Source: Chloroflexota bacterium (GTDB lineage: Bacteria > Chloroflexota > Anaerolineae > Aggregatilineales > Phototrophicaceae). From it: a stretch of DNA of 64,000 nt. The number at the start of each line of letters is the position of its first letter. Position 1 is the stretch's first letter. The notes beneath the pieces are model-generated. The model did not search any database. It was given only the letters and a program-made list of their open reading frames with translations, and was not told the DNA's origin. A program made the translations under genes and the position numbers. This document shows positions 1 through 64,000 of this stretch, piece after piece. Where the stretch lies: positions 186,001 to 250,000 of the forward strand of contig JAIUNI010000005.1 in assembly GCA_020161935.1 (NCBI GenBank), given 5' to 3'.

Positions 1-510
1 CAACCTGCGGATGTGATCGTGGTGCTGGGGGCTGGTTTGCGGCGGGACAACCGACCCGGCCCTGCTTTGACGCGGCGGGCTGCCCATGCCGCGACGTTGT
101 GGAACGAAGGTTATGCGCCGTATGTATTGTGTTCGGGCGGCAACCCCGGCAACCGCGACCGGAGCGAGGCCGCAGCTTGTGCTGAACTGCTGATGGCGGA
201 TGGTGTGCCGGAAACGGCGATCCTCCTTGAGGAAGGCAGCCGCAGTACCGAGGAAAACGCAATATATACGCACCGGCTGATGCAGGAACGCGGTTGGCAG
301 GTGGCGATTGTGGTGAGTGATGGTTATCACCTGTTCCGCGCACGGCGGTTATTCGCGAATGAGGGTGTGCCGGTGGTGACGAGTCCCGCCGATGTGCAGC
401 CGAGTACGGGTGAGTATGTGGTGTTTTTGATGCGTGAAGTGGTGGCATTCCACTGGCAGTTGGTTAAAGAAGCGTTGAATTTGCAGGTGACGTATGTGCA
501 GGGGATATGA
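1..510 (+). CDS. YdcF/SanA-like DUF218 protein, 5' partial
   Basis: The frame is open to the left edge, so the true start is outside the window. The first visible residues already match the first strand of the DUF218 fold (ADVIVVLGAG). Further family marks are GPALTRRAAHA, a central CSGG motif and STEENA near residue 80. DUF218 proteins (YdcF, SanA, ElyC) are often membrane-anchored and linked to envelope functions, but their reaction is not firmly known. Any N-terminal anchor would lie upstream. The gene is followed by about 330 bases without a gene. Confidence 0.85.
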   Translation, partial: QPADVIVVLGAGLRRDNRPGPALTRRAAHAATLWNEGYAPYVLCSGGNPGNRDRSEAAACAELLMADGVPETAILLEEGSRSTEENAIYTHRLMQERGWQVAIVVSDGYHLFRARRLFANEGVPVVTSPADVQPSTGEYVVFLMREVVAFHWQLVKEALNLQVTYVQGI

Positions 511-838
511 GTAGAAGTGGAAGGTTAAAAGGGAAGGGTTGAGTAAGGTGTCGGAAGGCACAAGAAAATATTAACCGCCAAGTCGCCAAGATTATACACT
601 CAAGAATGTTGGGTACTCCTGAATAGGGGAACTCAGTAGAGACATACTCAGAAGGGTTCAATCGGCGTGGGTTAGGCGTAGGGTAGGCGGATTACGAACT
701 ACATATCGTTGGTTTAGGGTTTGTCATATAATCAAAATGAGACGAATGCCCGGTGTTTTGAGCAGGCAAAATGGATACACTGATTAATTGGCTCTCGTCA
801 GCCACTGCTTTTACTTACGATTAGGGGGAAGAGGCATT
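511..838. other. Intergenic region with repeat scrap and -10 box
   Basis: No coding sequence seen. Positions 571-590 carry a single ccgccaagtcgccaag unit, the same short repeat found in the tails of the composite elements at 18.7, 38.4 and 57.1 kb. A perfect TATAAT lies at 727-732, about 110 bases before the alpha-2-macroglobulin start; no good -35 is visible. A purine-rich ribosome binding site (aggggga) lies at 823-830. Confidence 0.5.
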
Positions 839-3800
839 ATGCGCCGATTCAAACTATGGCTTTTGGTCAGTTTATTGGTCAGTTTGAGCGCATCGACGCT
901 GCTGGCGCAGGACGCAACCGGCGCACCGCTGCGTGTGGTGCAGTCGTCACCGGCGACAGGGCAGGAATTGGCGGCTGGCGAACCGGTCACGATCTCGTTC
1001 AACCAGCCGATTAACTGCGATACGAGCGGCGCGTTTAGCATTTCGCCAGCGGTCGAGGGCAGTGTGACCTGTGACAATGCGACGGCTTCAATCATCTTTA
1101 CACCGAGCCGTGATTATGCGCGGGCGACCCCCTATACCGTAACGATTAGTACGGCGCTGCAAGCGGTAAGCGGTGGCACGCTGCTTGAACCCTACACGTT
1201 GGAAGTCAACGGGCAGGGCTACCTCGAAGTGACCGATGTGCTGCCCAAAGATGGCAGTTTTGATATTGCGACCGACGCGGCAATCACGGTGATCTTCAAT
1301 CGTCCGGTTGTGCCGTTGGTTTCGTCTGAAGAAGCGGCGGCGCTGCCCAGCCCGATCACGATTTCGCCAGCGGTTGAGGGAACCGGCGAGTGGTTGAATA
1401 CGGCGATTTATGTCTTCCACCCTGAACCGGGTTTCGCGGGTGGCAGCCAATACACGGTGACTGTTAATCCCGATTTGACGGCGCAGGATGGGGCGACGCT
1501 CGAAGCGCTTTACAGTTGGTCATTCAGCACAGTTGAGCCGATGGTGGTTGAGGTGAACCCACAGGCACAGGCAACGGGTATCCTGCTGACGGACAGCGTA
1601 CAGGTAAAGTTCAACCAAGCGGTTGACCACACCAGCGCCGAGGCGGCCTTCTCACTGACGGATACGGACACCAACACAGCGGTTGACGGTACATTCGAGT
1701 GGGCGGAGGACAGCACTGGTTTCCGGTTCATCCCTGCTGAGTCCTTGAATATCGACACGGTATATGAGGCGGTGCTGAACGCGGGTGTCGAGGCGGTTGG
1801 CGGGGGCAAAGCGACGGCTGACGAAACCCGTTGGAGCTTTGTGACGGTGCCGAGTGCGGCGATTATTAGTACCGACCCGCAAGACGGCGCGACCGATGTT
1901 TACCCTTACGGCAGCATGACGATTTACTTTGCCTCGCAGATGAACGTGGAAACGCTGAAAGATAAGATCATGATTGAGCCGAAACCGTGGCGCGACCCTG
2001 ATTATTACTACGGCGATTATGACCACAGCTATAATATCAGTTTTCCGGTTGAACCGAGTACGACTTACACGGTGACGATTGCGGCGGGGATGGAAGATGT
2101 CTACGGGAACGCCATCACGGAGCCGCGCACGATCACGTTTACGACCGCGCCATATGAACCGACATTCGCGCTCGAAGTGCCGGGTGAAGTCGGCTTTTAT
2201 AATGCGAACGCTGAACAAACGCGGTTGTATCTCACACACCGCAACATTTCGAGCTTGAACCTGCAACTGTACAACGTGCCGCTGGCGAACTTCACAGCGG
2301 CACTGGCACAGGACAGCTACAGTGCGGCCTCAAACTTTACGCCTGACCCCGCCACGCTGCTGCGCGATTGGCAGTTGGACGCGACCAGTGATTTGAACGT
2401 GAGCGAGTACGAACTGCTGCAATTGGCGGGCGGCGACCAAGCGGCGAACTGCGAAGGCGCACCGCCAAGCCGCTTACACGTCGGCGATGTGGTGGTCGTC
2501 ATCAGCGGGCCGGAGGCGGTACGGGCGCGTGCCAGCGTACCGGACGGCGAAGTCATTGATCAGCTTTACAGAGATTACCAGATGCCGATTGTTGGCGGAC
2601 CCGTTTGCGCCAACAGTATTGTGTGGTGGCAGGTGCGGCTCCGCGATGATCGCATGGCATGGGTAGCAGAAGCCGTGATTGAGAACGGCGCACTCGAATA
2701 CCTGCTGGACGTGCGGATTCCCGCGCAGACGGCGGCGGTAACGGTGACGAACGACGGTGAGACGCTGCGCCCCGGTGTGTATCTGCTGAAGGCCGAGTCA
2801 CCGGAAACGGCGGCGCTGGGCTACCAGCCGACCGGACACTTCCTGATCGTGGCATCGGCTAACCTGACGATGAAATATTCGGTTGACGAAGTGTTGATCT
2901 GGGCGACAGACGCGCAAACCGGCCAGCCAATCCCGAACGCGCCGATTACGCTAACGAACCGCGATAATAGCGTGCTGCAATCGGGCGTGACGGACGCGGA
3001 CGGATTGGTGAGGCTGAGTATCCCGCGCGTGACGGATTTGTATCAGCCGCTGTTCGCGACGCTGCAAACGGAGACACAGTTCGGGTTAGGCTTCTCCGAA
3101 TGGTCGAGCGGCATCGAGCCATATCAATTCGGGCAGAATTACAATTACTTCCCTGAACGCTACCGGACGTATTTATATACTGACCGCCCGTTGTACCGCC
3201 CTGACCAACCGGTGTACTTCCGTGGTGTCATCCGCGAGCAGAAGGATGTGGCTTACACACCCGCCGACGTGAACGAGATGCCGGTACGGATTATCGACCC
3301 TGAGGGGCAGATCGTGATGGAGACGAGTGTTCCGGTTACGGCCTACGGGACGTTCAGCGGGCAGTTCGACATCGCGGATGATGCGCCGTTGGGTTACTAC
3401 CAAGTACAGGCGCTTTTACCGGGGAGCGACCCCGAAAGCACCTACCAACCGAGCAGCAGTTTGACGTTCGGCGTGGCGGAATACCGCTTGCCAGAGTTCC
3501 AAGTGAATGTTACGCCATCGGCGGACGCGGTAGTACAGGACAGCGATTTACAGGTGACGATTGACAGCCGCTACTTCTTCGGTGGCGCGGTCTCAAACGC
3601 GAATGTCGAGTATACGGTGGTGTCGTCGCCGTACTTCTTCCAGTACGGGGGCAACGGTTACTACGACTTCGAGGACTTCAACTATGACGAAGGGGCAAGC
3701 GAGTTCTACGGCGGCGGTTCGTCACAGGTTGCCAGCGGCAGCGGGGTGACGGACGCGGAGGGACAGCTTGTTGTGACGATTCCGGCGGCGCTTGAGGACA

Positions 3801-6800
3801 GTACCCAGAGTCAAACATTTACCATCGAGGCAACCATCACCGATGAGAGCCAGCAGGTGGTAGCAGGGCGTACCGACGTGGTGGTGCATAAGGGCGAGAT
3901 TTACATCGGCGCACGACCGGAGGAATATGTTGGCTTGGCGGGTGAGGAATCGAGCGTCAACCTGATCGCCGTGGATTGGGCGAGCAACGGCATCGCGAAC
4001 CAGACGATTGACGTGGAAGTCGTCGAACGCCGCTGGTCGAATGTGCAGGAACAGGACGAGAGCGGACGTACCACTTGGACGTGGCAGGTCGAGGAAATTC
4101 CGGTTACGACCGGCAGTGTGACCACCGACGCAACCGGCAAGGCGGTTTACACATTTACACCCCCGAACGGCGGCGTGTTCAAGGTGAAGATCAAGACGCG
4201 CGACGGCAGCGGGAATGAAGTCATCGCGGCGACGACGATGTGGGTATCGAGCGGCGAGTATGTGTCGTGGCGGCAGCAGAACAGCAACCGCATCGACCTG
4301 ATCGCCGATAAGAAGGATTACAGCGTCGGCGATACGGCGGAGATCCTGATCGCGTCACCGTTCCAAGGGACGGCGGAAGCGCTGGTCACGGTTGAGCGCG
4401 GGAGTGTGCTGTCGGTCGAGCATGTGACGCTGACGAGCAATTCGTTGATCTATGAAGTGCCGATTACCGGGGACTTCGCGCCGAATGTATATGTGAGCGT
4501 GGTACTGGTGAAGGGCGTGGATGAGAACAATCCGGTGGCGGCGTTCCGCACGGGGTTGGTGCAGCTCGGCGTGGATAACAACCAGAAGGAAATCCAGATC
4601 AGCATTACGCCAGATAAGGAACAGGCAGGGCCGCGCGAAACGGTCAACTATACGGTGACGACGACCGACTATGCGGGTAATCCGGTGCAGGCGGAAGTGG
4701 GTGTGGGGCTGACGGATTTGGCTTCACTGTCGATTGCTGACCCGAACAGCTCGCCGATATTGGGTTTCTTTTACGGGCAGCAGGGCTTAGGCGTGCGGAC
4801 GACAACCCCGCTGACGATCAATGTTGACCTGCTGACGCAAACGGTTATCGACACCATCAAGGGTGGTGGCGGTGGTGGTGGTGAGGGCGGTATCTTCGAC
4901 ATCCGGCAGGATTTCGTGGATACGGCGTACTGGAACGCCACGCTGACGACCGATGCAAACGGTACGGCGACATTTAGTGTGACTCTGCCGGACAACCTGA
5001 CGACATGGCGGTTGGACGCACGGGCGGTAACGAGCGGCGAGGATGGGCTGACGCTGGTCGGGCAAGATACGTTTGACCTGCTGAGTACCAAGCCGCTGCT
5101 GATTCGTCCGGTGACACCGCGCTTCTTCGTGGTGGGCGACAAGGTGATGCTGGCGGCGGTCGTGAATAACAACACGGGTGATGATTTGCCGGTTGAAGTG
5201 TCGATACAGGGCGAGGGTTTGACCTTCGATGGTGATGCTGCCCAAACGTTTACTATTGCCGCAAGCGGACGGCAGCGAGTGGAGTGGACGGCGACAGTGG
5301 AGGACGCGGCGAACGTTGACCTGACATTCTTCGCGCAAGGTGGCGAATTCACGGACGCGAGCAAGCCGCCGTTGGGACAGGGCGACAACCAACTGCTGCC
5401 GGTGTACAAGTACGAAGTGCCGGAGACGGTCGGGACGGCGGGGGTGCTGCGTGACGCGGGTTCGGTGACAGAGGCGATAGCGCTGCCACAGGACGCGACA
5501 CAGGGCGAACTGACAGTCAAGATTGACCCCTCGTTGGCAGCGACGACGCTTGATGGGCTGACGTACCTGAAGAACTTCCCGTACCAGTGCCTTGAGCAGA
5601 CGGTGAGCCGTTTCCTGCCGAACATCATGACCTACCGCGCACTGGACAGCTTGGGCGTGGCGAATGCGGAACTGCGGAGCGACCTTGAAGGCGGCGTGAA
5701 CTTCGCGCTGCAACGGTTGTACGCGCAGCAGAAGCCCGACGGCGGTTGGGGTTGGTTCGTGCAAGACGCGAGTAACCCGCTGACGACGGCGTACGCGCTG
5801 ATCGGGTTGGCGGAGGCGAAGAACGCGGGCTTCCCTGTGGGCGATGAGGTGATTACGGCTGCACAGAATTACCTGCGGACGACGTTCATCACACTGGATT
5901 TGACCCGCGAACAATGGGAACTGAACCGGCAGGCGTTCACGCTGTACGCGCTGGCACGGTCGGGCAAGCCAGACATTAGCCGCACGGCGAATTTATTTGA
6001 AAGCAAAGACCGCCTAGCAATTTATGCCAAAGCGTATCTGGCGCTGGCCTTTAACGTCATCGACCCGACAGATACACGCCGGACTGACATCCTGCTTTCA
6101 GACTTGAACAACAGTGCAATTACGAGCGCGACCGGTGTGCATTGGGAAGAACCGGAACAGGATTACTGGAACTGGAACACCAACACCCGCACGACCGCCA
6201 TTGTGCTGGACGCGCTGGTGAAGCTGGACGCGGATAACGTGCTGAACGCCGAAGTTGTGCGCTGGTTGATGGTGGCGCGGTCGGCAGATGCGTGGGAAAC
6301 CACACAGGAAACCGCATGGGCGGTGATGTCGCTGACCGACTGGATGGTGACGACCGGTGAACTGAACCCTAGCTACAGTTACTCGGCCTCGTTGAATGGC
6401 GAGACGCTGACAGAAGGCACAGCCTCGCCGGAAACGGTGAAGGATACCGTGCAGCTACAAGTCGACGTGAAGGATATGCTGGCGGGGCAGGTGAATGAAC
6501 TGGTGATCGGGCGTACTGAGGGCAATGGTGTGCTGTATTACACGGCGCACATGAAGAACTATCTGCCTGTGCCGGAAGTCGAAGCCCTGAATAACGGCAT
6601 CATCATTGAACGGCGCTACACCATGCCGGGGACGAATACACCGGTGACGGAAGCGACCGTCGGCGATCTGGTGCAGGTACGACTGACGATCATCGTGCCG
6701 AACAGCCTGAACTATGTGGTGATCGAAGACCCGATTCCGGCAGGCACAGAAGGCGTGAACCCGAACCTGAGTACCGAGCAGCAGGTCGGTACCGCGCCGG

Positions 6801-7054
6801 GGTTGGTGGAAAATGACCCGTTGAGTACTGGCTGGGGTTGGTGGTGGTTCAGCAACATCGAGTTCCGCGACGAGAAGGTGGCCTTGTACGCGACCTACCT
6901 GCCAGCGGGGACGTATGAATACCAGTACAGCATCCGCGCGGGTCTGGCAGGGACGTACAACGTTATTCCGGCGACGGGTTACGAGTTCTACTTCCCCGAA
7001 GTGTACGGGCGCAGCGCGGGCAGCACGTTTACGATCAATCCAGCGGAAGCGTAG
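839..7054 (+). CDS. Secreted alpha-2-macroglobulin family protein with thioester
   Basis: About 2071 residues when started at the ATG at 839, which has a purine-rich site just upstream and opens a clear signal peptide (MRRFKLWLLVSLLVSLSAS, cleavage probably near LLA-Q). The frame is open upstream to 788, but that would bury the signal. From the N-terminus come about four Ig-like SbsA-type domains (to about residue 450), an SH3-like segment (about 546-615), macroglobulin domains with YLYTDRPLYRPDQPVYFRG near 778, a Gly-rich stretch near 1342, and the thioester motif YQCLEQ with Cys1584. Bacterial members trap proteases or protect the envelope; the intact CLEQ supports covalent trapping. It has no lipobox, so it may be released or held by its N-terminal domains. 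The usual penicillin-binding partner PbpC is not adjacent. Confidence 0.93.
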   Translation: MRRFKLWLLVSLLVSLSASTLLAQDATGAPLRVVQSSPATGQELAAGEPVTISFNQPINCDTSGAFSISPAVEGSVTCDNATASIIFTPSRDYARATPYTVTISTALQAVSGGTLLEPYTLEVNGQGYLEVTDVLPKDGSFDIATDAAITVIFNRPVVPLVSSEEAAALPSPITISPAVEGTGEWLNTAIYVFHPEPGFAGGSQYTVTVNPDLTAQDGATLEALYSWSFSTVEPMVVEVNPQAQATGILLTDSVQVKFNQAVDHTSAEAAFSLTDTDTNTAVDGTFEWAEDSTGFRFIPAESLNIDTVYEAVLNAGVEAVGGGKATADETRWSFVTVPSAAIISTDPQDGATDVYPYGSMTIYFASQMNVETLKDKIMIEPKPWRDPDYYYGDYDHSYNISFPVEPSTTYTVTIAAGMEDVYGNAITEPRTITFTTAPYEPTFALEVPGEVGFYNANAEQTRLYLTHRNISSLNLQLYNVPLANFTAALAQDSYSAASNFTPDPATLLRDWQLDATSDLNVSEYELLQLAGGDQAANCEGAPPSRLHVGDVVVVISGPEAVRARASVPDGEVIDQLYRDYQMPIVGGPVCANSIVWWQVRLRDDRMAWVAEAVIENGALEYLLDVRIPAQTAAVTVTNDGETLRPGVYLLKAESPETAALGYQPTGHFLIVASANLTMKYSVDEVLIWATDAQTGQPIPNAPITLTNRDNSVLQSGVTDADGLVRLSIPRVTDLYQPLFATLQTETQFGLGFSEWSSGIEPYQFGQNYNYFPERYRTYLYTDRPLYRPDQPVYFRGVIREQKDVAYTPADVNEMPVRIIDPEGQIVMETSVPVTAYGTFSGQFDIADDAPLGYYQVQALLPGSDPESTYQPSSSLTFGVAEYRLPEFQVNVTPSADAVVQDSDLQVTIDSRYFFGGAVSNANVEYTVVSSPYFFQYGGNGYYDFEDFNYDEGASEFYGGGSSQVASGSGVTDAEGQLVVTIPAALEDSTQSQTFTIEATITDESQQVVAGRTDVVVHKGEIYIGARPEEYVGLAGEESSVNLIAVDWASNGIANQTIDVEVVERRWSNVQEQDESGRTTWTWQVEEIPVTTGSVTTDATGKAVYTFTPPNGGVFKVKIKTRDGSGNEVIAATTMWVSSGEYVSWRQQNSNRIDLIADKKDYSVGDTAEILIASPFQGTAEALVTVERGSVLSVEHVTLTSNSLIYEVPITGDFAPNVYVSVVLVKGVDENNPVAAFRTGLVQLGVDNNQKEIQISITPDKEQAGPRETVNYTVTTTDYAGNPVQAEVGVGLTDLASLSIADPNSSPILGFFYGQQGLGVRTTTPLTINVDLLTQTVIDTIKGGGGGGGEGGIFDIRQDFVDTAYWNATLTTDANGTATFSVTLPDNLTTWRLDARAVTSGEDGLTLVGQDTFDLLSTKPLLIRPVTPRFFVVGDKVMLAAVVNNNTGDDLPVEVSIQGEGLTFDGDAAQTFTIAASGRQRVEWTATVEDAANVDLTFFAQGGEFTDASKPPLGQGDNQLLPVYKYEVPETVGTAGVLRDAGSVTEAIALPQDATQGELTVKIDPSLAATTLDGLTYLKNFPYQCLEQTVSRFLPNIMTYRALDSLGVANAELRSDLEGGVNFALQRLYAQQKPDGGWGWFVQDASNPLTTAYALIGLAEAKNAGFPVGDEVITAAQNYLRTTFITLDLTREQWELNRQAFTLYALARSGKPDISRTANLFESKDRLAIYAKAYLALAFNVIDPTDTRRTDILLSDLNNSAITSATGVHWEEPEQDYWNWNTNTRTTAIVLDALVKLDADNVLNAEVVRWLMVARSADAWETTQETAWAVMSLTDWMVTTGELNPSYSYSASLNGETLTEGTASPETVKDTVQLQVDVKDMLAGQVNELVIGRTEGNGVLYYTAHMKNYLPVPEVEALNNGIIIERRYTMPGTNTPVTEATVGDLVQVRLTIIVPNSLNYVVIEDPIPAGTEGVNPNLSTEQQVGTAPGLVENDPLSTGWGWWWFSNIEFRDEKVALYATYLPAGTYEYQYSIRAGLAGTYNVIPATGYEFYFPEVYGRSAGSTFTINPAEA

Positions 7055-7061
7055 CCATACC

Positions 7062-7110
7062 CTCACCCCTAGCCCCTCTCCCAACCGCTGAGTACAGCTA
7101 GGAGAGGGGA
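7062..7110. repeat. CCCTCACCCC-type intergenic hairpin repeat
   Basis: cccctctcc (7073-7081) pairs with ggagagggg (7101-7109), forming a 9-bp stem just past the alpha-2-macroglobulin stop. The leading ccctcacccctagcccctctcc is a very common kind of intergenic repeat. Related C-rich/G-rich copies sit at 18782 and at 34536 and 34708. It may also work as a transcription end for the converging genes on either side. Confidence 0.6.
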
Positions 7111-7150
7111 ATGAAAACAAACGTGATAGAGAGAAGGTGATCCCTTCTCT

Positions 7151-8101
7151 CTATTGGTTTATGCTGGCGAGAATCCCATCGGCTAGGGATTGCAGGGCAG
7201 CGCGTAAGGTATCGTTTTCGAGGACGGTAAACGGCATTTCGAGACGCGCGAGGTAACGCGCCAACCAATGCGGATCATCCGTGTAGCAGCGTGCGAGGGT
7301 GTCGCTGCCGTGTGCTTCGAGTTCCATTATGCCGCTGGGGATGACGGCTTCTACGGTGGTGAACGGTGCGTGAATCAAGATTTCGAACGTTTGGGTGTTG
7401 GGCATCCGGGCAAGCGATTGCAGAACGAACTGTTTGGCATCGAAATCCGGCGGTGGGTTGAATATTTGTGTGGTACGGATGATGGAGTGTACGCGGTCAA
7501 GGCGGAATAGACGTTCATCCTGCCGCAGGAAGCAATAGGCGGGGAGATACCACGTCCGCGCGTGAAGCAGTAAGCCGTAGGGTGCGATCTGCCGCTCGGT
7601 GAGTTCGCCATCGCCGGATGCGTAGGTGATATGCACGCAATTCTTCTCGTGAATGGCGAAGGTAATCAGGGTGATCCACTGGTTCGGGACGGTGCGAGTG
7701 CCAAACTGAACCGCATCCATCACGAGGGAGCTTCGTATAGCGTTGGTCGATTGGCGCAGTTCTTCTGGCAGCACGCGCTCAATCTTGGCGCTGGCACTTT
7801 CGATGGCGGGTAGGGCGGTCACACCCAATTCGCGCGCGAGCATCAACCCCAGAACGACGGCGGTGATTTCGTCGGCGTTGAACATCAGCGGGGGTAGGCG
7901 GAAGCCGGGACGCAGGGAATAGCCGCCGTGCCGACCGCGTTCGCCATCAATCGGAATGCCCATATCGCGCAGCATCATGATGTAGCGGCGGATGCTGCGT
8001 TCCTCGACTTCGAGCTTTTGGGCGAGTTCGAGGCCGCTCATTTCCCCGTGTGATTGCAGCAGTTCAAGGATGGCTAACAAACGTGTGGTCGGGTTATACA
8101 T
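7151..8101 (-). CDS. HTH/WYL-domain transcriptional regulator (YafY/DeoR-like)
   Basis: 316 residues. The N-terminal 60 residues form a winged helix-turn-helix (SGLELAQKLEVEERSIRRYI). The C-terminal half is a WYL ligand-sensing domain with the RQIAPYGLLLHARTWYLPAY signature. Proteins of this layout are cytosolic DNA-binding regulators whose ligand is usually unknown; some sense nucleic acids or small molecules. It is divergent from the aldo/keto reductase at 8192 with only about 90 bases between, and an inverted repeat lies in that gap. Control of itself and the reductase is therefore likely, but inferred. Confidence 0.9.
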   Translation of the reverse strand: MYNPTTRLLAILELLQSHGEMSGLELAQKLEVEERSIRRYIMMLRDMGIPIDGERGRHGGYSLRPGFRLPPLMFNADEITAVVLGLMLARELGVTALPAIESASAKIERVLPEELRQSTNAIRSSLVMDAVQFGTRTVPNQWITLITFAIHEKNCVHITYASGDGELTERQIAPYGLLLHARTWYLPAYCFLRQDERLFRLDRVHSIIRTTQIFNPPPDFDAKQFVLQSLARMPNTQTFEILIHAPFTTVEAVIPSGIMELEAHGSDTLARCYTDDPHWLARYLARLEMPFTVLENDTLRAALQSLADGILASINQ

Positions 8102-8116
8102 GGTCAGTCGTCACTT

Positions 8117-8158
8117 CGAACCACTTGGTTCGCTTCGTTAGTATCGCCCCAGTATAAT
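8117..8158 (+). promoter_or_regulatory. Candidate WYL-regulator operator and -10 box
   Basis: A perfect 7-bp inverted repeat, cgaacca-ct-tggttcg, occupies 8117-8132, between the divergent regulator and reductase genes. A TATAAT -10 box for the reductase lies at 8153-8158, so the inverted repeat covers the -35 area. A regulator bound there would block the reductase promoter. The pairing with the WYL protein is inference from position. Confidence 0.5.
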
Positions 8159-8191
8159 TTCATTAGCAAAATTTATGATGGAGAAACCCAA

Positions 8192-9109
8192 ATGAAATTC
8201 CTTAAAATTCCCAAGTTTGATATGCGTGCGTCGGAAATCTCGCTGGGGTGTATGCGAATCTGGGAGATGTCGAATGCGGACATCGCGACTCTTATTCATA
8301 CCTCACTGGATGAAGGGATTAACTTTTTCGACCATGCCGATATTTATGGCGGCGGGCAATCTGAAGCGAAGTTCGCCGAAGCGCTGGGCATGACCCCCCA
8401 ACTCCGCGAAAAGATGATTATCCAGAGCAAGTGTGGTATCCGAAAAGGGATGTTTGACTTTTCGAAGGAACATATCCTTGAAGCGGTGGATGGCAGCTTG
8501 AAGCGCCTGCAAACGGATTATCTGGATGTACTGCTGCTGCACCGACCGGACGCGCTGGTGGAGCCGGAAGAAGTCGCTGAGGCGTTCACGATTTTGCAAG
8601 ACAGCGGTAAAGTGAAGTATTTCGGCGTGAGCAACCAGAATCCGATGCAGATCGAACTGCTAACAAAATTCGTCAAACAGCCGATTATTTTTAACCAACT
8701 GCAACTGAGCATCACGAACACGGGTATGATCGACGCGGGGATTAACGTGAATATGGAGAACCCGCCTTCCGTCGACCATGATGGCAGCATCTTAGATTAC
8801 TGCCGCCTGAAAGAGATCACCGTTCAGCCGTGGTCGCCGTTCCAGTTTGGGTTCTTTGAGGGTGTGTTCCTTGATAACGACAAGTTCCCTGAACTCAACC
8901 GAGTTATCGACGCGATGGCAGTGGCTAAAGGGGTGAAGAATACGGCGATTGCGATTGCGTGGCTGCTGCGGCATCCGGCGAAGATGCAGCCGATTGTGGG
9001 GACGACCAATGTACAGCGCGTCAAGGACTTGTGCAAAGCCTCGGACATCACACTGTCACGCCAAGAATGGTACGAAATTTACCTCGCGGCAGGCAATAAG
9101 CTGCCGTAA
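8192..9109 (+). CDS. Aldo/keto reductase (YdhF-like)
   Basis: 305 residues, close to the family norm, a cytosolic TIM-barrel NADPH-dependent oxidoreductase. The catalytic tetrad is visible: Asp47 and Tyr52 (FDHADIYGGG), Lys80 (IQSK) and His117 (LLHRPD). The C-terminal cofactor region carries WLLRHPAKMQPIVGTTNVQR. The pattern resembles E. coli YdhF. Its natural carbonyl substrate cannot be told from sequence. It is divergent from the WYL regulator. Confidence 0.92.
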   Translation: MKFLKIPKFDMRASEISLGCMRIWEMSNADIATLIHTSLDEGINFFDHADIYGGGQSEAKFAEALGMTPQLREKMIIQSKCGIRKGMFDFSKEHILEAVDGSLKRLQTDYLDVLLLHRPDALVEPEEVAEAFTILQDSGKVKYFGVSNQNPMQIELLTKFVKQPIIFNQLQLSITNTGMIDAGINVNMENPPSVDHDGSILDYCRLKEITVQPWSPFQFGFFEGVFLDNDKFPELNRVIDAMAVAKGVKNTAIAIAWLLRHPAKMQPIVGTTNVQRVKDLCKASDITLSRQEWYEIYLAAGNKLP

Positions 9110-9171
9110 TCCACATTTGCTTGAGGTTGTCATCGTGAAAATCCTTAAGTGTGCATAAGAAAAAGATATTA

Positions 9172-9224
9172 GGACTGATTTTCACCTAAATTGCGTTGAC
9201 AATAGGATTATCAGTCCGTCTTAT
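9172..9224 (+). promoter_or_regulatory. Promoter of the ridA-SRPBCC pair with flanking inverted repeat
   Basis: A perfect TTGACA at 9196-9201 is followed after 17 bases by TCTTAT at 9219-9224 (4 of 6 matches to TATAAT). The 8-bp arms GGACTGAT (9172-9179) and ATCAGTCC (9210-9217) flank the -35 box and could be an operator or a hairpin. Confidence 0.5.
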
Positions 9225-9248
9225 CCACCGACTTCAAGGAGATTCATG

Positions 9249-9641
9249 ATGGCAATCAAACGGATTAACCCTGATACTCTGCATAAGAATCCGGCATTTA
9301 CGCAGGTGGCGGTCGTTGACAAAAGCGCCAAACTGGTTTTTGTGGGCGGACAGAACGCCGTGAACGCGAAAGGCGAGATTGTGGGGGATGACATTGCCAC
9401 ACAATCGGTACAAGCCTATAAAAATGTATTGACTGCTTTGGAAGCAGCCGGCGCGACGATGGCTGACGTGTTCAAGATGACCATCTATATGGTGCAGGGA
9501 AATTCCTTTGCAGATGGTTACGCCGCTATCATGCCGCTGATCGACCCGAAGCTGCCACCGCCGACCGTCAGCGGTTTGATGGTCGCAGGGTTGGCGAATC
9601 CTAAATACCTCATTGAAATTGAAGCTGTAGCGGCTATCTAG
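9249..9641 (+). CDS. RidA/YjgF-family protein lacking the catalytic arginine
   Basis: 130 residues. Two ATG codons lie in a row at 9246 and 9249; the aaggag at 9236-9241 is better spaced for the second. The Rid fold is clear (LIEIEAVAAI C-terminus, QAYKNVLTALEAAGATMADV). Classical RidA hydrolyses 2-aminoacrylate and other enamines and needs an Arg in an ARSCVEVARL-like strand. Here that strand reads TVSGLMVAGL, with no Arg, so the standard imine deaminase activity is doubtful. This matches the non-catalytic Rid subfamilies of unknown role. It is followed 16 bases later by an SRPBCC gene. Confidence 0.9.
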   Translation: MAIKRINPDTLHKNPAFTQVAVVDKSAKLVFVGGQNAVNAKGEIVGDDIATQSVQAYKNVLTALEAAGATMADVFKMTIYMVQGNSFADGYAAIMPLIDPKLPPPTVSGLMVAGLANPKYLIEIEAVAAI

Positions 9642-9657
9642 GTGAGGCGGTGTCAAT

Positions 9658-10077
9658 ATGGCTGAGAGTAAACCTGTCGGTAAAACAAAAACGCAGGGCT
9701 GGGAAATTGGTGTCCGCCGAACGCTGCCGGTTGGGTCGGGGAAATTGTGGGAGTTGTTGACGACGCAGCCGGGTTTAGGGTATTGGCTGGGACATGGCGT
9801 AGAGGTCGATTTCAAAAAGGGCGATACCTATAAGACCAAGGAGAACACTACCGGCGACATTCGTAGTTTTGAAGCGGGCAGCCTCATACGGATGACGTGG
9901 CAGCCGGACAACTGGGATTTCCAATCGACCCTGCAAATTCGCCTGACACCGGCTAAGAAGGGAACGACTTTGAGCTTCCACCACGAAAAGCTGCAAGACG
10001 GCGCACAACGGGAGCAGATGAAGGACCATTGGACGAAGGTTGTGGACAAATTGTCAGCGCTGATCGACGATCATTAG
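9658..10077 (+). CDS. SRPBCC (AHSA1-like) domain protein
   Basis: 139 residues, all one START/Bet v1-like fold of the AHSA1 type. It shows a WELLTTQPGLGYWLG segment near the start, IRMTWQPDNWD in the middle and a long C-terminal helix (REQMKDHWTKVVDKLSALI). Such proteins bind hydrophobic ligands in a deep cavity. Ligand and role are unknown. It is co-directional with the ridA-like gene 16 bases upstream, probably in one operon closed by the terminator at 10122. Confidence 0.85.
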   Translation: MAESKPVGKTKTQGWEIGVRRTLPVGSGKLWELLTTQPGLGYWLGHGVEVDFKKGDTYKTKENTTGDIRSFEAGSLIRMTWQPDNWDFQSTLQIRLTPAKKGTTLSFHHEKLQDGAQREQMKDHWTKVVDKLSALIDDH

Positions 10078-10121
10078 CGACATAACATTCGTAAAAGCTA
10101 ACAGTTTTGATACAACGGCAG

Positions 10122-10155
10122 CGCGGGGGCAGCATTTGAGTGCCCCCGTGTTATT
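10122..10155 (+). terminator. Rho-independent terminator
   Basis: Stem cgggggca (10124-10131) and tgcccccg (10141-10148) with a 9-base loop, followed by tgttattata. It ends the ridA-SRPBCC operon. Confidence 0.8.
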
Positions 10156-10200
10156 ATAGTCTTATATTCTATTAATCTTTCCCGATATTAGGTTAGTGAG

Positions 10201-11175
10201 ATGCCGGACTCGCTGACGATTATTCAACAAGAAATCGCAAGAGGGCATGTGGTACGCGCCCGTAAGATTCTGCGTGTACTGCTCGAAGAAACTCCCACTT
10301 CGGCACTGTGGTATTTGGCCTCGACCGTTTGCGAAACCCCTGAGCAAGAAATGGGTTGTTTGAAAGAGGCGCTGCGCCTCGACCGCAATTATATGGCCGC
10401 CCGCCGCCGTTACGTCGAACTCAAGCAGATGCAGCAGGTGAACCGTGAATCCGAGATGCCGCCGCTGATGGTGCTGGTGGATGACCTGCCGATGCCGGAG
10501 CCGGAACGCCCCGAAGAACCCGATCCCTTTACAGTTAACCACACCCACTATCGCCGTTCACAGCGGCGTTGGGCAGCGGTGAGCGTGGCGGGAACAGTCG
10601 TCATGAGTTTGTCGTCGGCCTATTTCGTGCTGACGCTGCTTGGCTCACCGATTCCCGCACAAATACGCTCCCTTCTCAGCGGCGAACGTCCAGTCGAACA
10701 AACGGGGCAGCCGATTTTCGGTTCACGGACGGGCAGCGGGCAGCTTAACACACCGAACGCACCGTTACCCCCTGTTTCGGCGACGAATGAGAATTATTCG
10801 GCGGCTGCGGCGGCCAGCGGATTTGTGGTGCAACCCAACAAGAGCGCGGCGCTGGAAGCGGAGAAACCGGTCAATGATGTGCTTGACCCCGGCTTTGCCC
10901 ATGAATATGTGTTAGCGGCCAAAGCGGGCGAAGAGCTGGCTGTCGCGGTACAGTTTTTCTCGCCGACTGCGAAAGATGTCGGTTCTAACATGGCGATGCT
11001 TGACCCCGACGGCTTGAACGCTTCGGCACAGTGCGAACGCGGCTCGATCCTGACGGATGGTTCGAGCGTCACGTATATCTGTAAGATCAACAAGACCGGC
11101 AATTGGCGATTGCAGTTGTTCGGGCATTCCGGCGAAAGCACCGGCGTTTACATCGTGACGTACCAGCGCATGTAA
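10201..11175 (+). CDS. Kinase-less paralogue: TPR-like, TM, extracytoplasmic domain
   Basis: 324 residues. Residues 1-80 form helical TPR-like repeats (VRARKILRVLLEET, ALRLDRNYMAARRRY), one TM helix lies at about 124-145, and an extracytoplasmic domain follows. The region from the TPR-like part to the end matches the C-terminal half of the kinase encoded next door: the TM exit reads GSPIPAQI here and GSPIATQI there, and Cys278/Cys294 are 16 residues apart, as are Cys512/Cys528 in the kinase. It may be a partner or a decoy sensor of the kinase, but the function is unknown. The gap to the kinase gene is 115 bases. Confidence 0.75.
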   Translation: MPDSLTIIQQEIARGHVVRARKILRVLLEETPTSALWYLASTVCETPEQEMGCLKEALRLDRNYMAARRRYVELKQMQQVNRESEMPPLMVLVDDLPMPEPERPEEPDPFTVNHTHYRRSQRRWAAVSVAGTVVMSLSSAYFVLTLLGSPIPAQIRSLLSGERPVEQTGQPIFGSRTGSGQLNTPNAPLPPVSATNENYSAAAAASGFVVQPNKSAALEAEKPVNDVLDPGFAHEYVLAAKAGEELAVAVQFFSPTAKDVGSNMAMLDPDGLNASAQCERGSILTDGSSVTYICKINKTGNWRLQLFGHSGESTGVYIVTYQRM

Positions 11176-11290
11176 CGTTTTGCGCGGTTCATTTGTAAAG
11201 ATTTCCTCGCTTTTACTCAATGAATCGGCAGCGCTCATCTCGTTTATACTAAACGTAGAGTGCTTAATGTGGCATAAGGTATAGTGTGAG

Positions 11291-12970
11291 ATGGCGGAAG
11301 CGACTCCCCCTGTAAACCGTTTTGGCCCGTATATCGTCCACGGGAAAATTGGCAGCGGCGGTATGGCTGTTGTCTACAAAGCCTTCAACGAAGAAACTCA
11401 GAAAACGGTCGCCCTCAAAATCTTACGCGCCGCCATGATGGAACAGGCGGATGTGGTCGAGCGCTTTAAGCAAGAGGCTAAGATCGCCGAGCGGCTGCGG
11501 CACTCGCATATCGTGGCGGTGAACAATTACGGCGCGGTCAAAGGGCGGTACTTCCTCGAACTGCAATATATGTCCGGCGGCACGCTTGGCGAACGCCTCG
11601 CCAAGCCGGTGGAAATTGGCGCGCAGGAAGTGGTGCGGATGCTGCGTGATATTGCCAGCGGCCTCGATTACGCGCACCGGCAGGGTGTTATCCATCGTGA
11701 TCTTAAACTCGAAAATATCCTGTTAGATGATAAGCGTTCGGCGTTTATCGCTGACTTTAGCATCGCCCGTTTGAACGACAGCAGTAAGCTGACAGCGACC
11801 GGATTCGTCGTGGGTACGCCGCTGACGATTGCGCCGGAGCAGGCACGCGGGGACGCAGGACTGGATCATCGGGCGGATTTGTATTCGCTGGCGGTCATCG
11901 CCTACGTGCTGGCGGTCGGACGATACCCGTTTAATGGCAGTAACCCACTGGCGATTTTGCACCAGCATTTATCGGAACCGGTGCCACCCCCAAGCCTCAT
12001 TAACACTAACCTGCCGAAAGGGTTAGACGCGGTACTGATTAAAGGGTTAGCCAAGCAACCGGGGGAACGCTACCCGAACGCGGATATGTTCGTCGAGGCG
12101 TTTGCGCGGGTGGTTGGCGAAAGTTCGATGAGCAGCACGATTATTGATTTGCAGTCCGACGTTTCCGGTAAGCGGATTGATCTGCCCGCGCCGAAGAAAA
12201 CCGAGTCGGCGGACGATTGGATGCAAAAAGCGATGGCGACCACTGACCATGAAGAGGCGATTCGCCATCTCAAGCGTGTGTTGGAAATCGAACCGCTGCA
12301 CTCGAAGGCAAACCGGTTGTTGTTTCAATTGGAAGGGGCGGTACCCAAGAACACACCGGTACGACCCAAACCCGCTGCCGTAACCGCCAGTGATCTTTCA
12401 GACCTCAAAAAAGCGACCGCATATAAGCGTAAAAGCAGCACATGGACTTACGCGGTTGTGATCGGGGTGGTGCTGGTGGGTATTTCGCTTCTGTTCTTTT
12501 ATCTGATGCTCTCCGGCTCACCGATTGCTACCCAGATTGCCAATATCATTCAGGGACGGCACGCGGTTACGGAGATTGATGGGGTGCCGATTGCGGACGT
12601 GCCGAATGCCGTGATGCAAGTCCTGCCACAGGAACGGACGACCCTTGAAGATGGGCAGAAGGCGAACTCTAGGCTTGAAAATGGCTTTTCATCCGCCTAC
12701 GCTTTTGACGCGGTTAAAGGACAGGTCTTTGGTATTGGTGTATGGTTCCAAGATGAAACCGCGAAGCACGTCACTAAGAACGTCGCCATCGTGGATGCTT
12801 CTGGCAAAAACGCCAGTTCACGGTGCGAACGCAGCACGAGTTCGGGTGCTGATAGCGCGGTGAGCTTTAGCTGCACCATTGACGAAACCGGACAGTGGTC
12901 AGTGCGTATCCTCGGCATCACCGGCGAGAGTACCGGCTCGTACTGGGTGCTGGTTGACCGTGTTGCCTAA
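11291..12970 (+). CDS. Membrane Ser/Thr protein kinase (PknB-like)
   Basis: 559 residues. An N-terminal Hanks-type kinase domain (about 12-275) has the glycine loop GKIGSGGMAVVYK, Lys43 (VALKIL), the catalytic loop HRDLKLEN with Asp137, and APE at 181-183. The DFG motif reads DFS (155-157); the metal-binding Asp is kept. A TPR-like linker (about 310-350), one TM helix (about 386-408) and an extracytoplasmic domain with Cys512 and Cys528 follow. It has no PASTA repeats, so the signal sensed is unlike that of classic PknB. It ends with a 4-base tail-to-tail overlap with the epoxide hydrolase gene. Confidence 0.93.
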   Translation: MAEATPPVNRFGPYIVHGKIGSGGMAVVYKAFNEETQKTVALKILRAAMMEQADVVERFKQEAKIAERLRHSHIVAVNNYGAVKGRYFLELQYMSGGTLGERLAKPVEIGAQEVVRMLRDIASGLDYAHRQGVIHRDLKLENILLDDKRSAFIADFSIARLNDSSKLTATGFVVGTPLTIAPEQARGDAGLDHRADLYSLAVIAYVLAVGRYPFNGSNPLAILHQHLSEPVPPPSLINTNLPKGLDAVLIKGLAKQPGERYPNADMFVEAFARVVGESSMSSTIIDLQSDVSGKRIDLPAPKKTESADDWMQKAMATTDHEEAIRHLKRVLEIEPLHSKANRLLFQLEGAVPKNTPVRPKPAAVTASDLSDLKKATAYKRKSSTWTYAVVIGVVLVGISLLFFYLMLSGSPIATQIANIIQGRHAVTEIDGVPIADVPNAVMQVLPQERTTLEDGQKANSRLENGFSSAYAFDAVKGQVFGIGVWFQDETAKHVTKNVAIVDASGKNASSRCERSTSSGADSAVSFSCTIDETGQWSVRILGITGESTGSYWVLVDRVA

Positions 12971-13830
12971 GAGGTTTCGCTAAAGAATGACTTAAGCGCC
13001 TCGTTGACTTGCTCCGGTTCGTCGTGCTGGAGCCAGTGGGTGGCGTTCTCGAAGTAGATTAACCGCCCATCTTCGCAGAATTTAAGGCTTTCCTGTGCCA
13101 TTTCGGCGTTCAGCGCGAAGTCTTTTTTGCCCCACAAAATGAGCGTCGGCACTTTAACGGTGGGGCCGGGTTCCGGGGTAGGCATTTGTTGGACGGCGGC
13201 ACGATACCAGTTAATCATGCTTCGGAGCGCCCCCGGCTGTGCCCATGCGCTTTGATACGCTTGCATATCTTCATCGGTAAACGCGCCGGGTTTGGCACTT
13301 TCCTGAATGCCGCGTGCCATCTGCGGGATCATCCGCTCAAATAAGGCTTCTGGTAGGAATGGGATTTGGAAGTAACCCATGTACCAGCTTTTCTTCATCT
13401 GCGTCCAATCGGTTGTGACTGTTTGGCGGAACACCCGCAAATGCGGCACGTTGAGGATGACCAATTTGGACAGCCGCTCAGGATAACTACAGGCTGTCCA
13501 CCACGCGACCCCCGCGCCCCAATCATGCCCGACGAGCAGAGCCGTATCGCATCCGGCAGCGTCGATCAAGCCGATGACATCCTTCGCGAGTTCATTCAGC
13601 TTATAGGCGGCGATGCCCTTTGGTTTGTCGCTGATGTTATAGCCGCGCTGGTCAGGAACCCACACGCGGTAGCCTTGTTCGGCGAGAAAGTCGATCTGTT
13701 TTCGCCAGCCATACCAGAATTCAGGAAAGCCGTGCAAGAGGATGACAAGCTGCCCATCGGGCGGCCCCGCTTGAACGACGTGTAAGTTGACACCGTTGGT
13801 CTTGATGGTAGCGTGATCGTAGAGGATCAT
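12967..13830 (-). CDS. Alpha/beta hydrolase, epoxide hydrolase type
   Basis: 287 residues from the ATG at 13830; the frame extends upstream, but that part overlaps the vapC-like gene and does not look like protein. HGFPE (33-37) forms the oxyanion hole, and GHDWGA gives nucleophile Asp103. The acid is probably Asp237 (GKKDFAL) and the base His265 (THWLQHDEP). Cap-domain Tyr150/Tyr153 and Tyr209 (NWYR) match the epoxide-opening tyrosines of soluble epoxide hydrolases; a haloalkane dehalogenase would lack them. It lies 14 bases after the VapC-like gene and may share its transcript. Confidence 0.9.
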   Translation of the reverse strand: MILYDHATIKTNGVNLHVVQAGPPDGQLVILLHGFPEFWYGWRKQIDFLAEQGYRVWVPDQRGYNISDKPKGIAAYKLNELAKDVIGLIDAAGCDTALLVGHDWGAGVAWWTACSYPERLSKLVILNVPHLRVFRQTVTTDWTQMKKSWYMGYFQIPFLPEALFERMIPQMARGIQESAKPGAFTDEDMQAYQSAWAQPGALRSMINWYRAAVQQMPTPEPGPTVKVPTLILWGKKDFALNAEMAQESLKFCEDGRLIYFENATHWLQHDEPEQVNEALKSFFSETS

Positions 13831-13844
13831 GTGGAATTTGTTTC

Positions 13845-14228
13845 TCAATAAGGTTGACGTAAATCGAGAGCGGGTAACACCGTGAAATGACGGGAATTGC
13901 GCGTGTACAGTGGGATTGCCAGCCGGACTGTTACTGAGGCGATCATGCAATCTTCCCAGTCGACCCCATGTGAGAGGTAAAACTGGCTATATTGAGCCAT
14001 CGCCCAATTGTTATTGCTTATTGTCGGGTGTTCCATTTGAAAGCGTCTTAACAATTTGAGCGCTTGACTTCGCTCGAAATTGTTGTTAGCACCTTCAAGC
14101 GTTTCAAACCATATCACTGGCGTAATTGCTAAGATGAGATTTGCTTGTTGTTGATGCCAATTCACTGCTTGTGGAATATTGTTGAGCAAGTCGATGATGA
14201 CATTTGTGTCGATAAGCGCATCACTCAT
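13845..14228 (-). CDS. VapC-like PIN-domain toxin
   Basis: 127 residues, the usual PIN length. The acidic metal site is visible: Asp in ALIDTNVIIDLL near residue 7, a Glu in WFETLEGA near 43, and Asp in GVDWEDCMIA near 92. The end reads YTRNSRHF, which is typical. PIN toxins are RNases that cleave tRNA or rRNA. The start codon overlaps the end of the upstream antitoxin-like gene by 8 bases, the standard arrangement for translational coupling. Confidence 0.88.
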   Translation of the reverse strand: MSDALIDTNVIIDLLNNIPQAVNWHQQQANLILAITPVIWFETLEGANNNFERSQALKLLRRFQMEHPTISNNNWAMAQYSQFYLSHGVDWEDCMIASVTVRLAIPLYTRNSRHFTVLPALDLRQPY

Positions 14229-14559
14229 TACGATTTGCTCGTCGCAACTTGCGCTCTTTACGCATATTATTTACGAACTCAACACTGTCTTTAATGTCGG
14301 TTCGGTGTGCCCATGCACCAATTGCTGGTGATTTTGCGATTTCGCCAGCAGTTAAACCGAGTCCTGTAAAAGTCGTGGGGTCGTTAATGAGCGCTTGGAA
14401 CTCGGCATCTAGCGCCGCTTCTTCTTCCGGCGTGAGATCAAGCGGTGGTGTAGGGATAATTTCTTTTACCGTGATTTCGACCTGTGTACCGGGGGTGAGA
14501 TGCAGCGTCACTGTGCCATCATCCCCAACCTGCTGTTTGATGACCATCATATCTGACAT
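14221..14559 (-). CDS. VapB-like antitoxin candidate
   Basis: 112 residues from the ATG at 14559, which has a gaggg site upstream. It lies directly before, and overlaps by 8 bases, the PIN toxin gene, the normal antitoxin position. The N-terminal part (VIKQQVGDDGTVTLHL, then an acidic PEEEAALDAEF helix) resembles an AbrB/VapB-like strand followed by a toxin-wrapping tail. The basic C-terminus (KERKLRRANRNE) is unusual. Family assignment rests mainly on position. Confidence 0.6.
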   Translation of the reverse strand: MSDMMVIKQQVGDDGTVTLHLTPGTQVEITVKEIIPTPPLDLTPEEEAALDAEFQALINDPTTFTGLGLTAGEIAKSPAIGAWAHRTDIKDSVEFVNNMRKERKLRRANRNE

Positions 14560-14622
14560 ATTCAACCCTCACAACCAACTATTCATAGCGTGATTATACT
14601 ACGGGTATAGGCTGATTGAGGT

Positions 14623-14655
14623 CGCGAGCGTACCGGTAAAATTGGTACGCTCGCG
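14623..14655 (-). terminator. Strong hairpin after the beta-lactamase-like gene
   Basis: A perfect 12-bp stem, cgcgagcgtacc (14623-14634) and ggtacgctcgcg (14644-14655), lies just past the stop of the minus-strand hydrolase. In that direction it lacks a clear U-run, so efficiency is uncertain. Confidence 0.55.
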
Positions 14656-14667
14656 TTTGATTGTAAT

Positions 14668-16032
14668 TTAGCTTACGCTGCCCGTTTTACGGAGCAAGTA
14701 GCGTTCGCGGATCATTTTAGTTTCGCTGTCGGTGACGTGGAACTCGGTATAAATCTTATAGCCGTTCATGAATTCGTAGAAGTAATGGCTGTCTCCGTCA
14801 ATGTGGCTGGGAATGAGTGTGACGGAGTTGGTGCCAAACTTGTCTTTTTCGGATACGACGAGCATATCGCCCGCGCGGCGGACTTCGAGGCGCATGGTAT
14901 TTTTGAACGTGTGATAAACCCCTTCGAGCTTCGCCAAGCGGCGTTCGTTGCGGACGAATGGCAGGGCTTCGGGGTCTTCGCCCAGCAGCAGGGATAAGCC
15001 GTACATGGCGAACAAACCTGTGCCGTAACCACTGCCGTTGGTCAACACGGCCGCACCGATATTTGCGTCGGGTATGAAGGCGAGGTAAGCAGTCGCTACG
15101 CCGACGGAGCCACCGTGATTAATAATCGGATGCCCCCAGAAATTGCTCTTAATGCCCCACCCGTAGCCGTAGCCTTCTTCGCCGAAGGGACTTTCGGTGA
15201 CAGGGGTTTTGACGCGCGGCTGGATCATCTCGGCGACGATGTTTTCGTCGGCGACTGGCTTACCGTTATTGAGGTAGGAGTAACCATATTTGGCAAGGTC
15301 AAGCACGTTACTGATGAGGCCGCCAGCCGCATCTACGCCGCTGTAAATATAGCTTGCAGGTGTACGTCCCTGCTGCGCCCAATTGACATACGGGATGGCG
15401 ACATCCGCGTCGGCATCCACATCACTTTTGGCATAAAAGCTGCGGGACATGCCAAGCGGGGCGAGGATGTGCTGTTGGACATATTCCTCATAAGGGATGC
15501 CGGAAACCTGATGGATAATCCCGCCGAGCAGCATATAGCCTTCGTTGAAGTAGAACCAGCGCTCACCGGGTTTCGCCCACGTCCAATCTTCCGCGCCTTG
15601 CATGAAGGTCAGCATGTCGTTCGCAGTCGCGACGGGCAGCCAATCGTCGGTTGCGCCGATGCCCGCGCTGATGATCTGCTCGGCGTAAGCCAGCGCCGCG
15701 ATGCCGGACGTATGCGACATGAAGTGTTTGATCCGTACGGTTTCGCCGTGTGGGCGGATGTCAAAGGGCATGTATTTTTCAATCGGGTCATCAATGCTGA
15801 GTTTGCCCTGTGCAGCCAACTGCATGATGGCGAGGCAGGTAAACGACTTGGTGACGGAGCCGACGCTGTAGAGGGTGCGGTCGGTGGCTGGCAGACCGCG
15901 TTCAGCATCCCGATAACCGAAGCCGCGCGACCACACCACCTCATCGCCTTTGAACAGCGACATACTGAGACCGGGAAGTTTGGTCTGGCTGATTTTTTCG
16001 AAGATGAACTTTTCAAGCTGGGCGTAGGGCAT
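14668..16032 (-). CDS. Class C beta-lactamase-like serine hydrolase
   Basis: 454 residues. Catalytic motif SVTK at 59-62 gives nucleophile Ser59 and Lys62, a Y-x-N box lies at 161-163 (YFN), and NHGG near residue 305 stands in place of KTG. The C-terminal 100 residues form an extra beta domain, as in many COG1680 esterases and D-aminopeptidases. No signal peptide is visible at the ATG at 16032, which has a good gagagg site, so a cytosolic esterase or peptidase is more likely than a secreted beta-lactamase. It follows the first FemAB gene after 38 bases. Confidence 0.9.
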   Translation of the reverse strand: MPYAQLEKFIFEKISQTKLPGLSMSLFKGDEVVWSRGFGYRDAERGLPATDRTLYSVGSVTKSFTCLAIMQLAAQGKLSIDDPIEKYMPFDIRPHGETVRIKHFMSHTSGIAALAYAEQIISAGIGATDDWLPVATANDMLTFMQGAEDWTWAKPGERWFYFNEGYMLLGGIIHQVSGIPYEEYVQQHILAPLGMSRSFYAKSDVDADADVAIPYVNWAQQGRTPASYIYSGVDAAGGLISNVLDLAKYGYSYLNNGKPVADENIVAEMIQPRVKTPVTESPFGEEGYGYGWGIKSNFWGHPIINHGGSVGVATAYLAFIPDANIGAAVLTNGSGYGTGLFAMYGLSLLLGEDPEALPFVRNERRLAKLEGVYHTFKNTMRLEVRRAGDMLVVSEKDKFGTNSVTLIPSHIDGDSHYFYEFMNGYKIYTEFHVTDSETKMIRERYLLRKTGSVS

Positions 16033-16070
16033 GGTCTTCCTCTCTGGTTGCTGACTGTGGTCGAATAAGG

Positions 16071-17159
16071 TTATTCAGATACGGCTCTGCGCTTCATTAA
16101 ACCTAACACCTTCGGCCACAACTGCGTATAGCCAGCATACAGCAGTGGATAGGGTGCGTAATCCCATGCGCCGATGGTGCGGGTGACGGTGCCGCGAAAG
16201 CCGCGCTTGAACTCGTACACACCCCACATCGAGTCCGACTCGTTGAATTCGTTCGGTGCGCCCCACATATCATAGGTCGTGCAGCCGTGTGCCTTTGCCC
16301 AGCGCATGGCTTCCCATTGGAGCAGATAGTTGGGCATCCGGTCGCGTTCTTCGTTGGAGGATGCACCGTAGATGTACCAGCAGGTTTTGGCGAACCGAAA
16401 GAGGATAACGTGAGCGATGGCCTTGCCCTCAACTTCGGCGATCAACGGCTGGGCTAACCCCGCCTCGATGAAGGTCTGCCACGCCAGTTTGTAATATTCC
16501 GGTGGGCGAATGAGGAAGTGGTCGCGTTCGCCTGTCGTGCGGTACAGATCATAGAGGACGGGCAGGTCGGCAACCGTCCCCGCGCGAACGCTAACGCCTT
16601 TTTTCTCGGCGGTACGGACTTTGCGGCGGGTGTTCTGGCTCATCGCCGCGAGCAGTTCATCCTCGGTGCGACTTACATCAATGGTGACGGTATTGCGGAA
16701 CTGGATTTGGTCGGCGGAGAAGCGCCAGCCGCGCGTATTCAATGTTTGCAGCACAGCTTGACCAGTCGCGTTCGGCGTGTCGGGGTTTTCGTCGTCGCCC
16801 GATGGAATGCCGGTTGCGGCGATGACATCGGGGTCGATCTTGAGCCAGATCGCCCGCTGCCGCCGCGCGAGGGTTTGCAGGTGGTCAAACACCTCGGCTA
16901 CCAATAAGGTGTCGCTGTAGTCGAGGGCTGGCCCTTTCGAGATGTACATCACCTTGAGCGGGCCGATGCTTCGTACGCCGACTGAGGCCATCGCCACGAT
17001 TTGTCCACCCCGTTCGAAGGCGAGGCGCTGCGGCTGCCAGCCGGTTGTCGCTCGTTTGAATTCACCCCATTCCCACGTTTGGAGGACGTGGGCGAAGGGG
17101 AGGGTGCTGAGGGCGGTATTCCATTGGCTGCGGTCGGTGATTGTTTTGACTGTTATCAT
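16071..17159 (-). CDS. FemAB/FemX-like peptidyl- or aminoacyltransferase, copy 1
   Basis: 362 residues from the ATG at 17159. The two-GNAT-domain FemAB pattern is visible: FAHVLQTWEWGEFK at the start, a basic MSQNTRRKVRTAEKKG segment in the middle, and WYIYGASSNEERDRMPNYLLQW followed by YDMWGAPNEFNESDSMWGVYEFKRGF (split here only by naming) at the C-terminal domain. FemAB enzymes add amino acids from aminoacyl-tRNA to the peptidoglycan stem peptide; the amino acid added here is unknown. A second paralogue lies at 19885. The gene order suggests one transcript with the DUF4139 and beta-lactamase-like genes. Confidence 0.9.
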   Translation of the reverse strand: MITVKTITDRSQWNTALSTLPFAHVLQTWEWGEFKRATTGWQPQRLAFERGGQIVAMASVGVRSIGPLKVMYISKGPALDYSDTLLVAEVFDHLQTLARRQRAIWLKIDPDVIAATGIPSGDDENPDTPNATGQAVLQTLNTRGWRFSADQIQFRNTVTIDVSRTEDELLAAMSQNTRRKVRTAEKKGVSVRAGTVADLPVLYDLYRTTGERDHFLIRPPEYYKLAWQTFIEAGLAQPLIAEVEGKAIAHVILFRFAKTCWYIYGASSNEERDRMPNYLLQWEAMRWAKAHGCTTYDMWGAPNEFNESDSMWGVYEFKRGFRGTVTRTIGAWDYAPYPLLYAGYTQLWPKVLGLMKRRAVSE

Positions 17160-17215
17160 GAAGACTAGTCTACAAGCACCGACCCGCACTCGCTAGTTCA
17201 AACCGCTTTTAAGAC

Positions 17216-18343
17216 TTAGCGCGTTTTGTATTCGTAGGTATAGGTGACGGTTTCACCCGGTTCAATCGTGGCGACCCAGCGCAGCAGGTTACCGGTTTCG
17301 CGCGTGGGTTCGGACGAGAAAACCAATTCCTCGGCGTAGGTGTTTTGGCGGTCAACGACTTCGACCGTGACTGGATCAGCGCCGAAATTCGTCAGGCTGA
17401 GTTCGACGTTGTACTGGGTGCTGAAGAACACGCCGGTAATCGCCGTTTGGCTCTGGGTGCGTTTGACGCGCACATCCTGCAACTGCCCAACGGTGATGCT
17501 GCCCTCACTGCCAACGGGGGTGACTTCGACAAAATCGCTGCCGATGAAGTAATCGTTCTGATAGGAGCGGACGATGCCTTCCGGCAGGGGAACTTCCGAG
17601 TCGTTGCGTACCTTATAAATGACGCTGACCTGCTGGTCGATTTCGGCGTTCCAGATGAGAGTGCGGCGGGCGGGTAATGGCCCTTCGAACTGGCTGAGGT
17701 AAACGGTTTCGCCGGTGTCTGCCGTGACCGCGCCGATGTCGTAGATATATTGGATGGTGGCCGCGCCGACTTCACCCGCTGACTCTGAGGGTTCATCATA
17801 GCCAACGATCATCTGATTCATGGTGACCTGTGAGATGCTGTCGACCTGCTGTGAGGTATCGACGCGCCCTGCGATCAGGTGGGTGGTGACGGCTTCAAGG
17901 TCGAAGGCGGTGTTCTGGATTTCGGCGAAGAAGCTGAGGTCAACCGTTTCGGTTGTGGTTTCGCCCAGCCACATATCGTAACGGGGTGTCCAACTGAGGC
18001 CGCCCAGCAAATATTCGAGGGTGATTGCTTTTGCCCCTTCGCCGCTGCCCGTTTCCCACGAGAGCGAAAGGCCGCTGTCGCCGCGCTGGAGGCGGTACTG
18101 CTTCACGCGCGTGTTATCCTCGCGCAGGATCAAGGTGTTGTCGATGATGGAGGCGGGGAGGGTGACGTTGGCGCTGACCCCTGAGGGCAGGGTGATAGTG
18201 TCGCGGGCAAAGGCGATGTTGTTGAGGAAGATGTACACTTCGTCCGGTTGGCTGATGTAGGTGATCTGGTCGGCGGCACGTAGGGGCATAACCCCCATAA
18301 GGGCTGTTAGCAGGACGAGCGCTAGTAACGCAATCTTTCGCAT
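17216..18343 (-). CDS. Secreted DUF4139-like protein
   Basis: 375 residues from the ATG at 18343, which has a GGAGG site 6 bases upstream. It opens a signal peptide (MRKIALLALVLLTALMGVMP, cleavage near RAA-D). The rest is beta-rich and matches the DUF4139 type: LEYLLGGLSWTPRYDMWLG near 130, TTHLIAG, and a C-terminal RWVATIEPGETVTYTYEYK. Function is unknown; the protein is expected outside the cytoplasmic membrane. It precedes the first FemAB gene by 56 bases on the same strand. Confidence 0.8.
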   Translation of the reverse strand: MRKIALLALVLLTALMGVMPLRAADQITYISQPDEVYIFLNNIAFARDTITLPSGVSANVTLPASIIDNTLILREDNTRVKQYRLQRGDSGLSLSWETGSGEGAKAITLEYLLGGLSWTPRYDMWLGETTTETVDLSFFAEIQNTAFDLEAVTTHLIAGRVDTSQQVDSISQVTMNQMIVGYDEPSESAGEVGAATIQYIYDIGAVTADTGETVYLSQFEGPLPARRTLIWNAEIDQQVSVIYKVRNDSEVPLPEGIVRSYQNDYFIGSDFVEVTPVGSEGSITVGQLQDVRVKRTQSQTAITGVFFSTQYNVELSLTNFGADPVTVEVVDRQNTYAEELVFSSEPTRETGNLLRWVATIEPGETVTYTYEYKTR

Positions 18344-18440
18344 GATGATCCTCCGCGTAAATAAGTAATTACACTTCATCTTACGCTGATTTGGGAATAT
18401 GGGCGAAGTTGAGGGAGCGAGGGTGGAGGGCAGCGCTATT

Positions 18441-18736
18441 TGCACAAATTGCACTTAATCCGCTGAAATGGCTGGCGGGAATCTCGGCTAGCTCCGCTGA
18501 ATGGTCATTTTATGGCGGCGGAAACGAGGGAGCAAGGCGCTGAAATGACACGAGTGCAGCGGAATTACGGGAGCGATCCACCGCTGTGCAATTTGTGCAG
18601 TTGCATGGCGGCTGTGAGGGAGAATGCCGCCGAACGTGCAAAGGCAAATGCAATACATTTTTACCACAAAGGCACAAAGAAAGAAGAGAAATGCAAAGGC
18701 AGATTGAACCGCCAAGTCGCCAAGAACGCCAAGTTA
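18441..18736 (+). repeat. Composite dispersed repeat, copy A
   Basis: A GC-rich block (18441-18650) carries three direct sub-repeats of the form ccgctgaaatgg at 18460, 18494 and 18537, followed by inverted stretches. An A-rich tail (accacaaaggcacaaag, then ccgccaagtcgccaag) runs to 18736. Copies B (38402-38655, reversed) and C (56790-57080) share the same order of blocks. The segment ggcgggcggga with tgtcattttgtggcggcg recurs nearly unchanged in B and C. It sits between the KduD-like and DUF4139 genes. Confidence 0.85.
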
Positions 18737-18781
18737 AAGACAAAGGTAGGACTACATTAAGCGGTGGATGATTATTTTAAG

Positions 18782-18852
18782 CCCTCACCCCCACGATGGT
18801 ACGTTCGCAGGCTCACTCCACCATCAGCCCTCTCCCTCAGGGCGAGGGACTT
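18782..18852. repeat. CCCTCACCCC-type intergenic repeat
   Basis: The ccctcaccccc start and the ccctctccctcagggcgaggg end form the familiar C-rich repeat. It is interrupted by a segment with its own short hairpin (gatggt at 18795 and accatc at 18829). Confidence 0.5.
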
Positions 18853-18964
18853 TAAAGACTTTTATGGTTCATTTTGCGATGAAATCGACACAAAATGAAT
18901 TTCCACCGCTTCGTGTGGTGCTACCAAGACAAAGATACAAACTTATTGTAGAACAAAAGTTCAA

Positions 18965-19101
18965 ACCTTGTCAACCGAAAAGGGTTTGAGTTTTCGGTGA
19001 TGGCCCTATGGAGAGTTGGTAAGCGAGAAAATTATCAGCGAGTTCTCACTCAAAACAATAACTACCAACTCTTTAGAGGTGCATCACCGAGTTTTCAAAC
19101 C
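18965..19101. repeat. Long imperfect inverted repeat, hairpin element
   Basis: The arms at 18983-19021 and 19063-19101 pair at about 29 of 39 positions (shared blocks ggtttga, cggtgatg and agagttggta). The loop is about 41 bases, and a short nested hairpin lies at the left side. It is located just past the stop of the KduD-like gene. It could be a terminator-like RNA, or the remains of a small non-autonomous element. Confidence 0.55.
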
Positions 19102-19114
19102 AAAGCCGATGTGT

Positions 19115-19879
19115 TTACCGCCCCATCCAGCCGCCGTCGACGGGGATGGTTACGCCGTTGATGTAGTCGGATGCGTCCGAGGCGAGAAGCAGAGTCACGC
19201 CTTTCACATCGGCTGCCGTTCCCCAGCGCCCTGCCGGAATGCGGCTGAGGATGGCCGGGTAGCGGTTGCCGTCGGCCTTGAGGGTGGTGTTCATGTCGGT
19301 ATCCATATACCCCGGTGCGATGGCGTTCACGTTTACCCCACGCGCGGCCCACTCGTTTGCCAGCGACATGGTGAACCGCGACACGCCGCTTTTCGCCGCC
19401 GCATAAGCCGGCACAGTGAAGCCGCCGCTGAAGCTCAATAAGGAAGCGACGTTGATAATTTTCCCTTTGCCTTTGGGCAGCATCACGCGACCCGCGAGCT
19501 GATTAAGCATAAATACTGATGAGAGATTGACTTCTAAAACCTCGTCCCAGACTTCGAGCGGGAACTGTTCCGAAGGATAGCGGCGCTGGATGCCGTGGCA
19601 GACGACGAGGATGTCCAGCGTGCCTAAGATGTTCAGCGTCTTGTTAAACGCCTCGGTCACTTGCTCGCGCTTGCTGAGGTCAACTTGCAGCGGGTGAACC
19701 GTGCCGCCAGTGGAAGCCGCGAGTTCGCTTGCGGACGTGAGCGTTTTATCCGACGAGCCGATGATGACGACTTCCGCGCTGGCTTCGAGCAGCACTTCCG
19801 CCATGCCGTAGCCGAGGCCGCGGCTGCCGCCCGTCACCAACGCTTTCCGTCCGGTTAAGTCAAAGAGAGGATGCAGCAC
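19115..19879 (-). CDS. kduD: SDR oxidoreductase, KduD-like
   Basis: 254 residues, GTG start. The Rossmann motif TGGSRGLG lies near 17-24 and the catalytic YAAAK near residue 156. The region VNVNAIAPGYMDTDMN followed by RIPAGRWG and the end VDGGWMGR closely match 2-dehydro-3-deoxy-D-gluconate 5-dehydrogenase (KduD), which reduces or oxidises keto-deoxy sugar acids in pectin or uronate breakdown. No other uronate gene is nearby, so the true substrate may differ. It begins 5 bases after the second FemAB gene ends, so the two are very probably co-transcribed. Confidence 0.82.
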   Translation of the reverse strand: MLHPLFDLTGRKALVTGGSRGLGYGMAEVLLEASAEVVIIGSSDKTLTSASELAASTGGTVHPLQVDLSKREQVTEAFNKTLNILGTLDILVVCHGIQRRYPSEQFPLEVWDEVLEVNLSSVFMLNQLAGRVMLPKGKGKIINVASLLSFSGGFTVPAYAAAKSGVSRFTMSLANEWAARGVNVNAIAPGYMDTDMNTTLKADGNRYPAILSRIPAGRWGTAADVKGVTLLLASDASDYINGVTIPVDGGWMGR

Positions 19880-19884
19880 CGTAT

Positions 19885-20973
19885 TTAGCTCCGTACCTTG
19901 AGCGCCAACTGATAGGCGGCGTAAATCACCGGATTGTAGACCTTATCCCACGCGCCGAGTGAGCGCACGACTGCGCCACCCCATCCACGTTTGAAGCCGT
20001 AGACACCCCATAAGCCATCCGAGCGCGACTCGAACTGTGCTTCCAGCGTGGCCTCATCCGCGTCGGGGATGCCCCACATATCATATCCGGTGCAGCCTTT
20101 GGCCTTCGCCCACTGAATCGCCGCCCACTGTACGCCGTATGCACCCATCAAATTGCGCTTGACATTCGACGACGCGCCGTACAGATACCACGCGGTTTGT
20201 CCTTTAGCGAACACCATAATCCCCGCGAGGGGGTCGCCCTCATGCTCGGCAAGGATGAGCGCCGCATCACCCTGCGGCACGAACAGGTCATAAGCCTTCG
20301 CATAGTAAGCCGGTTCATGTACACCAAACTCGTTGCGTTCGCCGGTGGTGTTCATCATGCTCGTAAAAATGTTGACATCCGCTTTGCTACCTTCGCGGTA
20401 GGTAATGCCATTTTTCAGCGACTGGCGGATTTTGCGGCGTGTACCTTGATTCATCCGCGCCATGATGGCTTCCTCGTCACCGCTGATGCTAATCATCACC
20501 GTATTCGGCGGTTGGACGGTTTGCGGGCTGAGTTTGAAGCCAGTAGGAAGTGCTGAGTACTGAGTGCTGAGTGCTGAGATATCCATATGGGGTTGATACG
20601 GCAAATCTGAGAATATCCCCGGTTCCCATTTCAGGAATGCCGCGTGATGCTTTCGCGCGGCTTCGTCAATCGCCTTCCACAACACCGCTTCTAACCGGTC
20701 ACTTGAAACTTGTAACTTGCTACTCACCAACGGCCCCATTGCTAGATAGGCCATTGTGCCGAGGCGGAAGGGCAGACGGCGGAATAGTAGTTGTGCTGCC
20801 GCTACGATTTGATTCTGCGAGTCGGTAATGGCGATGCGATCCGCTTGCCAACCGTAGGCGGCTTTCAAATCGCCCCATGCCCACTGCTGCAACACATGGG
20901 CGCGGGGATGAGCGGCGATAAAGGCTTCCCATTGGGCAGGGGAGACGGCTGAAACCTGAAATTGATCTGTCAT
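19885..20973 (-). CDS. FemAB/FemX-like peptidyl- or aminoacyltransferase, copy 2
   Basis: 362 residues from the ATG at 20973. It is a paralogue of the product at 16071, sharing HVLQQWAWGDLK, the basic MNQGTRRKIRQSLKNG segment and AWYLYGASSNVKRNLMGAY followed by YDMWGIPD. It is predicted to act on peptidoglycan precursors in the cytoplasm. Two low-complexity DNA repeats are read through in frame: gtgctgagtactgagtgct-like DNA (20549-20578) encodes the linker SALSTQYSALP near residue 135, and acttgaaacttgtaacttg-like DNA (20699-20728) encodes SSKLQVSS near residue 85. Both sit where copy 1 has loops. Confidence 0.88.
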   Translation of the reverse strand: MTDQFQVSAVSPAQWEAFIAAHPRAHVLQQWAWGDLKAAYGWQADRIAITDSQNQIVAAAQLLFRRLPFRLGTMAYLAMGPLVSSKLQVSSDRLEAVLWKAIDEAARKHHAAFLKWEPGIFSDLPYQPHMDISALSTQYSALPTGFKLSPQTVQPPNTVMISISGDEEAIMARMNQGTRRKIRQSLKNGITYREGSKADVNIFTSMMNTTGERNEFGVHEPAYYAKAYDLFVPQGDAALILAEHEGDPLAGIMVFAKGQTAWYLYGASSNVKRNLMGAYGVQWAAIQWAKAKGCTGYDMWGIPDADEATLEAQFESRSDGLWGVYGFKRGWGGAVVRSLGAWDKVYNPVIYAAYQLALKVRS

Positions 20974-21113
20974 CAATCACCATTCAATGCTAAAGGCACA
21001 GGGCATAAGTTTAACCCGAAAGCTATTTGTAGAGGATGTGGATTAGAAAAGCAAGGCTTATAGACGGTTAAAAATGGGTCTCATTTCGGTATGAAATATA
21101 GGCGTGCTGGGCT

Positions 21114-21142
21114 TTGTTATATCGAAAACGGTGTGTTAGAAT
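21114..21142 (+). promoter_or_regulatory. Upstream nuo promoter candidate P1
   Basis: TTGTTA (21114-21119) and TAGAAT (21137-21142) are separated by exactly 17 bases, about 175 bases before nuoA. Confidence 0.45.
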
Positions 21143-21203
21143 GGCGTGAGTTATCGGCGATTTTTCGTGCATCACAAATCTGTATGGAAGTCACCCCAAA
21201 TCT

Positions 21204-21250
21204 TTGCATCATGGTTTGGGTCTATGCTATACTTGTGTAGTTTGTCACAA
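21204..21250 (+). promoter_or_regulatory. nuo promoter P2 with Rex-like operator
   Basis: An extended -10 box TGCTATACT (21225-21233) has a weak TTGCAT 18 bases upstream. Overlapping its end, 21233-21250 reads ttgtgtagtttgtcacaa, which matches the Rex operator consensus TTGTGAAnnnnTTCACAA at 12 of 14 fixed positions with the right spacing. Rex is an NADH/NAD+-sensing repressor known to control nuo and other respiratory genes in several phyla. A bound repressor here would cover the transcription start. A second inverted repeat, tttaca-caga-tgtaaa, lies at 21271-21286. Confidence 0.6.
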
Positions 21251-21318
21251 TTAACGTGTTGCAATAATTTTTTACACAGATGTAAACAAAACTTTTCATA
21301 GCTCAGGAGTGCGCTCCA

Positions 21319-21681
21319 ATGGCAGTATTAAATGAATGGGCCTTCATCGGTGTGTTCTTCTCCATCGCATGGTTATTCCCATTCTTACCAATTCTCGGTG
21401 CGCGTTTGCTTGCACCCCACAAGCCAAACAGCATCAAGCAAGCGACCTACGAATGCGGTGTTGAAACCGTGGGCGACACGTGGGTGCAGTTCAAGGTTCA
21501 GTACTACATCTACGGGTTGATCTTCATGGTTTTCGATGTGGAAATCGTGTTCTTGTTCCCGTGGGCGCTGGCGTATAAACAGTTGGATTTCTTCGGCTTT
21601 TTCGCCGGGCTGCTGTTCGTCTTCTTCCTGTTCGACGCGCTGGTTTACGCTTGGCGCAAAGATGCGCTTGAGTGGGTCTAA
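21319..21681 (+). CDS. nuoA: NADH-quinone oxidoreductase subunit A
   Basis: 120 residues, normal length. Three TM helices and the conserved YECGVE loop with FKVQYYIYGLIFMVFDVEIV make this certain. NuoA sits at the joint between the membrane arm and the quinone chamber of complex I. It is the first gene of an eight-gene run in which nuoB, C, D and I, usually next, are absent; nuoH follows after 39 bases. Confidence 0.97.
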   Translation: MAVLNEWAFIGVFFSIAWLFPFLPILGARLLAPHKPNSIKQATYECGVETVGDTWVQFKVQYYIYGLIFMVFDVEIVFLFPWALAYKQLDFFGFFAGLLFVFFLFDALVYAWRKDALEWV

Positions 21682-21720
21682 GTCCGCTGCTGGCTGATGT
21701 GCCGAGTAAGGTAAAGATTT

Positions 21721-22956
21721 ATGGAAAACGTATGCAGTATCAATAACTTAGTGGCCTGCCTTGTGCAAAGTGGCATGAATCCCGATCTGGCGAATCTGCT
21801 GACGGCGCTCGGTGGTGTGGTGCTGGTAGCGACCGTCCCCCTCGTTACCGTGATTTTCCTGATTTGGATCGAGCGTAAGGTTGCCGCCCGTGTTCAAGAC
21901 CGCCTCGGCCCGAACCGTGTCGGCCCCTTCGGCTTGCTGCAATCGGTAGCTGATGCCGTCAAGATGATTACTAAGGAAGACATCACGCCGCAGGGCGCGG
22001 ATAAGTTCATCTATAACCTCGCCCCAATTATCGCGTTCGCGTCGGTTGTTCTTATTTGGGCGGTCATACCCTTTACGCCGCTGCATATTGGTGCTGACCT
22101 GAGCATCGGTATTCTGTACTTCGTGGCGGTCGCCTCCATCGGTACCATTAAGATTATGATCGCGGGTTGGTCGAGCAATAACAAATACGCGCTTCTGGGT
22201 GCGTTCCGCACGATTGCTCAATTACTCAGCTACGAAGTGCCGCTGGTTCTTTCGCTGCTCGTTCCGGTGATGATTGGTGGAACGCTCGGTATGCAAGAGA
22301 TCGTTCGCCAGCAGGGTGGCATGTGGTTCTTCTTCATGGCTCCGGTTGCGGCGATCATGTTTTTCATCGCCAACCTCGCCGAAACAGGCCGCGCCCCCTT
22401 TGACCTCCTCGAAGCGGAATCCGAAATTATCGCCGGTTACAACATTGAATATTCCGGTTTCAAGTGGGGCATGTTCATGGCGGGCGAATTCATGCACGCC
22501 TTCACCGCCTGCTTGCTGACCGTCGTGGTGTTCTTCGGGGGTTGGTGGGGGCCGGGTGTCGAGCAAATTCCGGTTCTGGGCTTCATCTACTTGGGGCTTA
22601 AGACGGCAGTCATTTATCTGTTCGCGCTGGTTCTCCGCAGCACCGTGCCGCGCGTCCGCATCGACCAACTGATGACGCTCAACTGGAAGTGGCTTGTGCC
22701 GATTTCGGTGGCGAACGTGATTGTGACCGCCTTCCTGCTGCAAGTGATAAAGGCGCTCGGCCTGACCCCGCAAAGTGGTGATTTGATCGCCGCACTGCCG
22801 CAAACCATCATTCTGTTGGTGGGTAATGTGCTGCTGGGTGTGGTGGTGTTCGGGTTCATCGGTCGGGTGGGACGCGCCCAACGTGCCGCTGACCAAGCCG
22901 TACAAATTCATACCGATCATGACGATCATTCACCGGTTCCTGCGGTGGGTGACTAA
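21721..22956 (+). CDS. nuoH: NADH-quinone oxidoreductase subunit H
   Basis: 411 residues, eight or more TM helices. The quinone-site loops are intact: IERKVAARVQDRLGPNRVGP near 50 and ETGRAPFDLLEAESEIIAGY near 220. NuoH links the quinone pocket to the proton channels. The C-terminus is about 60-70 residues longer than in E. coli and ends in a soluble His/Asp-rich tail (HTDHDDHSP). Confidence 0.97.
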   Translation: MENVCSINNLVACLVQSGMNPDLANLLTALGGVVLVATVPLVTVIFLIWIERKVAARVQDRLGPNRVGPFGLLQSVADAVKMITKEDITPQGADKFIYNLAPIIAFASVVLIWAVIPFTPLHIGADLSIGILYFVAVASIGTIKIMIAGWSSNNKYALLGAFRTIAQLLSYEVPLVLSLLVPVMIGGTLGMQEIVRQQGGMWFFFMAPVAAIMFFIANLAETGRAPFDLLEAESEIIAGYNIEYSGFKWGMFMAGEFMHAFTACLLTVVVFFGGWWGPGVEQIPVLGFIYLGLKTAVIYLFALVLRSTVPRVRIDQLMTLNWKWLVPISVANVIVTAFLLQVIKALGLTPQSGDLIAALPQTIILLVGNVLLGVVVFGFIGRVGRAQRAADQAVQIHTDHDDHSPVPAVGD

Positions 22957-23024
22957 CGAGTTTACAAGCAAGCCGTTTTGGTTGTGCAGCCGCCGCGCTG
23001 CACCATGACGAGTAGGACGAGATT

Positions 23025-23552
23025 ATGCTGGAATTTAATGCCCAAAGTGTTGCTTTCATCGTGTTCGCACTGTTCAGTTTGGGCGGTGCGCTCGGTGTGG
23101 TGACGACCCGCAACCTGATTCACGCAACGCTTTACCTCATTTTGAGCCTATTTGGTGCAGCCGGATTTTTCGTGCTGCTCAGTGCGCCCTTCTTGGCGGC
23201 GGTGCAAATCTTGGTTTATATCGGCGCGATTGCGATTTTAATCGTCTTCGCCGTGATGTTGACCCGCAGTATGACCCGCTTGCGCGAACTGTATAACCGC
23301 CAATGGCTGCTCAGTGGTGTCGTGGGTGTGGCGCTGTTCCTCCTGCTGATGATTGGTGTCATCCTGCCGGTGTGGGGCATCAACGGTTCGCATGTTGGCA
23401 AGCCGGTTTCGGATGTGGTGACGACCACGGTTGACCTCGGTATCGCGCTGGTTGACCAGAATCAATATGTGCTGCCGTTCGAGGTGGCCTCGCTGCTGCT
23501 GACGGCGGCGATGATCGGCGCGATTGTAATTGCACGGGATGACCGGGAATAG
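23025..23552 (+). CDS. nuoJ: NADH-quinone oxidoreductase subunit J
   Basis: 175 residues, five TM helices. It shows VQILVYIGAIAILIVFAVML (the TM3 region with the pi-bulge part) and the C-terminal FEVASLLLTAAMIGAIVIAR, both NuoJ hallmarks. nuoI, often just before nuoJ, is missing. Confidence 0.95.
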   Translation: MLEFNAQSVAFIVFALFSLGGALGVVTTRNLIHATLYLILSLFGAAGFFVLLSAPFLAAVQILVYIGAIAILIVFAVMLTRSMTRLRELYNRQWLLSGVVGVALFLLLMIGVILPVWGINGSHVGKPVSDVVTTTVDLGIALVDQNQYVLPFEVASLLLTAAMIGAIVIARDDRE

Positions 23553-23597
23553 TCGGGGTTTGCCGCTGGCATTCCCTACACTAACGGAGTGATGACG

Positions 23598-23906
23598 ATG
23601 ATACCTTTGTGGATGTATCTGGCAGTAGCAGCAGGCTTGTTCTGCATCGGCACCTACGGGGTGCTGTCGCGCCGGAATGCTGTTGCCGTGTTGATGAGCG
23701 TCGAGCTGATGCTGAACGCCGTCAACATTAACTTGGTTGCCTTCTGGCGCTATATCGAGCCTTCAAATATGGCAGGGCAGGCGTTTGCCGCCTTCGTATT
23801 TGTCATCGCTGCGGCAGAAGCATCGGTCGGTTTGGCGATTATTATTTCGGTCTACCGTAACCGCCGTTCGGTCAGTGTCGAAGATGTGGATATGCTCAAG
23901 TGGTAG
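23598..23906 (+). CDS. nuoK: NADH-quinone oxidoreductase subunit K
   Basis: 102 residues, three TM helices. Starts are possible at 23589 (GTG), 23592 and 23598; the last has the best spacing from aacggag. The two proton-path glutamates are present in [13 protein letters not shown] and [11 protein letters not shown]. Encoded between nuoJ and nuoL, with 86 bases to nuoL. Confidence 0.95.
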
Positions 23907-23992
23907 CGTAGAACCTATCCGAAGTATCAAGGGCGAGCCACCGGGCCGCCCGCATGTTGTGTGGGTACGGATAGAGAGCGAAGGTCGAATTT

Positions 23993-26491
23993 ATGGAAGC
24001 AAATGTTAGTTTTATAGGCAATCCAGATTTGCTGCCGTGGCTTGTGCCACTTGGGCCGCTGCTGGCGTTCTTCATTATTACCCTGATAACCAATCGGGCG
24101 AAGATCGTTCCGGCGACCAGCCCTGAGTACAGTGACCACAATCACCCCGGCTACTTCGGGTTGAATGTGGGTGTCGCCAGCCAAGCCAGCCGCGCCGCGA
24201 CGATCATCGTCGGTCTCAGCGGTATCATCGCCGCGTGGTTGATCGCCTTGTCGATTGTCGGGCCGGCGCTGAATACGCAACACTTCGGTGAGGAAGTATT
24301 TGGCAGCAGCTTCGATTGGCTCGCGACCGGTGAAACCGCCTTAAAGATGGGTGTGTTGGTTGACCCGCTGAACACCCTGATGCTGATTATGGTGCCGCTG
24401 GCGTGCGTGTGTATTTTTATCTACTCCATTGGCTACATGGCGAGCGATGCCCGCCAATCACGCTTCTTCGCGCTGATCTCGCTGTTCGCGGGTGCGATGC
24501 TAACGTTGGTGGTGGCGGATAACCTGCTGCTGCTGTTCGTCGGCTGGGAAGTCATGGGTTTATGCTCATACCTGCTGATCGGCTTCTGGTTCGAGAAGGA
24601 AAGTGCCTACAAAGCGGCGATCAAGGCGTTCACCACCACCCGCGTGGCGGATGTCATCATGCTGCTCGGTATCGTTTACCTGTACTCGATCACCGGCACA
24701 CTCAGCTTCCGCGAGATCATGCACAACCAAGAAGTGCTGGACTTGCTGGCGAACACACCCGCCCTCGTTTTCGGCGGCATGAGCGCGGCCAGCTTGATCG
24801 GTATCTTCCTTGTTATCGGTACCATCGGTAAATCGGCGCAGTTTCCGCTGCACGTCTGGCTGCCGGACGCGATGGAAGGCCCGACCCCCGTTAGCGCGAT
24901 GATCCACGCCGCCGCGATGGTTTCCGCCGGTATTTACGCCATCATCCGCATGTATCCGGTGTTCGCCGCTGGTGGCGACCCGCATCATGGGGTGCTGACA
25001 CCGCCGCTGCTGTTGATGACGGTCGTCGGCGCGTTTACCGCGTTGTTCGCCGCGACGATTGCGGTTGCCCAGAACGACGTGAAGAAGGTTCTGGCTTACT
25101 CGACGATTTCGCAGCTCGGCTTCATGATGGCTGCGCTCGGCATTGGCGCGTATATCGCCGCCGCCTTCCACCTGATTACCCACGCCTTCTTCAAGGCGCT
25201 GTTGTTCATGGCTTCCGGTGCCGTCATTCACGGTATGGAACATGGTGACCACCACGTCCACGAACACGCCCACGCGCATGATGACGACGACTTCGACCTG
25301 CTGCCGGCTGGCGCACACGCGCTGCCCGCTGCGGCTGGTTCGCACGGCGACCTCGCGCTCACGGCGGAAGTTGACGCGCATGTGATCGCGGGTGAACACG
25401 CCGGTCACGATACCCACGCACACACCGACTCGCATGGTCACGACGCACACGGACATGATGCACACGATGAACATGGTCACGCTGAACACTTCGACCCGCA
25501 GGACATGATGAACATGGGCGGTCTCCGCAAGGGGATGCCGGTGACCTTCATCACCTTCCTCATCGGCGGTTTGTCGCTGGCGGGCTTCCCGCTGCTGACG
25601 GCTGGCTTCTGGTCGAAGGACGAAATCTTGGCCGAAGCGTGGCTCGGCTTGACCGAAGGCTTCGGCCCACACGCGCTGGTGTTCGTCATGCTGGCAATCG
25701 CTGCCTTCCTGACCGCTTTTTACACTATGCGTCAGCTCGGCTTGACCTTCTGGGGCGAACCCCGCACCGAGCAAGCCAAGCACGCCAACTTGGGGCAGGG
25801 TATCGTCAGCGCGACGATGACACTGCCGCTGATTATCTTGGCCTTCTTCGCGATCTTTGCCGGTTTCGTCGGTGTACACCCCGGCTTCCCGCTGTTCGGT
25901 GCGATCTTCTCGCCCGAACACAACCCGTTCGCGCACTTCGTTGGCCCGACGCTGCTGCAAGAACCGCCGCACCCTGATTTCAACATCGTGCCGGTGCTGT
26001 TCTCGTTCGCGGTCGCGCTCGGTGGTTTGGCGGTCGGTTACGCGATGTACTGGCGCAAGCCGCTGCTGGCTGGCGAACCTGATCCGCTGGTCGAGAGGCT
26101 CGGCGGTCTGTATCCGGTGTTGAAGAACAAGTATTATGTGGATGAACTCTATGTCCGCGTGTTCGTGAAGCCCTCCCAGTGGTTCTCGCGCGTGGTCGTC
26201 AGCGACTTTGTGGATCGCGGCATCATCGACGGTTTCCTGCACCTGCTGGCGCGGACGTTCGTCTGGATTGGCGACTTCCTCAAGCTGTTGAATATGTGGC
26301 TCATTGACGGTGTGGGTGACGGTATCCCCGAACTGATCGCCATGTTCGGTGCGCGCTTCCGCCGTATTCAAACCGGTCGCATTCAACAATACATGCTGTT
26401 CGTCGCCATCGCTGTGATCTTAATCGCGCTGGTGTTTATTGTCGGTTCAGGCATTTTGTCACAGTCGACGGTTGCGGCGGCTGTACCTTAA
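23993..26491 (+). CDS. nuoL: NADH-quinone oxidoreductase subunit L, enlarged
   Basis: 832 residues, against about 613 in E. coli. The Mrp antiporter core is intact (WLPDAMEGPTPVSAMIHAA, HAFFKALLFMASG, SKDEIL). Two enlargements stand out. A His/Asp/Ala-rich loop (about 413-502) is inserted between HGMEHG and the usual MGGLRKGMP, with runs such as HGHDAHGHDAHDEHGH. The C-terminal lateral helix region (about 712-790, YVDELY to QTGRIQQY) is longer than normal: between IDGFLH and RRIQTG there are about 45 residues where I would expect about 20, with a second ID-G motif (WLIDGVGDG). The longer helix fits a complex with an extra NuoM. NuoL is the distal proton pump. Confidence 0.96.
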   Translation: MEANVSFIGNPDLLPWLVPLGPLLAFFIITLITNRAKIVPATSPEYSDHNHPGYFGLNVGVASQASRAATIIVGLSGIIAAWLIALSIVGPALNTQHFGEEVFGSSFDWLATGETALKMGVLVDPLNTLMLIMVPLACVCIFIYSIGYMASDARQSRFFALISLFAGAMLTLVVADNLLLLFVGWEVMGLCSYLLIGFWFEKESAYKAAIKAFTTTRVADVIMLLGIVYLYSITGTLSFREIMHNQEVLDLLANTPALVFGGMSAASLIGIFLVIGTIGKSAQFPLHVWLPDAMEGPTPVSAMIHAAAMVSAGIYAIIRMYPVFAAGGDPHHGVLTPPLLLMTVVGAFTALFAATIAVAQNDVKKVLAYSTISQLGFMMAALGIGAYIAAAFHLITHAFFKALLFMASGAVIHGMEHGDHHVHEHAHAHDDDDFDLLPAGAHALPAAAGSHGDLALTAEVDAHVIAGEHAGHDTHAHTDSHGHDAHGHDAHDEHGHAEHFDPQDMMNMGGLRKGMPVTFITFLIGGLSLAGFPLLTAGFWSKDEILAEAWLGLTEGFGPHALVFVMLAIAAFLTAFYTMRQLGLTFWGEPRTEQAKHANLGQGIVSATMTLPLIILAFFAIFAGFVGVHPGFPLFGAIFSPEHNPFAHFVGPTLLQEPPHPDFNIVPVLFSFAVALGGLAVGYAMYWRKPLLAGEPDPLVERLGGLYPVLKNKYYVDELYVRVFVKPSQWFSRVVVSDFVDRGIIDGFLHLLARTFVWIGDFLKLLNMWLIDGVGDGIPELIAMFGARFRRIQTGRIQQYMLFVAIAVILIALVFIVGSGILSQSTVAAAVP

Positions 26492-26571
26492 ACGGCAACT
26501 ACGTGTTACGGATTTCGATGTGGCGGCGGTAGTGTTATCGCCGCTGCGGAAACAACCTTGAGGTTGAAATT

Positions 26572-28239
26572 ATGGCAGTTTTTGGGATCGATGTTCTGAC
26601 GTTTTTACTGCTGGCTACGGGTGTAGCTGGTGCGATTGTGTTGTTGCTCCCCAACAACAAGCAGATCGTTCGCTGGACGGCGCTGGGGTTGTCTATCCTC
26701 ATCGGCGCGTTCTGCGTGGCGATCTTCGCCAACTACAACCGCGAGGCGGGTGCCGATCAGTTCCAGATGGTTGTGAACGTGCCGTGGTTCTCGCTGGTCG
26801 GCGCGTCGTGGCACTTGGGGATTGATGGTGTGAGCGCGGCGATGATCCTGCTGACGGGTTTGCTGACCCCGCTTGCTGTCCTCATCAGCTTCGAAATTGA
26901 AGAACGGGTCAACGTCCATATGGCGCTGCTGCTGTTCTTCGAAATGGGTTTGCTCGGTGTATTCGTCGCGATGGACTTGATGATTTTCTTCTTGTTCTAC
27001 GAACTGAGCATCGTCCCGATCTACTTCATTATCAACCAATGGGGTGGCCCGAACCGCAAGTACGCCTCGACCAAGTTCTTCATCTACAGCATCGGCGGCT
27101 CGCTCGGTATGCTGCTGGCGATGCAGATGATCGGTTGGTCGATGTCACAGGTTCCAGCGAATGTCATTCAAGCAGCACAGCAGGCGAATCCTGCCATTGC
27201 TGGATACGTCGCTGGCAGCCCTTCGTTCGACATTCCAACCATTTCGGCAGTTTGGCCGAACTTCCTCGGCGATGGTGCCGCTGGTTTCTTGGGTATTCCC
27301 ATCCAAACCGTGAAGGCGCTGGCCTTCCTCGGCTTCTTCGTGGCCTTCTGCATCAAAGTACCGGTATGGCCGTTCCACACATGGCTGCCGGACGCGCACA
27401 GTGAAGCCCCGACCGCCGGTTCGATGCTGCTGGCGGGTGTCATGCTTAAGCTCGGCGCGTACGGTTTCCTGCGTCTCGTTATTCCCTTCTTCCCGGATGT
27501 GTGGATTGCCCCGATTGATATTCTTGGCGCGATCCAGACGAACTGGGCGGGTATCTTCGCCTTCCTCGCCATGCTTAGTATCGTGCTGGGCGCGTTCGCG
27601 GCCTTCGGTCAAACCGACATCAAGCGCTTGGTCGCTTACAGCTCGGTCAACCACATGGGTTTCGTCGCGATGGGCTTGGCAGTCGCGGCGCTGGCTTATG
27701 CCCAGAACTGGCAGAACAGCAGCACCGAACACATGCAAAGCGCGATCATCGCCACCAACGGCGCGGTCATGCAGATGTTCAATCACGGGTTGACCTCGGC
27801 GGCCATGTTCTTGCTCGCCGGTGCGATCTACCACAAGACCCATACTCGCGATATGACGCAGTACGGCGGCTTTTGGGTCAAGGCTCCGGTGTACGGCGCG
27901 ATCTTCATCTTCACCAGCATGGCAAGCCTCGGTTTGCCGGGTCTGAACGGTTTCGTCAGCGAATTCTTAGTCGTGCGCGGTGCGTGGTCAGTCTTTACAT
28001 GGCTGACAATTATCTCGATGATCGGTTTGCTGTTCACGGGCGGTTACATCCTCAAGGGTATTCGCGCCGTGCTGCATGGGCCGTTCAACATGCACTGGAA
28101 AGACTACAATCTGGAAATCGAACTGCGCGAAGCAATTGCGATTGCGCCTCTCTTGGTGCTGATCTTAGTAACCGGGCTGCTGCCCAACTGGATTTTGCCG
28201 ATTATCAATGGCTCGGTGATGAAGATTCTCGGCGGCTAG
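26572..28239 (+). CDS. nuoM: NADH-quinone oxidoreductase subunit M, first copy
   Basis: 555 residues, about 14 TM helices. The antiporter signature is complete: FFLFYELSIVPIYFII with the key Glu, WLPDAHSEAPTAGSMLLAG with the Lys in VMLKLGAYG, and SVNHMGFV. It is predicted to be a proton-pumping antiporter-like subunit. A second, clearly different NuoM follows 30 bases later. Confidence 0.95.
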   Translation: MAVFGIDVLTFLLLATGVAGAIVLLLPNNKQIVRWTALGLSILIGAFCVAIFANYNREAGADQFQMVVNVPWFSLVGASWHLGIDGVSAAMILLTGLLTPLAVLISFEIEERVNVHMALLLFFEMGLLGVFVAMDLMIFFLFYELSIVPIYFIINQWGGPNRKYASTKFFIYSIGGSLGMLLAMQMIGWSMSQVPANVIQAAQQANPAIAGYVAGSPSFDIPTISAVWPNFLGDGAAGFLGIPIQTVKALAFLGFFVAFCIKVPVWPFHTWLPDAHSEAPTAGSMLLAGVMLKLGAYGFLRLVIPFFPDVWIAPIDILGAIQTNWAGIFAFLAMLSIVLGAFAAFGQTDIKRLVAYSSVNHMGFVAMGLAVAALAYAQNWQNSSTEHMQSAIIATNGAVMQMFNHGLTSAAMFLLAGAIYHKTHTRDMTQYGGFWVKAPVYGAIFIFTSMASLGLPGLNGFVSEFLVVRGAWSVFTWLTIISMIGLLFTGGYILKGIRAVLHGPFNMHWKDYNLEIELREAIAIAPLLVLILVTGLLPNWILPIINGSVMKILGG

Positions 28240-28269
28240 CCGTCGGAGCTTCATAATAAGGACGTAATT

Positions 28270-29988
28270 ATGGGTGGATTTCAGTTTCCGATTTTAAGTG
28301 TGATCATCTTTACGCCAATCGTCGCGGCGCTCATTATGCTGGCGATGGATGCGGCGAAGCGCGACATGATTCGCGGTGTGGCGATCACAGCGGCGGGTAT
28401 CGTTCTGGTACTGTCCGCAGCCGTTTACTTTGGCTACAACAGCCAGATCACGACACTCACCGCTGACCTCGACCAGATCGCGGCAGCAGGAGGGCCGTTC
28501 AAAGCGACGGCCATGTTTGTGCGCGGCCTCGCCTTTGAAGAAAATATCCCGTGGGTATCCACACTCGGTATCGCCTACCACCTCGGTGTGGACGGCCTGA
28601 ACGCGCCGATGGTGCTGCTCACCGGTATGGTGACGGTTGCCGGTGTGTTGATCTCGTGGCGCATTGAAGACCGCACACGCGAATTTATGGCCTTCTTCAT
28701 GCTGCTGGTCGCAGGTGTTTACGGTGTATTCCTCGCGGTCGATACCTTTGTCCTCTTCTTCTTTTATGAACTCGCGATCTTCCCCATGTACCTGCTGATC
28801 GCAACGTGGGGCTGGGTCAAGCTGCGTGAATATGCAGCGATGAAGCTGACGCTTTATATCCTCATCGGTTCGGTGGTTGCGTTGGTTGGTGTGATCGCGA
28901 TGGTCTTCACCGCCAGCAACTTCTTCGCGGGTGACGGCGCACAGGCGTTTGAAGCAGCTAAAGCGGCGGGTGTGATAGCCCCCGACGCGCCGACCTTCAG
29001 CTTTAGCATTACGCATTTGATGGCAGCCGGTGAAGCGGGCGCGTTTAGCATCCCCGGTTATGCCGGTATTGACGTGATGACCTTCTCTAAGCTGTGGTTC
29101 CCCTTCATCTTTATCGGTTTCGCGGTTCTGGCAGGGGTGTTCCCCTTCCACAACTGGTCGCCGGACGGTCACGTTGCCGCCCCGACTGCGGTTTCGATGA
29201 TCCATGCAGGCGTGCTGATGAAGCTCGGTGCTTACGCCGCGCTGCGGATGGGTATGCAGTTGATGCCTGAAGGCGCACAGGTTCATATGCCGTGGATTGT
29301 GTTCCTCACGCTGGTCAATGTGGTGTACGGCGCGTTTATCGCCTTCCGCCAGCGTGACTTCAAGTATGTTATCGGCTTCTCGTCGGTCAGCCATATGGGT
29401 TTGGTGTCGATGGGTTGGGCGACCATGAATATCGTCGGTATGACCGGCGCGGGTTTGCAGATGTTCAGCCACGGCGCGATGACGGCTCTGTTCTTCGGCT
29501 GCGTCGGTATGGTTTACGACCGCGCACATACCCGTGATATTCCGAGCCTCGGCGGTTTCGCCAAGAAGATGCCGTGGGTGGCGTTCGCCTTCATCATCGG
29601 CGGTTTGACCAGTATGGGTATGCCGTTGTTTAGCGGTTTCGTATCCGAATTCGCTATCTTCCAAGGGATGTGGCAAGCCTCGCCCAATATTTCGCTGCAA
29701 ATTGGTAACTTCACCCTCACGAATTACTATTCGATCATCGTCATTCTGTCCGCATTAGCCATCGTCATCACGGCGGCCTATGTGCTGCGGGTGACAGGGC
29801 AGGTGTTCTTCGGTGAGTTTGATGCCGCCAAATACCCTGATGTGGGTGACATTGGCATCACCGACCGTATTATTTTGTTCCTGTTGGGTACGCCGCTGCT
29901 GATTATCGGTGTATTCCCGACAATCATTTATCCGATGGTCACCGCCGGTTTGCAGCCCGTGCTGGCTATCCTCGGAGGGGGTCGCTAA
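28270..29988 (+). CDS. nuoM: NADH-quinone oxidoreductase subunit M, second copy
   Basis: 572 residues. It keeps the pump residues (FFFYELAIFPMYLLIATWGW, NWSPDGHVAAPTAVSMIHAG, VLMKLGAYA and SSVSHMGLVSMG) but differs from the first NuoM over most of its length, with its own loop at about 210-250, so it is an old paralogue and not a recent duplicate. The start has aagga upstream. With NuoL and NuoN it would give four antiporter-like pumps. Confidence 0.94.
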   Translation: MGGFQFPILSVIIFTPIVAALIMLAMDAAKRDMIRGVAITAAGIVLVLSAAVYFGYNSQITTLTADLDQIAAAGGPFKATAMFVRGLAFEENIPWVSTLGIAYHLGVDGLNAPMVLLTGMVTVAGVLISWRIEDRTREFMAFFMLLVAGVYGVFLAVDTFVLFFFYELAIFPMYLLIATWGWVKLREYAAMKLTLYILIGSVVALVGVIAMVFTASNFFAGDGAQAFEAAKAAGVIAPDAPTFSFSITHLMAAGEAGAFSIPGYAGIDVMTFSKLWFPFIFIGFAVLAGVFPFHNWSPDGHVAAPTAVSMIHAGVLMKLGAYAALRMGMQLMPEGAQVHMPWIVFLTLVNVVYGAFIAFRQRDFKYVIGFSSVSHMGLVSMGWATMNIVGMTGAGLQMFSHGAMTALFFGCVGMVYDRAHTRDIPSLGGFAKKMPWVAFAFIIGGLTSMGMPLFSGFVSEFAIFQGMWQASPNISLQIGNFTLTNYYSIIVILSALAIVITAAYVLRVTGQVFFGEFDAAKYPDVGDIGITDRIILFLLGTPLLIIGVFPTIIYPMVTAGLQPVLAILGGGR

Positions 29989-29990
29989 CT

Positions 29991-31514
29991 GTGAGTACTA
30001 CCGAATTTACCCTCGGGCAAAGTTTGCTGGTCGTCCTGCCGGAGTTCGGTCTGGCGGCGCTGACCTTCATTGTCTTGCTGCTCGACCTGCGCTGGTCAGA
30101 AACCCAGCGTAAGAATATCGCCGTCGTGTCCGGTGTCGGCTTGGGTCTCTTGGCGCTCATCCCGCTCATTATTTACCCCGGCTCACCGTCCACACCGGTC
30201 GGCCTGTACTGGGGCGGCATGATCCGCTACGACGCACTCTCCCAAATATTCAAGGTGATGGTGCTGGCGGCGGGTGCAATCACCAGCTTGATTTCGGCGG
30301 ATGTCAAAGGCATTGGCCGTAAAGGTGAGTTTTATATCATCCTGATCGTGTCGTCTCTCGGCATGACCTTGATGTCCAGCGCGGCTGACCTCATCATGGC
30401 CTTCCTCGCGCTCGAAACCACCTCCATTCCTCTGTATATCCTCGCGGGCTTTAAGCGCGGGGATAGCCGGAGCATGGAAAGCGGTATGAAGTATTTCCTG
30501 TTCGGTTCGTTCGCCTCGGCCATCATGCTCTACGGCTTGAGCTTGCTTTATGGCTTCAGCGGTCAAACCAACCTGTATCAATTGGCTCAATATCTGAACT
30601 CAGATGCGTTTGCGAGCAATCCGGTTCCGGTGCTGGCTTCGCTGGTTTTGGTGATCGTCGGCTTCGGCTTCAAGATTAGTGCCGTTCCCTTCCACTTCTG
30701 GACACCCGATGTTTACGAAGGCGCTCCCACACCCGTAACCGCCTTCTTAAGCGTCGCCAGTAAGGCGGCCAGCTTCGCGCTGCTCGTCCGGTTCCTGATC
30801 GCGGTATTCCCGGCGACCGTCGTCATCGGCGGTACGGAAATCCAGAATTTCTGGGTGCAGTTGATGGTCGCTTCTGCGGTCATCTCGATGACGGTTGGTA
30901 ACGTCGTCGCGCTGTCGCAGAAGAACATCAAGCGTCTGCTGGCTTACTCCAGCATCGCGCAGGCCGGTTATACCCTCGTCGGTGTCGCGGCCATTCAGTC
31001 GGCGACGGTCGCAGGGCAGGCGGATGCGGTCGCTTCCGTCGGCTTCTATATGTTCATGTATGTGTTCACGAACCTGCTGGCCTTCGCCGTCGTCATCCTG
31101 TTCAGCGAAGCCACGGGCAGCGAAACGATTGCCGACCTCGCGGGTCTCAGCCGTCGCAACCCCTTCCTTGCGCTGATGATGACCGTTGCGCTGCTCTCTC
31201 TGGCAGGTGTGCCACCGGCTGCCGGTTTCGTTGGCAAGTTCTTCCTGTTCCGCGCCGCCGTTCAATCCGACCTCACATGGTTGGCGATTGTCGGTGTGTT
31301 GAACTCGATTGTGGCGCTTTACTACTATCTGGTGGTCATCAAGGTCATGTACGTTGACCGCAGCCCGGATGAAGATAAGCCCATTCCGGTGTCGCGCCCC
31401 TACACATGGGCGATGAGCATCACCGCGATTGCCGTCATCCTGATCGGTACGGTGGCGGTGCAGACAGTGTTTACGTGGGCGGTCGAAAGCGCACGCTCGC
31501 TGTTCCCCAGCTAA
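29991..31514 (+). CDS. nuoN: NADH-quinone oxidoreductase subunit N
   Basis: 507 residues, GTG start 2 bases after the second nuoM, with ggaggggg upstream. Typical NuoN marks are FLALETTSIPLYILAGF with the Glu, FHFWTPDVYEGAPTPVTAF, and RLLAYSSIAQAGYTLVG. It is the antiporter-like subunit nearest NuoK. It is the last nuo gene before a hairpin. Confidence 0.96.
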   Translation: MSTTEFTLGQSLLVVLPEFGLAALTFIVLLLDLRWSETQRKNIAVVSGVGLGLLALIPLIIYPGSPSTPVGLYWGGMIRYDALSQIFKVMVLAAGAITSLISADVKGIGRKGEFYIILIVSSLGMTLMSSAADLIMAFLALETTSIPLYILAGFKRGDSRSMESGMKYFLFGSFASAIMLYGLSLLYGFSGQTNLYQLAQYLNSDAFASNPVPVLASLVLVIVGFGFKISAVPFHFWTPDVYEGAPTPVTAFLSVASKAASFALLVRFLIAVFPATVVIGGTEIQNFWVQLMVASAVISMTVGNVVALSQKNIKRLLAYSSIAQAGYTLVGVAAIQSATVAGQADAVASVGFYMFMYVFTNLLAFAVVILFSEATGSETIADLAGLSRRNPFLALMMTVALLSLAGVPPAAGFVGKFFLFRAAVQSDLTWLAIVGVLNSIVALYYYLVVIKVMYVDRSPDEDKPIPVSRPYTWAMSITAIAVILIGTVAVQTVFTWAVESARSLFPS

Positions 31515-31552
31515 TTTGATCGTTAAAACGGTCAAAAATATAGACAGTGTGT

Positions 31553-31578
31553 ATAGGGACAGGCAAAACTGTCCCTAT
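31553..31578 (+). terminator. Hairpin between nuoN and the F0 genes
   Basis: A perfect 10-bp stem, atagggacag (31553-31562) and ctgtccctat (31569-31578), has a gcaaaa loop. No U-run follows, so it may stabilise or process the nuo mRNA and need not stop transcription. Confidence 0.5.
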
Positions 31579-31612
31579 GTGTTGAATGGAATAGGCAATT
31601 TTAGTGTTTTTG

Positions 31613-31618
31613 TATAAT
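31613..31618 (+). promoter_or_regulatory. -10 box of the F0 operon
   Basis: A perfect TATAAT lies 50 bases before the atpI-like start. No good -35 box is visible. It suggests the F0 genes have their own promoter besides read-through from nuo. Confidence 0.4.
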
Positions 31619-31668
31619 GTCCGTTGGCAATAGCGCCTTAATTGTGATAATATTCCCGAACTTTTACG

Positions 31669-31956
31669 ATGCCTGATCCTAAACAACCTGCGCGTATCAA
31701 AAATTTGTCTGTAGTGGGAATTGCAGGGTTCGCGGGTTGCTGGATTATTATTGTCGTCTTTGTGGCATTGATTGCTGGTTTGTGGCTCGACGCGCAGTTT
31801 AATGTGCGCGGCCCGTTCACAATCGGCTTGATCGTACTCAGTATTCCGGTCACATTGTTTGTGGTGTTGCGAATCGTCCTGAAGCTGATCTCTTTGATAC
31901 AGCCGCAGCCGAAACCAGACGATCAGGACACGGACACAACTACCAGAGGAGGTTGA
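31669..31956 (+). CDS. AtpI/AtpZ-like small membrane protein
   Basis: 95 residues with two TM helices and a short basic start (PKQPARIKN). Position directly before atpB and the AGLWLDAQFNVRGPF linker between helices match AtpI/AtpZ-type proteins, which help assemble the c-ring and may carry Mg or Ca. Sequence alone is too short to separate AtpI from AtpZ. Confidence 0.7.
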   Translation: MPDPKQPARIKNLSVVGIAGFAGCWIIIVVFVALIAGLWLDAQFNVRGPFTIGLIVLSIPVTLFVVLRIVLKLISLIQPQPKPDDQDTDTTTRGG

Positions 31957-32001
31957 ATCGTTCATGAGTTTATCCGTTGATAGAGGCAAAGGGGGGCGCG
32001 C

Positions 32002-33291
32002 ATGGGCAAAACGCAACGTGGCTGTCTAGTCCTGCTAGGCATCATCGTTTTCTTAGGGGCTTGTGCATGGCTCACGTTCGGTGTTCTGCCGGGCGCGGGT
32101 TCAGCGCCGTCGCTCCCTGTGATTGCCGTACCCGGTGAGCCGTACTACACATGGTTTACCTTCTTTGGCCTGTTCCCTGTAACCAACACATGGGTTCACA
32201 CGCTGACCGTCTCGCTCATCCTGCTGATCGTCGTGGCTATTGGCTGGCGCGTGAGCAAGGGCTGGACGAAGGAAGTTCCCGGTCGTTTCCAAGCGCTGCT
32301 GGAACTGCTCGGTGAATTTGTTTATGGTCAGACCAAGAACTTCGCCGGTTTAACCCCGCTGTCGCGCAATTGGCTGTTCCCACTGGCCGCCAGCATCTTC
32401 GTTTTCTTGCTCGTTGCCAATCTCAGCAAGCTGATCCCCGGTTTTGAAACCGTCGGTATCATGCACTGCGCCGGTCACAACGATGTCGAGAACGGGATCA
32501 ACATCACCGCTGGTCACCCGTCTGTCGGCAACCAACTATGGGTTGATGCACCGCTGAAGTCGGCCTACACCGCTGACGAAACCGACTACCACGCTTGCGA
32601 AGAGTGGAAAGAAGGCCATGTCACGGCTCCAACCTCGGCTGAACTGGCTGCCGCTGCGGATCACCTGCGTGAAGAAGAAGAGACCATTCGCTTGGCGAGC
32701 TTTACCGATACTGAGGAAAGCACCGCCATCGAAGAAGCTCGTCTGCACGCCGCCGAAGAAGTCTGGCCGCACGCCGCCGTAGGCTTACCTGCCGACGCGC
32801 TGGAACAGGGTGTTGTACCCTACCTTCAGGTTGTCACCCCGTACTTCCGTGGTGCCACCACCGACTTGAACCTGCCGTTGGCTTTGGCGCTCATCGTGTT
32901 CGTCGCAATTCAGGTATTTGGTGTCGCCGCTCAAGGCCCCAACTACTTCCAGAAGTTTGTGAACCTGAGCGCGCTGGGCAACCTCGGCAAGAAACCGCTG
33001 GGCGCAATCGACTTCGTGGTCGGTCTGCTCGAAATCATCTCGGAACTCGGTAAGATCGTCAGCTTGACCTTCCGTTTGTTCGGTAACCTGTTCGCAGGTG
33101 GTATTCTGCTCGCGGTTATGTCCTTCTTGGTCGGCCTCATTCTGCCCGTGGTCTTCATGGGTCTGGAATTGGTCGTTGCCAGCATTCAGGCATACGTATT
33201 CGCAATCTTGACAATCGTGTTCTCGGCGCAGGCGATGGAAGGCCATCATGGCGACGATGAACATCACGACGAAGCTCACGATCACGCTTAA
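32002..33291 (+). CDS. atpB: ATP synthase F0 subunit a, with large loop insertion
   Basis: 429 residues, against about 270 in E. coli. The proton-path Arg358 lies in LTFRLFGNLFAGG. About 130 residues (about 150-280) are inserted between LSKLIPGFET and the usual TTDLNLPLALALIVF. By E. coli topology this is the extracytoplasmic loop between the second and third long helices. The insert is acidic, has Cys156 and Cys199, and a helical Glu-rich part. The C-terminus ends in a His/Asp-rich tail (HHGDDEHHDEAHDHA). The subunit forms the proton half-channels against the c-ring. Confidence 0.94.
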   Translation: MGKTQRGCLVLLGIIVFLGACAWLTFGVLPGAGSAPSLPVIAVPGEPYYTWFTFFGLFPVTNTWVHTLTVSLILLIVVAIGWRVSKGWTKEVPGRFQALLELLGEFVYGQTKNFAGLTPLSRNWLFPLAASIFVFLLVANLSKLIPGFETVGIMHCAGHNDVENGINITAGHPSVGNQLWVDAPLKSAYTADETDYHACEEWKEGHVTAPTSAELAAAADHLREEEETIRLASFTDTEESTAIEEARLHAAEEVWPHAAVGLPADALEQGVVPYLQVVTPYFRGATTDLNLPLALALIVFVAIQVFGVAAQGPNYFQKFVNLSALGNLGKKPLGAIDFVVGLLEIISELGKIVSLTFRLFGNLFAGGILLAVMSFLVGLILPVVFMGLELVVASIQAYVFAILTIVFSAQAMEGHHGDDEHHDEAHDHA

Positions 33292-33303
33292 TTAATCGAC
33301 TAA

Positions 33304-33567
<264 letters not shown>

Positions 33568-33594
33568 TCGTCTGCACGACGAGGAGTCTAGTAC

Positions 33595-34497
33595 ATGAGC
33601 AAAAATAAGTCTCTTAAACGAATTCTTATGGCAGCGCTGCTGATGGCTTCCATGCTGTTCAGCGTCTCCATTATGCGCGCCCAAGAAGCGACCGCCGAAC
33701 CGACGGCTGCCGAGGCCGCTGCTGAAGGCGACCACAGCACCGAGGCTGCGGCAGAGGGTGAAACGGCTGCTGAAGCTGCTCCTGCCACCAGCCCGTTGAC
33801 CCCGCTGGGTATCAACGCTGGCTTCTTGATCGCCCAAATTGTCAACTTCCTCATTATCTTCGCCGCGCTGTTGTTTGGTCTGTGGCGGCCTATTGCCAAC
33901 ATGCTCGACAGCCGTGGTGCCAAGATCCAGAAGGGTTTGGAAGACGCACAGGTCGCCGCGAACGCTCGTCGTAACGCCGAAGCCGAAGCGGAAACCATCC
34001 GCTCCAACGCCCGTGCGGACATCTCGAAGGGTGTCGAAGAAGGTCGTCTGCGTGGTGATGAAGTCGCCAAGCAGATCGAAGCCGAAGCCCGTACTGAAGC
34101 CGAAAAGATCCGCGCCGAAGCCCGTACTGCTGCTGCTGCCGAACGTGATCAGCAGTTGGCCGGTCTGCGTGGTCAAATCGCCGCGATTTCGCTGGCTGCG
34201 ACCCACAAGCTGATTGGTTCCGCGCTGGACGACAAGAAGGCTAAGTCACTGATCGACAACTTCTTCACCGATGTGCCGCAAGGCGCTCTCAAACTCGGTG
34301 GCGCGGTTGAAGTCGTCAGCGCCATGCCCTTGAGTGCCGATGAACAGGCCAAGGCCAAGAGCGCCATTGGTGCGGATAGCATCACCTTCACGGTTGATCC
34401 GTCTATTCTCGGTGGCTTGATCGTTCGCTCTGGCGACCGTGTTGTGGACGGCAGCGTCCGCAGCGGCCTGAATGACCTGAGCGCCCGCTTGAACTAA
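33595..34497 (+). CDS. atpF: ATP synthase b subunit fused to the C-terminal part of delta
   Basis: 300 residues. Residues 1-29 look like a cleavable signal peptide (RILMAALLMASMLFSVS, then MRA-Q), followed by an Ala/Glu/Thr-rich stretch to about 70. Then comes the b-type TM helix (INAGFLIAQIVNFLIIFAAL), a long charged coiled coil (105-230) and, from 238, the C-terminal part of delta/OSCP (VVSAMPLSADEQ, DPSILGGLIVRSGDRVVDGS). The N-terminal helical domain of delta, which binds F1 alpha, is missing. It forms the peripheral stalk. No F1 genes follow; the next gene is murE-like. Confidence 0.9.
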   Translation: MSKNKSLKRILMAALLMASMLFSVSIMRAQEATAEPTAAEAAAEGDHSTEAAAEGETAAEAAPATSPLTPLGINAGFLIAQIVNFLIIFAALLFGLWRPIANMLDSRGAKIQKGLEDAQVAANARRNAEAEAETIRSNARADISKGVEEGRLRGDEVAKQIEAEARTEAEKIRAEARTAAAAERDQQLAGLRGQIAAISLAATHKLIGSALDDKKAKSLIDNFFTDVPQGALKLGGAVEVVSAMPLSADEQAKAKSAIGADSITFTVDPSILGGLIVRSGDRVVDGSVRSGLNDLSARLN

Positions 34498-34535
34498 GAG
34501 CGGTTCTTCGCCTCTGAAATTGCTTTGCGCTTGTT

Positions 34536-34573
34536 CCCCTCCCTGTTACTACGGGGAGGGGCAGGGGTGGGGT
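34536..34573. repeat. 38-bp twin repeat, first copy
   Basis: cccctccctgttactacggg and its continuation to ggggtggggt. The same 38 bases with one change recur at 34708-34745, 172 bases later, in the same direction. Each copy forms an 8-bp hairpin (cccctccc with gggagggg). Confidence 0.7.
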
Positions 34574-34602
34574 TGAATAGCTAAGGGTGAGGTTCTGCTT
34601 TG

Positions 34603-34671
34603 AACCGCAGAGATGCAGAGGATACACGGTATAATAGCCCTGTAGACTCCGTATCTCTGCGGTTTTTATTT
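34603..34671 (+). terminator. Terminator-like hairpin built from a repeat
   Basis: aaccgcagagat (34603-34614) pairs with atctctgcggtt (34653-34664) and is followed by tttatttct. The long loop holds TATAAT at 34630-34635, which could be a -10 box for murE. The stem belongs to the accgcagagacgcagag repeat type also seen at 56975. Confidence 0.6.
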
Positions 34672-34707
34672 CTACTGCTGCCAGTAAAATCACGACCTCT
34701 GTCCTCT

Positions 34708-34745
34708 CCCCTCCCTGTTGCTACGGGGAGGGGCAGGGGTGGGGT
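34708..34745. repeat. 38-bp twin repeat, second copy
   Basis: Differs from the copy at 34536 by a single base (gttgc for gttac). It ends 11 bases before the murE start, so its hairpin could affect murE translation. Confidence 0.7.
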
Positions 34746-34756
34746 AAAGGTTCCTG

Positions 34757-36343
34757 ATGAAACGTCTCGCTGATCTCATCGCCGCCTTGCCGGATGTAAC
34801 CGCCACCTTCGGCGACTTGGATACCCTCATTACCGCGCCGGTCGAGGAAGATAACCGCCTCATCCAGCAGGGTGGGGTGTTCGTTGCTCGTCGCGGTCTC
34901 ACCGTCGATGGACACAACTTCATACCGGATGCCATCAAGCGCGGCGCGGCGGCGATTATTGGCGAACGCGAACTCACCGATCTGCCTGTTCCCTACATTC
35001 AGGTGCCGGATGCACAGGAAGCGACCGGTTGGCTGGCTGCCGCTTACCACGACTATCCTTCGCGCAAACTGGTGCTGATCGGCGTAACCGGAACGGATGG
35101 CAAGACTACTACCAGCACCCTCATCCACAGCATCCTCAAGGTTGCGACAGAGGGCAAAGCGGGCTTGATTAGCACAGTTTCTGCTGATCTCGGCGGTACG
35201 ACCGTTGATACCGGATTGCACGTCACCACCCCCAGCGCCCCGCAAATCCAAGCCTTACTCGCACAGATGGTCTCCAACGGTTTAACCCATTGTGTCTTGG
35301 AAATGACGAGTCACGGCTTGGCGCAGGGACGGCTTAACGGTGTCGATATTGATGTCGCCGTTCTCACCAATCTCACCCACGAACACCTCGACTATCACGG
35401 TACGTTCGAAGCGTATCGCGCCGCCAAAGGCCGCATGTTTGAAATGCTCGGTAAGTCGTATCACAAGCCTAATCAGCCGAAAATCAGCGTGATAAATGCT
35501 GATGACCCGAATGCTGATTTCTTCGCTGCTTTTCCTGCGGATCGCGCTATCAGATATGGAATACATAAAGTTAGTGAAGTTTTTGCTAAGTCAAACTCTA
35601 TTGAGTACAAACCTGATGGGATACATTTAGTCGCATTTGATGCAATGGAATTATTCAAAACCGTGCGTGATGGAGACTTGTATGATCCACGCTTTAGATC
35701 TTATTCTCTAAATCTTGTGGGTGAGTTTAATGTCTATAATGCTTTGGCCGCAATTGCAGCAACTAACACCTTCCACTGGACTAAATTTGAAGATATTGAA
35801 AAAGGTTTACAACAGGTTAAATCCATCCCCGGACGTATGGAACGCATTGACGAAGGCCAGCCTTATACCGCCATCGTTGACTTTGCCCACACGCCGAACG
35901 CCCTCCAAAACGCCCTCAACGCCGCGCGGGGGATGCTGAGTGAGGGCAAGCGCCTCATCGCCGTCTTTGGCAGCGCCGGCCTCCGCGACCGCGAAAAACG
36001 CCGTTTGATGGCGGAAGTTTCCGCCCGTATTGCCGACTTTACCATTCTCACCGCCGAAGACCCCCGCACTGAATCTCTCGATGACATTCTTGAAACAATG
36101 GCGCAGGGCTGCATCAGTCAGGGCGGTGTCGAGGGGCAAACCTTCATTCGCATTCCCGACCGCAGCACCGCGCTCTACCACGCTTGCCAGATGGCACAGC
36201 CGGGGGATATTGTCATTGCCTGTGGCAAAGGCCACGAGCAGAGCATGTGCTTCGGCACAGTCGAATACCTGTGGGACGACCGCGTCGGCCTCCGCGCCGC
36301 CATCAACGGTTCGCCCCTTAAAACCCTACCGACTGCCCAGTAA
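34757..36343 (+). CDS. murE: UDP-MurNAc-tripeptide ligase (MurE type)
   Basis: 528 residues. It adds the third amino acid to UDP-MurNAc-dipeptide in the cytoplasm, using ATP. The P-loop GTDGKTTT lies at 112-119. The central domain has EMTSHGLAQGR and NLTHEHLDYHGTFEAY with the carbamylated-Lys region AAKGRMFEML; the C-terminal domain has HTPNALQNAL and EDPRTE at 434. DAP-adding enzymes have DNPR and lysine-adding ones DDPN/A at this site; EDPR keeps the Pro-Arg, so the third residue may be DAP or ornithine. A 366-base patch inside (35460-35825) is strikingly AT-rich. Two FemAB genes in the window suggest the stem peptide is also decorated. Confidence 0.9.
   Translation: MKRLADLIAALPDVTATFGDLDTLITAPVEEDNRLIQQGGVFVARRGLTVDGHNFIPDAIKRGAAAIIGERELTDLPVPYIQVPDAQEATGWLAAAYHDYPSRKLVLIGVTGTDGKTTTSTLIHSILKVATEGKAGLISTVSADLGGTTVDTGLHVTTPSAPQIQALLAQMVSNGLTHCVLEMTSHGLAQGRLNGVDIDVAVLTNLTHEHLDYHGTFEAYRAAKGRMFEMLGKSYHKPNQPKISVINADDPNADFFAAFPADRAIRYGIHKVSEVFAKSNSIEYKPDGIHLVAFDAMELFKTVRDGDLYDPRFRSYSLNLVGEFNVYNALAAIAATNTFHWTKFEDIEKGLQQVKSIPGRMERIDEGQPYTAIVDFAHTPNALQNALNAARGMLSEGKRLIAVFGSAGLRDREKRRLMAEVSARIADFTILTAEDPRTESLDDILETMAQGCISQGGVEGQTFIRIPDRSTALYHACQMAQPGDIVIACGKGHEQSMCFGTVEYLWDDRVGLRAAINGSPLKTLPTAQ
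35460..35825 (+). other. AT-rich mosaic patch inside murE
   Basis: In 35521-35820 I count 114 G or C of 300 (38%), whereas the lines just before are about 53% and those just after over 60%. The patch uses codons that are rare elsewhere in the window (aga, ata, tta). It encodes about residues 235-356, the end of the central ATPase domain, and the reading frame and family motifs continue without a break. Confidence 0.75.
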
Positions 36344-36692
36344 TCGCAAGAGTCGTTTGCTTTTCTACCAACGTTGATTTGTGTTTTACTCAGAACTCAT
36401 GCAGAGTCCTAAAAGTTTCGAGCAAAAGAAAGATGAAATTGGGATCAAAACTCGAAAAAGATGACTATTCTTGTAGCAAGGGAATGGCGTATGTCACGGG
36501 TAAATATGCGGCATTTATCAATCATTAGTGATATTTAATGGTTTATTAATAGGCGATGTTGCCTTACCTCAGTGAGGATTGACTTTTAGTTTCCAACTTA
36601 ACTATTAACATCTGTTACCCCTTGTATTAGTGGTTAGAATATGTTGAATTGGAAGTAATCATAACGGTTAAGGTAATTAATATACATCAACA

Positions 36693-37790
36693 TCAGTAAC
36701 TGATACGGTATATACGTTGTAAAAAATGTTCAATTTTACTTAAGACGTAAGTTGAACTAGACAAAGTAAGATCTATTTCGATTTTATCGCGCTTAATACC
36801 GTTTATTTTGGATTGATATATAGTAAGTGGAATCCCATTGAACGCTTTGAAACAGTCGTAGACAGTAGTTCCTACTTGCACATAAGTATGGTATGCAGGA
36901 TAGAATGCCTTCGGTCCGGGTAATTCTGAACGAATTATTTGAGGAGAAGCTATGCTGATACCGTCATAGAGAACTTCCCATTTAAGACTTTCATTTACTA
37001 GTTTCAATTCTTCTTCATTACGAGCAATTGGGGGTGTTTCAGCAATATCTACCCAAACAGTAAAAGGAATTGATTGGGAAATGAGTTTTTGTGATATTTC
37101 TCTCACATAGTTATCAGCGATCTTTTCACCAACGCCTATATATTCTGGGGAAATAGTGATATTAGGTAAATTGGGTATGCTCCATACTTGTGTATTAACT
37201 TCTTTAGTATTTTCATGATGATTAGAAGGTGTTGTGATTTCCAAAATTTGAGCCATATCGTTCAAGAAATTTGGAATTTTGTCTCTTGTATAAATTAGCG
37301 TGTGTACATTAGACGGTATATTTTGTCCAAGAATATTTTCTATCGAAGTAGGTTCATATTCTGTTTCAAGGCAAATTAATATGAGGGGGAGATTGATAAA
37401 TTCACTAATTTGAATCAAGCCTTGAATGTACTGTTTTTGAGCATGTATTAATTTCCTTCCTGCTTGTGCATCCACACTTAAGTAAGTAGCGTTGATGATC
37501 TCTCCTATAATAAAATACATTGGAATAGGACTCACAGATAAAGCGAAAGTTGAATAATGATGAGGCGGTTGCCAAAAACTCCAATAAGGCAAATCATTAA
37601 ATGTATAGACAGTATAGGACGTTGAATAAGGGAAGGACTTCCTGTCGCGAGAATGCCTACTGGGAAGCATAATTGACCTAGGTAGTCGATTTGCTTTGAA
37701 GGTGGAAAAAATATCACGACTCAATTCATGTGGTCGAGGCATGGGGCTTTTCCCAGACACCCAATACAACCCCTTGTGAATATAAGTCAT
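36693..37790 (-). CDS. Hypothetical protein in the AT-rich element
   Basis: 365 residues from the ATG at 37790, which has ggagag just upstream. I do not recognise it. There is no signal peptide; a hydrophobic stretch (LSVSPIPMYFIIGEIINA) near 90 and FINLPLILICLET near 135 look like buried strands of a soluble fold. The composition (about 35% GC, many ata, tta and aga codons) is unlike all neighbours except the murE patch. It lies inside the 48-bp inverted repeats, so acquisition by transfer is likely. Confidence 0.6.
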   Translation of the reverse strand: MTYIHKGLYWVSGKSPMPRPHELSRDIFSTFKANRLPRSIMLPSRHSRDRKSFPYSTSYTVYTFNDLPYWSFWQPPHHYSTFALSVSPIPMYFIIGEIINATYLSVDAQAGRKLIHAQKQYIQGLIQISEFINLPLILICLETEYEPTSIENILGQNIPSNVHTLIYTRDKIPNFLNDMAQILEITTPSNHHENTKEVNTQVWSIPNLPNITISPEYIGVGEKIADNYVREISQKLISQSIPFTVWVDIAETPPIARNEEELKLVNESLKWEVLYDGISIASPQIIRSELPGPKAFYPAYHTYVQVGTTVYDCFKAFNGIPLTIYQSKINGIKRDKIEIDLTLSSSTYVLSKIEHFLQRIYRISY

Positions 37791-37802
37791 ATATCTCTCC
37801 AA

Positions 37803-38057
37803 TTAGGTGAACTTGAATCTTCTAGCAATACGAATTTCTGAAGTACAAGGGGAACTAATCAGGCAAAGATACAAATCGTTGCCTGACTTAAATAATACTA
37901 AACCATACTCAGCCAATTGGATTTGAATATAGATTTGGACACATATTTCTAGGAATTGTACTTGGTGATCTAAATGGATTCCTTGCTTCGGATATATACT
38001 TACTAGTGTATAGTCTCGAAAGAAAGCAGAAAAAAGGCTATAGTGAAAAGATGCCAA
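37803..38057 (-). CDS. Possible small hypothetical protein
   Basis: 84 codons ending 12 bases before the start of the 365-residue protein on the same strand. The later part (LAEYGLVLFKSGNDLYLCLIS) looks like folded protein, but there is no good ribosome binding site and the start overlaps the transposase scrap on the other strand. It may be a gene or chance. Confidence 0.3.
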   Translation of the reverse strand: MASFHYSLFSAFFRDYTLVSIYPKQGIHLDHQVQFLEICVQIYIQIQLAEYGLVLFKSGNDLYLCLISSPCTSEIRIARRFKFT

Positions 38058-38113
38058 AACAAATCAACTATACCCTAAACGAGAACGAATTAAAGCAGAT
38101 CGAAAAGGCTTGA
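38051..38113 (+). pseudogene. Scrap of an IS630-like transposase N-terminus
   Basis: MPKQINYTLNENELKQIEKA then a stop. From memory this resembles the start of IS630-type transposases (MPK-I-Y-LTEEEL pattern). In the next frame the DNA continues with PLDPK, as the family does. So it looks like a broken remnant next to the right inverted repeat. Confidence 0.4.
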
Positions 38114-38207
38114 CCACTTGATCCAAAGTGTTCGGCATTTCATCATGGCTCACAATTCATTTGATCCCAATGTCCATCTTTCTGTTGCTCGAAACTTTTA
38201 GGCCTCT

Positions 38208-38401
38208 ACATCAGTACTCTTAACTCAGCACTTTTTACTCCTAAACCGTTTCCTAACCATTTACCACCCATTTTAACAATCGCCAGCCGAAAAAAGGTTG
38301 GTGAACTCGTCCCCAAAAAGAGACCAAATGTTCCCCCTAAACCCCTCGACTTATGCTACGCTGTATCTACTTGTTTATCCGTTGTGGATTGGAGACTATC
38401 G
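38208..38401. other. Intergenic stretch without recognised features
   Basis: Between the right inverted repeat and repeat copy B. It holds a cagtactcttaactcagcac string of the same kind as the micro-repeat read in frame in the second FemAB gene. I see nothing else. Confidence 0.4.
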
Positions 38402-38655
38402 GTTGAATCGCTCTCTGTTTCTCTCTTTCTTCTTGGCGCTCTTGGCGATTCGTTTTTGCAATTCGGCGGCATCTTCCCGTGTATCCGCTGCGGCGGCACC
38501 CAAATGACACGGCGGCGGATTGCTCTCGTAATCCCGCTGCATTGGTGCCATTTCAGCGCCGCGCTCCCATGCATTCGCCGCCACAAAATGACATCTCAGC
38601 GGCACTAGCCGAGCGTCCCGCCCGCCATTTCAGCGGATAAACTGCAACAATTGCA
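38402..38655 (-). repeat. Composite dispersed repeat, copy B (reversed)
   Basis: Read on the minus strand it starts with ttgcaattgttgcag, then the GC block with the ccgctgaaatggcgggcggg and tgtcattttgtggcggcg segments shared with copies A and C, and ends in the ccaagagcgccaag tail followed by agagagaaacagag. It lies just before the GT2 gene. Confidence 0.85.
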
Positions 38656-38721
38656 ACATTTACAGCATTTTGAACACGGACTTTTAACTTTCCACGTTTA
38701 ACCTTTAACTACTGCCCCTTA

Positions 38722-38730
38722 TGATATAAT
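38722..38730 (+). promoter_or_regulatory. Extended -10 promoter of the GT2 gene
   Basis: TGATATAAT (TATAAT at 38725-38730) lies about 24 bases before the GT2 ATG. The short leader holds ccctccgcacagaggg, a small hairpin next to the ribosome binding site. Confidence 0.5.
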
Positions 38731-38753
38731 CCCTCCGCACAGAGGGAGAAACC

Positions 38754-39665
38754 ATGCTCGATCTCGGAATTGTCATCGTTAACTGGAACACCAAAGACTT
38801 ACTACGCCGCTGCCTGCAAACGGTTCTCGCCAGTCAAGGAGACTTCACTTTCAAAGTTGTGCTGGTCGATAACGCTTCCACCGATGGCACAGTCGATATG
38901 GTTCGTGCCGAATTCCCTGCCGTTGAGGTCATCGCCAGCCAGACCAATGGTGGCTTCTCTTATGGGAACAACCTCGGTCTCAAAGCGCTCGGCTTTCACG
39001 GTAAAGGCGATCTTAGTCCTGCTGCCCCGCGTTATGCGCTGCTCCTCAACCCCGACACCGAAGTCCCGCCGGAATCGCTCTACGGTATGGTCAGCTTCAT
39101 GGATTCACGTCCTGATGTCGGTGTTGCCGGCCCCAAGCTCGTCTTGGAAGACGGTTCGCTCGACGTGGCCTGCCGCCGCAGCTTCCCTACGCCGATGGTC
39201 TCGTTCTACCGTTTTTCCGGCCTCTCAAAATTGTTTCCTCACAATCCCCAATTTGGGCGGTATAATATGACGTTCGTTGACCCCGATGTCGAACTTGAGG
39301 TAGACTCGGTAGTCGGCGCGTACATGCAGGTTCGGCGGGAAGCGATTAACGATGCTGGCCTGCTGGATGAAACGTTTTTTATGTACGGAGAGGACCTCGA
39401 TTGGGCGTACAGGATAAAAGAGGCCGGGTGGAAGGTGTTTTACCACCCGCAGGTGATGGTCAAACACATCAAGCGGGCCTCCAGCCGGCGCAGCAAAAAA
39501 GCGCAGTTCGAATTCCAGCGGGCGATGCTGATCTTCTATCGGAAGCATTATCGACGGACGACACCACTCTTGCTTCATCTGATGGTGATGACCGGTCTGC
39601 TGCTGAAGGGTGGTCGGGAACTGCTGCCGGAGATGCGTCAGCCGACTTTGCCGGACGCGACCTGA
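38754..39665 (+). CDS. Glycosyltransferase family 2 (rhamnosyltransferase-like)
   Basis: 303 residues. The GT-A fold opens with GIVIVNWNTKDLLRRCL and VLVDNASTDGT, the metal motif is in LLNPDTEVPP, and the acceptor-side MYGEDLDWAYRIKEAGW is typical of WbbL-like enzymes. It would transfer a sugar to a lipid-linked glycan on the cytoplasmic face; there is a weak hydrophobic C-terminal segment (LLLHLMVMTGLLL). Its stop overlaps the frame of the next gene, a polyprenyl sugar transferase, so they act in one polysaccharide pathway. Confidence 0.92.
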   Translation: MLDLGIVIVNWNTKDLLRRCLQTVLASQGDFTFKVVLVDNASTDGTVDMVRAEFPAVEVIASQTNGGFSYGNNLGLKALGFHGKGDLSPAAPRYALLLNPDTEVPPESLYGMVSFMDSRPDVGVAGPKLVLEDGSLDVACRRSFPTPMVSFYRFSGLSKLFPHNPQFGRYNMTFVDPDVELEVDSVVGAYMQVRREAINDAGLLDETFFMYGEDLDWAYRIKEAGWKVFYHPQVMVKHIKRASSRRSKKAQFEFQRAMLIFYRKHYRRTTPLLLHLMVMTGLLLKGGRELLPEMRQPTLPDAT

Positions 39666-41104
39666 GTATTTCAGTTACACCCCGACAGAACCGCGTTCGC
39701 ACCTTTTTGAATCTGCTTCAGCCGATTGTTGATGTGTTGATGCTGTCCATCGCATTCGCCTTGGGCTATGTGGCGCGTATCAATTTACCGCTGCTGAATT
39801 TACCTGCCCAGCCTGATCCCTTTTTGGATTACGTTCCCACGCTCGTGCTGCATGTGGCGGTTATCATCGGTATGTTGTATCTGTCGCGTTTGTACCATCT
39901 GCCGCGTGCCATCAGCCGCATCGACCACGCTCGTAAGGTGATCGGTGTCCTGACCGTCGGCTCGCTAATGGTCTACGGCTTACAGGCCATTCTGTTTAAC
40001 AACACCATTTTCGCGGTCGATTATCCCCGCGCCTTATTGTTCTACGTCTGGATTTTTAGCATGGTGTTCACGGTCATCGGGCGTGAAATCCAGCAAAGCC
40101 TCCGCTACCGCCTCCGTGAGCGTGGCCTCGGTCGTGATAACTTGGTGATCGTCGGGAACGGTAAAATTGCCCGCGAAATCGCCCGTAAAATTACCACTAA
40201 TGCCGCACTCGGCTACAATCCTGTTGGAGTAGTCGTAAATGGTAAAACGCGCACACGTGCTAATATTTTCGCCATTCCCGTGATCGGTGTCTATCAAGAT
40301 TTACCCACCCTCATCGACCAATTCGCCGTCGATCAGGTGGTCATCGCACTGCCCGATGCCCAACGTGCTGAGATTGTTGAACTGATTAGTCTGTGTCAGC
40401 GTGGCCGGGTCGACATCAAAATCTACCCCGATATGTTCGCTTATATGGCAGGCGACCTCAGCGTCGATGACCTCAGTGGTACGCCGCTGCTCACCGTCCG
40501 CGACATCGCGATGCGTGGTTGGCGGCTCAGTCTCAAGCGTGGCATGGATATAATTGGTGCCGGTTTTGGCCTGATTTTTCTCTCACCTTTCATGCTGCTG
40601 ACGGCTGCTGCCATGCGCCTCGAATCTGAAGGCCCTGTTTTTTACACGCAGGAACGCATGGGTTTGGATGGTAAGCCGTTCCATATGGTCAAGTTCCGCA
40701 CCATGCGCCCTGACGCTGAAGTGGGCGGCCCCGGTTGGACGGTTAAAGACGACCCGCGTGTGACCCGTATCGGCTCCTTCATGCGCCGCACTAATTGGGA
40801 TGAAATCCCGCAGTTGATCAATGTGCTGCTCGGCGAAATGAGCTTGGTCGGCCCACGCCCTGAACGCCCTGTTTATGTGCTTCAGTTCCGCGAACGCATC
40901 CCGCGTTATATGGAGCGCCACCGTGAAAAATCTGGTATGACCGGCTGGGCGCAGGTTAACGGCTTACGTGGTGATACCTCGATTGCCGAGCGTACCGAGT
41001 ACGACTTGTGGTACGTCGAAAACTGGTCGCTGTGGCTGGACTTTAAAATTATCATCCGTACCGTCTGGAGTACACTCTTACGCCGCAGTAAGAATGCCTA
41101 TTGA
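39662..41104 (+). CDS. Polyprenyl-phosphate sugar-1-phosphate transferase
   Basis: About 480 residues. N-terminal TM helices, a CoA_binding_3-like nucleotide fold (DNLVIVGNGKIAREIARK), then the bacterial sugar transferase domain with its re-entrant helix (SLKRGMDIIGAGFGLIFLSP), MVKFRTMRPDAE and NVLLGEMSLVGPRPERP. It starts lipid-linked polysaccharide by moving a sugar phosphate to undecaprenyl phosphate. The start is unclear: the frame is open back to 39401 inside the GT2 gene. A CTG at 39662 overlaps the GT2 stop and keeps the basic stretch before the first helix; TTG at 39707 is the nearest normal codon. Neither has a good ribosome site, so coupling to GT2 is likely. Confidence 0.88.
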   Translation: MSISVTPRQNRVRTFLNLLQPIVDVLMLSIAFALGYVARINLPLLNLPAQPDPFLDYVPTLVLHVAVIIGMLYLSRLYHLPRAISRIDHARKVIGVLTVGSLMVYGLQAILFNNTIFAVDYPRALLFYVWIFSMVFTVIGREIQQSLRYRLRERGLGRDNLVIVGNGKIAREIARKITTNAALGYNPVGVVVNGKTRTRANIFAIPVIGVYQDLPTLIDQFAVDQVVIALPDAQRAEIVELISLCQRGRVDIKIYPDMFAYMAGDLSVDDLSGTPLLTVRDIAMRGWRLSLKRGMDIIGAGFGLIFLSPFMLLTAAAMRLESEGPVFYTQERMGLDGKPFHMVKFRTMRPDAEVGGPGWTVKDDPRVTRIGSFMRRTNWDEIPQLINVLLGEMSLVGPRPERPVYVLQFRERIPRYMERHREKSGMTGWAQVNGLRGDTSIAERTEYDLWYVENWSLWLDFKIIIRTVWSTLLRRSKNAY

Positions 41105-41127
41105 GTTCAGAACCCATAGATAAATTG

Positions 41128-41157
41128 AAAGGTGGAGCGGTACGCTTCCACCTTTTT
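41128..41157 (+). terminator. Rho-independent terminator
   Basis: aaaggtgga (41128-41136) pairs with tccaccttt (41147-41155), loop of 10, then tt. It ends the polysaccharide genes. Confidence 0.75.
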
Positions 41158-41171
41158 AATTGGAGGCTGTG

Positions 41172-41468
41172 ATGGACATCAAAACCCTCGAATCTGCGAT
41201 GGAAGCGTTCGTGGAAGGGAAGGGCTGGTACAAACCCGACTCCACGCACCCCCAAACACCCAAAAACCTCGCCGTTTCGCTCGTTCTGGAAGCCAGTGAA
41301 GTATTGGAGCATTTCCAATGGTCAGAACAAACGGCTGACCAATCCGAGCTGGCAGGTGAACTCGCGGATGTCCTGCTTTATCTGCTCCAAATCGCCCGTC
41401 TCCACAACATCGACCTCGGTCAAGCGGTGATGGATAAATTGAACGTCAACACCAAGCGGGAATGGTAA
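41172..41468 (+). CDS. MazG-like nucleotide pyrophosphohydrolase
   Basis: 98 residues from the ATG at 41172 with ggagg at 41162. All-alpha MazG fold of the short dCTPase/RS21-C6 type, with the metal-binding acids in LEASEVLEHFQW and ELAGELADVLLYLLQIA. It would hydrolyse a nucleoside triphosphate to the monophosphate as house-cleaning. It converges with the STAS-like gene, with 7 bases between stops. Confidence 0.88.
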   Translation: MDIKTLESAMEAFVEGKGWYKPDSTHPQTPKNLAVSLVLEASEVLEHFQWSEQTADQSELAGELADVLLYLLQIARLHNIDLGQAVMDKLNVNTKREW

Positions 41469-41475
41469 AGACTGC

Positions 41476-41868
41476 TTAGGCCAGTTCAAGCGCGGGCAGC
41501 GATTGAATCAACCGGAAAGCCTCATCAACCGACTTGCAAACGTGAACGTTTTCAGCCACTTTCATGCGTGAGTTCTTGGCGATATTCAAGATCACGCTAA
41601 TAAACGCGCCGGGATTCACAAAAACGGTATGCCCCTGATTCTTGGGTGCTTTCTTATCGGCATGGCGCATCGCAACCAGCGTATTGCCTGTGGGCATCGT
41701 CTTGGTTCCGGTAAAATCACAAATCAGGTGTACGAAGTAATCTTTTTTCTGGAGCAAATCAGCAGCCTCATCGACCAACGCGATATAGTCATTTAGCGAC
41801 CACTTGCCTTCAAACGTCTCTAACAAGATGGTTTCGTTTTCATTGAACCATTTTGTGGTAATGCTCAC
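41476..41868 (-). CDS. STAS/SpoIIAA-like hypothetical protein
   Basis: 130 residues, GTG start with aaggag upstream. Alternating strands and helices fit a SpoIIAA/STAS-like fold (HLICDFTGTKTMPTGN near 48, VFVNPGAFISVILNIA near 83). No catalytic motif is visible. Such single-domain proteins are common but of unknown role. Confidence 0.55.
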   Translation of the reverse strand: MSITTKWFNENETILLETFEGKWSLNDYIALVDEAADLLQKKDYFVHLICDFTGTKTMPTGNTLVAMRHADKKAPKNQGHTVFVNPGAFISVILNIAKNSRMKVAENVHVCKSVDEAFRLIQSLPALELA

Positions 41869-42016
41869 CTTCAGCTCCTTATGTCGTATAGGTATATCGG
41901 TCTGTCGTTATAGCTTCTCTTGATATGAACTAAATATTCATTCTATTACAAGAAATTGTCTGATAACGATGAGGTTTCCCAAGATGAGGCTGAATAACAC
42001 CACAATCTTGGTTAGA

Positions 42017-42045
42017 TTGATCTTTCATGAACCCTCATATATACT
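42017..42045 (+). promoter_or_regulatory. Promoter of bacterial-type proS
   Basis: TTGATC (42017-42022) and TATACT (42040-42045) separated by 17 bases, about 40 bases before the ATG. I looked for T-box elements in this short leader and saw none. Confidence 0.55.
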
Positions 42046-42085
42046 CGGATAACCCTTATCACTACAATATGAAGGATTGATTATC

Positions 42086-43846
42086 ATGCGTATGAGCCAG
42101 CTTTTCAGCCAGACGTTGCGCGAAGCACCGGGGGATACGGATGTCCCTAGTCACCAACTCTTGCTGCGAGCCGGTTTCATCCGCCCCTTAGCCGCTGGCA
42201 TTTTCAGCTACTTACCCTTAGCCAAGCGGTCGATGCTCAAAATCGAGTCCATCATCCGCGAGGAAATGGATGCAATTGGTGGGCAAGAAATCACGATGCC
42301 GGTTATTCATCCGGCGGATATTTGGCAGGAGTCCGGTCGTTGGTACAAGATCGGTTCGGAAATGGGGCGTTTCAAAGACCGGGCCGACCGTGACATGGTA
42401 CTCGCGATGACCCACGAGGAAATCGTCAGCGATCTTGTGCGTAAAGAAATTCGCTCCTACCGTCAGCTTCCCGCGCTGGTCTACCAAATCCAAACCAAGT
42501 GGCGTGACGAACCGCGTCCTCGTGCTGGCTTGATTCGCGTCCGAGAATTCACGATGAAAGACAGCTACAGCTTGGATGCTGATTGGGAAGGGTTGGATAA
42601 GCAGTACCGCGCCCATTACAGCGCCTACTTCCGCATCTATACCCGCTGCGGCTTGCCCGTTATCGCCGTCAAGTCGGATACCGGCATGATGGGCGGTAAA
42701 GAAGCCCACGAGTTCATGTACCTCACGTCTATCGGCGAAGATACGCTGATGGTCAATGAGGAAAGTGGATACGCCGCGAACCGTGAAGTGGCAACGATTA
42801 AGAAGCCGGTACCCGCAAATGAGGCCGCGCTTCCGCTCGAAAAAATCGCGACACCCAACACAACCACCATCGAGTCATTAGCCAATTTCCTGAATATCCC
42901 GGCCTCACGTACGGCCAAAGCGGTGTTCCAAATCGCAACTTTGAGCGAAGGGGATCAGCAGCGTGAGCAGTTCGTCTTAGCAATTGTTCGTGGGGATATG
43001 GAAGTGAATGAGGTCAAGCTGGCGAACGCTGTTCAGGCGATTGCCCTGCGTCCTGCGCTGCCGGAAGAAATCGCGGTGACTGGCGCTGTCGCGGGTTACG
43101 GCTCGCCGATTGGTGTTAAGAACGCGCTGGTTGTTGTCGATGACCTCATTCCGCAGTCGCCAAACTTGGCCGCGGGGGCGAATGAAGCGGGTTATCACTA
43201 TACCAACGTCAACTATGGTCGCGACTATACCGCATCCGTCGTCGCGGATATTGTTGCAGCCCGTGAAGGCGACCTTGACCCAATTAAAGGCAAACCACTA
43301 AATGCAGTTCGGGGTGTGGAAGTCGGGAACATTTTCAAGCTGGGTACGCGCTACAGCGACAGCTTGAACTGCACCTACTTGGATAAAGATGGCAAAGCCC
43401 AGCCAGTGGTGATGGGTTCATACGGCATCGGTGTCGGTCGCTTGTTAGCGTGTATTGCCGAAGAACACAACGATGATAAAGGGCTGAAGTGGCCGATTTC
43501 GATTGCGCCGTATGCGGTTCATCTGCTCATGCTGCCGGATACTTTTACCACTGAACCCGCCGAACGGCTGTACACTGACTTGCGGAACGCGGGTGTAGAA
43601 GTGCTTTTCGATGACCGTGATGCACGGCTGGGTGTTAAGTTCAATGACGCTGACCTGATTGGCTTACCGCTACGGCTTACCCTGACCAAGAAATCGCTCG
43701 AAAATGGGGGTGCCGAACTCAAACGCCGTGATCGTGACGAGGCAAGTATCGTTCCGCTCGACAAAGCGGTTGACCGTGTGCAGCAAGTCATCGTCGATTT
43801 GTGGTCGGAGCTTAATCAAACCGTTCGGAGCAACGTCACGCTCTAG
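42086..43846 (+). CDS. proS: Prolyl-tRNA synthetase, bacterial type with editing domain
   Basis: 586 residues from the ATG at 42086 (gaagga site at 42071). Class II motifs are TKWRDEPRPRAGLIRVREFTMKDSYS (motif 2 area, split for naming) and GSYGIGVGRLLACIAEEHND (motif 3). The YbaK-like INS domain that clears Ala-tRNA(Pro) spans about 225-400. It charges tRNA(Pro). A second ProRS of the archaeal type lies at 46024, with a CLC gene between. Confidence 0.95.
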   Translation: MRMSQLFSQTLREAPGDTDVPSHQLLLRAGFIRPLAAGIFSYLPLAKRSMLKIESIIREEMDAIGGQEITMPVIHPADIWQESGRWYKIGSEMGRFKDRADRDMVLAMTHEEIVSDLVRKEIRSYRQLPALVYQIQTKWRDEPRPRAGLIRVREFTMKDSYSLDADWEGLDKQYRAHYSAYFRIYTRCGLPVIAVKSDTGMMGGKEAHEFMYLTSIGEDTLMVNEESGYAANREVATIKKPVPANEAALPLEKIATPNTTTIESLANFLNIPASRTAKAVFQIATLSEGDQQREQFVLAIVRGDMEVNEVKLANAVQAIALRPALPEEIAVTGAVAGYGSPIGVKNALVVVDDLIPQSPNLAAGANEAGYHYTNVNYGRDYTASVVADIVAAREGDLDPIKGKPLNAVRGVEVGNIFKLGTRYSDSLNCTYLDKDGKAQPVVMGSYGIGVGRLLACIAEEHNDDKGLKWPISIAPYAVHLLMLPDTFTTEPAERLYTDLRNAGVEVLFDDRDARLGVKFNDADLIGLPLRLTLTKKSLENGGAELKRRDRDEASIVPLDKAVDRVQQVIVDLWSELNQTVRSNVTL

Positions 43847-43861
43847 GTTCAGCAAGCAATT

Positions 43862-43895
43862 CCACCCCGTATGTGACGGTTAACATTCGGGGTGG
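43862..43895 (+). terminator. Hairpin after proS
   Basis: ccaccccg (43862-43869) pairs with cggggtgg (43888-43895). It is followed at once by tatctgctatact, so no U-run; the -10 box of the next unit lies directly downstream. Confidence 0.5.
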
Positions 43896-43899
43896 TATC

Positions 43900-43908
43900 T
43901 GCTATACT
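43900..43908 (+). promoter_or_regulatory. Extended -10 promoter upstream of the CLC gene
   Basis: TGCTATACT (TATACT at 43903-43908), placing the expected transcript start at about 43914-43916, on or beside an ATG at 43915. I looked for a fluoride riboswitch in the 170-base leader and did not see one. Confidence 0.5.
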
Positions 43909-43914
43909 GATTCT

Positions 43915-43992
43915 ATGAGACGCAAACGCGATCACCATCTGATTCTCTCCCTATTTCGGACGTTGTGTCTACCCCGTCCCGGCCCATTTTAG
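43915..43992 (+). CDS. Possible leaderless mini-ORF upstream of CLC
   Basis: 25 codons, MRRKRDHHLILSLFRTLCL followed by PRPGPF and a stop. The ATG coincides with the predicted transcript start of the extended -10 promoter. It may be a leader peptide or chance. Confidence 0.25.
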   Translation: MRRKRDHHLILSLFRTLCLPRPGPF

Positions 43993-44084
43993 ATTCCTCG
44001 AAGTCATCACTGGTTTCAACCTCTATTCCTCGCTAGCCGAGTGAATATGTTTTTGCATCTATTCAACTGAGATTGAGGAACAAA

Positions 44085-45902
44085 ATGTCGTTCATGTCCG
44101 AGGGTCGCCAGACGGGCGCATCCCTATTGAAGTTATCGATCCTTGCTGCATTGATCGGTGCGATTGGCGGGGTCACTGCCGAGTTACTGCACCGCCTCAT
44201 CGGTTTCGTGACCAACCTCGCCTTCTACCAGCGCGTTGGAACCGAAATTGTTAGTCCGCTCGAAAGTCCATTGGGCGCGGGTATTATTCTCATTCCGGCG
44301 CTGGGTGGCCTATTGATCGGTTTGATGGCTCGCTACGGCAGTCCACTCGTACGTGGGCATGGCATCCCCGAAGCGATGGAAGCCGTGCTGACCAAAAGCA
44401 GCCGGATACCGCCTAAAGTTGCCCTCCTTAAACCGATTAGTGCGGCGATCTCCATTGGTTCTGGTCAACCATTCGGTGCGGAAGGGCCGATTATCCAAAC
44501 CGGTGCAGCCATCGGTTCCATACTCGGTCAAGCACTGCATACGACGGCTGCGGAACGGAAAGTGCTGCTGGCCTGTGGCGCGGCGGCTGGCTTGGCGGCG
44601 ACCTTTGGCACGCCACTTGCAGCCATTATCTTCGCGATTGAGCTGCTGCTCTTTGAGTTCCGTGCGCGTTCGTTCATTCCGCTGACCATCGCCAGCTCGA
44701 TTGCGACCGGTATCCACATCGTCTTGTTTGGGGCGGGACCAGTGTTTTTGGTTGGGACTGCTGATTTCGGCAGCCCGATTAATCTGATGTTTTTCCTCGC
44801 GCTGGGGGTGTTGTGCGGCCTCCTAGCTACCGGACTTACACGGATGCTGTATATCATCGAGGATGGGTTTCACCGCCTCAAAGTGAATACCTATTTATGG
44901 CCTGCCCTCGGCGGATTGTTCGTTGGCGTGGTCGGTTATATCGTGCCGATGTACATCTATCCTAACGTCGATGTTTTCGGCCCGGGCTACGAAGTGATTG
45001 GTGGCATTCTGAATAACCACTTTGCCATCGGTTTTCTGCTCGTGCTGTTGTTTAGTAAAGCGGCGGTATGGCTCGTCTCGTTGGGGTCAGGTACTTCCGG
45101 CGGTGTGCTTGCGCCCGTATTCATGATCGGTGCGGCGTTTGGGGCGATCTTCGGTCTGGTCATGAAGCAGCTTTTTCCCGGTATGGATGCCGCGCCGGTT
45201 GCTTTTGCGATGGCTGGGATGGCGGCAGTGTTTGGCAGCTCGACGCGGGCGACGTTCGCTTCGATTGTGTTCGCCTTCGAAATGACCCAGAACTACCATG
45301 CGATTTTACCTGTCATGTTAGCGAGTGTCATCGCGGATGCCGTCGTCAATGCCTTGATGACCAGCAGTATCTTAACCGAGCAGTTGCAGCGTAAAGGGGT
45401 TCTGGTACACCACGAGTACGAAGCGGATGTACTCGATATGATCCCCGTCCGTTCCGTGATGACCAAAGATGTAGTGACAGTTCCACAAACCATGACCGTT
45501 GGTCAGTTGATTGAACGGATTAATCTCCACGACCCCCGTTTAACCCGCCATCAAGCCTTGTTGATTGTTGACGAACAGGAACACCTCAAAGGGTTAATTA
45601 CCCGCCATGACCTGCTCGCTGCTGCTCGTGTTGAAGGGTTGGATAATACGGTCCTCGAAGCCGGTTCGACGGACTTGATTGTTGCGTATCCCGATGAAAC
45701 GGTGCGTCAGGCGCTCATTCGGATGATGCACAGTAATATCGGGCGCTTGCCTGTGGTCAATCAGCAAGAACCAACCAAAATCGTTGGCTATCTCTCACGC
45801 AGCAACATCATGTCCGCTTATCTCCAGCGGGTACGCGAAGAAGCCCATGTGGAAAAAGGTTGGCTGCCTTACCTGAGCCGCAAGTCACGCGGGTCGTCGT
45901 AG
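44085..45902 (+). CDS. CLC-type chloride channel/antiporter with two CBS domains
   Basis: 605 residues from the ATG at 44085. The selectivity signature GHGIPE (91-96) has His where E. coli ClcA has the central Ser. The gating glutamate is Glu133 in GAEGP, and GSGTSGGVLAP marks the third conserved loop. At the site of the internal proton glutamate of ClcA (the second Glu of IIEEM) this protein has IELL, that is Leu187, so coupling to protons is uncertain. Two CBS domains (about 455-575) would bind adenine nucleotides on the cytoplasmic side. It is located between two proS genes. Confidence 0.92.
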   Translation: MSFMSEGRQTGASLLKLSILAALIGAIGGVTAELLHRLIGFVTNLAFYQRVGTEIVSPLESPLGAGIILIPALGGLLIGLMARYGSPLVRGHGIPEAMEAVLTKSSRIPPKVALLKPISAAISIGSGQPFGAEGPIIQTGAAIGSILGQALHTTAAERKVLLACGAAAGLAATFGTPLAAIIFAIELLLFEFRARSFIPLTIASSIATGIHIVLFGAGPVFLVGTADFGSPINLMFFLALGVLCGLLATGLTRMLYIIEDGFHRLKVNTYLWPALGGLFVGVVGYIVPMYIYPNVDVFGPGYEVIGGILNNHFAIGFLLVLLFSKAAVWLVSLGSGTSGGVLAPVFMIGAAFGAIFGLVMKQLFPGMDAAPVAFAMAGMAAVFGSSTRATFASIVFAFEMTQNYHAILPVMLASVIADAVVNALMTSSILTEQLQRKGVLVHHEYEADVLDMIPVRSVMTKDVVTVPQTMTVGQLIERINLHDPRLTRHQALLIVDEQEHLKGLITRHDLLAAARVEGLDNTVLEAGSTDLIVAYPDETVRQALIRMMHSNIGRLPVVNQQEPTKIVGYLSRSNIMSAYLQRVREEAHVEKGWLPYLSRKSRGSS

Positions 45903-46023
45903 AACGAATCTCTCCCGCGACCCGCGTGACCAAGTTAGCCAACGCGGGTCGCCAAATTCAGGCACTTCTCCGCTATAATAGGCTGTTGTTGCCTGAATAC
46001 AGTTTATAAAAGGATAGCGACCG

Positions 46024-47466
46024 ATGGCACAGCAGGCTGTTACGCCGCAATCAGTAGATTTTAGCAAGTGGTATAACGAGATTGTTTATAAGGCCGATTT
46101 GTGCGAATTGTCGCCCGTGCGCGGCTGCCTTATCATCAAACCTTATGGTTACGAGTTGTGGGAAGCTGTGAAGAGTGGGCTGGATCGCCGCTTTAAAGCG
46201 ACCGGACACCAGAATGCCTACTTCCCACTTTTTATCCCGGAGAGCTTCCTCAAGCGCGAAGCCCAGCATGTCGAAGGCTTTAGCCCCGAATTGGCGGTCG
46301 TAACCATCGCGGGCGGGAAGGAACTGGAAGAGCCGCTGGTCGTTCGTCCAACTTCCGAAACGATTATTATGGACTCGTTCAAGAATTGGATTCAGTCCTA
46401 CCGCGATCTGCCGCTGCTCATTAACCAATGGGCGAACGTGGTACGCTGGGAAATGCGGACGCGCCCTTTCCTCCGCACCACCGAATTTTTGTGGCAAGAA
46501 GGGCATACCGCCCATGCGACCGCCGATGAGGCCGAAGCGGAAACCATGCAAATGCTGGACGTTTATGCGGACTTCGCCATTACTGATGCCGCGATTCCGG
46601 TGATTAAGGGGCGTAAGACCGAGCGCGAAAAGTTTGCTGGCGCTGCCCATACCTACACCATTGAAGCTATGATGGGCGATAAGAAGGCGCTGCAATCCGG
46701 CACAAGCCACAACTTGGGGCAGAACTTCGCCAAGGCGTTTGAGATCAAGTTCCTTGACCAGAACAACGAATCGCAGCACCCGTGGACGACCTCTTGGGGT
46801 TTAAGTACCCGCATGATCGGTGCGATTGTGATGGCGCATGGCGACGATAAAGGCTTGCGCCTGCCGCCGAAGGTCGCTCCTATTCAGGTTGTCTTGGTTC
46901 CCATCTTCAAGAATGACGATGAAAAAGCCCCGGTCATGGAAGCAGTCGCTCGCCTGTCGAAAGAACTGCTCGATGCAAACATCCGCATTCATGTGGATAA
47001 GCGCGAAGGGATGTCACCGGGTTTCAAGTACAACGACTGGGAAATGCGCGGCGTTCCCGTGCGTATGGAAATCGGCCCCAAAGATGTTCAGAACAACACC
47101 GTTGCCCTCGCGCGGCGGGATGTTCCCGGCAAAGAAGGGAAGCAGTTTGTGCCACAGGCTGGCCTCGCGAACGTGGTTCAGGAACTGCTTAAGACCATTC
47201 AAGCGAATATGCTCCAGCAGGCCACCGAGTTCCGCGACGCGAATATCAAGGATGTTTCCCGCTACGACGAACTTAAAACTCTGATGGACGAGGGCGGTTG
47301 GGCGCGTGTGTGGTGGGCAGGCTCAGGCGATGACGAAGGACGTATTAAGGACGAGACAGGCGCGACGGTGCGCTGTATTCCGTTCGAGCAGCCCGGCGGT
47401 TCGGGAACGTGTTTCTACACCGGGAAACCTGCCGATACGATTGCGCTGTTTGCTAAGGCTTATTAA
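46024..47466 (+). CDS. proS: Prolyl-tRNA synthetase, archaeal/eukaryotic type
   Basis: 480 residues, without the INS editing insertion. The class II core has RPTSETIIMDSFKNWI, WEMRTRPFLRTTEFLWQEGH and GLSTRMIGAIVMAHGDDKGL. The extra C-terminal domain ends in Tyr (IALFAKAY), as in archaeal-type ProRS. It charges tRNA(Pro) and differs deeply from the bacterial-type enzyme encoded at 42086. Two classes in one genome give redundancy, possibly under a different stress or inhibitor. The -10 box at 45974 (TATAAT) suggests its own promoter. Confidence 0.95.
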   Translation: MAQQAVTPQSVDFSKWYNEIVYKADLCELSPVRGCLIIKPYGYELWEAVKSGLDRRFKATGHQNAYFPLFIPESFLKREAQHVEGFSPELAVVTIAGGKELEEPLVVRPTSETIIMDSFKNWIQSYRDLPLLINQWANVVRWEMRTRPFLRTTEFLWQEGHTAHATADEAEAETMQMLDVYADFAITDAAIPVIKGRKTEREKFAGAAHTYTIEAMMGDKKALQSGTSHNLGQNFAKAFEIKFLDQNNESQHPWTTSWGLSTRMIGAIVMAHGDDKGLRLPPKVAPIQVVLVPIFKNDDEKAPVMEAVARLSKELLDANIRIHVDKREGMSPGFKYNDWEMRGVPVRMEIGPKDVQNNTVALARRDVPGKEGKQFVPQAGLANVVQELLKTIQANMLQQATEFRDANIKDVSRYDELKTLMDEGGWARVWWAGSGDDEGRIKDETGATVRCIPFEQPGGSGTCFYTGKPADTIALFAKAY

Positions 47467-47534
47467 GACTGCTTCGTTTTAATCCTTCTACATTGTTTGA
47501 TGTAACATATTCACCTTGAATATAGTCTGTAGTT

Positions 47535-47560
47535 AAAGAGGCGCAACTTCGCGCCTCTTT
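47535..47560 (+). terminator. Rho-independent terminator
   Basis: aaagaggcgc (47535-47544) pairs with gcgcctcttt (47551-47560), loop aacttc. It closes the archaeal-type proS. Confidence 0.75.
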
Positions 47561-47630
47561 GACTTCACAATCTTCTGTAATTCTAATGCTTCATGTACGA
47601 TTTGATTACACAGCCTTAACAACATCGTGA

Positions 47631-47937
47631 TATAATGCTCAATTATGGAAACGTTTCACAATCACCCCTTTGTCGTTAATTCCATAATTTGTCTGAATGT
47701 TATAGATCGGCTGTGAATGGGTAGAGCATATCCACAAAGGATGTAGTAGATTCAATAACGCATGAGATTTCAGCGTGGGATTTAGCTACTTTAACCGTTG
47801 TGGAGGTTATACACGTTTGCTAAATTGGGATAGAAAACTATTTTTATTATGGGTAGTTTGGGTTTTAGTGGGATGCAAAATAAATAGTGCTCCTCGAACT
47901 ACCACCGTTCTCATATGATCCGGTGGTAATGCGTTTT
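47631..47937 (+). ncRNA. Candidate small RNA or long leader before the NYN gene
   Basis: TATAAT at 47631-47636 is followed 11 bases later by the perfect palindrome gaaacgtttc (47648-47657), which resembles a LacI-family operator. About 250 bases on, taccaccg (47900-47907) pairs with cggtggta (47921-47928), followed by atgcgttttta. The interval has no ORF. It could be a ~290-base RNA with its own terminator, or the leader of the NYN gene at 47953 with an attenuator. Confidence 0.35.
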
Positions 47938-47952
47938 TAGGATTGAGAAGAG

Positions 47953-50091
47953 ATGGCCGCTTATTTAATTGTTGATGTTGATGATTTACTCCAGCGTTTT
48001 ACGAGCAAAGGGATTTCGCTCGATTTGCAAGAGCTGGCTGTTGGGCTGCGCGGTGGTGCGGCGCTTGCGGCTGGTTTATTTAGCGCGGACAGCCTAAAGG
48101 CGGTCGCGGTTGCAAATTGGGGCGCACACGGTTCGACAGGGACGAACTTCCAGCGGATCTTTCGTTCGGCTGGCTACGATGTGTTTGATATGCCCCGCCG
48201 CGAAACATTGGCGGATGCGCTGATCGTTCACTATTTCTCGTTCGACCCTGAACCGGTTGACGAACTCATTCTGGCGACGACCAACCCTGACCTTGTGCCG
48301 TTGGTGCGCCGTGTCAAGACGACCCGCAACGCTCGCATCCGCATCTGGGGGGCTGAAAACATTCTCGCGGGAACCGAACTCGCGAATCAGGTCATTTTCC
48401 AGCCGCTGGAATCGCTGCCGGGTATTCAAACCAAGAATGTCGCGGTTTATATCGACTTTGAGAATATCGCCATTAGCCTGAATGAACAAGGTTTTGTCGT
48501 CAATCTCGATCACCTCATTGACCGTTTTGTGATGCAAGCTAAAGCTCATGGGCAAGTCGTCAGTATGGCGGCTTATGCACCGTGGGGGCAGCGTGGCAGC
48601 TTACCGCCGCTGGTGGATAACACCGGACGCGAAATTGCCGATGACGCGCCCAGCCGGTTGATGCTGGCGAACATCGATCCTGTATTCAACCTCCCCGGTA
48701 AAAACAGCGCGGATATGCGTATCGCCCGTGACGTGATTACTGACGGTGGACAAAAGAATGCCGCCGACGTGTTCATCATGGCATCTGGCGACCGCGACTT
48801 TAACCAAGTGTTGAACTCGCTGCGTGCTGCGAACAAGACGGTGATTGTCTGGGGTGTACGTGGCAGCACCAGCCGTCAGCTTGAAAACAATCCCGGCATT
48901 ACGGTTGAGTACATCGAAGATTTCACGAACCTTCAAACACACCAATCCTTGAGCGTCGCCGCCGTGAATGATGGGGCGGATGTCGCGTTGTTTACGCCTT
49001 CGCAGTGGTCGAGTGTCATTATCCAGTTCGACCGTTTGGCGACCGTGATGGGAACCGAAGTGATGTCGGTTCACCAATTAGTCGAGCAGCTTCAAGGGGT
49101 CGGTGCGGTGATTTCGCGCCCGCGTGGCGAGGACTTGGTTTCTCAAGCCATGTCACTTGGCATCTTGAAGGCTATCTCGGCGAATGGGATGATCTCGCTG
49201 AATCCCGGCCATCCGATTGTCGAAAAGACACGTCTGATCCGTGATCGGGTTGTCGTGCGTGTTATGAACACGCTGGGTGTCCGTGGTTGGGAATATGTCA
49301 ACTACGGCTTCTTGCTCAAGGGCTTGGCGATGGATCGCGACTTGGATCGTCCCGGTTGTAACGTGAGCGACCAATGGCGCAGCGAGTGGATTGACTGCCT
49401 TGTACGTGAACAAATCCTTGTCCGTGAACTGCTGCCACATCGGCATAACCCTGAAGACTTGGTTCCGGTTATCAAACTGCAACCGGATGTCATCCTGCCC
49501 GCGATGCACACGCTCCCAATGGATGAGGACATGGAGGAGCAGGAAGCGCCCAATTGGGCGGGTATCTCGCTGAGTGACCTCGATACGCTGAACCCTGAAA
49601 CGGCGGATATGGTGCGCCGCGTGATCGTGAGCGTTGAGCAGTTTACGAGCTTCCGCAACTTTACATGGTGTCCACTCGGCAGCCTCCACAAGCGGCTGCG
49701 GGTGTTCGATACGGGCATGTCGTTCCAGAAGTCGGTGGAATACCTGAAAGAAAATGACGCGGCGACCGTAGGCGAGTACAGTAACCCGCAGAGCGATTTC
49801 CTGACCAAAGGGATTTCGCTGCATATGAACTCGGAAATCTGCCGGAACATTTTGAACCAGCGTGATATTTTCTTACGGCTGCTGCTGATGATGTACGAAC
49901 GGAATATCCCGATTTCAGAAGCGAACCTTAAAACGGCTGACCCGAACTCCAATTGGGATGCGGACTTCTGGTTCTCACTCATGGAAACCGAGAACATCTT
50001 GAACGCGGTTCCCGGTCGGGCAGGGCAGTACAGCCTTTTCCGAACGCACCACACCGTCAACCTCGTCGCCGAGGCTGCAAAGACCAAATAA
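47953..50091 (+). CDS. NYN (PIN-like) domain protein, putative RNase
   Basis: 712 residues. Residues about 160-325 are a complete NYN/LabA-type domain with NVAVYIDFENIA, NSADMRIARDV and the hallmark FIMASGDRDFNQVL, all acids of the metal site. The N-terminal 150 residues look like a second, worn NYN copy (YLIVDVDDLL at the start, ADALIVHYF and ATTNPDLVPLVRRVK), with the acids partly lost. After 350 the protein is helical with possible winged-helix segments. NYN proteins cut RNA in tRNA or rRNA turnover. It is located upstream of rpsO-pnp, genes of RNA metabolism. Confidence 0.85.
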   Translation: MAAYLIVDVDDLLQRFTSKGISLDLQELAVGLRGGAALAAGLFSADSLKAVAVANWGAHGSTGTNFQRIFRSAGYDVFDMPRRETLADALIVHYFSFDPEPVDELILATTNPDLVPLVRRVKTTRNARIRIWGAENILAGTELANQVIFQPLESLPGIQTKNVAVYIDFENIAISLNEQGFVVNLDHLIDRFVMQAKAHGQVVSMAAYAPWGQRGSLPPLVDNTGREIADDAPSRLMLANIDPVFNLPGKNSADMRIARDVITDGGQKNAADVFIMASGDRDFNQVLNSLRAANKTVIVWGVRGSTSRQLENNPGITVEYIEDFTNLQTHQSLSVAAVNDGADVALFTPSQWSSVIIQFDRLATVMGTEVMSVHQLVEQLQGVGAVISRPRGEDLVSQAMSLGILKAISANGMISLNPGHPIVEKTRLIRDRVVVRVMNTLGVRGWEYVNYGFLLKGLAMDRDLDRPGCNVSDQWRSEWIDCLVREQILVRELLPHRHNPEDLVPVIKLQPDVILPAMHTLPMDEDMEEQEAPNWAGISLSDLDTLNPETADMVRRVIVSVEQFTSFRNFTWCPLGSLHKRLRVFDTGMSFQKSVEYLKENDAATVGEYSNPQSDFLTKGISLHMNSEICRNILNQRDIFLRLLLMMYERNIPISEANLKTADPNSNWDADFWFSLMETENILNAVPGRAGQYSLFRTHHTVNLVAEAAKTK

Positions 50092-50109
50092 GCGCATGAT
50101 CGTTGATCC

Positions 50110-50134
50110 AAAGGTGGCGAGAGCCACTTTTTTG
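50110..50134 (+). terminator. Rho-independent terminator
   Basis: aaaggtggc (50110-50118), loop gaga, then gccac followed by six T. Confidence 0.75.
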
Positions 50135-50163
50135 TTTACAGGTTAGCCCCCAATTCTTGAGGA

Positions 50164-50192
50164 TTGTCGCCTAATATTGGCTCTGCTATAAT
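50164..50192 (+). promoter_or_regulatory. Promoter of rpsO-pnp
   Basis: TTGTCG (50164-50169), 17 bases, then extended -10 TGCTATAAT (TATAAT at 50187-50192). A leader of about 70 bases precedes rpsO. Confidence 0.65.
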
Positions 50193-50265
50193 GCCTTACA
50201 TCGGAATTAGACCATTGGGCTAACTGTCCAGCCTATTTGGTGACTATGTAAGGACGGGAACAGAC

Positions 50266-50535
50266 ATGGCTCTCGAAAAAGAAGCAAAATCGCTGCTCAT
50301 TCAGGATTACTCGCGGCACGAAAAAGATACCGGTTCGCCGGAAGTCCAAATCGCGCTCTTGAGCAATCGTATCAACTATTTGACGGAACACCTGCGTACG
50401 CATATTCATGATGAACATTCGCGTCGTGGTCTGCTCAAATTGGTCGGTCAACGCCGCCGTCATCTGCGGTATCTTAGCAAGACAAAGCCTGATGCTTATC
50501 GCGAAATTATTGCCAAGCTGGGGCTGCGTCGTTAA
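50266..50535 (+). CDS. rpsO: 30S ribosomal protein S15
   Basis: 89 residues, exactly the family length. [21 protein letters not shown] and the end [20 protein letters not shown] identify S15, which binds 16S rRNA and nucleates the platform. pnp follows, the widely conserved rpsO-pnp order. Confidence 0.98.
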
Positions 50536-50568
50536 CCTGTTCGAGGTTCAACCCAATATGCCAAGCCT

Positions 50569-50594
50569 AGGATGCTCTGCTGGGGCATCCTTTT
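50569..50594 (+). terminator. Hairpin between rpsO and pnp
   Basis: aggatgc (50569-50575) pairs with gcatcct (50585-50591), followed by tttcg. As in E. coli, a hairpin here could be a partial terminator or an RNase processing site. Confidence 0.5.
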
Positions 50595-50701
50595 CGATTA
50601 TGCCTGACAGAGCAGGTATTGGAACGTGGAGCTAAACCTGAGGTTTTTAGCTGCATTTTCCAGTTCCTGGCTGCCGGGCTTTTGTTTTTAAGGAGCAAAA
50701 A

Positions 50702-52987
50702 ATGGAAAGCATTACAAGTCCTATGGGGACGGTGCATCGCTTCACCGCGAAATTCGGTGATCGCGAAATCATCCTCGAAACCGGCAAGCTAGCAGAACAA
50801 GCTGGTGGTGCTGTTACCGTTCGCGATGGCGATACTGTTGTATTCGCGACCGCAACGATGAGCAAGAAGGCTCGCGCGGGGATTGATTTTTTCCCGTTGA
50901 GCGTCGACTTTGAAGAAAAGATGTATGCCGCCGGTCGTATTCCCGGCAGCTTCTTCCGCCGCGAAGGTCGTCCGTCTGAACAAGCTATCTTAGCTTCGCG
51001 CGTCGTTGACCGCACCCTGCGCCCGTTGTTTCCTGATGATCTCCGCAACGATGTGCAAATTATCCTCAGCGCCTTTAGCCATGACCAAGAACATCAAATT
51101 GATATGTTGGGTATTGTGGCGGCGAGCGCTGCGCTCGCAATCTCCGATGCGCCGTGGGATGGGCCAGTTGCGGGTGTACGCATTGGCTTGATTAACGGCG
51201 AATTGGTGGTGAACCCAACCCTTAGCCAAATGCCCAAGAGTGCGTTGGACTTGCGTTTAGCCGGTACCGCCGAGGCCATTAACATGGTTGAATGCGGTGC
51301 TGCCGAAGTTGATGAAGAGACGATGCTCAAGGCGCTCAAGCTGGCACATGACTCGTTGCAACCGGTGATCGCGGTCATCAAAGAGATGCGTTCAGCGGTG
51401 GGTAAGGCGAAGTCGAGCTACACGCCCGCTGCAACGAAAGCCAATGTGTCCGCTGCGGTAGAGGCAAAGAGTGGTGCGCGTATTCGCCAGATTATTGCCG
51501 AGCAAACCGAACGTAGTGGTCGTAACGAAGCCCTCGATATTCTCAAGTCTGAATTGGTGGGTTACCTCCAAGAACAGAACTTAACCGACCCCGATGAACA
51601 AATCGAGATTGGGGATGCCAGCGATGCCTTTGGTGAAATTGTCGCGAAGGAAGTTCGCCGTCGCATCGTGGATGAAGGGGTTCGCCCGGATGGACGCGGA
51701 CTGACGGATATTCGTCCGCTGGCCGCCGAAGTTGGCGTGGTTCCTCGCGTGCATGGCTCCGGTTTGTTCAAGCGTGGACAAACACAGGTACTGACGATTG
51801 CGACGCTCGGTACCCCCGGTGACGCACAAGAGATTGATACCCTCAGCCCGGAAAAGCCGCGTCGTTACATGCACCACTACAACTTCCCGCCCTACAGCAC
51901 TGGCGAAGCCTCGCCGCTGCGTGGCCCGAAGCGCCGCGAAATCGGTCACGGTGCGTTGGCCGAAACCGCTCTGCGTTACATCCTGCCGTCCGAGACGGAA
52001 TTCCCGTACACTATTCGCCTCGTCAGCGAAGTACTGAGTTCAAATGGCAGCACCTCGATGGCAAGCGTATGCGGCAGCACCCTCGCGTTGATGGATGCCG
52101 GTGTGCCTATTCCGCGTCCGGTCGGTGGTATCGCGATGGGTCTCATTCAGGAAAATGGTAAGACTGCTGTCCTGACGGACATTCAAGGTCTCGAAGACCA
52201 TATCGGTGACATGGACTTCAAGGTCGCGGGTACGGTCAAGGGTATTACCGCTCTCCAGATGGACATCAAGATCAACGGTGTCTCTGGCGAGATTATGGAG
52301 AAAGCGCTGGCGCAAGCGCGTGAAGCCCGTTTGAAGATTATTGATGTAATCACCGGCGCACTACCTGCCGCCCGTGCTGACCTCAGCAGTACCGCACCGC
52401 GTATCCTCACCATCAAGGTTAATCCGTCGAAGATCGGCGCGATCATTGGCCCCGGCGGTAAGACCGTTCGTGGCATCCAAGAACGTACTGGCGCGAAGAT
52501 CGACATCGAGGAAGACGGTACGGTTTATGTGTCCAGCCTCGATGCTGGCGCGGCGGCGGCTGCCGAAGAAATTCGCGGCCTGACCGAAGAAGCCGAGATC
52601 GGCAAAATCTATACCGGTAAGGTGACCCGCATCGAATCATTCGGCGCGTTTGTCGAGTTCCTGCCCGGTAAAGAAGGTATGGTGCATATCTCGCAGCTCG
52701 CCGACTACCGTGTTGAGTCGGTCGAAAGCGAAGTGAGCCTCGGTGACGAGATCATGGTGATGGTCACCAACATCGACGACGGCGGTAAAGTACGCTTGAG
52801 CCGTCAAGCGGTTCTTGAAGGTTGGACACCGGAAGAAGCCCGCGCCCGTGACAGCCGCGGTGGTGGTGGTAACCGCAGCAGCGGCGGTGGCGACCGTCGT
52901 GGGGGAGGCGGTGGCTACAATCGCGGTGGTAACGACAACCGTGGTGGTGGCGATAACCGTGGCGGCGGGAACTACAACCGCAGCTAG
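50702..52987 (+). CDS. pnp: Polynucleotide phosphorylase with RGG-like tail
   Basis: 761 residues. Two RNase PH domains; the second has SNGSTSMASVCGSTLALMDA and the catalytic Asp in DMDFKVAGTVKG. A KH domain (PSKIGAIIGPGGKTVRGIQ, about 575-630) and an S1 domain (GKIYTGKVTRIESFGAFVEF, from about 632) follow. It degrades RNA 3' to 5' with phosphate. The last 47 residues (from about 715) are Gly/Arg/Asn-rich repeats (RRGGGGGYNRGGNDNRGGG), an RGG-like tail that is not part of standard PNPase and may bind RNA. Confidence 0.97.
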   Translation: MESITSPMGTVHRFTAKFGDREIILETGKLAEQAGGAVTVRDGDTVVFATATMSKKARAGIDFFPLSVDFEEKMYAAGRIPGSFFRREGRPSEQAILASRVVDRTLRPLFPDDLRNDVQIILSAFSHDQEHQIDMLGIVAASAALAISDAPWDGPVAGVRIGLINGELVVNPTLSQMPKSALDLRLAGTAEAINMVECGAAEVDEETMLKALKLAHDSLQPVIAVIKEMRSAVGKAKSSYTPAATKANVSAAVEAKSGARIRQIIAEQTERSGRNEALDILKSELVGYLQEQNLTDPDEQIEIGDASDAFGEIVAKEVRRRIVDEGVRPDGRGLTDIRPLAAEVGVVPRVHGSGLFKRGQTQVLTIATLGTPGDAQEIDTLSPEKPRRYMHHYNFPPYSTGEASPLRGPKRREIGHGALAETALRYILPSETEFPYTIRLVSEVLSSNGSTSMASVCGSTLALMDAGVPIPRPVGGIAMGLIQENGKTAVLTDIQGLEDHIGDMDFKVAGTVKGITALQMDIKINGVSGEIMEKALAQAREARLKIIDVITGALPAARADLSSTAPRILTIKVNPSKIGAIIGPGGKTVRGIQERTGAKIDIEEDGTVYVSSLDAGAAAAAEEIRGLTEEAEIGKIYTGKVTRIESFGAFVEFLPGKEGMVHISQLADYRVESVESEVSLGDEIMVMVTNIDDGGKVRLSRQAVLEGWTPEEARARDSRGGGGNRSSGGGDRRGGGGGYNRGGNDNRGGGDNRGGGNYNRS

Positions 52988-53018
52988 TTCTAACCCCAAC
53001 CGAATTCATTGTCTATCG

Positions 53019-53052
53019 ATCAGGGAGAGCATATGCTCTCCCTGATATTTTT
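53019..53052 (+). terminator. Strong terminator after pnp
   Basis: A perfect 28-base palindrome (53019-53046, atcagggagagcat and its complement) followed by attttt. Confidence 0.85.
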
Positions 53053-53186
53053 AGAACCGCTTTGAACCCTTCTTAATCCTTTTCTCTGACCAATATAGCA
53101 ACTAATTCCCTTAAGAAGTGTATATATTAAATAGACGCTGATTCGATGTTACACTGAAATCAAGTAGCTATGCGGGGTTTGTTGAA

Positions 53187-54515
53187 GTGACAGTTCTCCC
53201 TCCCTCAATGTCATCACCCCCGTGGACGGGGCGTACCAAACGTGTCGTAGCGATTATCGCGGCTGGCGCTGTGCTGCTGGCTATTTTTCGCCTGAGCGAA
53301 TTGGTGCCGATTGTTTCAGTCGCGGTCATTCTGGCCTATCTGCTCACACCGATTGTCAACTTTTTTGAAAAACGTATCCTGACGATTGGTCCTCTAAAAG
53401 CGAGGTCGTACCGTGGGGCGGCGGTAGGTTTAACCTATCTAGTTATCTTAGCCACGGTTGTGGTTGTTATCTTGGTGGTCGTGCCTGTATTAGTGGCACA
53501 GCTAGAGGAGTTTGCCCGCCGCATTCCAGCCATGTTTCGCGATGTCGAGCAGAGTATCGAGCATTCGCTGAACGAGCCGGTCATGTTTAACGGCGAGCCG
53601 ATCTTGATTAATAACGAGCCGTTCATTCCGCTTGAGCGTTTACAGCAAGCAACCGGCATGAAGCACATCACGGACATTATTAACCTCAAGGATTTTGACC
53701 CCGTTCGTACCACCCAGTCTTTCATCCAATCGTTTACCGGCCCGGCTGTTGATGTGGTTGGTGGCGCGTTAGCCGCGATTATCAACCTCATCTTTTTACT
53801 GTCGGTGATGTTCTTCCTTATGCGTGATGGGTCGATTTTCGCTGACAGGGGTGTTCAGTTGTTACCCGCGTTGTATCAAGGGGATGCACGCCGCCTGTTG
53901 TATGAGTTGGGGCAGGTGTGGAATGCGTATTTACGCGGGCAGTTGTCGCTGGCGTTGTTCATGGGCGTGGTCGTTTTTACGATTGCCACCATCATCGGTA
54001 TGCCGAACCCCCTTATTCTGGGTATGATTTCCGCCATCCTAGAGTTTATTCCCAGCATCGGCTCCGGCTTGGCGATTTTCCCGGCGGCGCTGCTGGCGTT
54101 GACCGGACATTCAACCACCATTCCCGGTTTACAGGGTTTACCCTTTGCGGTGGCTGTTGCGATCATCTGGGCGGTGCTTCAAAATATCGAAGCGTATATC
54201 CTTGTCCCGCGTGTGATGGGCGGCAGCTTGAACCTGCATCCGATTGCGGTCATTCTGGGGATTATCGCGGGGGCGAGCCTCGCGGGTGTTCTTGGTATCA
54301 TTCTGGCTGCACCAACCGTTGCAAGCCTGCGGATTTTCGGGCAATATATCTATGGTAAGTTGATGGATCGCGACCCGTTCCCTGTGACCATGCGGAAGAA
54401 ACGACCTTCACCCATGAGCGATTGGCTTAGGCGCAAGGTGGCTTTTGCACAAGGCGAGGTTGGGACGCGAATCACCCCTCAAATTCGCGCGTGGTTGGAT
54501 GCAAGGAGAAATTAA
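53187..54515 (+). CDS. AI-2E family transporter (PerM/YdiK-like)
   Basis: 442 residues, about eight TM helices. It opens LVPIVSVAVILAYLLTPIVN, has a soluble loop at about 115-165 and the later WNAYLRGQLSLALFMG and FIPSIGSGLAIFPAAL segments of this family. Members export autoinducer-2 or, in other cases, act as ion antiporters; the substrate here is unknown. Start GTG at 53187; an ATG at 53208 is also possible. A cytoplasmic basic tail ends the protein. The next small gene starts 3 bases later. Confidence 0.88.
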   Translation: MTVLPPSMSSPPWTGRTKRVVAIIAAGAVLLAIFRLSELVPIVSVAVILAYLLTPIVNFFEKRILTIGPLKARSYRGAAVGLTYLVILATVVVVILVVVPVLVAQLEEFARRIPAMFRDVEQSIEHSLNEPVMFNGEPILINNEPFIPLERLQQATGMKHITDIINLKDFDPVRTTQSFIQSFTGPAVDVVGGALAAIINLIFLLSVMFFLMRDGSIFADRGVQLLPALYQGDARRLLYELGQVWNAYLRGQLSLALFMGVVVFTIATIIGMPNPLILGMISAILEFIPSIGSGLAIFPAALLALTGHSTTIPGLQGLPFAVAVAIIWAVLQNIEAYILVPRVMGGSLNLHPIAVILGIIAGASLAGVLGIILAAPTVASLRIFGQYIYGKLMDRDPFPVTMRKKRPSPMSDWLRRKVAFAQGEVGTRITPQIRAWLDARRN

Positions 54516-54518
54516 ACC

Positions 54519-54713
54519 ATGTCGGAAGAAGTACAAACCGAGAGCCTTTCTGTTACCGAGAATTATGCCGCTTGGATTTCTCATGAACCGGATGGTGAGG
54601 TCGTTTACCATCTTGAGTTGGGCGCGGTAACGGTTCATTTCTTTGAAGAAGAATGGGTTGAAGTCATCGAACTGGTTCATGCAGCCGCCCAACAGGCGAA
54701 CAAACGCCGCTAA
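54519..54713 (+). CDS. Small conserved-looking hypothetical protein
   Basis: 64 residues. Strand-rich start (YAAWISHEPDGEVVYHLELG), then FFEEEWVEVIELVHAAAQQA. No family recognised. It lies 3 bases after the permease gene and shares one base with the next gene (taatg), so it is translated within one operon. Confidence 0.7.
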   Translation: MSEEVQTESLSVTENYAAWISHEPDGEVVYHLELGAVTVHFFEEEWVEVIELVHAAAQQANKRR

Positions 54714-55534
54714 TGTCCAGCACGCCGCGAGTCGACCAATTACTGATTGAGGCTATGGCGAAGCAGCTCCCCCCCAGTGGGGCAGCGCTTCGCTTAGTTG
54801 ATGTCTATGGTCGTGCTGCCTCTATCCTGCGGGAACAGCGACCCGATATTGAAGTCGTCTACTCGCCGAAGAAAGAATCCAACTGGCGCATCGCCCCTGA
54901 CAGCGTGGATGCGGTAGCGGCGTTTAATGCCGAACCCAGCGCTGAACTGTTGAAGTCGGCGTTACGGGCGCTGCGCCCCGGTGGTCGCCTGATTATCATG
55001 AACGCGCACCTCGATCCTTCCGAGACATATGTTAAAACGCTCGAAGGGGCGAACTTCACCCGTATATTGGTGGAGGTTGGGGCAGAATGCCCTCTGCCGA
55101 CCGGGGCGCTTATTCGTGGCGAAAAGCCGCATACTGAGTCGCGAACGGTTGACCGAGTGAAACAGGTTGCGGCGCAGGACGCACCACCGCGCACCAGCCG
55201 ATATGTACAGCTACTTATTCATCAAAACCCGCATAAGCCTATATGGCGGATGACACCTGAAGATAAGATTACGTGGCAAGCGGTGGCAGTCGCGGGTGAG
55301 GGTGAAACGGTGCTGTTGACATTTAGCAGCCTACCCAAAGCGGTCGAATTTATGCAGTTTGCGGTGATGGAAGGGTACATCACCAATGTGAACAAGATCG
55401 CCAAGTTTAAGTGGGATGTGGTCAAAGATTGGCCGTTCCCGACGATCCTGAACCCCAGTGACGAGATTTTTGCTACTCAAGCAGTCATCATGGTAGCTAT
55501 TGACCATGCAACAGCCGAAGCCCCCGATGAATGA
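54713..55534 (+). CDS. Degenerate methyltransferase-like protein
   Basis: 273 residues. The first 120 residues resemble a SAM-dependent methyltransferase fold: VDVYGRAASILRE as the first strand, DSVDAVAAFNAEP in place of motif II, and ALRALRPGGRLIIMNAH. The glycine-rich SAM loop is missing, so activity is doubtful. The C-terminal half is unassigned (TWQAVAVAGEGETVLLTFSS). It overlaps the preceding small gene by one base. Confidence 0.6.
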   Translation: MSSTPRVDQLLIEAMAKQLPPSGAALRLVDVYGRAASILREQRPDIEVVYSPKKESNWRIAPDSVDAVAAFNAEPSAELLKSALRALRPGGRLIIMNAHLDPSETYVKTLEGANFTRILVEVGAECPLPTGALIRGEKPHTESRTVDRVKQVAAQDAPPRTSRYVQLLIHQNPHKPIWRMTPEDKITWQAVAVAGEGETVLLTFSSLPKAVEFMQFAVMEGYITNVNKIAKFKWDVVKDWPFPTILNPSDEIFATQAVIMVAIDHATAEAPDE

Positions 55535-55544
55535 GTGACCCCGA

Positions 55545-56720
55545 TTGACCATCTCTCTGGCTGACATTGATTTTCTCGCCTCGCCGACTGGCGCAGGTTT
55601 ACTTCAACGCCTCGCAACCGAGGACTTAACCCCCAAAGCATCCCTTTCGTTATTAACGAACCTCCGCAAAGCGTATTCCCCTGAGCAAGCCCGCGCCGGA
55701 TTGGAGATGGCACAGCTACGGGCGAAGGCAGTTGATAAGTTTGGTGTGGATGCAGCCTCAATGTTCTTTACGCGCGATGCGTTGGAGCAGGCGAGTGATC
55801 CGTTGGTGAGGCGGTATCGGGCTGGGCAGATCGGTGAAGGGGTGCGGGTGGTTGATGCCTGCTGTGGGATTGGCGCGGATTCGTTGGCGCTGGCACGGGT
55901 AGGGGCTGACGTGACCGGCATTGACCGTGACGCGGTTCGGATCGCGATTGCCAGCTATAACGCGGACACACTCGGATTACAGGCAAGATTTGTGGTCGGG
56001 GATGTGACTTCAACGCTGCCTCCGGCTGATCTCATCTTTTTTGATCCGGCGCGGCGGGATGGGCAGGGCAACCGGATTTACGACGTTGAACGCTATCAAC
56101 CACCACTCGCGACCGTTGAGGGGTGGCCGGCTGACCGTGTTGTGGTCAAACTTTCGCCGGGTGTCGATCTGGCTCAACTCGAACGTTATGGCGGGCGGGT
56201 TGAGTTCATATCGGTGGACGGCGACCTCAAAGAAGCGGTTTTGTGGCTAGGCGCAGGTGAACAGGGACTGACGGCGACCTTGCTCACGGGATATGAGACC
56301 TATCATTGGGCGGCGGGCGAGTTGCCTGATAAACAACCCCTTTCCGAACCGCGCGGGTGGTTGGTTGAGCCTGATCCGGCGCTGCTGCGGGCAGGGCTGG
56401 TGGAAGCGGTGGCGGCACAGTTCGACGGGGGGCTGTTGGACGAAACGATTGCCTATTTGACGACCGACCTTAAGCCGGAGTCGCCGTGGTTACGGTCGTG
56501 GCAAATCCTCGATTGGATGCCGTTTAACCTGAAACAGCTACGAGGCTATCTGCGCGAGCGCAACGTTGGGCAGGTGACGGTGAAGAAGCGTGGTACGGCG
56601 GTTACACCGGAAACACTTATCCCTCAATTGAAGCTGAAAGGCCGTGACTCGCGGGTGCTGATACTGACCCGCTGTAAAGGCCAACAGATCGTGATGATTT
56701 GCGCGGATTATGTTGGCTAA
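55545..56720 (+). CDS. Class I SAM methyltransferase with THUMP-like C-terminus
   Basis: 391 residues, TTG start (no ATG or GTG nearby in frame), 10 bases after the previous stop. The SAM motif VVDACCGIGADSLALARVG lies near 105, GIDRDAVRIAIASYNAD next, and FFDPARRDGQGN at 165 as motif IV. The C-terminal part (WMPFNLKQLRGYLRE, VTVKKRGTAVTPE) matches the THUMP-like domain of a family that probably acts on RNA. The substrate is unknown. Confidence 0.85.
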   Translation: MTISLADIDFLASPTGAGLLQRLATEDLTPKASLSLLTNLRKAYSPEQARAGLEMAQLRAKAVDKFGVDAASMFFTRDALEQASDPLVRRYRAGQIGEGVRVVDACCGIGADSLALARVGADVTGIDRDAVRIAIASYNADTLGLQARFVVGDVTSTLPPADLIFFDPARRDGQGNRIYDVERYQPPLATVEGWPADRVVVKLSPGVDLAQLERYGGRVEFISVDGDLKEAVLWLGAGEQGLTATLLTGYETYHWAAGELPDKQPLSEPRGWLVEPDPALLRAGLVEAVAAQFDGGLLDETIAYLTTDLKPESPWLRSWQILDWMPFNLKQLRGYLRERNVGQVTVKKRGTAVTPETLIPQLKLKGRDSRVLILTRCKGQQIVMICADYVG

Positions 56721-56789
56721 GGCTGTTTCTATTTCCTCCTGATTCTTGACATTCCTCATCTTCACAGTGCAAATTCGTCTCAAAAATCG

Positions 56790-57080
56790 CAAATTCTGCA
56801 ATTGATCCGCCGAAATGGCGGGCGGGAGTCTCGCGTGTATCCGCCGAATTGTCATTTTGTGGCGGCGGGAATACGGGAGCGTGGCGCTGAATTGGCACAC
56901 TTTCGGCGGATTGCTCCCGTGCTGCCACCGCCGTGCAATTGCCTGTGCCGCCGCTGTCGTTGCAATACTTTTTAACCGCAGCGACGCAGAGAAAATACAG
57001 AGAAATGCAAATACAGATTAACCACAGAGGCACAGAGAGAAAACAGAGAAATTCATTTAAACCGCCAAGAACACCAAGTT
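56790..57080 (+). repeat. Composite dispersed repeat, copy C
   Basis: GC block (56790-56970) with the ccgccgaaatgg sub-repeats at 56807, 56841 and 56884, followed by the tail accgcagcgacgcagag, accacagaggcacagag and ccgccaagaacaccaag. The order is the same as in copy A. Copy C differs at the wobble of the sub-repeat (ccgcc for ccgct). Confidence 0.85.
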
Positions 57081-57435
57081 CATGCAGAGATAAACACAAG
57101 AATATTGTAGCACAAAAATTCTTATTTGATGGTTAGAGTTTCCAAACTTTAGTGGGGAGTGAATAAGGCGGACAACGAGTATGTTGTTCCTACACGTGTG
57201 ATGATGAGTGTAGTTGGGTGGCGCACAGCCGTGCGCCCCTACAAATTCCATTGTGGTTGATAAGCGAAGCGGTTAACTGCTGCTGTGGGAGAACATACTT
57301 ATTGCCCTGAGAAGGTAGGCTGATCGTGAGGATAGGTGCGTTTAAGAATGGTCTATTGATGACTCCTTGATTTGGTCGCTCGCATGGTAGAATAGGCGGA
57401 CTATCTCCAGCGTGACAATTTATGGGAGGAACTCT
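57081..57435 (+). other. Intergenic stretch before P5C dehydrogenase
   Basis: No gene seen. A weak promoter (ttgatt at 57367, tagaat at 57388, spacing 15) and the ggagga at 57424-57429 precede the next gene. Confidence 0.4.
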
Positions 57436-58995
57436 ATGCTACCCGCATATAACATTGAGTCATTTTCAGATTTTAACAAGCCGGAAACCGACGCAGCGAT
57501 GCGTGCCGCGCTTGCTAAAGCAAAGTCCGAACTTGGGCGCACATACCCGCTGGTTATCGGCGGCGAAGTGATTCAACGCAGCGATACCTTTACCTCGATC
57601 AATCCTTCCAACCCGTCCCAAGTGATCGGCAACTTTGCCAACGGTACGGCTGAAGATGCCGACCATGCCATCCAAGTGGCGAGCGAAGCCTTCAAGACAT
57701 GGCAGTATGTCTCGGTCGAAGAACGCGCCCGTTACCTGCTGCGGGCGGCTGCCGCACTGCGCCGCCGCAAGGCCGAGTTTAACGCTTACATGATTCTGGA
57801 AGCCGGTAAAAGCTGGTACGAAGCGGATATTGATACGGCAGAAGCGGTCGACTTCTTGGAGTTTTATGCCCGCCAAGCGGTTCGCATCGCCGATGAAAGC
57901 CACACCCTCGCGCCGTACCCGCCGGAACAGGTGGGTTACTACAACATCCCGCTGGGTGTGGGCGCGATCATCCCCCCGTGGAACTTCCCGACGGCTATCC
58001 CGATGGGTTTGCTCGCGGCGGCTATCGTTACCGGTAACACGGTGGTGTTCAAGCCAGCCGAGCAAACGCCGTTAATTGGCTATAAGGTGGCGGAACTGCT
58101 GTGGAGCGTGGGCTTGCCGAAGGGTGTGCTGAACTTCTTGACCGGCCCCGGTGAGGTGGTGGGCGCACGGATGGTGACCAGCCCGCTAACGCGCTTCATC
58201 GGCTTTACCGGTTCGAAGCAGGTTGGCCTGTGGATTTACGAGAACGCCGCGAAAATTCAGCCGGGGCAAAAGTGGTTGAAACGTTCGATCCTTGAAATGG
58301 GCGGAAAGGACGCAGTGCTGGTGGATGAAACCGCGAACCTCGAAGACGCGGCGCAGGGCATCGTACAAGGCGCGTTCGGCTTCCAAGGGCAGAAGTGTTC
58401 GGCGGGGTCGCGGGCGATCATCGTGGACGCGGTTTACGACCAAGTTGCCAACCGCGTGGTTGAGATCGCCTCGAAGCTGACGGTCGGTTCGCCGGACGAG
58501 GGCAACCACATCAACATGGGGCCGGTGGTTGACCAAGAAGCATTCAACAAGATTAAGGACTATATCGAGATCGGCACACAGGAGGGCAAACTCCTGCTCG
58601 GCGGGCAACCGATTGAGTCGCCCACTAATGGTTACTTCCTGCCGCCGACCATTTTCGGTGATGTGGCGTGGGATGCCCGTATCGCCCAAGAAGAAATTTT
58701 TGGGCCGGTGCTGGCGATGGTCAAGGCCAGCGACTTCTCGGAAGGGCTGCGAATCGTCAACAGCACCGAGTATGGTTTAACGGGCGCGTTGTTTAGCAAC
58801 GACCGCGAACGTTTGGAACAGGCGCGGCGTGAATTCCACGTGGGCAACCTGTACCTCAACCGCAAATGTTCAGGCGCGCTGGTGGGTATTCACCCGTTCG
58901 GCGGCTTCAATATGAGTGGTACGGATAGCAAGGGCGGCGGCGCGGATTACCTGCTTCAGTTTACGCAGGGTAAGAGCGTCGCGGAACGGTTGTAG
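57436..58995 (+). CDS. pruA: 1-pyrroline-5-carboxylate dehydrogenase (RocA/PruA type)
   Basis: 519 residues from the ATG at 57436, which has ggagga 6 bases upstream. ALDH fold with nucleophile Cys321 ([12 protein letters not shown]), general base Glu in [12 protein letters not shown], and [13 protein letters not shown]. Length and motifs fit the Bacillus RocA-like P5CDH that oxidises glutamate semialdehyde to glutamate with NAD. No proline dehydrogenase gene is next to it. Confidence 0.92.
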
Positions 58996-59251
58996 GCGAC
59001 AGAAATAAATGGGGGTGTACCATACCTCACCCCCATTATCAGCGGTAATTGAACAGTGAATGAGGCACGCCTCCCCCCTACAATAAAACCCTCACCCAAT
59101 CTTCGAACAAGTCAATGGATCCTCATATTCGATTGGGCATTCTGCCATCAGCAAAATTATACATTTTTCATGAAATAATTTGCGTCTGCGCTAGGCTGCG
59201 TTAGAATACAACCTCTTTATTCGATGTATACCTACCACTTAGGGGTTGCTG

Positions 59252-59767
59252 ATGAAAAGTCCGATGAAGCAAGAAGTGCTTTCGTGGGCAGATGTTGACC
59301 GGCTTATTGATGTCCTGCTGCCACCACTGAAGATTGTCGGTACTTTTGACGCAATGGTTCTGATTACGCGCGGCGGGATCATCCCCGGTGGTTTGCTCGC
59401 CGAGGCCATCGGTATTCGCCATATCCTGACGGCGGCGGTCGATTTCCCCGCGACCGAGTCAGCCGGTTTGATGGCGTGGCCGACCTTCATGCAGTTCCCC
59501 GACACAACCCTCCTGCGTGACCGCCGGACGTTGATTGTGGACGATGTGTGGGGCAGTGGGCGCACCAGCACGGCTGTGAAGGGGCGTGTGCAGTCATCCG
59601 GCGGTATTCCCTACACCTGCGTGATGCACTATAACCCTTACCGTTCCATGTTTAACCGCGCCGAGCCTGACTTCTATGGCGCGATTACCGATGCCTACAT
59701 TATTTACCCGTGGGAATTGGATCGCGGCCTCAAGGGATTAGAGATGGGTGTGCCGGACATTAATTAA
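59252..59767 (+). CDS. Phosphoribosyltransferase family protein
   Basis: 171 residues from the ATG at 59252. The PRPP-binding loop RRTLIVDDVWGSGRTST lies near 93, and LITRGGIIPGGLLAEAIG near 38 gives the pyrophosphate loop. It is close to xanthine/hypoxanthine-type PRTases of about this length, but the base is not certain. Confidence 0.85.
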   Translation: MKSPMKQEVLSWADVDRLIDVLLPPLKIVGTFDAMVLITRGGIIPGGLLAEAIGIRHILTAAVDFPATESAGLMAWPTFMQFPDTTLLRDRRTLIVDDVWGSGRTSTAVKGRVQSSGGIPYTCVMHYNPYRSMFNRAEPDFYGAITDAYIIYPWELDRGLKGLEMGVPDIN

Positions 59768-60096
59768 ACAGAAGAACATCTTCGTTTTAACAACACTTTC
59801 TGTTATAATACTTGTAGGATGGGTGTTTTGGCTCTAACACTCATTTTATTCACAGTTAAAATGTGTAATAAATGGTGTCCTGCACTCGTCTGTAGAGATG
59901 CGGCCCGATACTTATTTACTTACGGTTTGAAGGCCACCTTACCTCAGTGCGGAATTGTTATCCAGCATTTCGTTTCAAATAATATTCCAACTTTATTGGC
60001 ATATACTCATACTGAATAACCTGTCGAACGTGTGGCGCGGCATTCTGGGTTTGGATGTTCCGACATAAAACATCCGATACACAACAGGAGAAATGG
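59768..60096 (+). promoter_or_regulatory. Promoter and long leader of the first S1 gene
   Basis: Extended -10 TGTTATAAT (TATAAT at 59804-59809) gives a leader of about 280 bases. A 66-codon frame (59819-60019) starts 3 bases after the likely transcript start but does not look like protein. The hairpin ggatgtt (60053-60059) with aacatcc (60069-60075) lies near the start. A caggag site precedes the ATG at 60097. Confidence 0.5.
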
Positions 60097-61326
60097 ATGA
60101 AATCGGGAAAGTTTAGTAAGAATAAAGAATCAGACGGTCAGAGCGAGTTTGAGCAGCTTCTGGAATCGTCGTTTGCCTATACACCGCCTCGTCGTGGTGA
60201 AATACGCAACGCGATCATTTTGCAGATTGAAACCCGCGAAATTATCGTGGATATGGGCGCGAAGCAAGACGGTATCGTTCCAGCACAGGACATTGAACGC
60301 CTCGACTCGGATGTGCGGAATGGCTTGGCAGTGGGCGGTGAAGTACCTGTTTATGTGCTGAACCCGCGTGACCAAGACGACAACCTCATTGTGTCCATCA
60401 ACATGGGTTTGCAGCAATACGACTGGGAAAAGGCTCGTCAACTGCTGACCTCGGAAGATGTGGTACAGGTGAACGTCACCGGACACAACCGTGGTGGTAT
60501 CCTCGTGCGTTGGAACCGGCTGGAAGGGTTTATCCCCAGCTCGCACTTGGTTTCGGTGAACCTTGCGAACGAACGCAGCAGCGCATGGAACGAATTTGCA
60601 GCCAACCCGCTGGGCGTGAAGGTGATTGAAGTTGACCAAGACCGCCGCCGGTTGATCTTCAGCGAGCGTGAAGCGCAGAAGGAATGGCGCGCACAGCAGA
60701 AGGCACGCTTGCTTTCCGAACTCAAGGAAGGCGATGTGGTCAAGGGTACGGTCACCGGCTTGCGCGATTTCGGTGCGTTCGTCAACCTCGGCGGCGCGGA
60801 TGGCCTCATCCACGTCAGCGAATTGGCGTGGCATCGTGTCGATCACCCGCGTGACGTGTTGAAGGTCGGGGATGAAATCGACGTGTACGTGCTGACGTTG
60901 GATCGCGGTTCGAACCGTATCGCACTCAGCCGCAAGCGCCTCTTGAGCGACCCGTGGGAAGATGCGGACAAGCGCTACCACGAAGGTCAGTTGGTTGACG
61001 GTACCGTTACCAACGTGGTTGACTTCGGTGCGTTCATCGCGCTGGACAACGGCCTCGAAGGCTTGCTGCACTTGAGCGAAATGGGCGATGGTTCGTTGAA
61101 GGAACCGTACTCATACGTGAAGAAGGGCGACCGCCTGAACTTGCGTATCAGCCACCTTGAGCCGGAAAAGCGCCGTGTGGGCTTTACCCAGCGATGGGGT
61201 ACGGACGCGGCGACTGAAGGCGGTGAGGGTGAGGCCGCAGTCAACGGCACAGCGGAAGCGGAAGAAGCCGCACCTGCCGAGGAAACTGCTCCTGAAGCGA
61301 GTTCGGGGGAACAGTCGGAAAGCTAA
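60097..61326 (+). CDS. rpsA: S1-domain RNA-binding protein (ribosomal S1-like), first
   Basis: 409 residues from the ATG at 60097. Four S1 domains: GEIRNAIILQIETREIIVDM, EDVVQVNVTGHNRGGILVRW, GDVVKGTVTGLRDFGAFVNL and GQLVDGTVTNVVDFGAFIAL. An acidic Ala/Glu tail follows (about 375-409). It would bind mRNA on the small subunit, like S1 proteins of four-domain type. The second, similar gene lies at 61604. Which of the two is the essential S1 is not clear. Confidence 0.85.
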   Translation: MKSGKFSKNKESDGQSEFEQLLESSFAYTPPRRGEIRNAIILQIETREIIVDMGAKQDGIVPAQDIERLDSDVRNGLAVGGEVPVYVLNPRDQDDNLIVSINMGLQQYDWEKARQLLTSEDVVQVNVTGHNRGGILVRWNRLEGFIPSSHLVSVNLANERSSAWNEFAANPLGVKVIEVDQDRRRLIFSEREAQKEWRAQQKARLLSELKEGDVVKGTVTGLRDFGAFVNLGGADGLIHVSELAWHRVDHPRDVLKVGDEIDVYVLTLDRGSNRIALSRKRLLSDPWEDADKRYHEGQLVDGTVTNVVDFGAFIALDNGLEGLLHLSEMGDGSLKEPYSYVKKGDRLNLRISHLEPEKRRVGFTQRWGTDAATEGGEGEAAVNGTAEAEEAAPAEETAPEASSGEQSES

Positions 61327-61336
61327 GTTTGCAACG

Positions 61337-61365
61337 GGGCGATCTGCAACAGGTCGCCCTTTTTA
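61337..61365 (+). terminator. Rho-independent terminator
   Basis: gggcgatc (61337-61344) pairs with ggtcgccc (61352-61359), one wobble, loop tgcaaca, followed by tttttat. Confidence 0.8.
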
Positions 61366-61386
61366 TTTCAACTTATTTCCTCTGCG

Positions 61387-61415
61387 TTGACAAATAATAT
61401 TACAAGCCCTATAAT
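61387..61415 (+). promoter_or_regulatory. Perfect consensus sigma-70 promoter
   Basis: TTGACA (61387-61392), exactly 17 bases, TATAAT (61410-61415). It is the best promoter in the window. The transcript would start near 61422. Confidence 0.8.
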
Positions 61416-61421
61416 CTCATC

Positions 61422-61551
61422 CATCTTTAAGGAAAGGGAAGCACAGCCACGTCGATGGACTGTGCCCACAGCTATTCGTGTTGGTTCAGATCAACCAAAC
61501 TAGGATGAAATAAACTCAGCAGCCCGTGAGAACAGGTTGACTGAGTTTTTT
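61422..61551 (+). ncRNA. Structured leader or small RNA with internal terminator
   Basis: Three hairpins follow the consensus promoter. H1 is gcacag with ctgtgc (61441-61465), plus an inner cca/tgg. H2 is ttggtt with aaccaa (61481-61498). H3 is aaactcag with ctgagttt (61512-61548), with inner cagcc/ggttg, followed by ttt and g. H3 looks like an intrinsic terminator, yet it lies 53 bases before the second S1 start. So the stretch is either an attenuator in the leader or a separate RNA of about 130 bases. Confidence 0.6.
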
Positions 61552-61603
61552 GCGTCTGTTTCCTGAAAGAAAAAACCAATTTTTTACCGGGGGTACTTCA
61601 TTT

Positions 61604-62815
61604 ATGCAGGCAGAACCTTTGTTGGGTACGATGACGGCAGACGAGATGGACTTCGCAGCGATGCTCGAAGCGTCCTTCGCCAAGGAACCGGAACGCGGTG
61701 ACATTGTTACCGGCACCATCCTTGCGGTGGATTATCATGGTCTGATTGTCGATGTTGGGCTAAAGCGGGATGGCATCGTGCCGCGCCGCGACCTTGACCG
61801 CGTGGGGATTGACCCCTCGTCGTACGAGGTCGGTGCGGAAGTCGATGTGATCGTCGTCCGTATTGAAGATCAAGACGATAACCTTGTGCTTTCGGTTTCG
61901 CAGGCGCAGCAGAGCGAGGACTGGAAGGTCGCCGAGAAGCTGATGACGGATGAAGAAGTCTGGGAAGGTGTCGTCACTGATGCGAACAAAGGTGGCTTGA
62001 TCGTACCGTTCGGCAACCTGCGTGGTTTCGTGCCGGCCAGCCATGTGATCGACCTGCCGCGTAACATCGCGGAAGATGATCGCAAGGGTTATATGTCGAC
62101 GCTGCTGGGCAAGAAGATCGCCGTGAAGGTGATCGAAGTCAACCGCAAGCGCCGCCGCTTGGTGTTCAGCCAGCGTGATGCCCAACGGGGTCGTCGTGAA
62201 GCCCGTAAGGAACTGCTGCTGGACGAACTGAAGGAAGGCGAAGTGCGTAAGGGCATCGTCAGCGGCCTGCGCGATTTCGGTGCGTTCGTTGACCTCGGCG
62301 GTGCTGACGGCCTGATCCACATTTCGGAACTCGCTTGGCACCGTGTCAAGCATCCGAAGGAAGTGTTGAACGTTGGCGACGAGGTGGAAGTATATATTCT
62401 GCGTCTCGACAGCGAAGGCAAGCGTATCGGCCTGAGCCTCAAGCGCTTGCAGAAGAACCCGTGGGCGCGTGCTGAAGAGATGTACCACGTCGGCCAGTTG
62501 GTCGAAGGTGTCGTCTCGCGCGTGGCGCAGTTCGGCGCGTTTGTCAGCCTCGAACCGGGTATCGAAGCGCTGCTGCACGGCAGCCAGTTGGCTGATCCCG
62601 CGCCGGTTGACCCGACGCTCGTGGTGCATGAAGGCCAACGGTTGCTGCTCCGCGTGATTAGCATCGAGCCGGATCGTCAGCGCTTGGGCTTGAGCTTGAA
62701 GGAAGTCACCCAAGAAGAGAAGGAACGCTGGCAGGAACGTGAAGGTGCCGCCGCCGCTGAGGCAGTCGCCGAAGATCAGGGTAGCATTGAGACCGCTGAT
62801 CCAGTACAATCGTAA
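61604..62815 (+). CDS. rpsA: S1-domain RNA-binding protein (ribosomal S1-like), second
   Basis: 403 residues from the ATG at 61604 (ggggg upstream); the frame is open to 61550, but that part holds no domain. Four S1 domains in the same order as the first: GDIVTGTILAVDYHGLIVDV, EEVWEGVVTDANKGGLIVPF, GEVRKGIVSGLRDFGAFVDL and GQLVEGVVSRVAQFGAFVSL. A short acidic tail follows. The two proteins share the layout but differ in many positions, so the duplication is old. Confidence 0.85.
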   Translation: MQAEPLLGTMTADEMDFAAMLEASFAKEPERGDIVTGTILAVDYHGLIVDVGLKRDGIVPRRDLDRVGIDPSSYEVGAEVDVIVVRIEDQDDNLVLSVSQAQQSEDWKVAEKLMTDEEVWEGVVTDANKGGLIVPFGNLRGFVPASHVIDLPRNIAEDDRKGYMSTLLGKKIAVKVIEVNRKRRRLVFSQRDAQRGRREARKELLLDELKEGEVRKGIVSGLRDFGAFVDLGGADGLIHISELAWHRVKHPKEVLNVGDEVEVYILRLDSEGKRIGLSLKRLQKNPWARAEEMYHVGQLVEGVVSRVAQFGAFVSLEPGIEALLHGSQLADPAPVDPTLVVHEGQRLLLRVISIEPDRQRLGLSLKEVTQEEKERWQEREGAAAAEAVAEDQGSIETADPVQS

Positions 62816-62828
62816 ATCTCAAATTAAG

Positions 62829-62856
62829 TGGTGGTACAACAAAACTTGTACCACCA
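62829..62856 (+). terminator. Hairpin between the second S1 gene and rpsU
   Basis: A perfect 11-bp stem, tggtggtacaa (62829-62839) and ttgtaccacca (62846-62856), without a U-run. It may be a processing or regulatory site before rpsU. Confidence 0.5.
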
Positions 62857-62907
62857 TTCAAAACATCACTACCAACTGAGTTCGTAGAAAGGAGCAGCCG
62901 GGAAACT

Positions 62908-63108
62908 ATGGCAAATGTAACGTTAAAGCCGAACGAGTCGCAAGAATCCTTACTCCGTCGTTTTCGTAAGAAGGTGACCAACAGTGGCGTACTAAGCACA
63001 GTCCGCCGCAAGCGTTGGCATATTTCGAAGAGCGAACTCCGCCGCATCGAAAAGAAAAAGGCTATCCGCCGCGCACGTCGCCGTCAACGTAAGACTGGGG
63101 TGCGTTGA
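62908..63108 (+). CDS. rpsU: 30S ribosomal protein S21
   Basis: 66 residues. ESQESLLRRFRKKVTNSGVL and the Arg/Lys-rich end (EKKKAIRRARRRQRKTG) are typical of S21, which helps base-pairing of mRNA with the 16S 3' end. An aaggagcag site precedes the ATG. Confidence 0.96.
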   Translation: MANVTLKPNESQESLLRRFRKKVTNSGVLSTVRRKRWHISKSELRRIEKKKAIRRARRRQRKTGVR

Positions 63109-63190
63109 GCATCTCGTGATGCCCGATCAGGGTATCCTGCCGCTTACAGTAGGCGGTAACCGCGTGCTGTCTTAGCCAGTTTGGAGGGCT

Positions 63191-63451
63191 ATGGCGAAAC
63201 AAGATGATAAACTAGAAGTAGAAGGCAAGGTTGTTGAAGCCCTGCCGAATACACAGTTCCTTGTGGAACTTGACAACGGGCATCGTATTTTAGCCTACCT
63301 CTCCGGTAAAATGCGGAAATATTACATCCGTATCTTGCTGGGTGACCGGGTGAAAGTAGAGATGAGCGTTTATGACCCAAAACGTGGGCGTATTACCTAC
63401 CGCCACAAAGACAGTGTACGGGGTGATCCAGAAGAAGAACAAGAGATGTAA
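63191..63451 (+). CDS. infA: Translation initiation factor IF-1
   Basis: 86 residues. The S1-like OB fold is clear ([42 protein letters not shown] and [19 protein letters not shown]). It is about 14 residues longer than the usual 72, by an acidic C-terminal tail (GDPEEEQEM). The gene follows rpsU, so the translation genes 60-63.5 kb form one neighbourhood. Confidence 0.95.
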
Positions 63452-63475
63452 TCACCTCTGGTATCAGTTTTAAGA

Positions 63476-63501
63476 AAGCTCGCGCTTCTGCGGGCTTTTT
63501 T
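63476..63501 (+). terminator. Rho-independent terminator after infA
   Basis: aagctcgc (63476-63483) pairs with gcgggctt (63490-63497), with one wobble, loop gcttct, followed by a T-run. Confidence 0.8.
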
Positions 63502-63516
63502 GTTTATGGAGACAAC

Positions 63517-64000
63517 GTGAAAAATCGAGCTTGGTGGATTGGCATCGTCATCTTGTTAGCGCTATGGGGAACGCGGCTGCTGGCGCTTGACCTCTTGCCC
63601 ATTCATAACGATGAAGGGCTGCACCTCACCCGCGCCGTCGAGGTCTGGAATCTCCATCCATTCTGGGCGATTAGTGACGGTAAAATCATCAATCACTGGT
63701 TGATCGCGGCGTTTTACCCTCAAAATGATCCGGTTTTCGCAGGGCGTATTGCCACCCTTTTCGTGAGTATGATCGGCCTCGCGGCGGCTTACGGCGTGGT
63801 TTACCGTTTCTTCGGCGGTATCGCGGCTGTTTTAGCGGGGGCGCTGTGGCTGTTTTGCCCGTATCTCTTTTTCTACGAACGACTGGCTTTCAGCGACTCG
63901 GAAGCGGGTTCGCTGGTGGTGCTGGCGTTGTGGGCGGCACTAAGGGTTTATCAACCACGCCACAAAACGGCATTCCAATTTGCGCGACCGTTTATCCTCG
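63517..64000 (+). CDS. GT39-like membrane glycosyltransferase, 3' partial
   Basis: 161 residues seen, GTG start at 63517 with ggagac upstream; the gene runs off the window. First TM helix (WWIGIVILLALWGTRLLAL), then the catalytic-type acidic loop HNDEGLHL, then further helices (SMIGLAAAYGVVYRFFGG). This fits the ArnT/PMT-like clan that moves sugars from polyprenyl phosphate on the outer side of the membrane. Confidence 0.75.
   Translation, partial: MKNRAWWIGIVILLALWGTRLLALDLLPIHNDEGLHLTRAVEVWNLHPFWAISDGKIINHWLIAAFYPQNDPVFAGRIATLFVSMIGLAAAYGVVYRFFGGIAAVLAGALWLFCPYLFFYERLAFSDSEAGSLVVLALWAALRVYQPRHKTAFQFARPFIL

Follow-up and report, generated by a model that had tools for sequence, protein, structure and literature searches.

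The genes nuoA-H-J-K-L-M1-M2-N lie together in the window (the whole 64,000-nt stretch of DNA analysed here, from contig JAIUNI010000005.1 of Chloroflexota bacterium assembly GCA_020161935.1) and, taken as a whole, are best explained as the membrane arm of a Chloroflexota-type 2M complex I in which the second NuoM, M2, is probably a non-pumping relay. This explanation is one that we favour, although with some reserve. The 2M identity proposed in the original prediction is borne out by the tandem nuoM genes between nuoL and nuoN, by the insertion of approximately 26 residues in NuoL and by a fused nuoCD situated apart from this cluster, whereas the proposed four pumping subunits and higher proton count per NADH fare less well, as described below. 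The features are collected in Table 1.

Table 1. Membrane-arm genes and features of the 2M complex I, in window coordinates; the boundaries of the two lateral-helix modules were chosen by us.
Feature	Position	Strand	Evidence or remark
nuoA	21319..21681	+	Pfam PF00507, E 3e-33
nuoH	21721..22956	+	Pfam PF00146, E 5e-115
nuoJ	23025..23552	+	Pfam PF00499, E 3e-37
nuoK	23589..23906	+	Pfam PF00420, E 6e-29
nuoL, 832 aa	23993..26491	+	NCBIfam NF005141, 595 bits
NuoL lateral helix, residues 720-795	26150..26377	+	DELY-to-QTG count; AlphaFold helix
First 26-residue lateral-helix module, residues 741-766, 'DRGIIDGFLH...' (additional unit)	26213..26290	+	ID-motif spacing, repeat signal
Second lateral-helix module, residues 767-792, 'NMWLIDGVGD...' (also in canonical NuoL)	26291..26368	+	
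nuoM1, 555 aa	26572..28239	+	NCBIfam TIGR01972, 463 bits
nuoM2, 572 aa	28270..29988	+	NCBIfam TIGR01972, 415 bits
M2 Leu287 codon, TM7 lysine position (E. coli NuoM Lys234)	29128..29130	+	
M2 His312 codon, TM8, place of NuoL His254	29203..29205	+	Leu in M1
nuoN	29991..31514	+	TIGR01770, 412 bits

When counted from the 'DELY' Tyr as far as 'QTG', the lateral helix of NuoL has 75 residues in the window as against 44 in E. coli, 46 in Thermus (counted on the alignment) and 47-49 in canonical Anaerolineae NuoL, and the elongation foreseen from the sequence is thus real, with an excess of about 27-31 residues rather than the 25 first proposed. The second ID motif noticed within the helix is also real, I745-D746 and I771-D772 being spaced by exactly 26 residues; among 46 NuoL sequences I745 and D746 are invariant and I771 and D772 are at least 90% conserved, and the repeat signal of the helix appears at lags 26 and 30. 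AlphaFold predicts a nearly unbroken helix over residues 714-789 (714-775 and 777-789) followed by TM16 at 796-818, at modest confidence over the helix (block mean pLDDT about 50-79). As the helix measures 74 or 75 residues in 63 two-NuoM loci, the window among them, its length is not due to chance.

Both nuoM genes are intact and, as predicted, they encode two complete and divergent NuoM proteins, with TIGR01972 scores to be read against a NuoM cut-off of 263.8 bits and a mutual identity of 36.3%. All of the proton-path residues checked in M1 are present (E144, K262, K293, H361, H405 and E464). M2 retains E167, K318, H375, H401 and E460, but the TM7 lysine is gone, with Leu287 in its place. 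Throughout the sampled part of the phylum this loss is fixed: the lysine is missing from 88 of 88 Anaerolineae M2 (Leu in 87, Thr in one) and the position is Leu also in M2 recovered from other Chloroflexota families, whereas the lysine is retained in 82/82 M1 as well as in each of the single NuoM scored. The TM5 Glu (88/88), TM8 Lys (85/88) and TM12 Glu (87/87 scored) of M2 are kept, and His312 on TM8 is invariant in 50 aligned M2, although in the other Chloroflexota the TM8 His is present in most M2 rather than all and is absent from at least one (L185). The idea that M2 is a decaying gene was rejected because these 50 M2 have a long list of invariant residues in common. The AlphaFold model of M2 has a NuoM-like fold (mean pLDDT 86.2, pTM 0.90) and its best PDB match is the NuoM of Paracoccus; no structure of a 2M complex I was among the PDB matches listed.

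In the remaining membrane subunits the key residues are largely in place. NuoH keeps all of the E. coli residues E36, E157, D213, E216, E218, Y225 and E228, NuoJ keeps Y59, NuoK keeps E36 and E72, and NuoL, which also has a His/Asp-rich loop at about residues 418-500, keeps nine of the nine E. coli key residues compared. NuoN keeps E133, K217, K247 and K395, with H305 replaced by Gln.

We propose from the anatomy of the complex that four antiporter-like subunits, L, M1, M2 and N, would be aligned beside NuoK, NuoJ, NuoA and NuoH, and that the NuoL helix, exceeding the usual length by about 26 residues (26 x 1.5 A = 39 A, arithmetic at 1.5 A per residue as for all such lengths here, or about one subunit), would clamp all four. 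The residues of the standard Glu/Lys proton path are kept in L, M1 and N. M2 has Glu on TM5 and TM12 and Lys on TM8, together with a His on TM8, but lacks the TM7 Lys that is the usual partner of the TM5 Glu, and would most likely act as a spacer and electrostatic relay, passing on the coupling signal with no pumping via the standard Glu/Lys switch; this last step is the least certain. Since M2 is without the TM7 lysine, four equal pumps lack support. The original prediction of four pumping subunits had itself named the loss of key Lys or Glu residues from one NuoM as a refutation, and Leu287 of M2 is a loss of this kind, M1 being complete.

A literature hypothesis for 2M complexes holds instead that all four subunits are full pumps, with M2 too moving one proton in each cycle (5 H+ per 2 e-) and the TM8 His or another residue replacing the TM7 Lys. 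M2 is strongly conserved with a NuoM-like fold, its TM5 Glu, TM8 Lys, central His residues and TM12 Glu are all kept, and its His312 occupies the site of NuoL His254, which has been proposed to replace a lysine at the TM8 site (PMC7419157). However, the pair formed by the TM7 Lys and TM5 Glu is described in that same paper as invariant and essential, yet it is lost in M2 wherever the phylum was sampled, and the TM8 His is itself missing from L185. We therefore regard four full pumps as unlikely, though with an appreciable chance of being correct. Judged by its residues, M2 does not look like a standard fourth pump, although it may still pump by another path, because the other proton-path residues are kept and the TM8 His has been gained.

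The hydrophilic core of the complex would be supplied from another contig (C16, locus L095), where nuoB (4851-5735), a fused nuoCD (5744-7603) and a nuoI-like gene (7664-8521) lie beside a gene for an Fe-S carrier (NUBPL). NuoE, NuoF and NuoG are absent from both the window cluster and the C16 cluster, and the only NuoF of the genome, at C22 with NuoE and NuoG, belongs to a second complex I. Electrons might then come from ferredoxin, or NuoEFG might be borrowed, given that the complex has no NADH module of its own. As no NuoEFG accompanies this 2M complex in either gene cluster, a proton count expressed per NADH, and with it the higher count that had been expected, is unsupported.

The comparison with relatives provides further insight into what the long helix means. 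The two-NuoM set comprises 63 loci fetched by similarity (the window included) and 10 from an even sample of the class, and the gene order and helix length of the window are common to both groups; in all 73 scored loci the helix is longer by one module of approximately 26 residues, and in none is it of normal length. The extra module is however also present in 19 of 39 single-NuoM loci of the even sample, and some single-NuoM relatives have two or three extra modules; in many Anaerolineae with only one nuoM gene the anchor-to-anchor lengths fall at 73-78, 99-107 and 125-128 (one, two and three extra modules respectively) as against the canonical 44-49. Three extra modules are clear in L175 and L244; in L245-L247 (f94 family, 125 residues) the final part is rich in proline and may not form a helix. 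The 96 residues of L163 include an unrelated insertion of 22 residues beside a single extra module, and this locus was left out of the two-module count. When the second complex I of the same genome was used as a negative control for the long helix, it failed, as it has one NuoM and a helix of 77 residues.

A fourth antiporter gene was not found in long-helix single-NuoM genomes, a census with Pfam PF00361 (E up to 1e-15) giving exactly three in each of eight genomes (G007, G017, G316, G321, G386, G402, G414 and G444). Collapse of an identical nuoM pair during short-read assembly is unlikely to explain all of the cases, because the single-contig assemblies G025 and G323 show one NuoM each, with helices of 78 and 75 residues. 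The long lateral helix is not diagnostic of extra pumps, and the link runs one way only. Every scored 2M locus has a long helix, but as an argument for a fourth pump this is weakened because single-NuoM complexes, and many of them, reach the same length.

The existence of one-NuoM complexes of equal helix length, even in the same genome, also leaves room for M1 and M2 to be alternative isoforms, one per complex, with the long helix due to another cause. This we consider very improbable, as M1 and M2 adjoin in one cluster at two-NuoM loci, the extra module is found at every such locus scored, and M2 is a deeply diverged paralogue with invariant residues of its own and not a recent duplicate. 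At the other extreme, the helix could be a modular ruler with one module per antiporter unit, such that repeated copies of one NuoM would give up to six pump units per complex, and in a 2M complex one of the copies would have turned into, or given way to, the specialised paralogue M2; we give this idea a small chance.

Compatible with our preferred reading of M2 as a relay, and concerning origin rather than function, is the proposal that elongation of the helix preceded the gain of M2, for which we would put the chances at about even. In the NuoL tree 33 of 34 two-NuoM sequences form one clade (0.98) nested among single-NuoM sequences in which the extra module is already present, the single NuoM of long-helix complexes is sister to M1 (0.96), M2 branches deeply and outside all NuoM, and one-NuoM complexes with a long helix are frequent. 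However, support is weak at several of the deeper nodes of the NuoL tree, one two-NuoM NuoL (L156) is placed elsewhere, and a 2M ancestor whose descendants lost M2 several times over would leave a similar pattern. If the helix did lengthen before M2 was gained, helix length in this clade gives no direct information on how many different pump genes there are.

M2, having lost one partner of the Glu/Lys switch wherever the Chloroflexota were sampled, is a natural mutant that bears on how many protons complex I pumps per two electrons and on how coupling travels along the arm, since it allows one to ask if transmission of coupling survives the loss of the TM7 lysine. The stepwise lengths in single-nuoM complexes suggest that helix length and NuoM gene count are separate variables, and in annotation extra pumps should not be called from helix length alone.

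Among known systems, the 2M complex of Nitrospira (clade 3 of Chadwick; PMC6606698) resembles that of the window in its second NuoM, its lengthened NuoL and a cluster without NuoE or NuoF, although the N. moscoviensis cluster is reported to lack NuoH (PMC6606698) whereas the window cluster has nuoH. The portion of PMC9040806 drawn on here describes 26-residue lateral-helix insertions in complexes I_1, I_2 and I_3 of 'Ca. Manganitrophaceae', also where gene content is canonical-like, which is an earlier example of a long helix that no additional pump gene accompanies; I_3 as described there has two MrpD-like subunits and two NuoM, and nothing like that is seen in the window, while that portion of the paper makes no mention of helices with two or three extra modules. 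Canonical complex I (E. coli, Thermus, Mycobacterium) has in common with the window all core membrane subunits and nearly all of the key residues compared in L, M1 and N, but has one NuoM and a lateral helix shorter by about 27-31 residues.

The closest likeness is to the Chloroflexi 2M complex I, reportedly treated by Chadwick et al. (ISME J 2018). This complex has already been described for Chloroflexi including Anaerolinea thermophila (PMC7117926), and the same arrangement is described for C. aggregans (PMC8004040), as for other cultured Chloroflexi, whose genome likewise has a second complex I. The nuoL-M-M-N order, the lengthened NuoL and the fused nuoCD in a separate nuoBCDI cluster are all matched, no structural difference from the window locus was found, and the locus is, as judged from its sequence, a member of this known Chloroflexi 2M complex I.

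The genes for the membrane arm of this complex I lie in the order nuoA, H, J, K, L, M1, M2, N on contig C28 of a 7.6 Mb Chloroflexota genome (32 contigs, completeness 96.7%, contamination 7.6%), the named relatives being Anaerolineae MAGs, and are followed by ATP synthase F0 genes, an arrangement of nuoN and F0 that many relatives keep. On contig C16 nuoB, a fused nuoCD and a nuoI-like gene lie together, adjoining an Fe-S carrier gene. The same contig carries F1 alpha/beta-type genes; the soluble sectors of both enzymes thus cluster apart from their membrane sectors.

Coordinates of the features discussed
Feature	Location	Coordinates	Remarks
nuoA to nuoN	window	21319-31514	
nuoM1 (M1)	window	26572-28239	555 aa
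nuoM2 (M2)	window	28270-29988	572 aa
NuoL loop (residues ~418-500)	window	25244-25492	His/Asp-rich, low confidence, ~80 residues, ahead of TM12 region; similar His-rich loop in the genome's other NuoL
F0 subunit a	window	32002-33291	long hydrophilic insertion (~residues 150-275) between transmembrane parts; 331 to 571 aa among relatives
F0 c-like	window	33328-33567	
Fused b-delta	window	33595-34497	
Alpha-2-macroglobulin-like protein	window	788-7054	2088 residues, bacterial Ig-like domains
NuoB	C16 stretch L095	4851-5735	295 aa, clearly longer than in E. coli
NuoI-like protein	C16 stretch L095	7664-8521	286 aa, clearly longer than E. coli counterpart
Second complex I	L009 (C22:50001-70000) and L096	9649-12117 (L009)	NuoJ-like protein with additional DUF4397 domain
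NuoL, three extra modules, single NuoM	L175 (G017)	7711-9942	likewise in L244 (G424)

Both NuoM proteins are full length, exceed the cut-off of the NuoM family by a wide margin and are 36% identical to each other, in agreement with the original prediction of two complete, divergent genes in a row. The elongation of the NuoL lateral helix predicted there is also borne out. Counted from the Tyr of 'DELY' to 'QTG', the helix spans 75 residues, as against 44 in E. coli, 46 in Thermus (counted on the alignment) and 47–49 in canonical Anaerolineae NuoL, and the second ID motif noted within it is present, I745-D746 and I771-D772 being spaced by exactly 26 residues. When the profile of the helix is compared with itself, repeats show up at lags of 30 and 26, and the strongest signal exceeds all 200 column shuffles. 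AlphaFold, given 46 aligned NuoL, predicts a helix at 714-775 and 777-789 followed by TM16 at 796-818, with modest confidence in that region; residues 11-744 of the model superpose on chain residues 1-561 of E. coli NuoL at an rmsd of 3.0 Å, the structural alignment covering the body of the protein and the first part of its lateral helix.

The predicted fold of M2 is that of NuoM (mean pLDDT 86.2), its best PDB matches being NuoM of Paracoccus and cyanobacteria. In E. coli NuoM numbering, M1 keeps E144, K234, K265, H322, H348 and E407 in 82/82 sequences. M2 keeps E144 (88/88), K265 (85/88), H322 (88/88), H348 (86/88) and E407 (87/87 scored), but position 234, the TM7 Lys, is Leu in 87 sequences and Thr in one, and a phylum-wide search finds Leu likewise in M2 of other Chloroflexota families. 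One locus, L211, has the Lys; its sequence aligns only weakly to M2 and looks like that of an ordinary NuoM. M2 also has an added TM8 histidine ('SMIHAGVLMK'), invariant in 50 aligned sequences, which on counting back from the conserved Gly-x-Tyr may occupy the place of NuoL His254. Every residue compared is kept in NuoL, NuoK, NuoJ and NuoH, and four of five in NuoN, where H305 is Gln.

The TM7 Lys/TM5 Glu pair is described as invariant, essential and part of the coupling point between adjoining units (PMC7419157), so that one half of the standard switch is missing from M2, where the Lys is absent. Loss of a key Lys or Glu from one NuoM was to count against the four pumps originally predicted, and such a loss is what we see, M1 being complete; the anatomy of four units, with an extra NuoM and a longer helix, stands. 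We propose that the membrane arm would assemble from four units clamped by a helix one module (about 26 residues) longer. Three of the units have the standard Glu/Lys residues; M2, in which that switch is incomplete, would serve as a spacer or relay. This role for M2 is preferred to, though not far ahead of, the alternative that M2 pumps by another path.

Among 80 loci fetched by M2 similarity, together with the window, all 63 with complete nuoL, nuoM and nuoN have two nuoM genes and one extra module; the genomes compared are mostly MAGs. One contig labelled Bacteroidetes (L078, JAPUDW010000339) encodes an M2 97% identical to that of the window over 329 residues, and is probably mis-binned. 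In an even sample of the class, also restricted to loci in which L, M and N are all complete, a single NuoM accompanies a normal helix (n=16), one extra module (n=19, including the second complex I of this genome), one extra module together with an insertion unrelated to it (n=1), two extra modules (n=2) or three (n=1), and two NuoM accompany one extra module (n=10). A long helix is thus not confined to loci with a second NuoM, and over both sets no two-NuoM locus has a normal helix (0/73).

A wider search adds further single-NuoM loci, some carrying two extra modules (among them L252–L255, 99-100 residues), one with a helix of 100 residues (L266) and four with 125 (L244–L247). Helix lengths are stepwise (44-49, 73-78, 99-107, 125-128), the off-step L248 (116) and L163 (96) each having extra unrelated insertions. 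The best self-match of the L175 helix is at a 27-residue shift with 30% identity, and since the repeat units of L175 and L244 have diverged from one another they do not look, from their sequences, like recent or assembly-made duplications. Genome-wide counts find exactly three antiporter-type genes, and no fourth, in G007, G017, G316, G321, G386, G402, G414 and G444, so that within their completeness of 85-96% no fourth gene is available there. Speculatively, helix modules might count copies of NuoM even where there is only one gene.

When NuoN is used to root a NuoM tree, M2 forms one clade outside all other NuoM, E. coli included, and M1 forms another, whose sister group (0.96) is the single NuoM found in long-helix complexes. 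A NuoL tree from which the lateral helix was left out unites 33/34 two-NuoM sequences in one clade (0.98), nested among single-NuoM sequences with long helices, and shows several origins of extra modules. This nesting, and the position of M1, fit a history in which the long helix came first and M2 later, although several nodes are poorly supported and M2 may instead have been lost repeatedly.

Neither cluster of the two-NuoM complex, in the window or on C16, contains nuoE, nuoF or nuoG, and the sole NuoF of the genome lies on C22, with nuoE and nuoG, within the other complex I; the higher proton count 'per NADH' of the original prediction is therefore unsupported. Electrons could come from ferredoxin or from a borrowed NADH module. 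The second complex I combines NuoEFG and a single NuoM with a NuoL helix of 77 residues that has a 'DWRFWHDYFH' insert.

The published Chloroflexi arrangement with two NuoM ('2M' complex I) has the extra NuoM between NuoL and NuoN, nuoBCDI elsewhere and a fused nuoCD (PMC7117926), and is likewise described for C. aggregans (PMC8004040). The genes of the window and C16 match these features, which places the locus in this known type of complex I. For the loci that combine a long helix with a single NuoM there is a precedent in 'Ca. Manganitrophaceae', where long helices are described in complexes with no added pump gene (PMC9040806).
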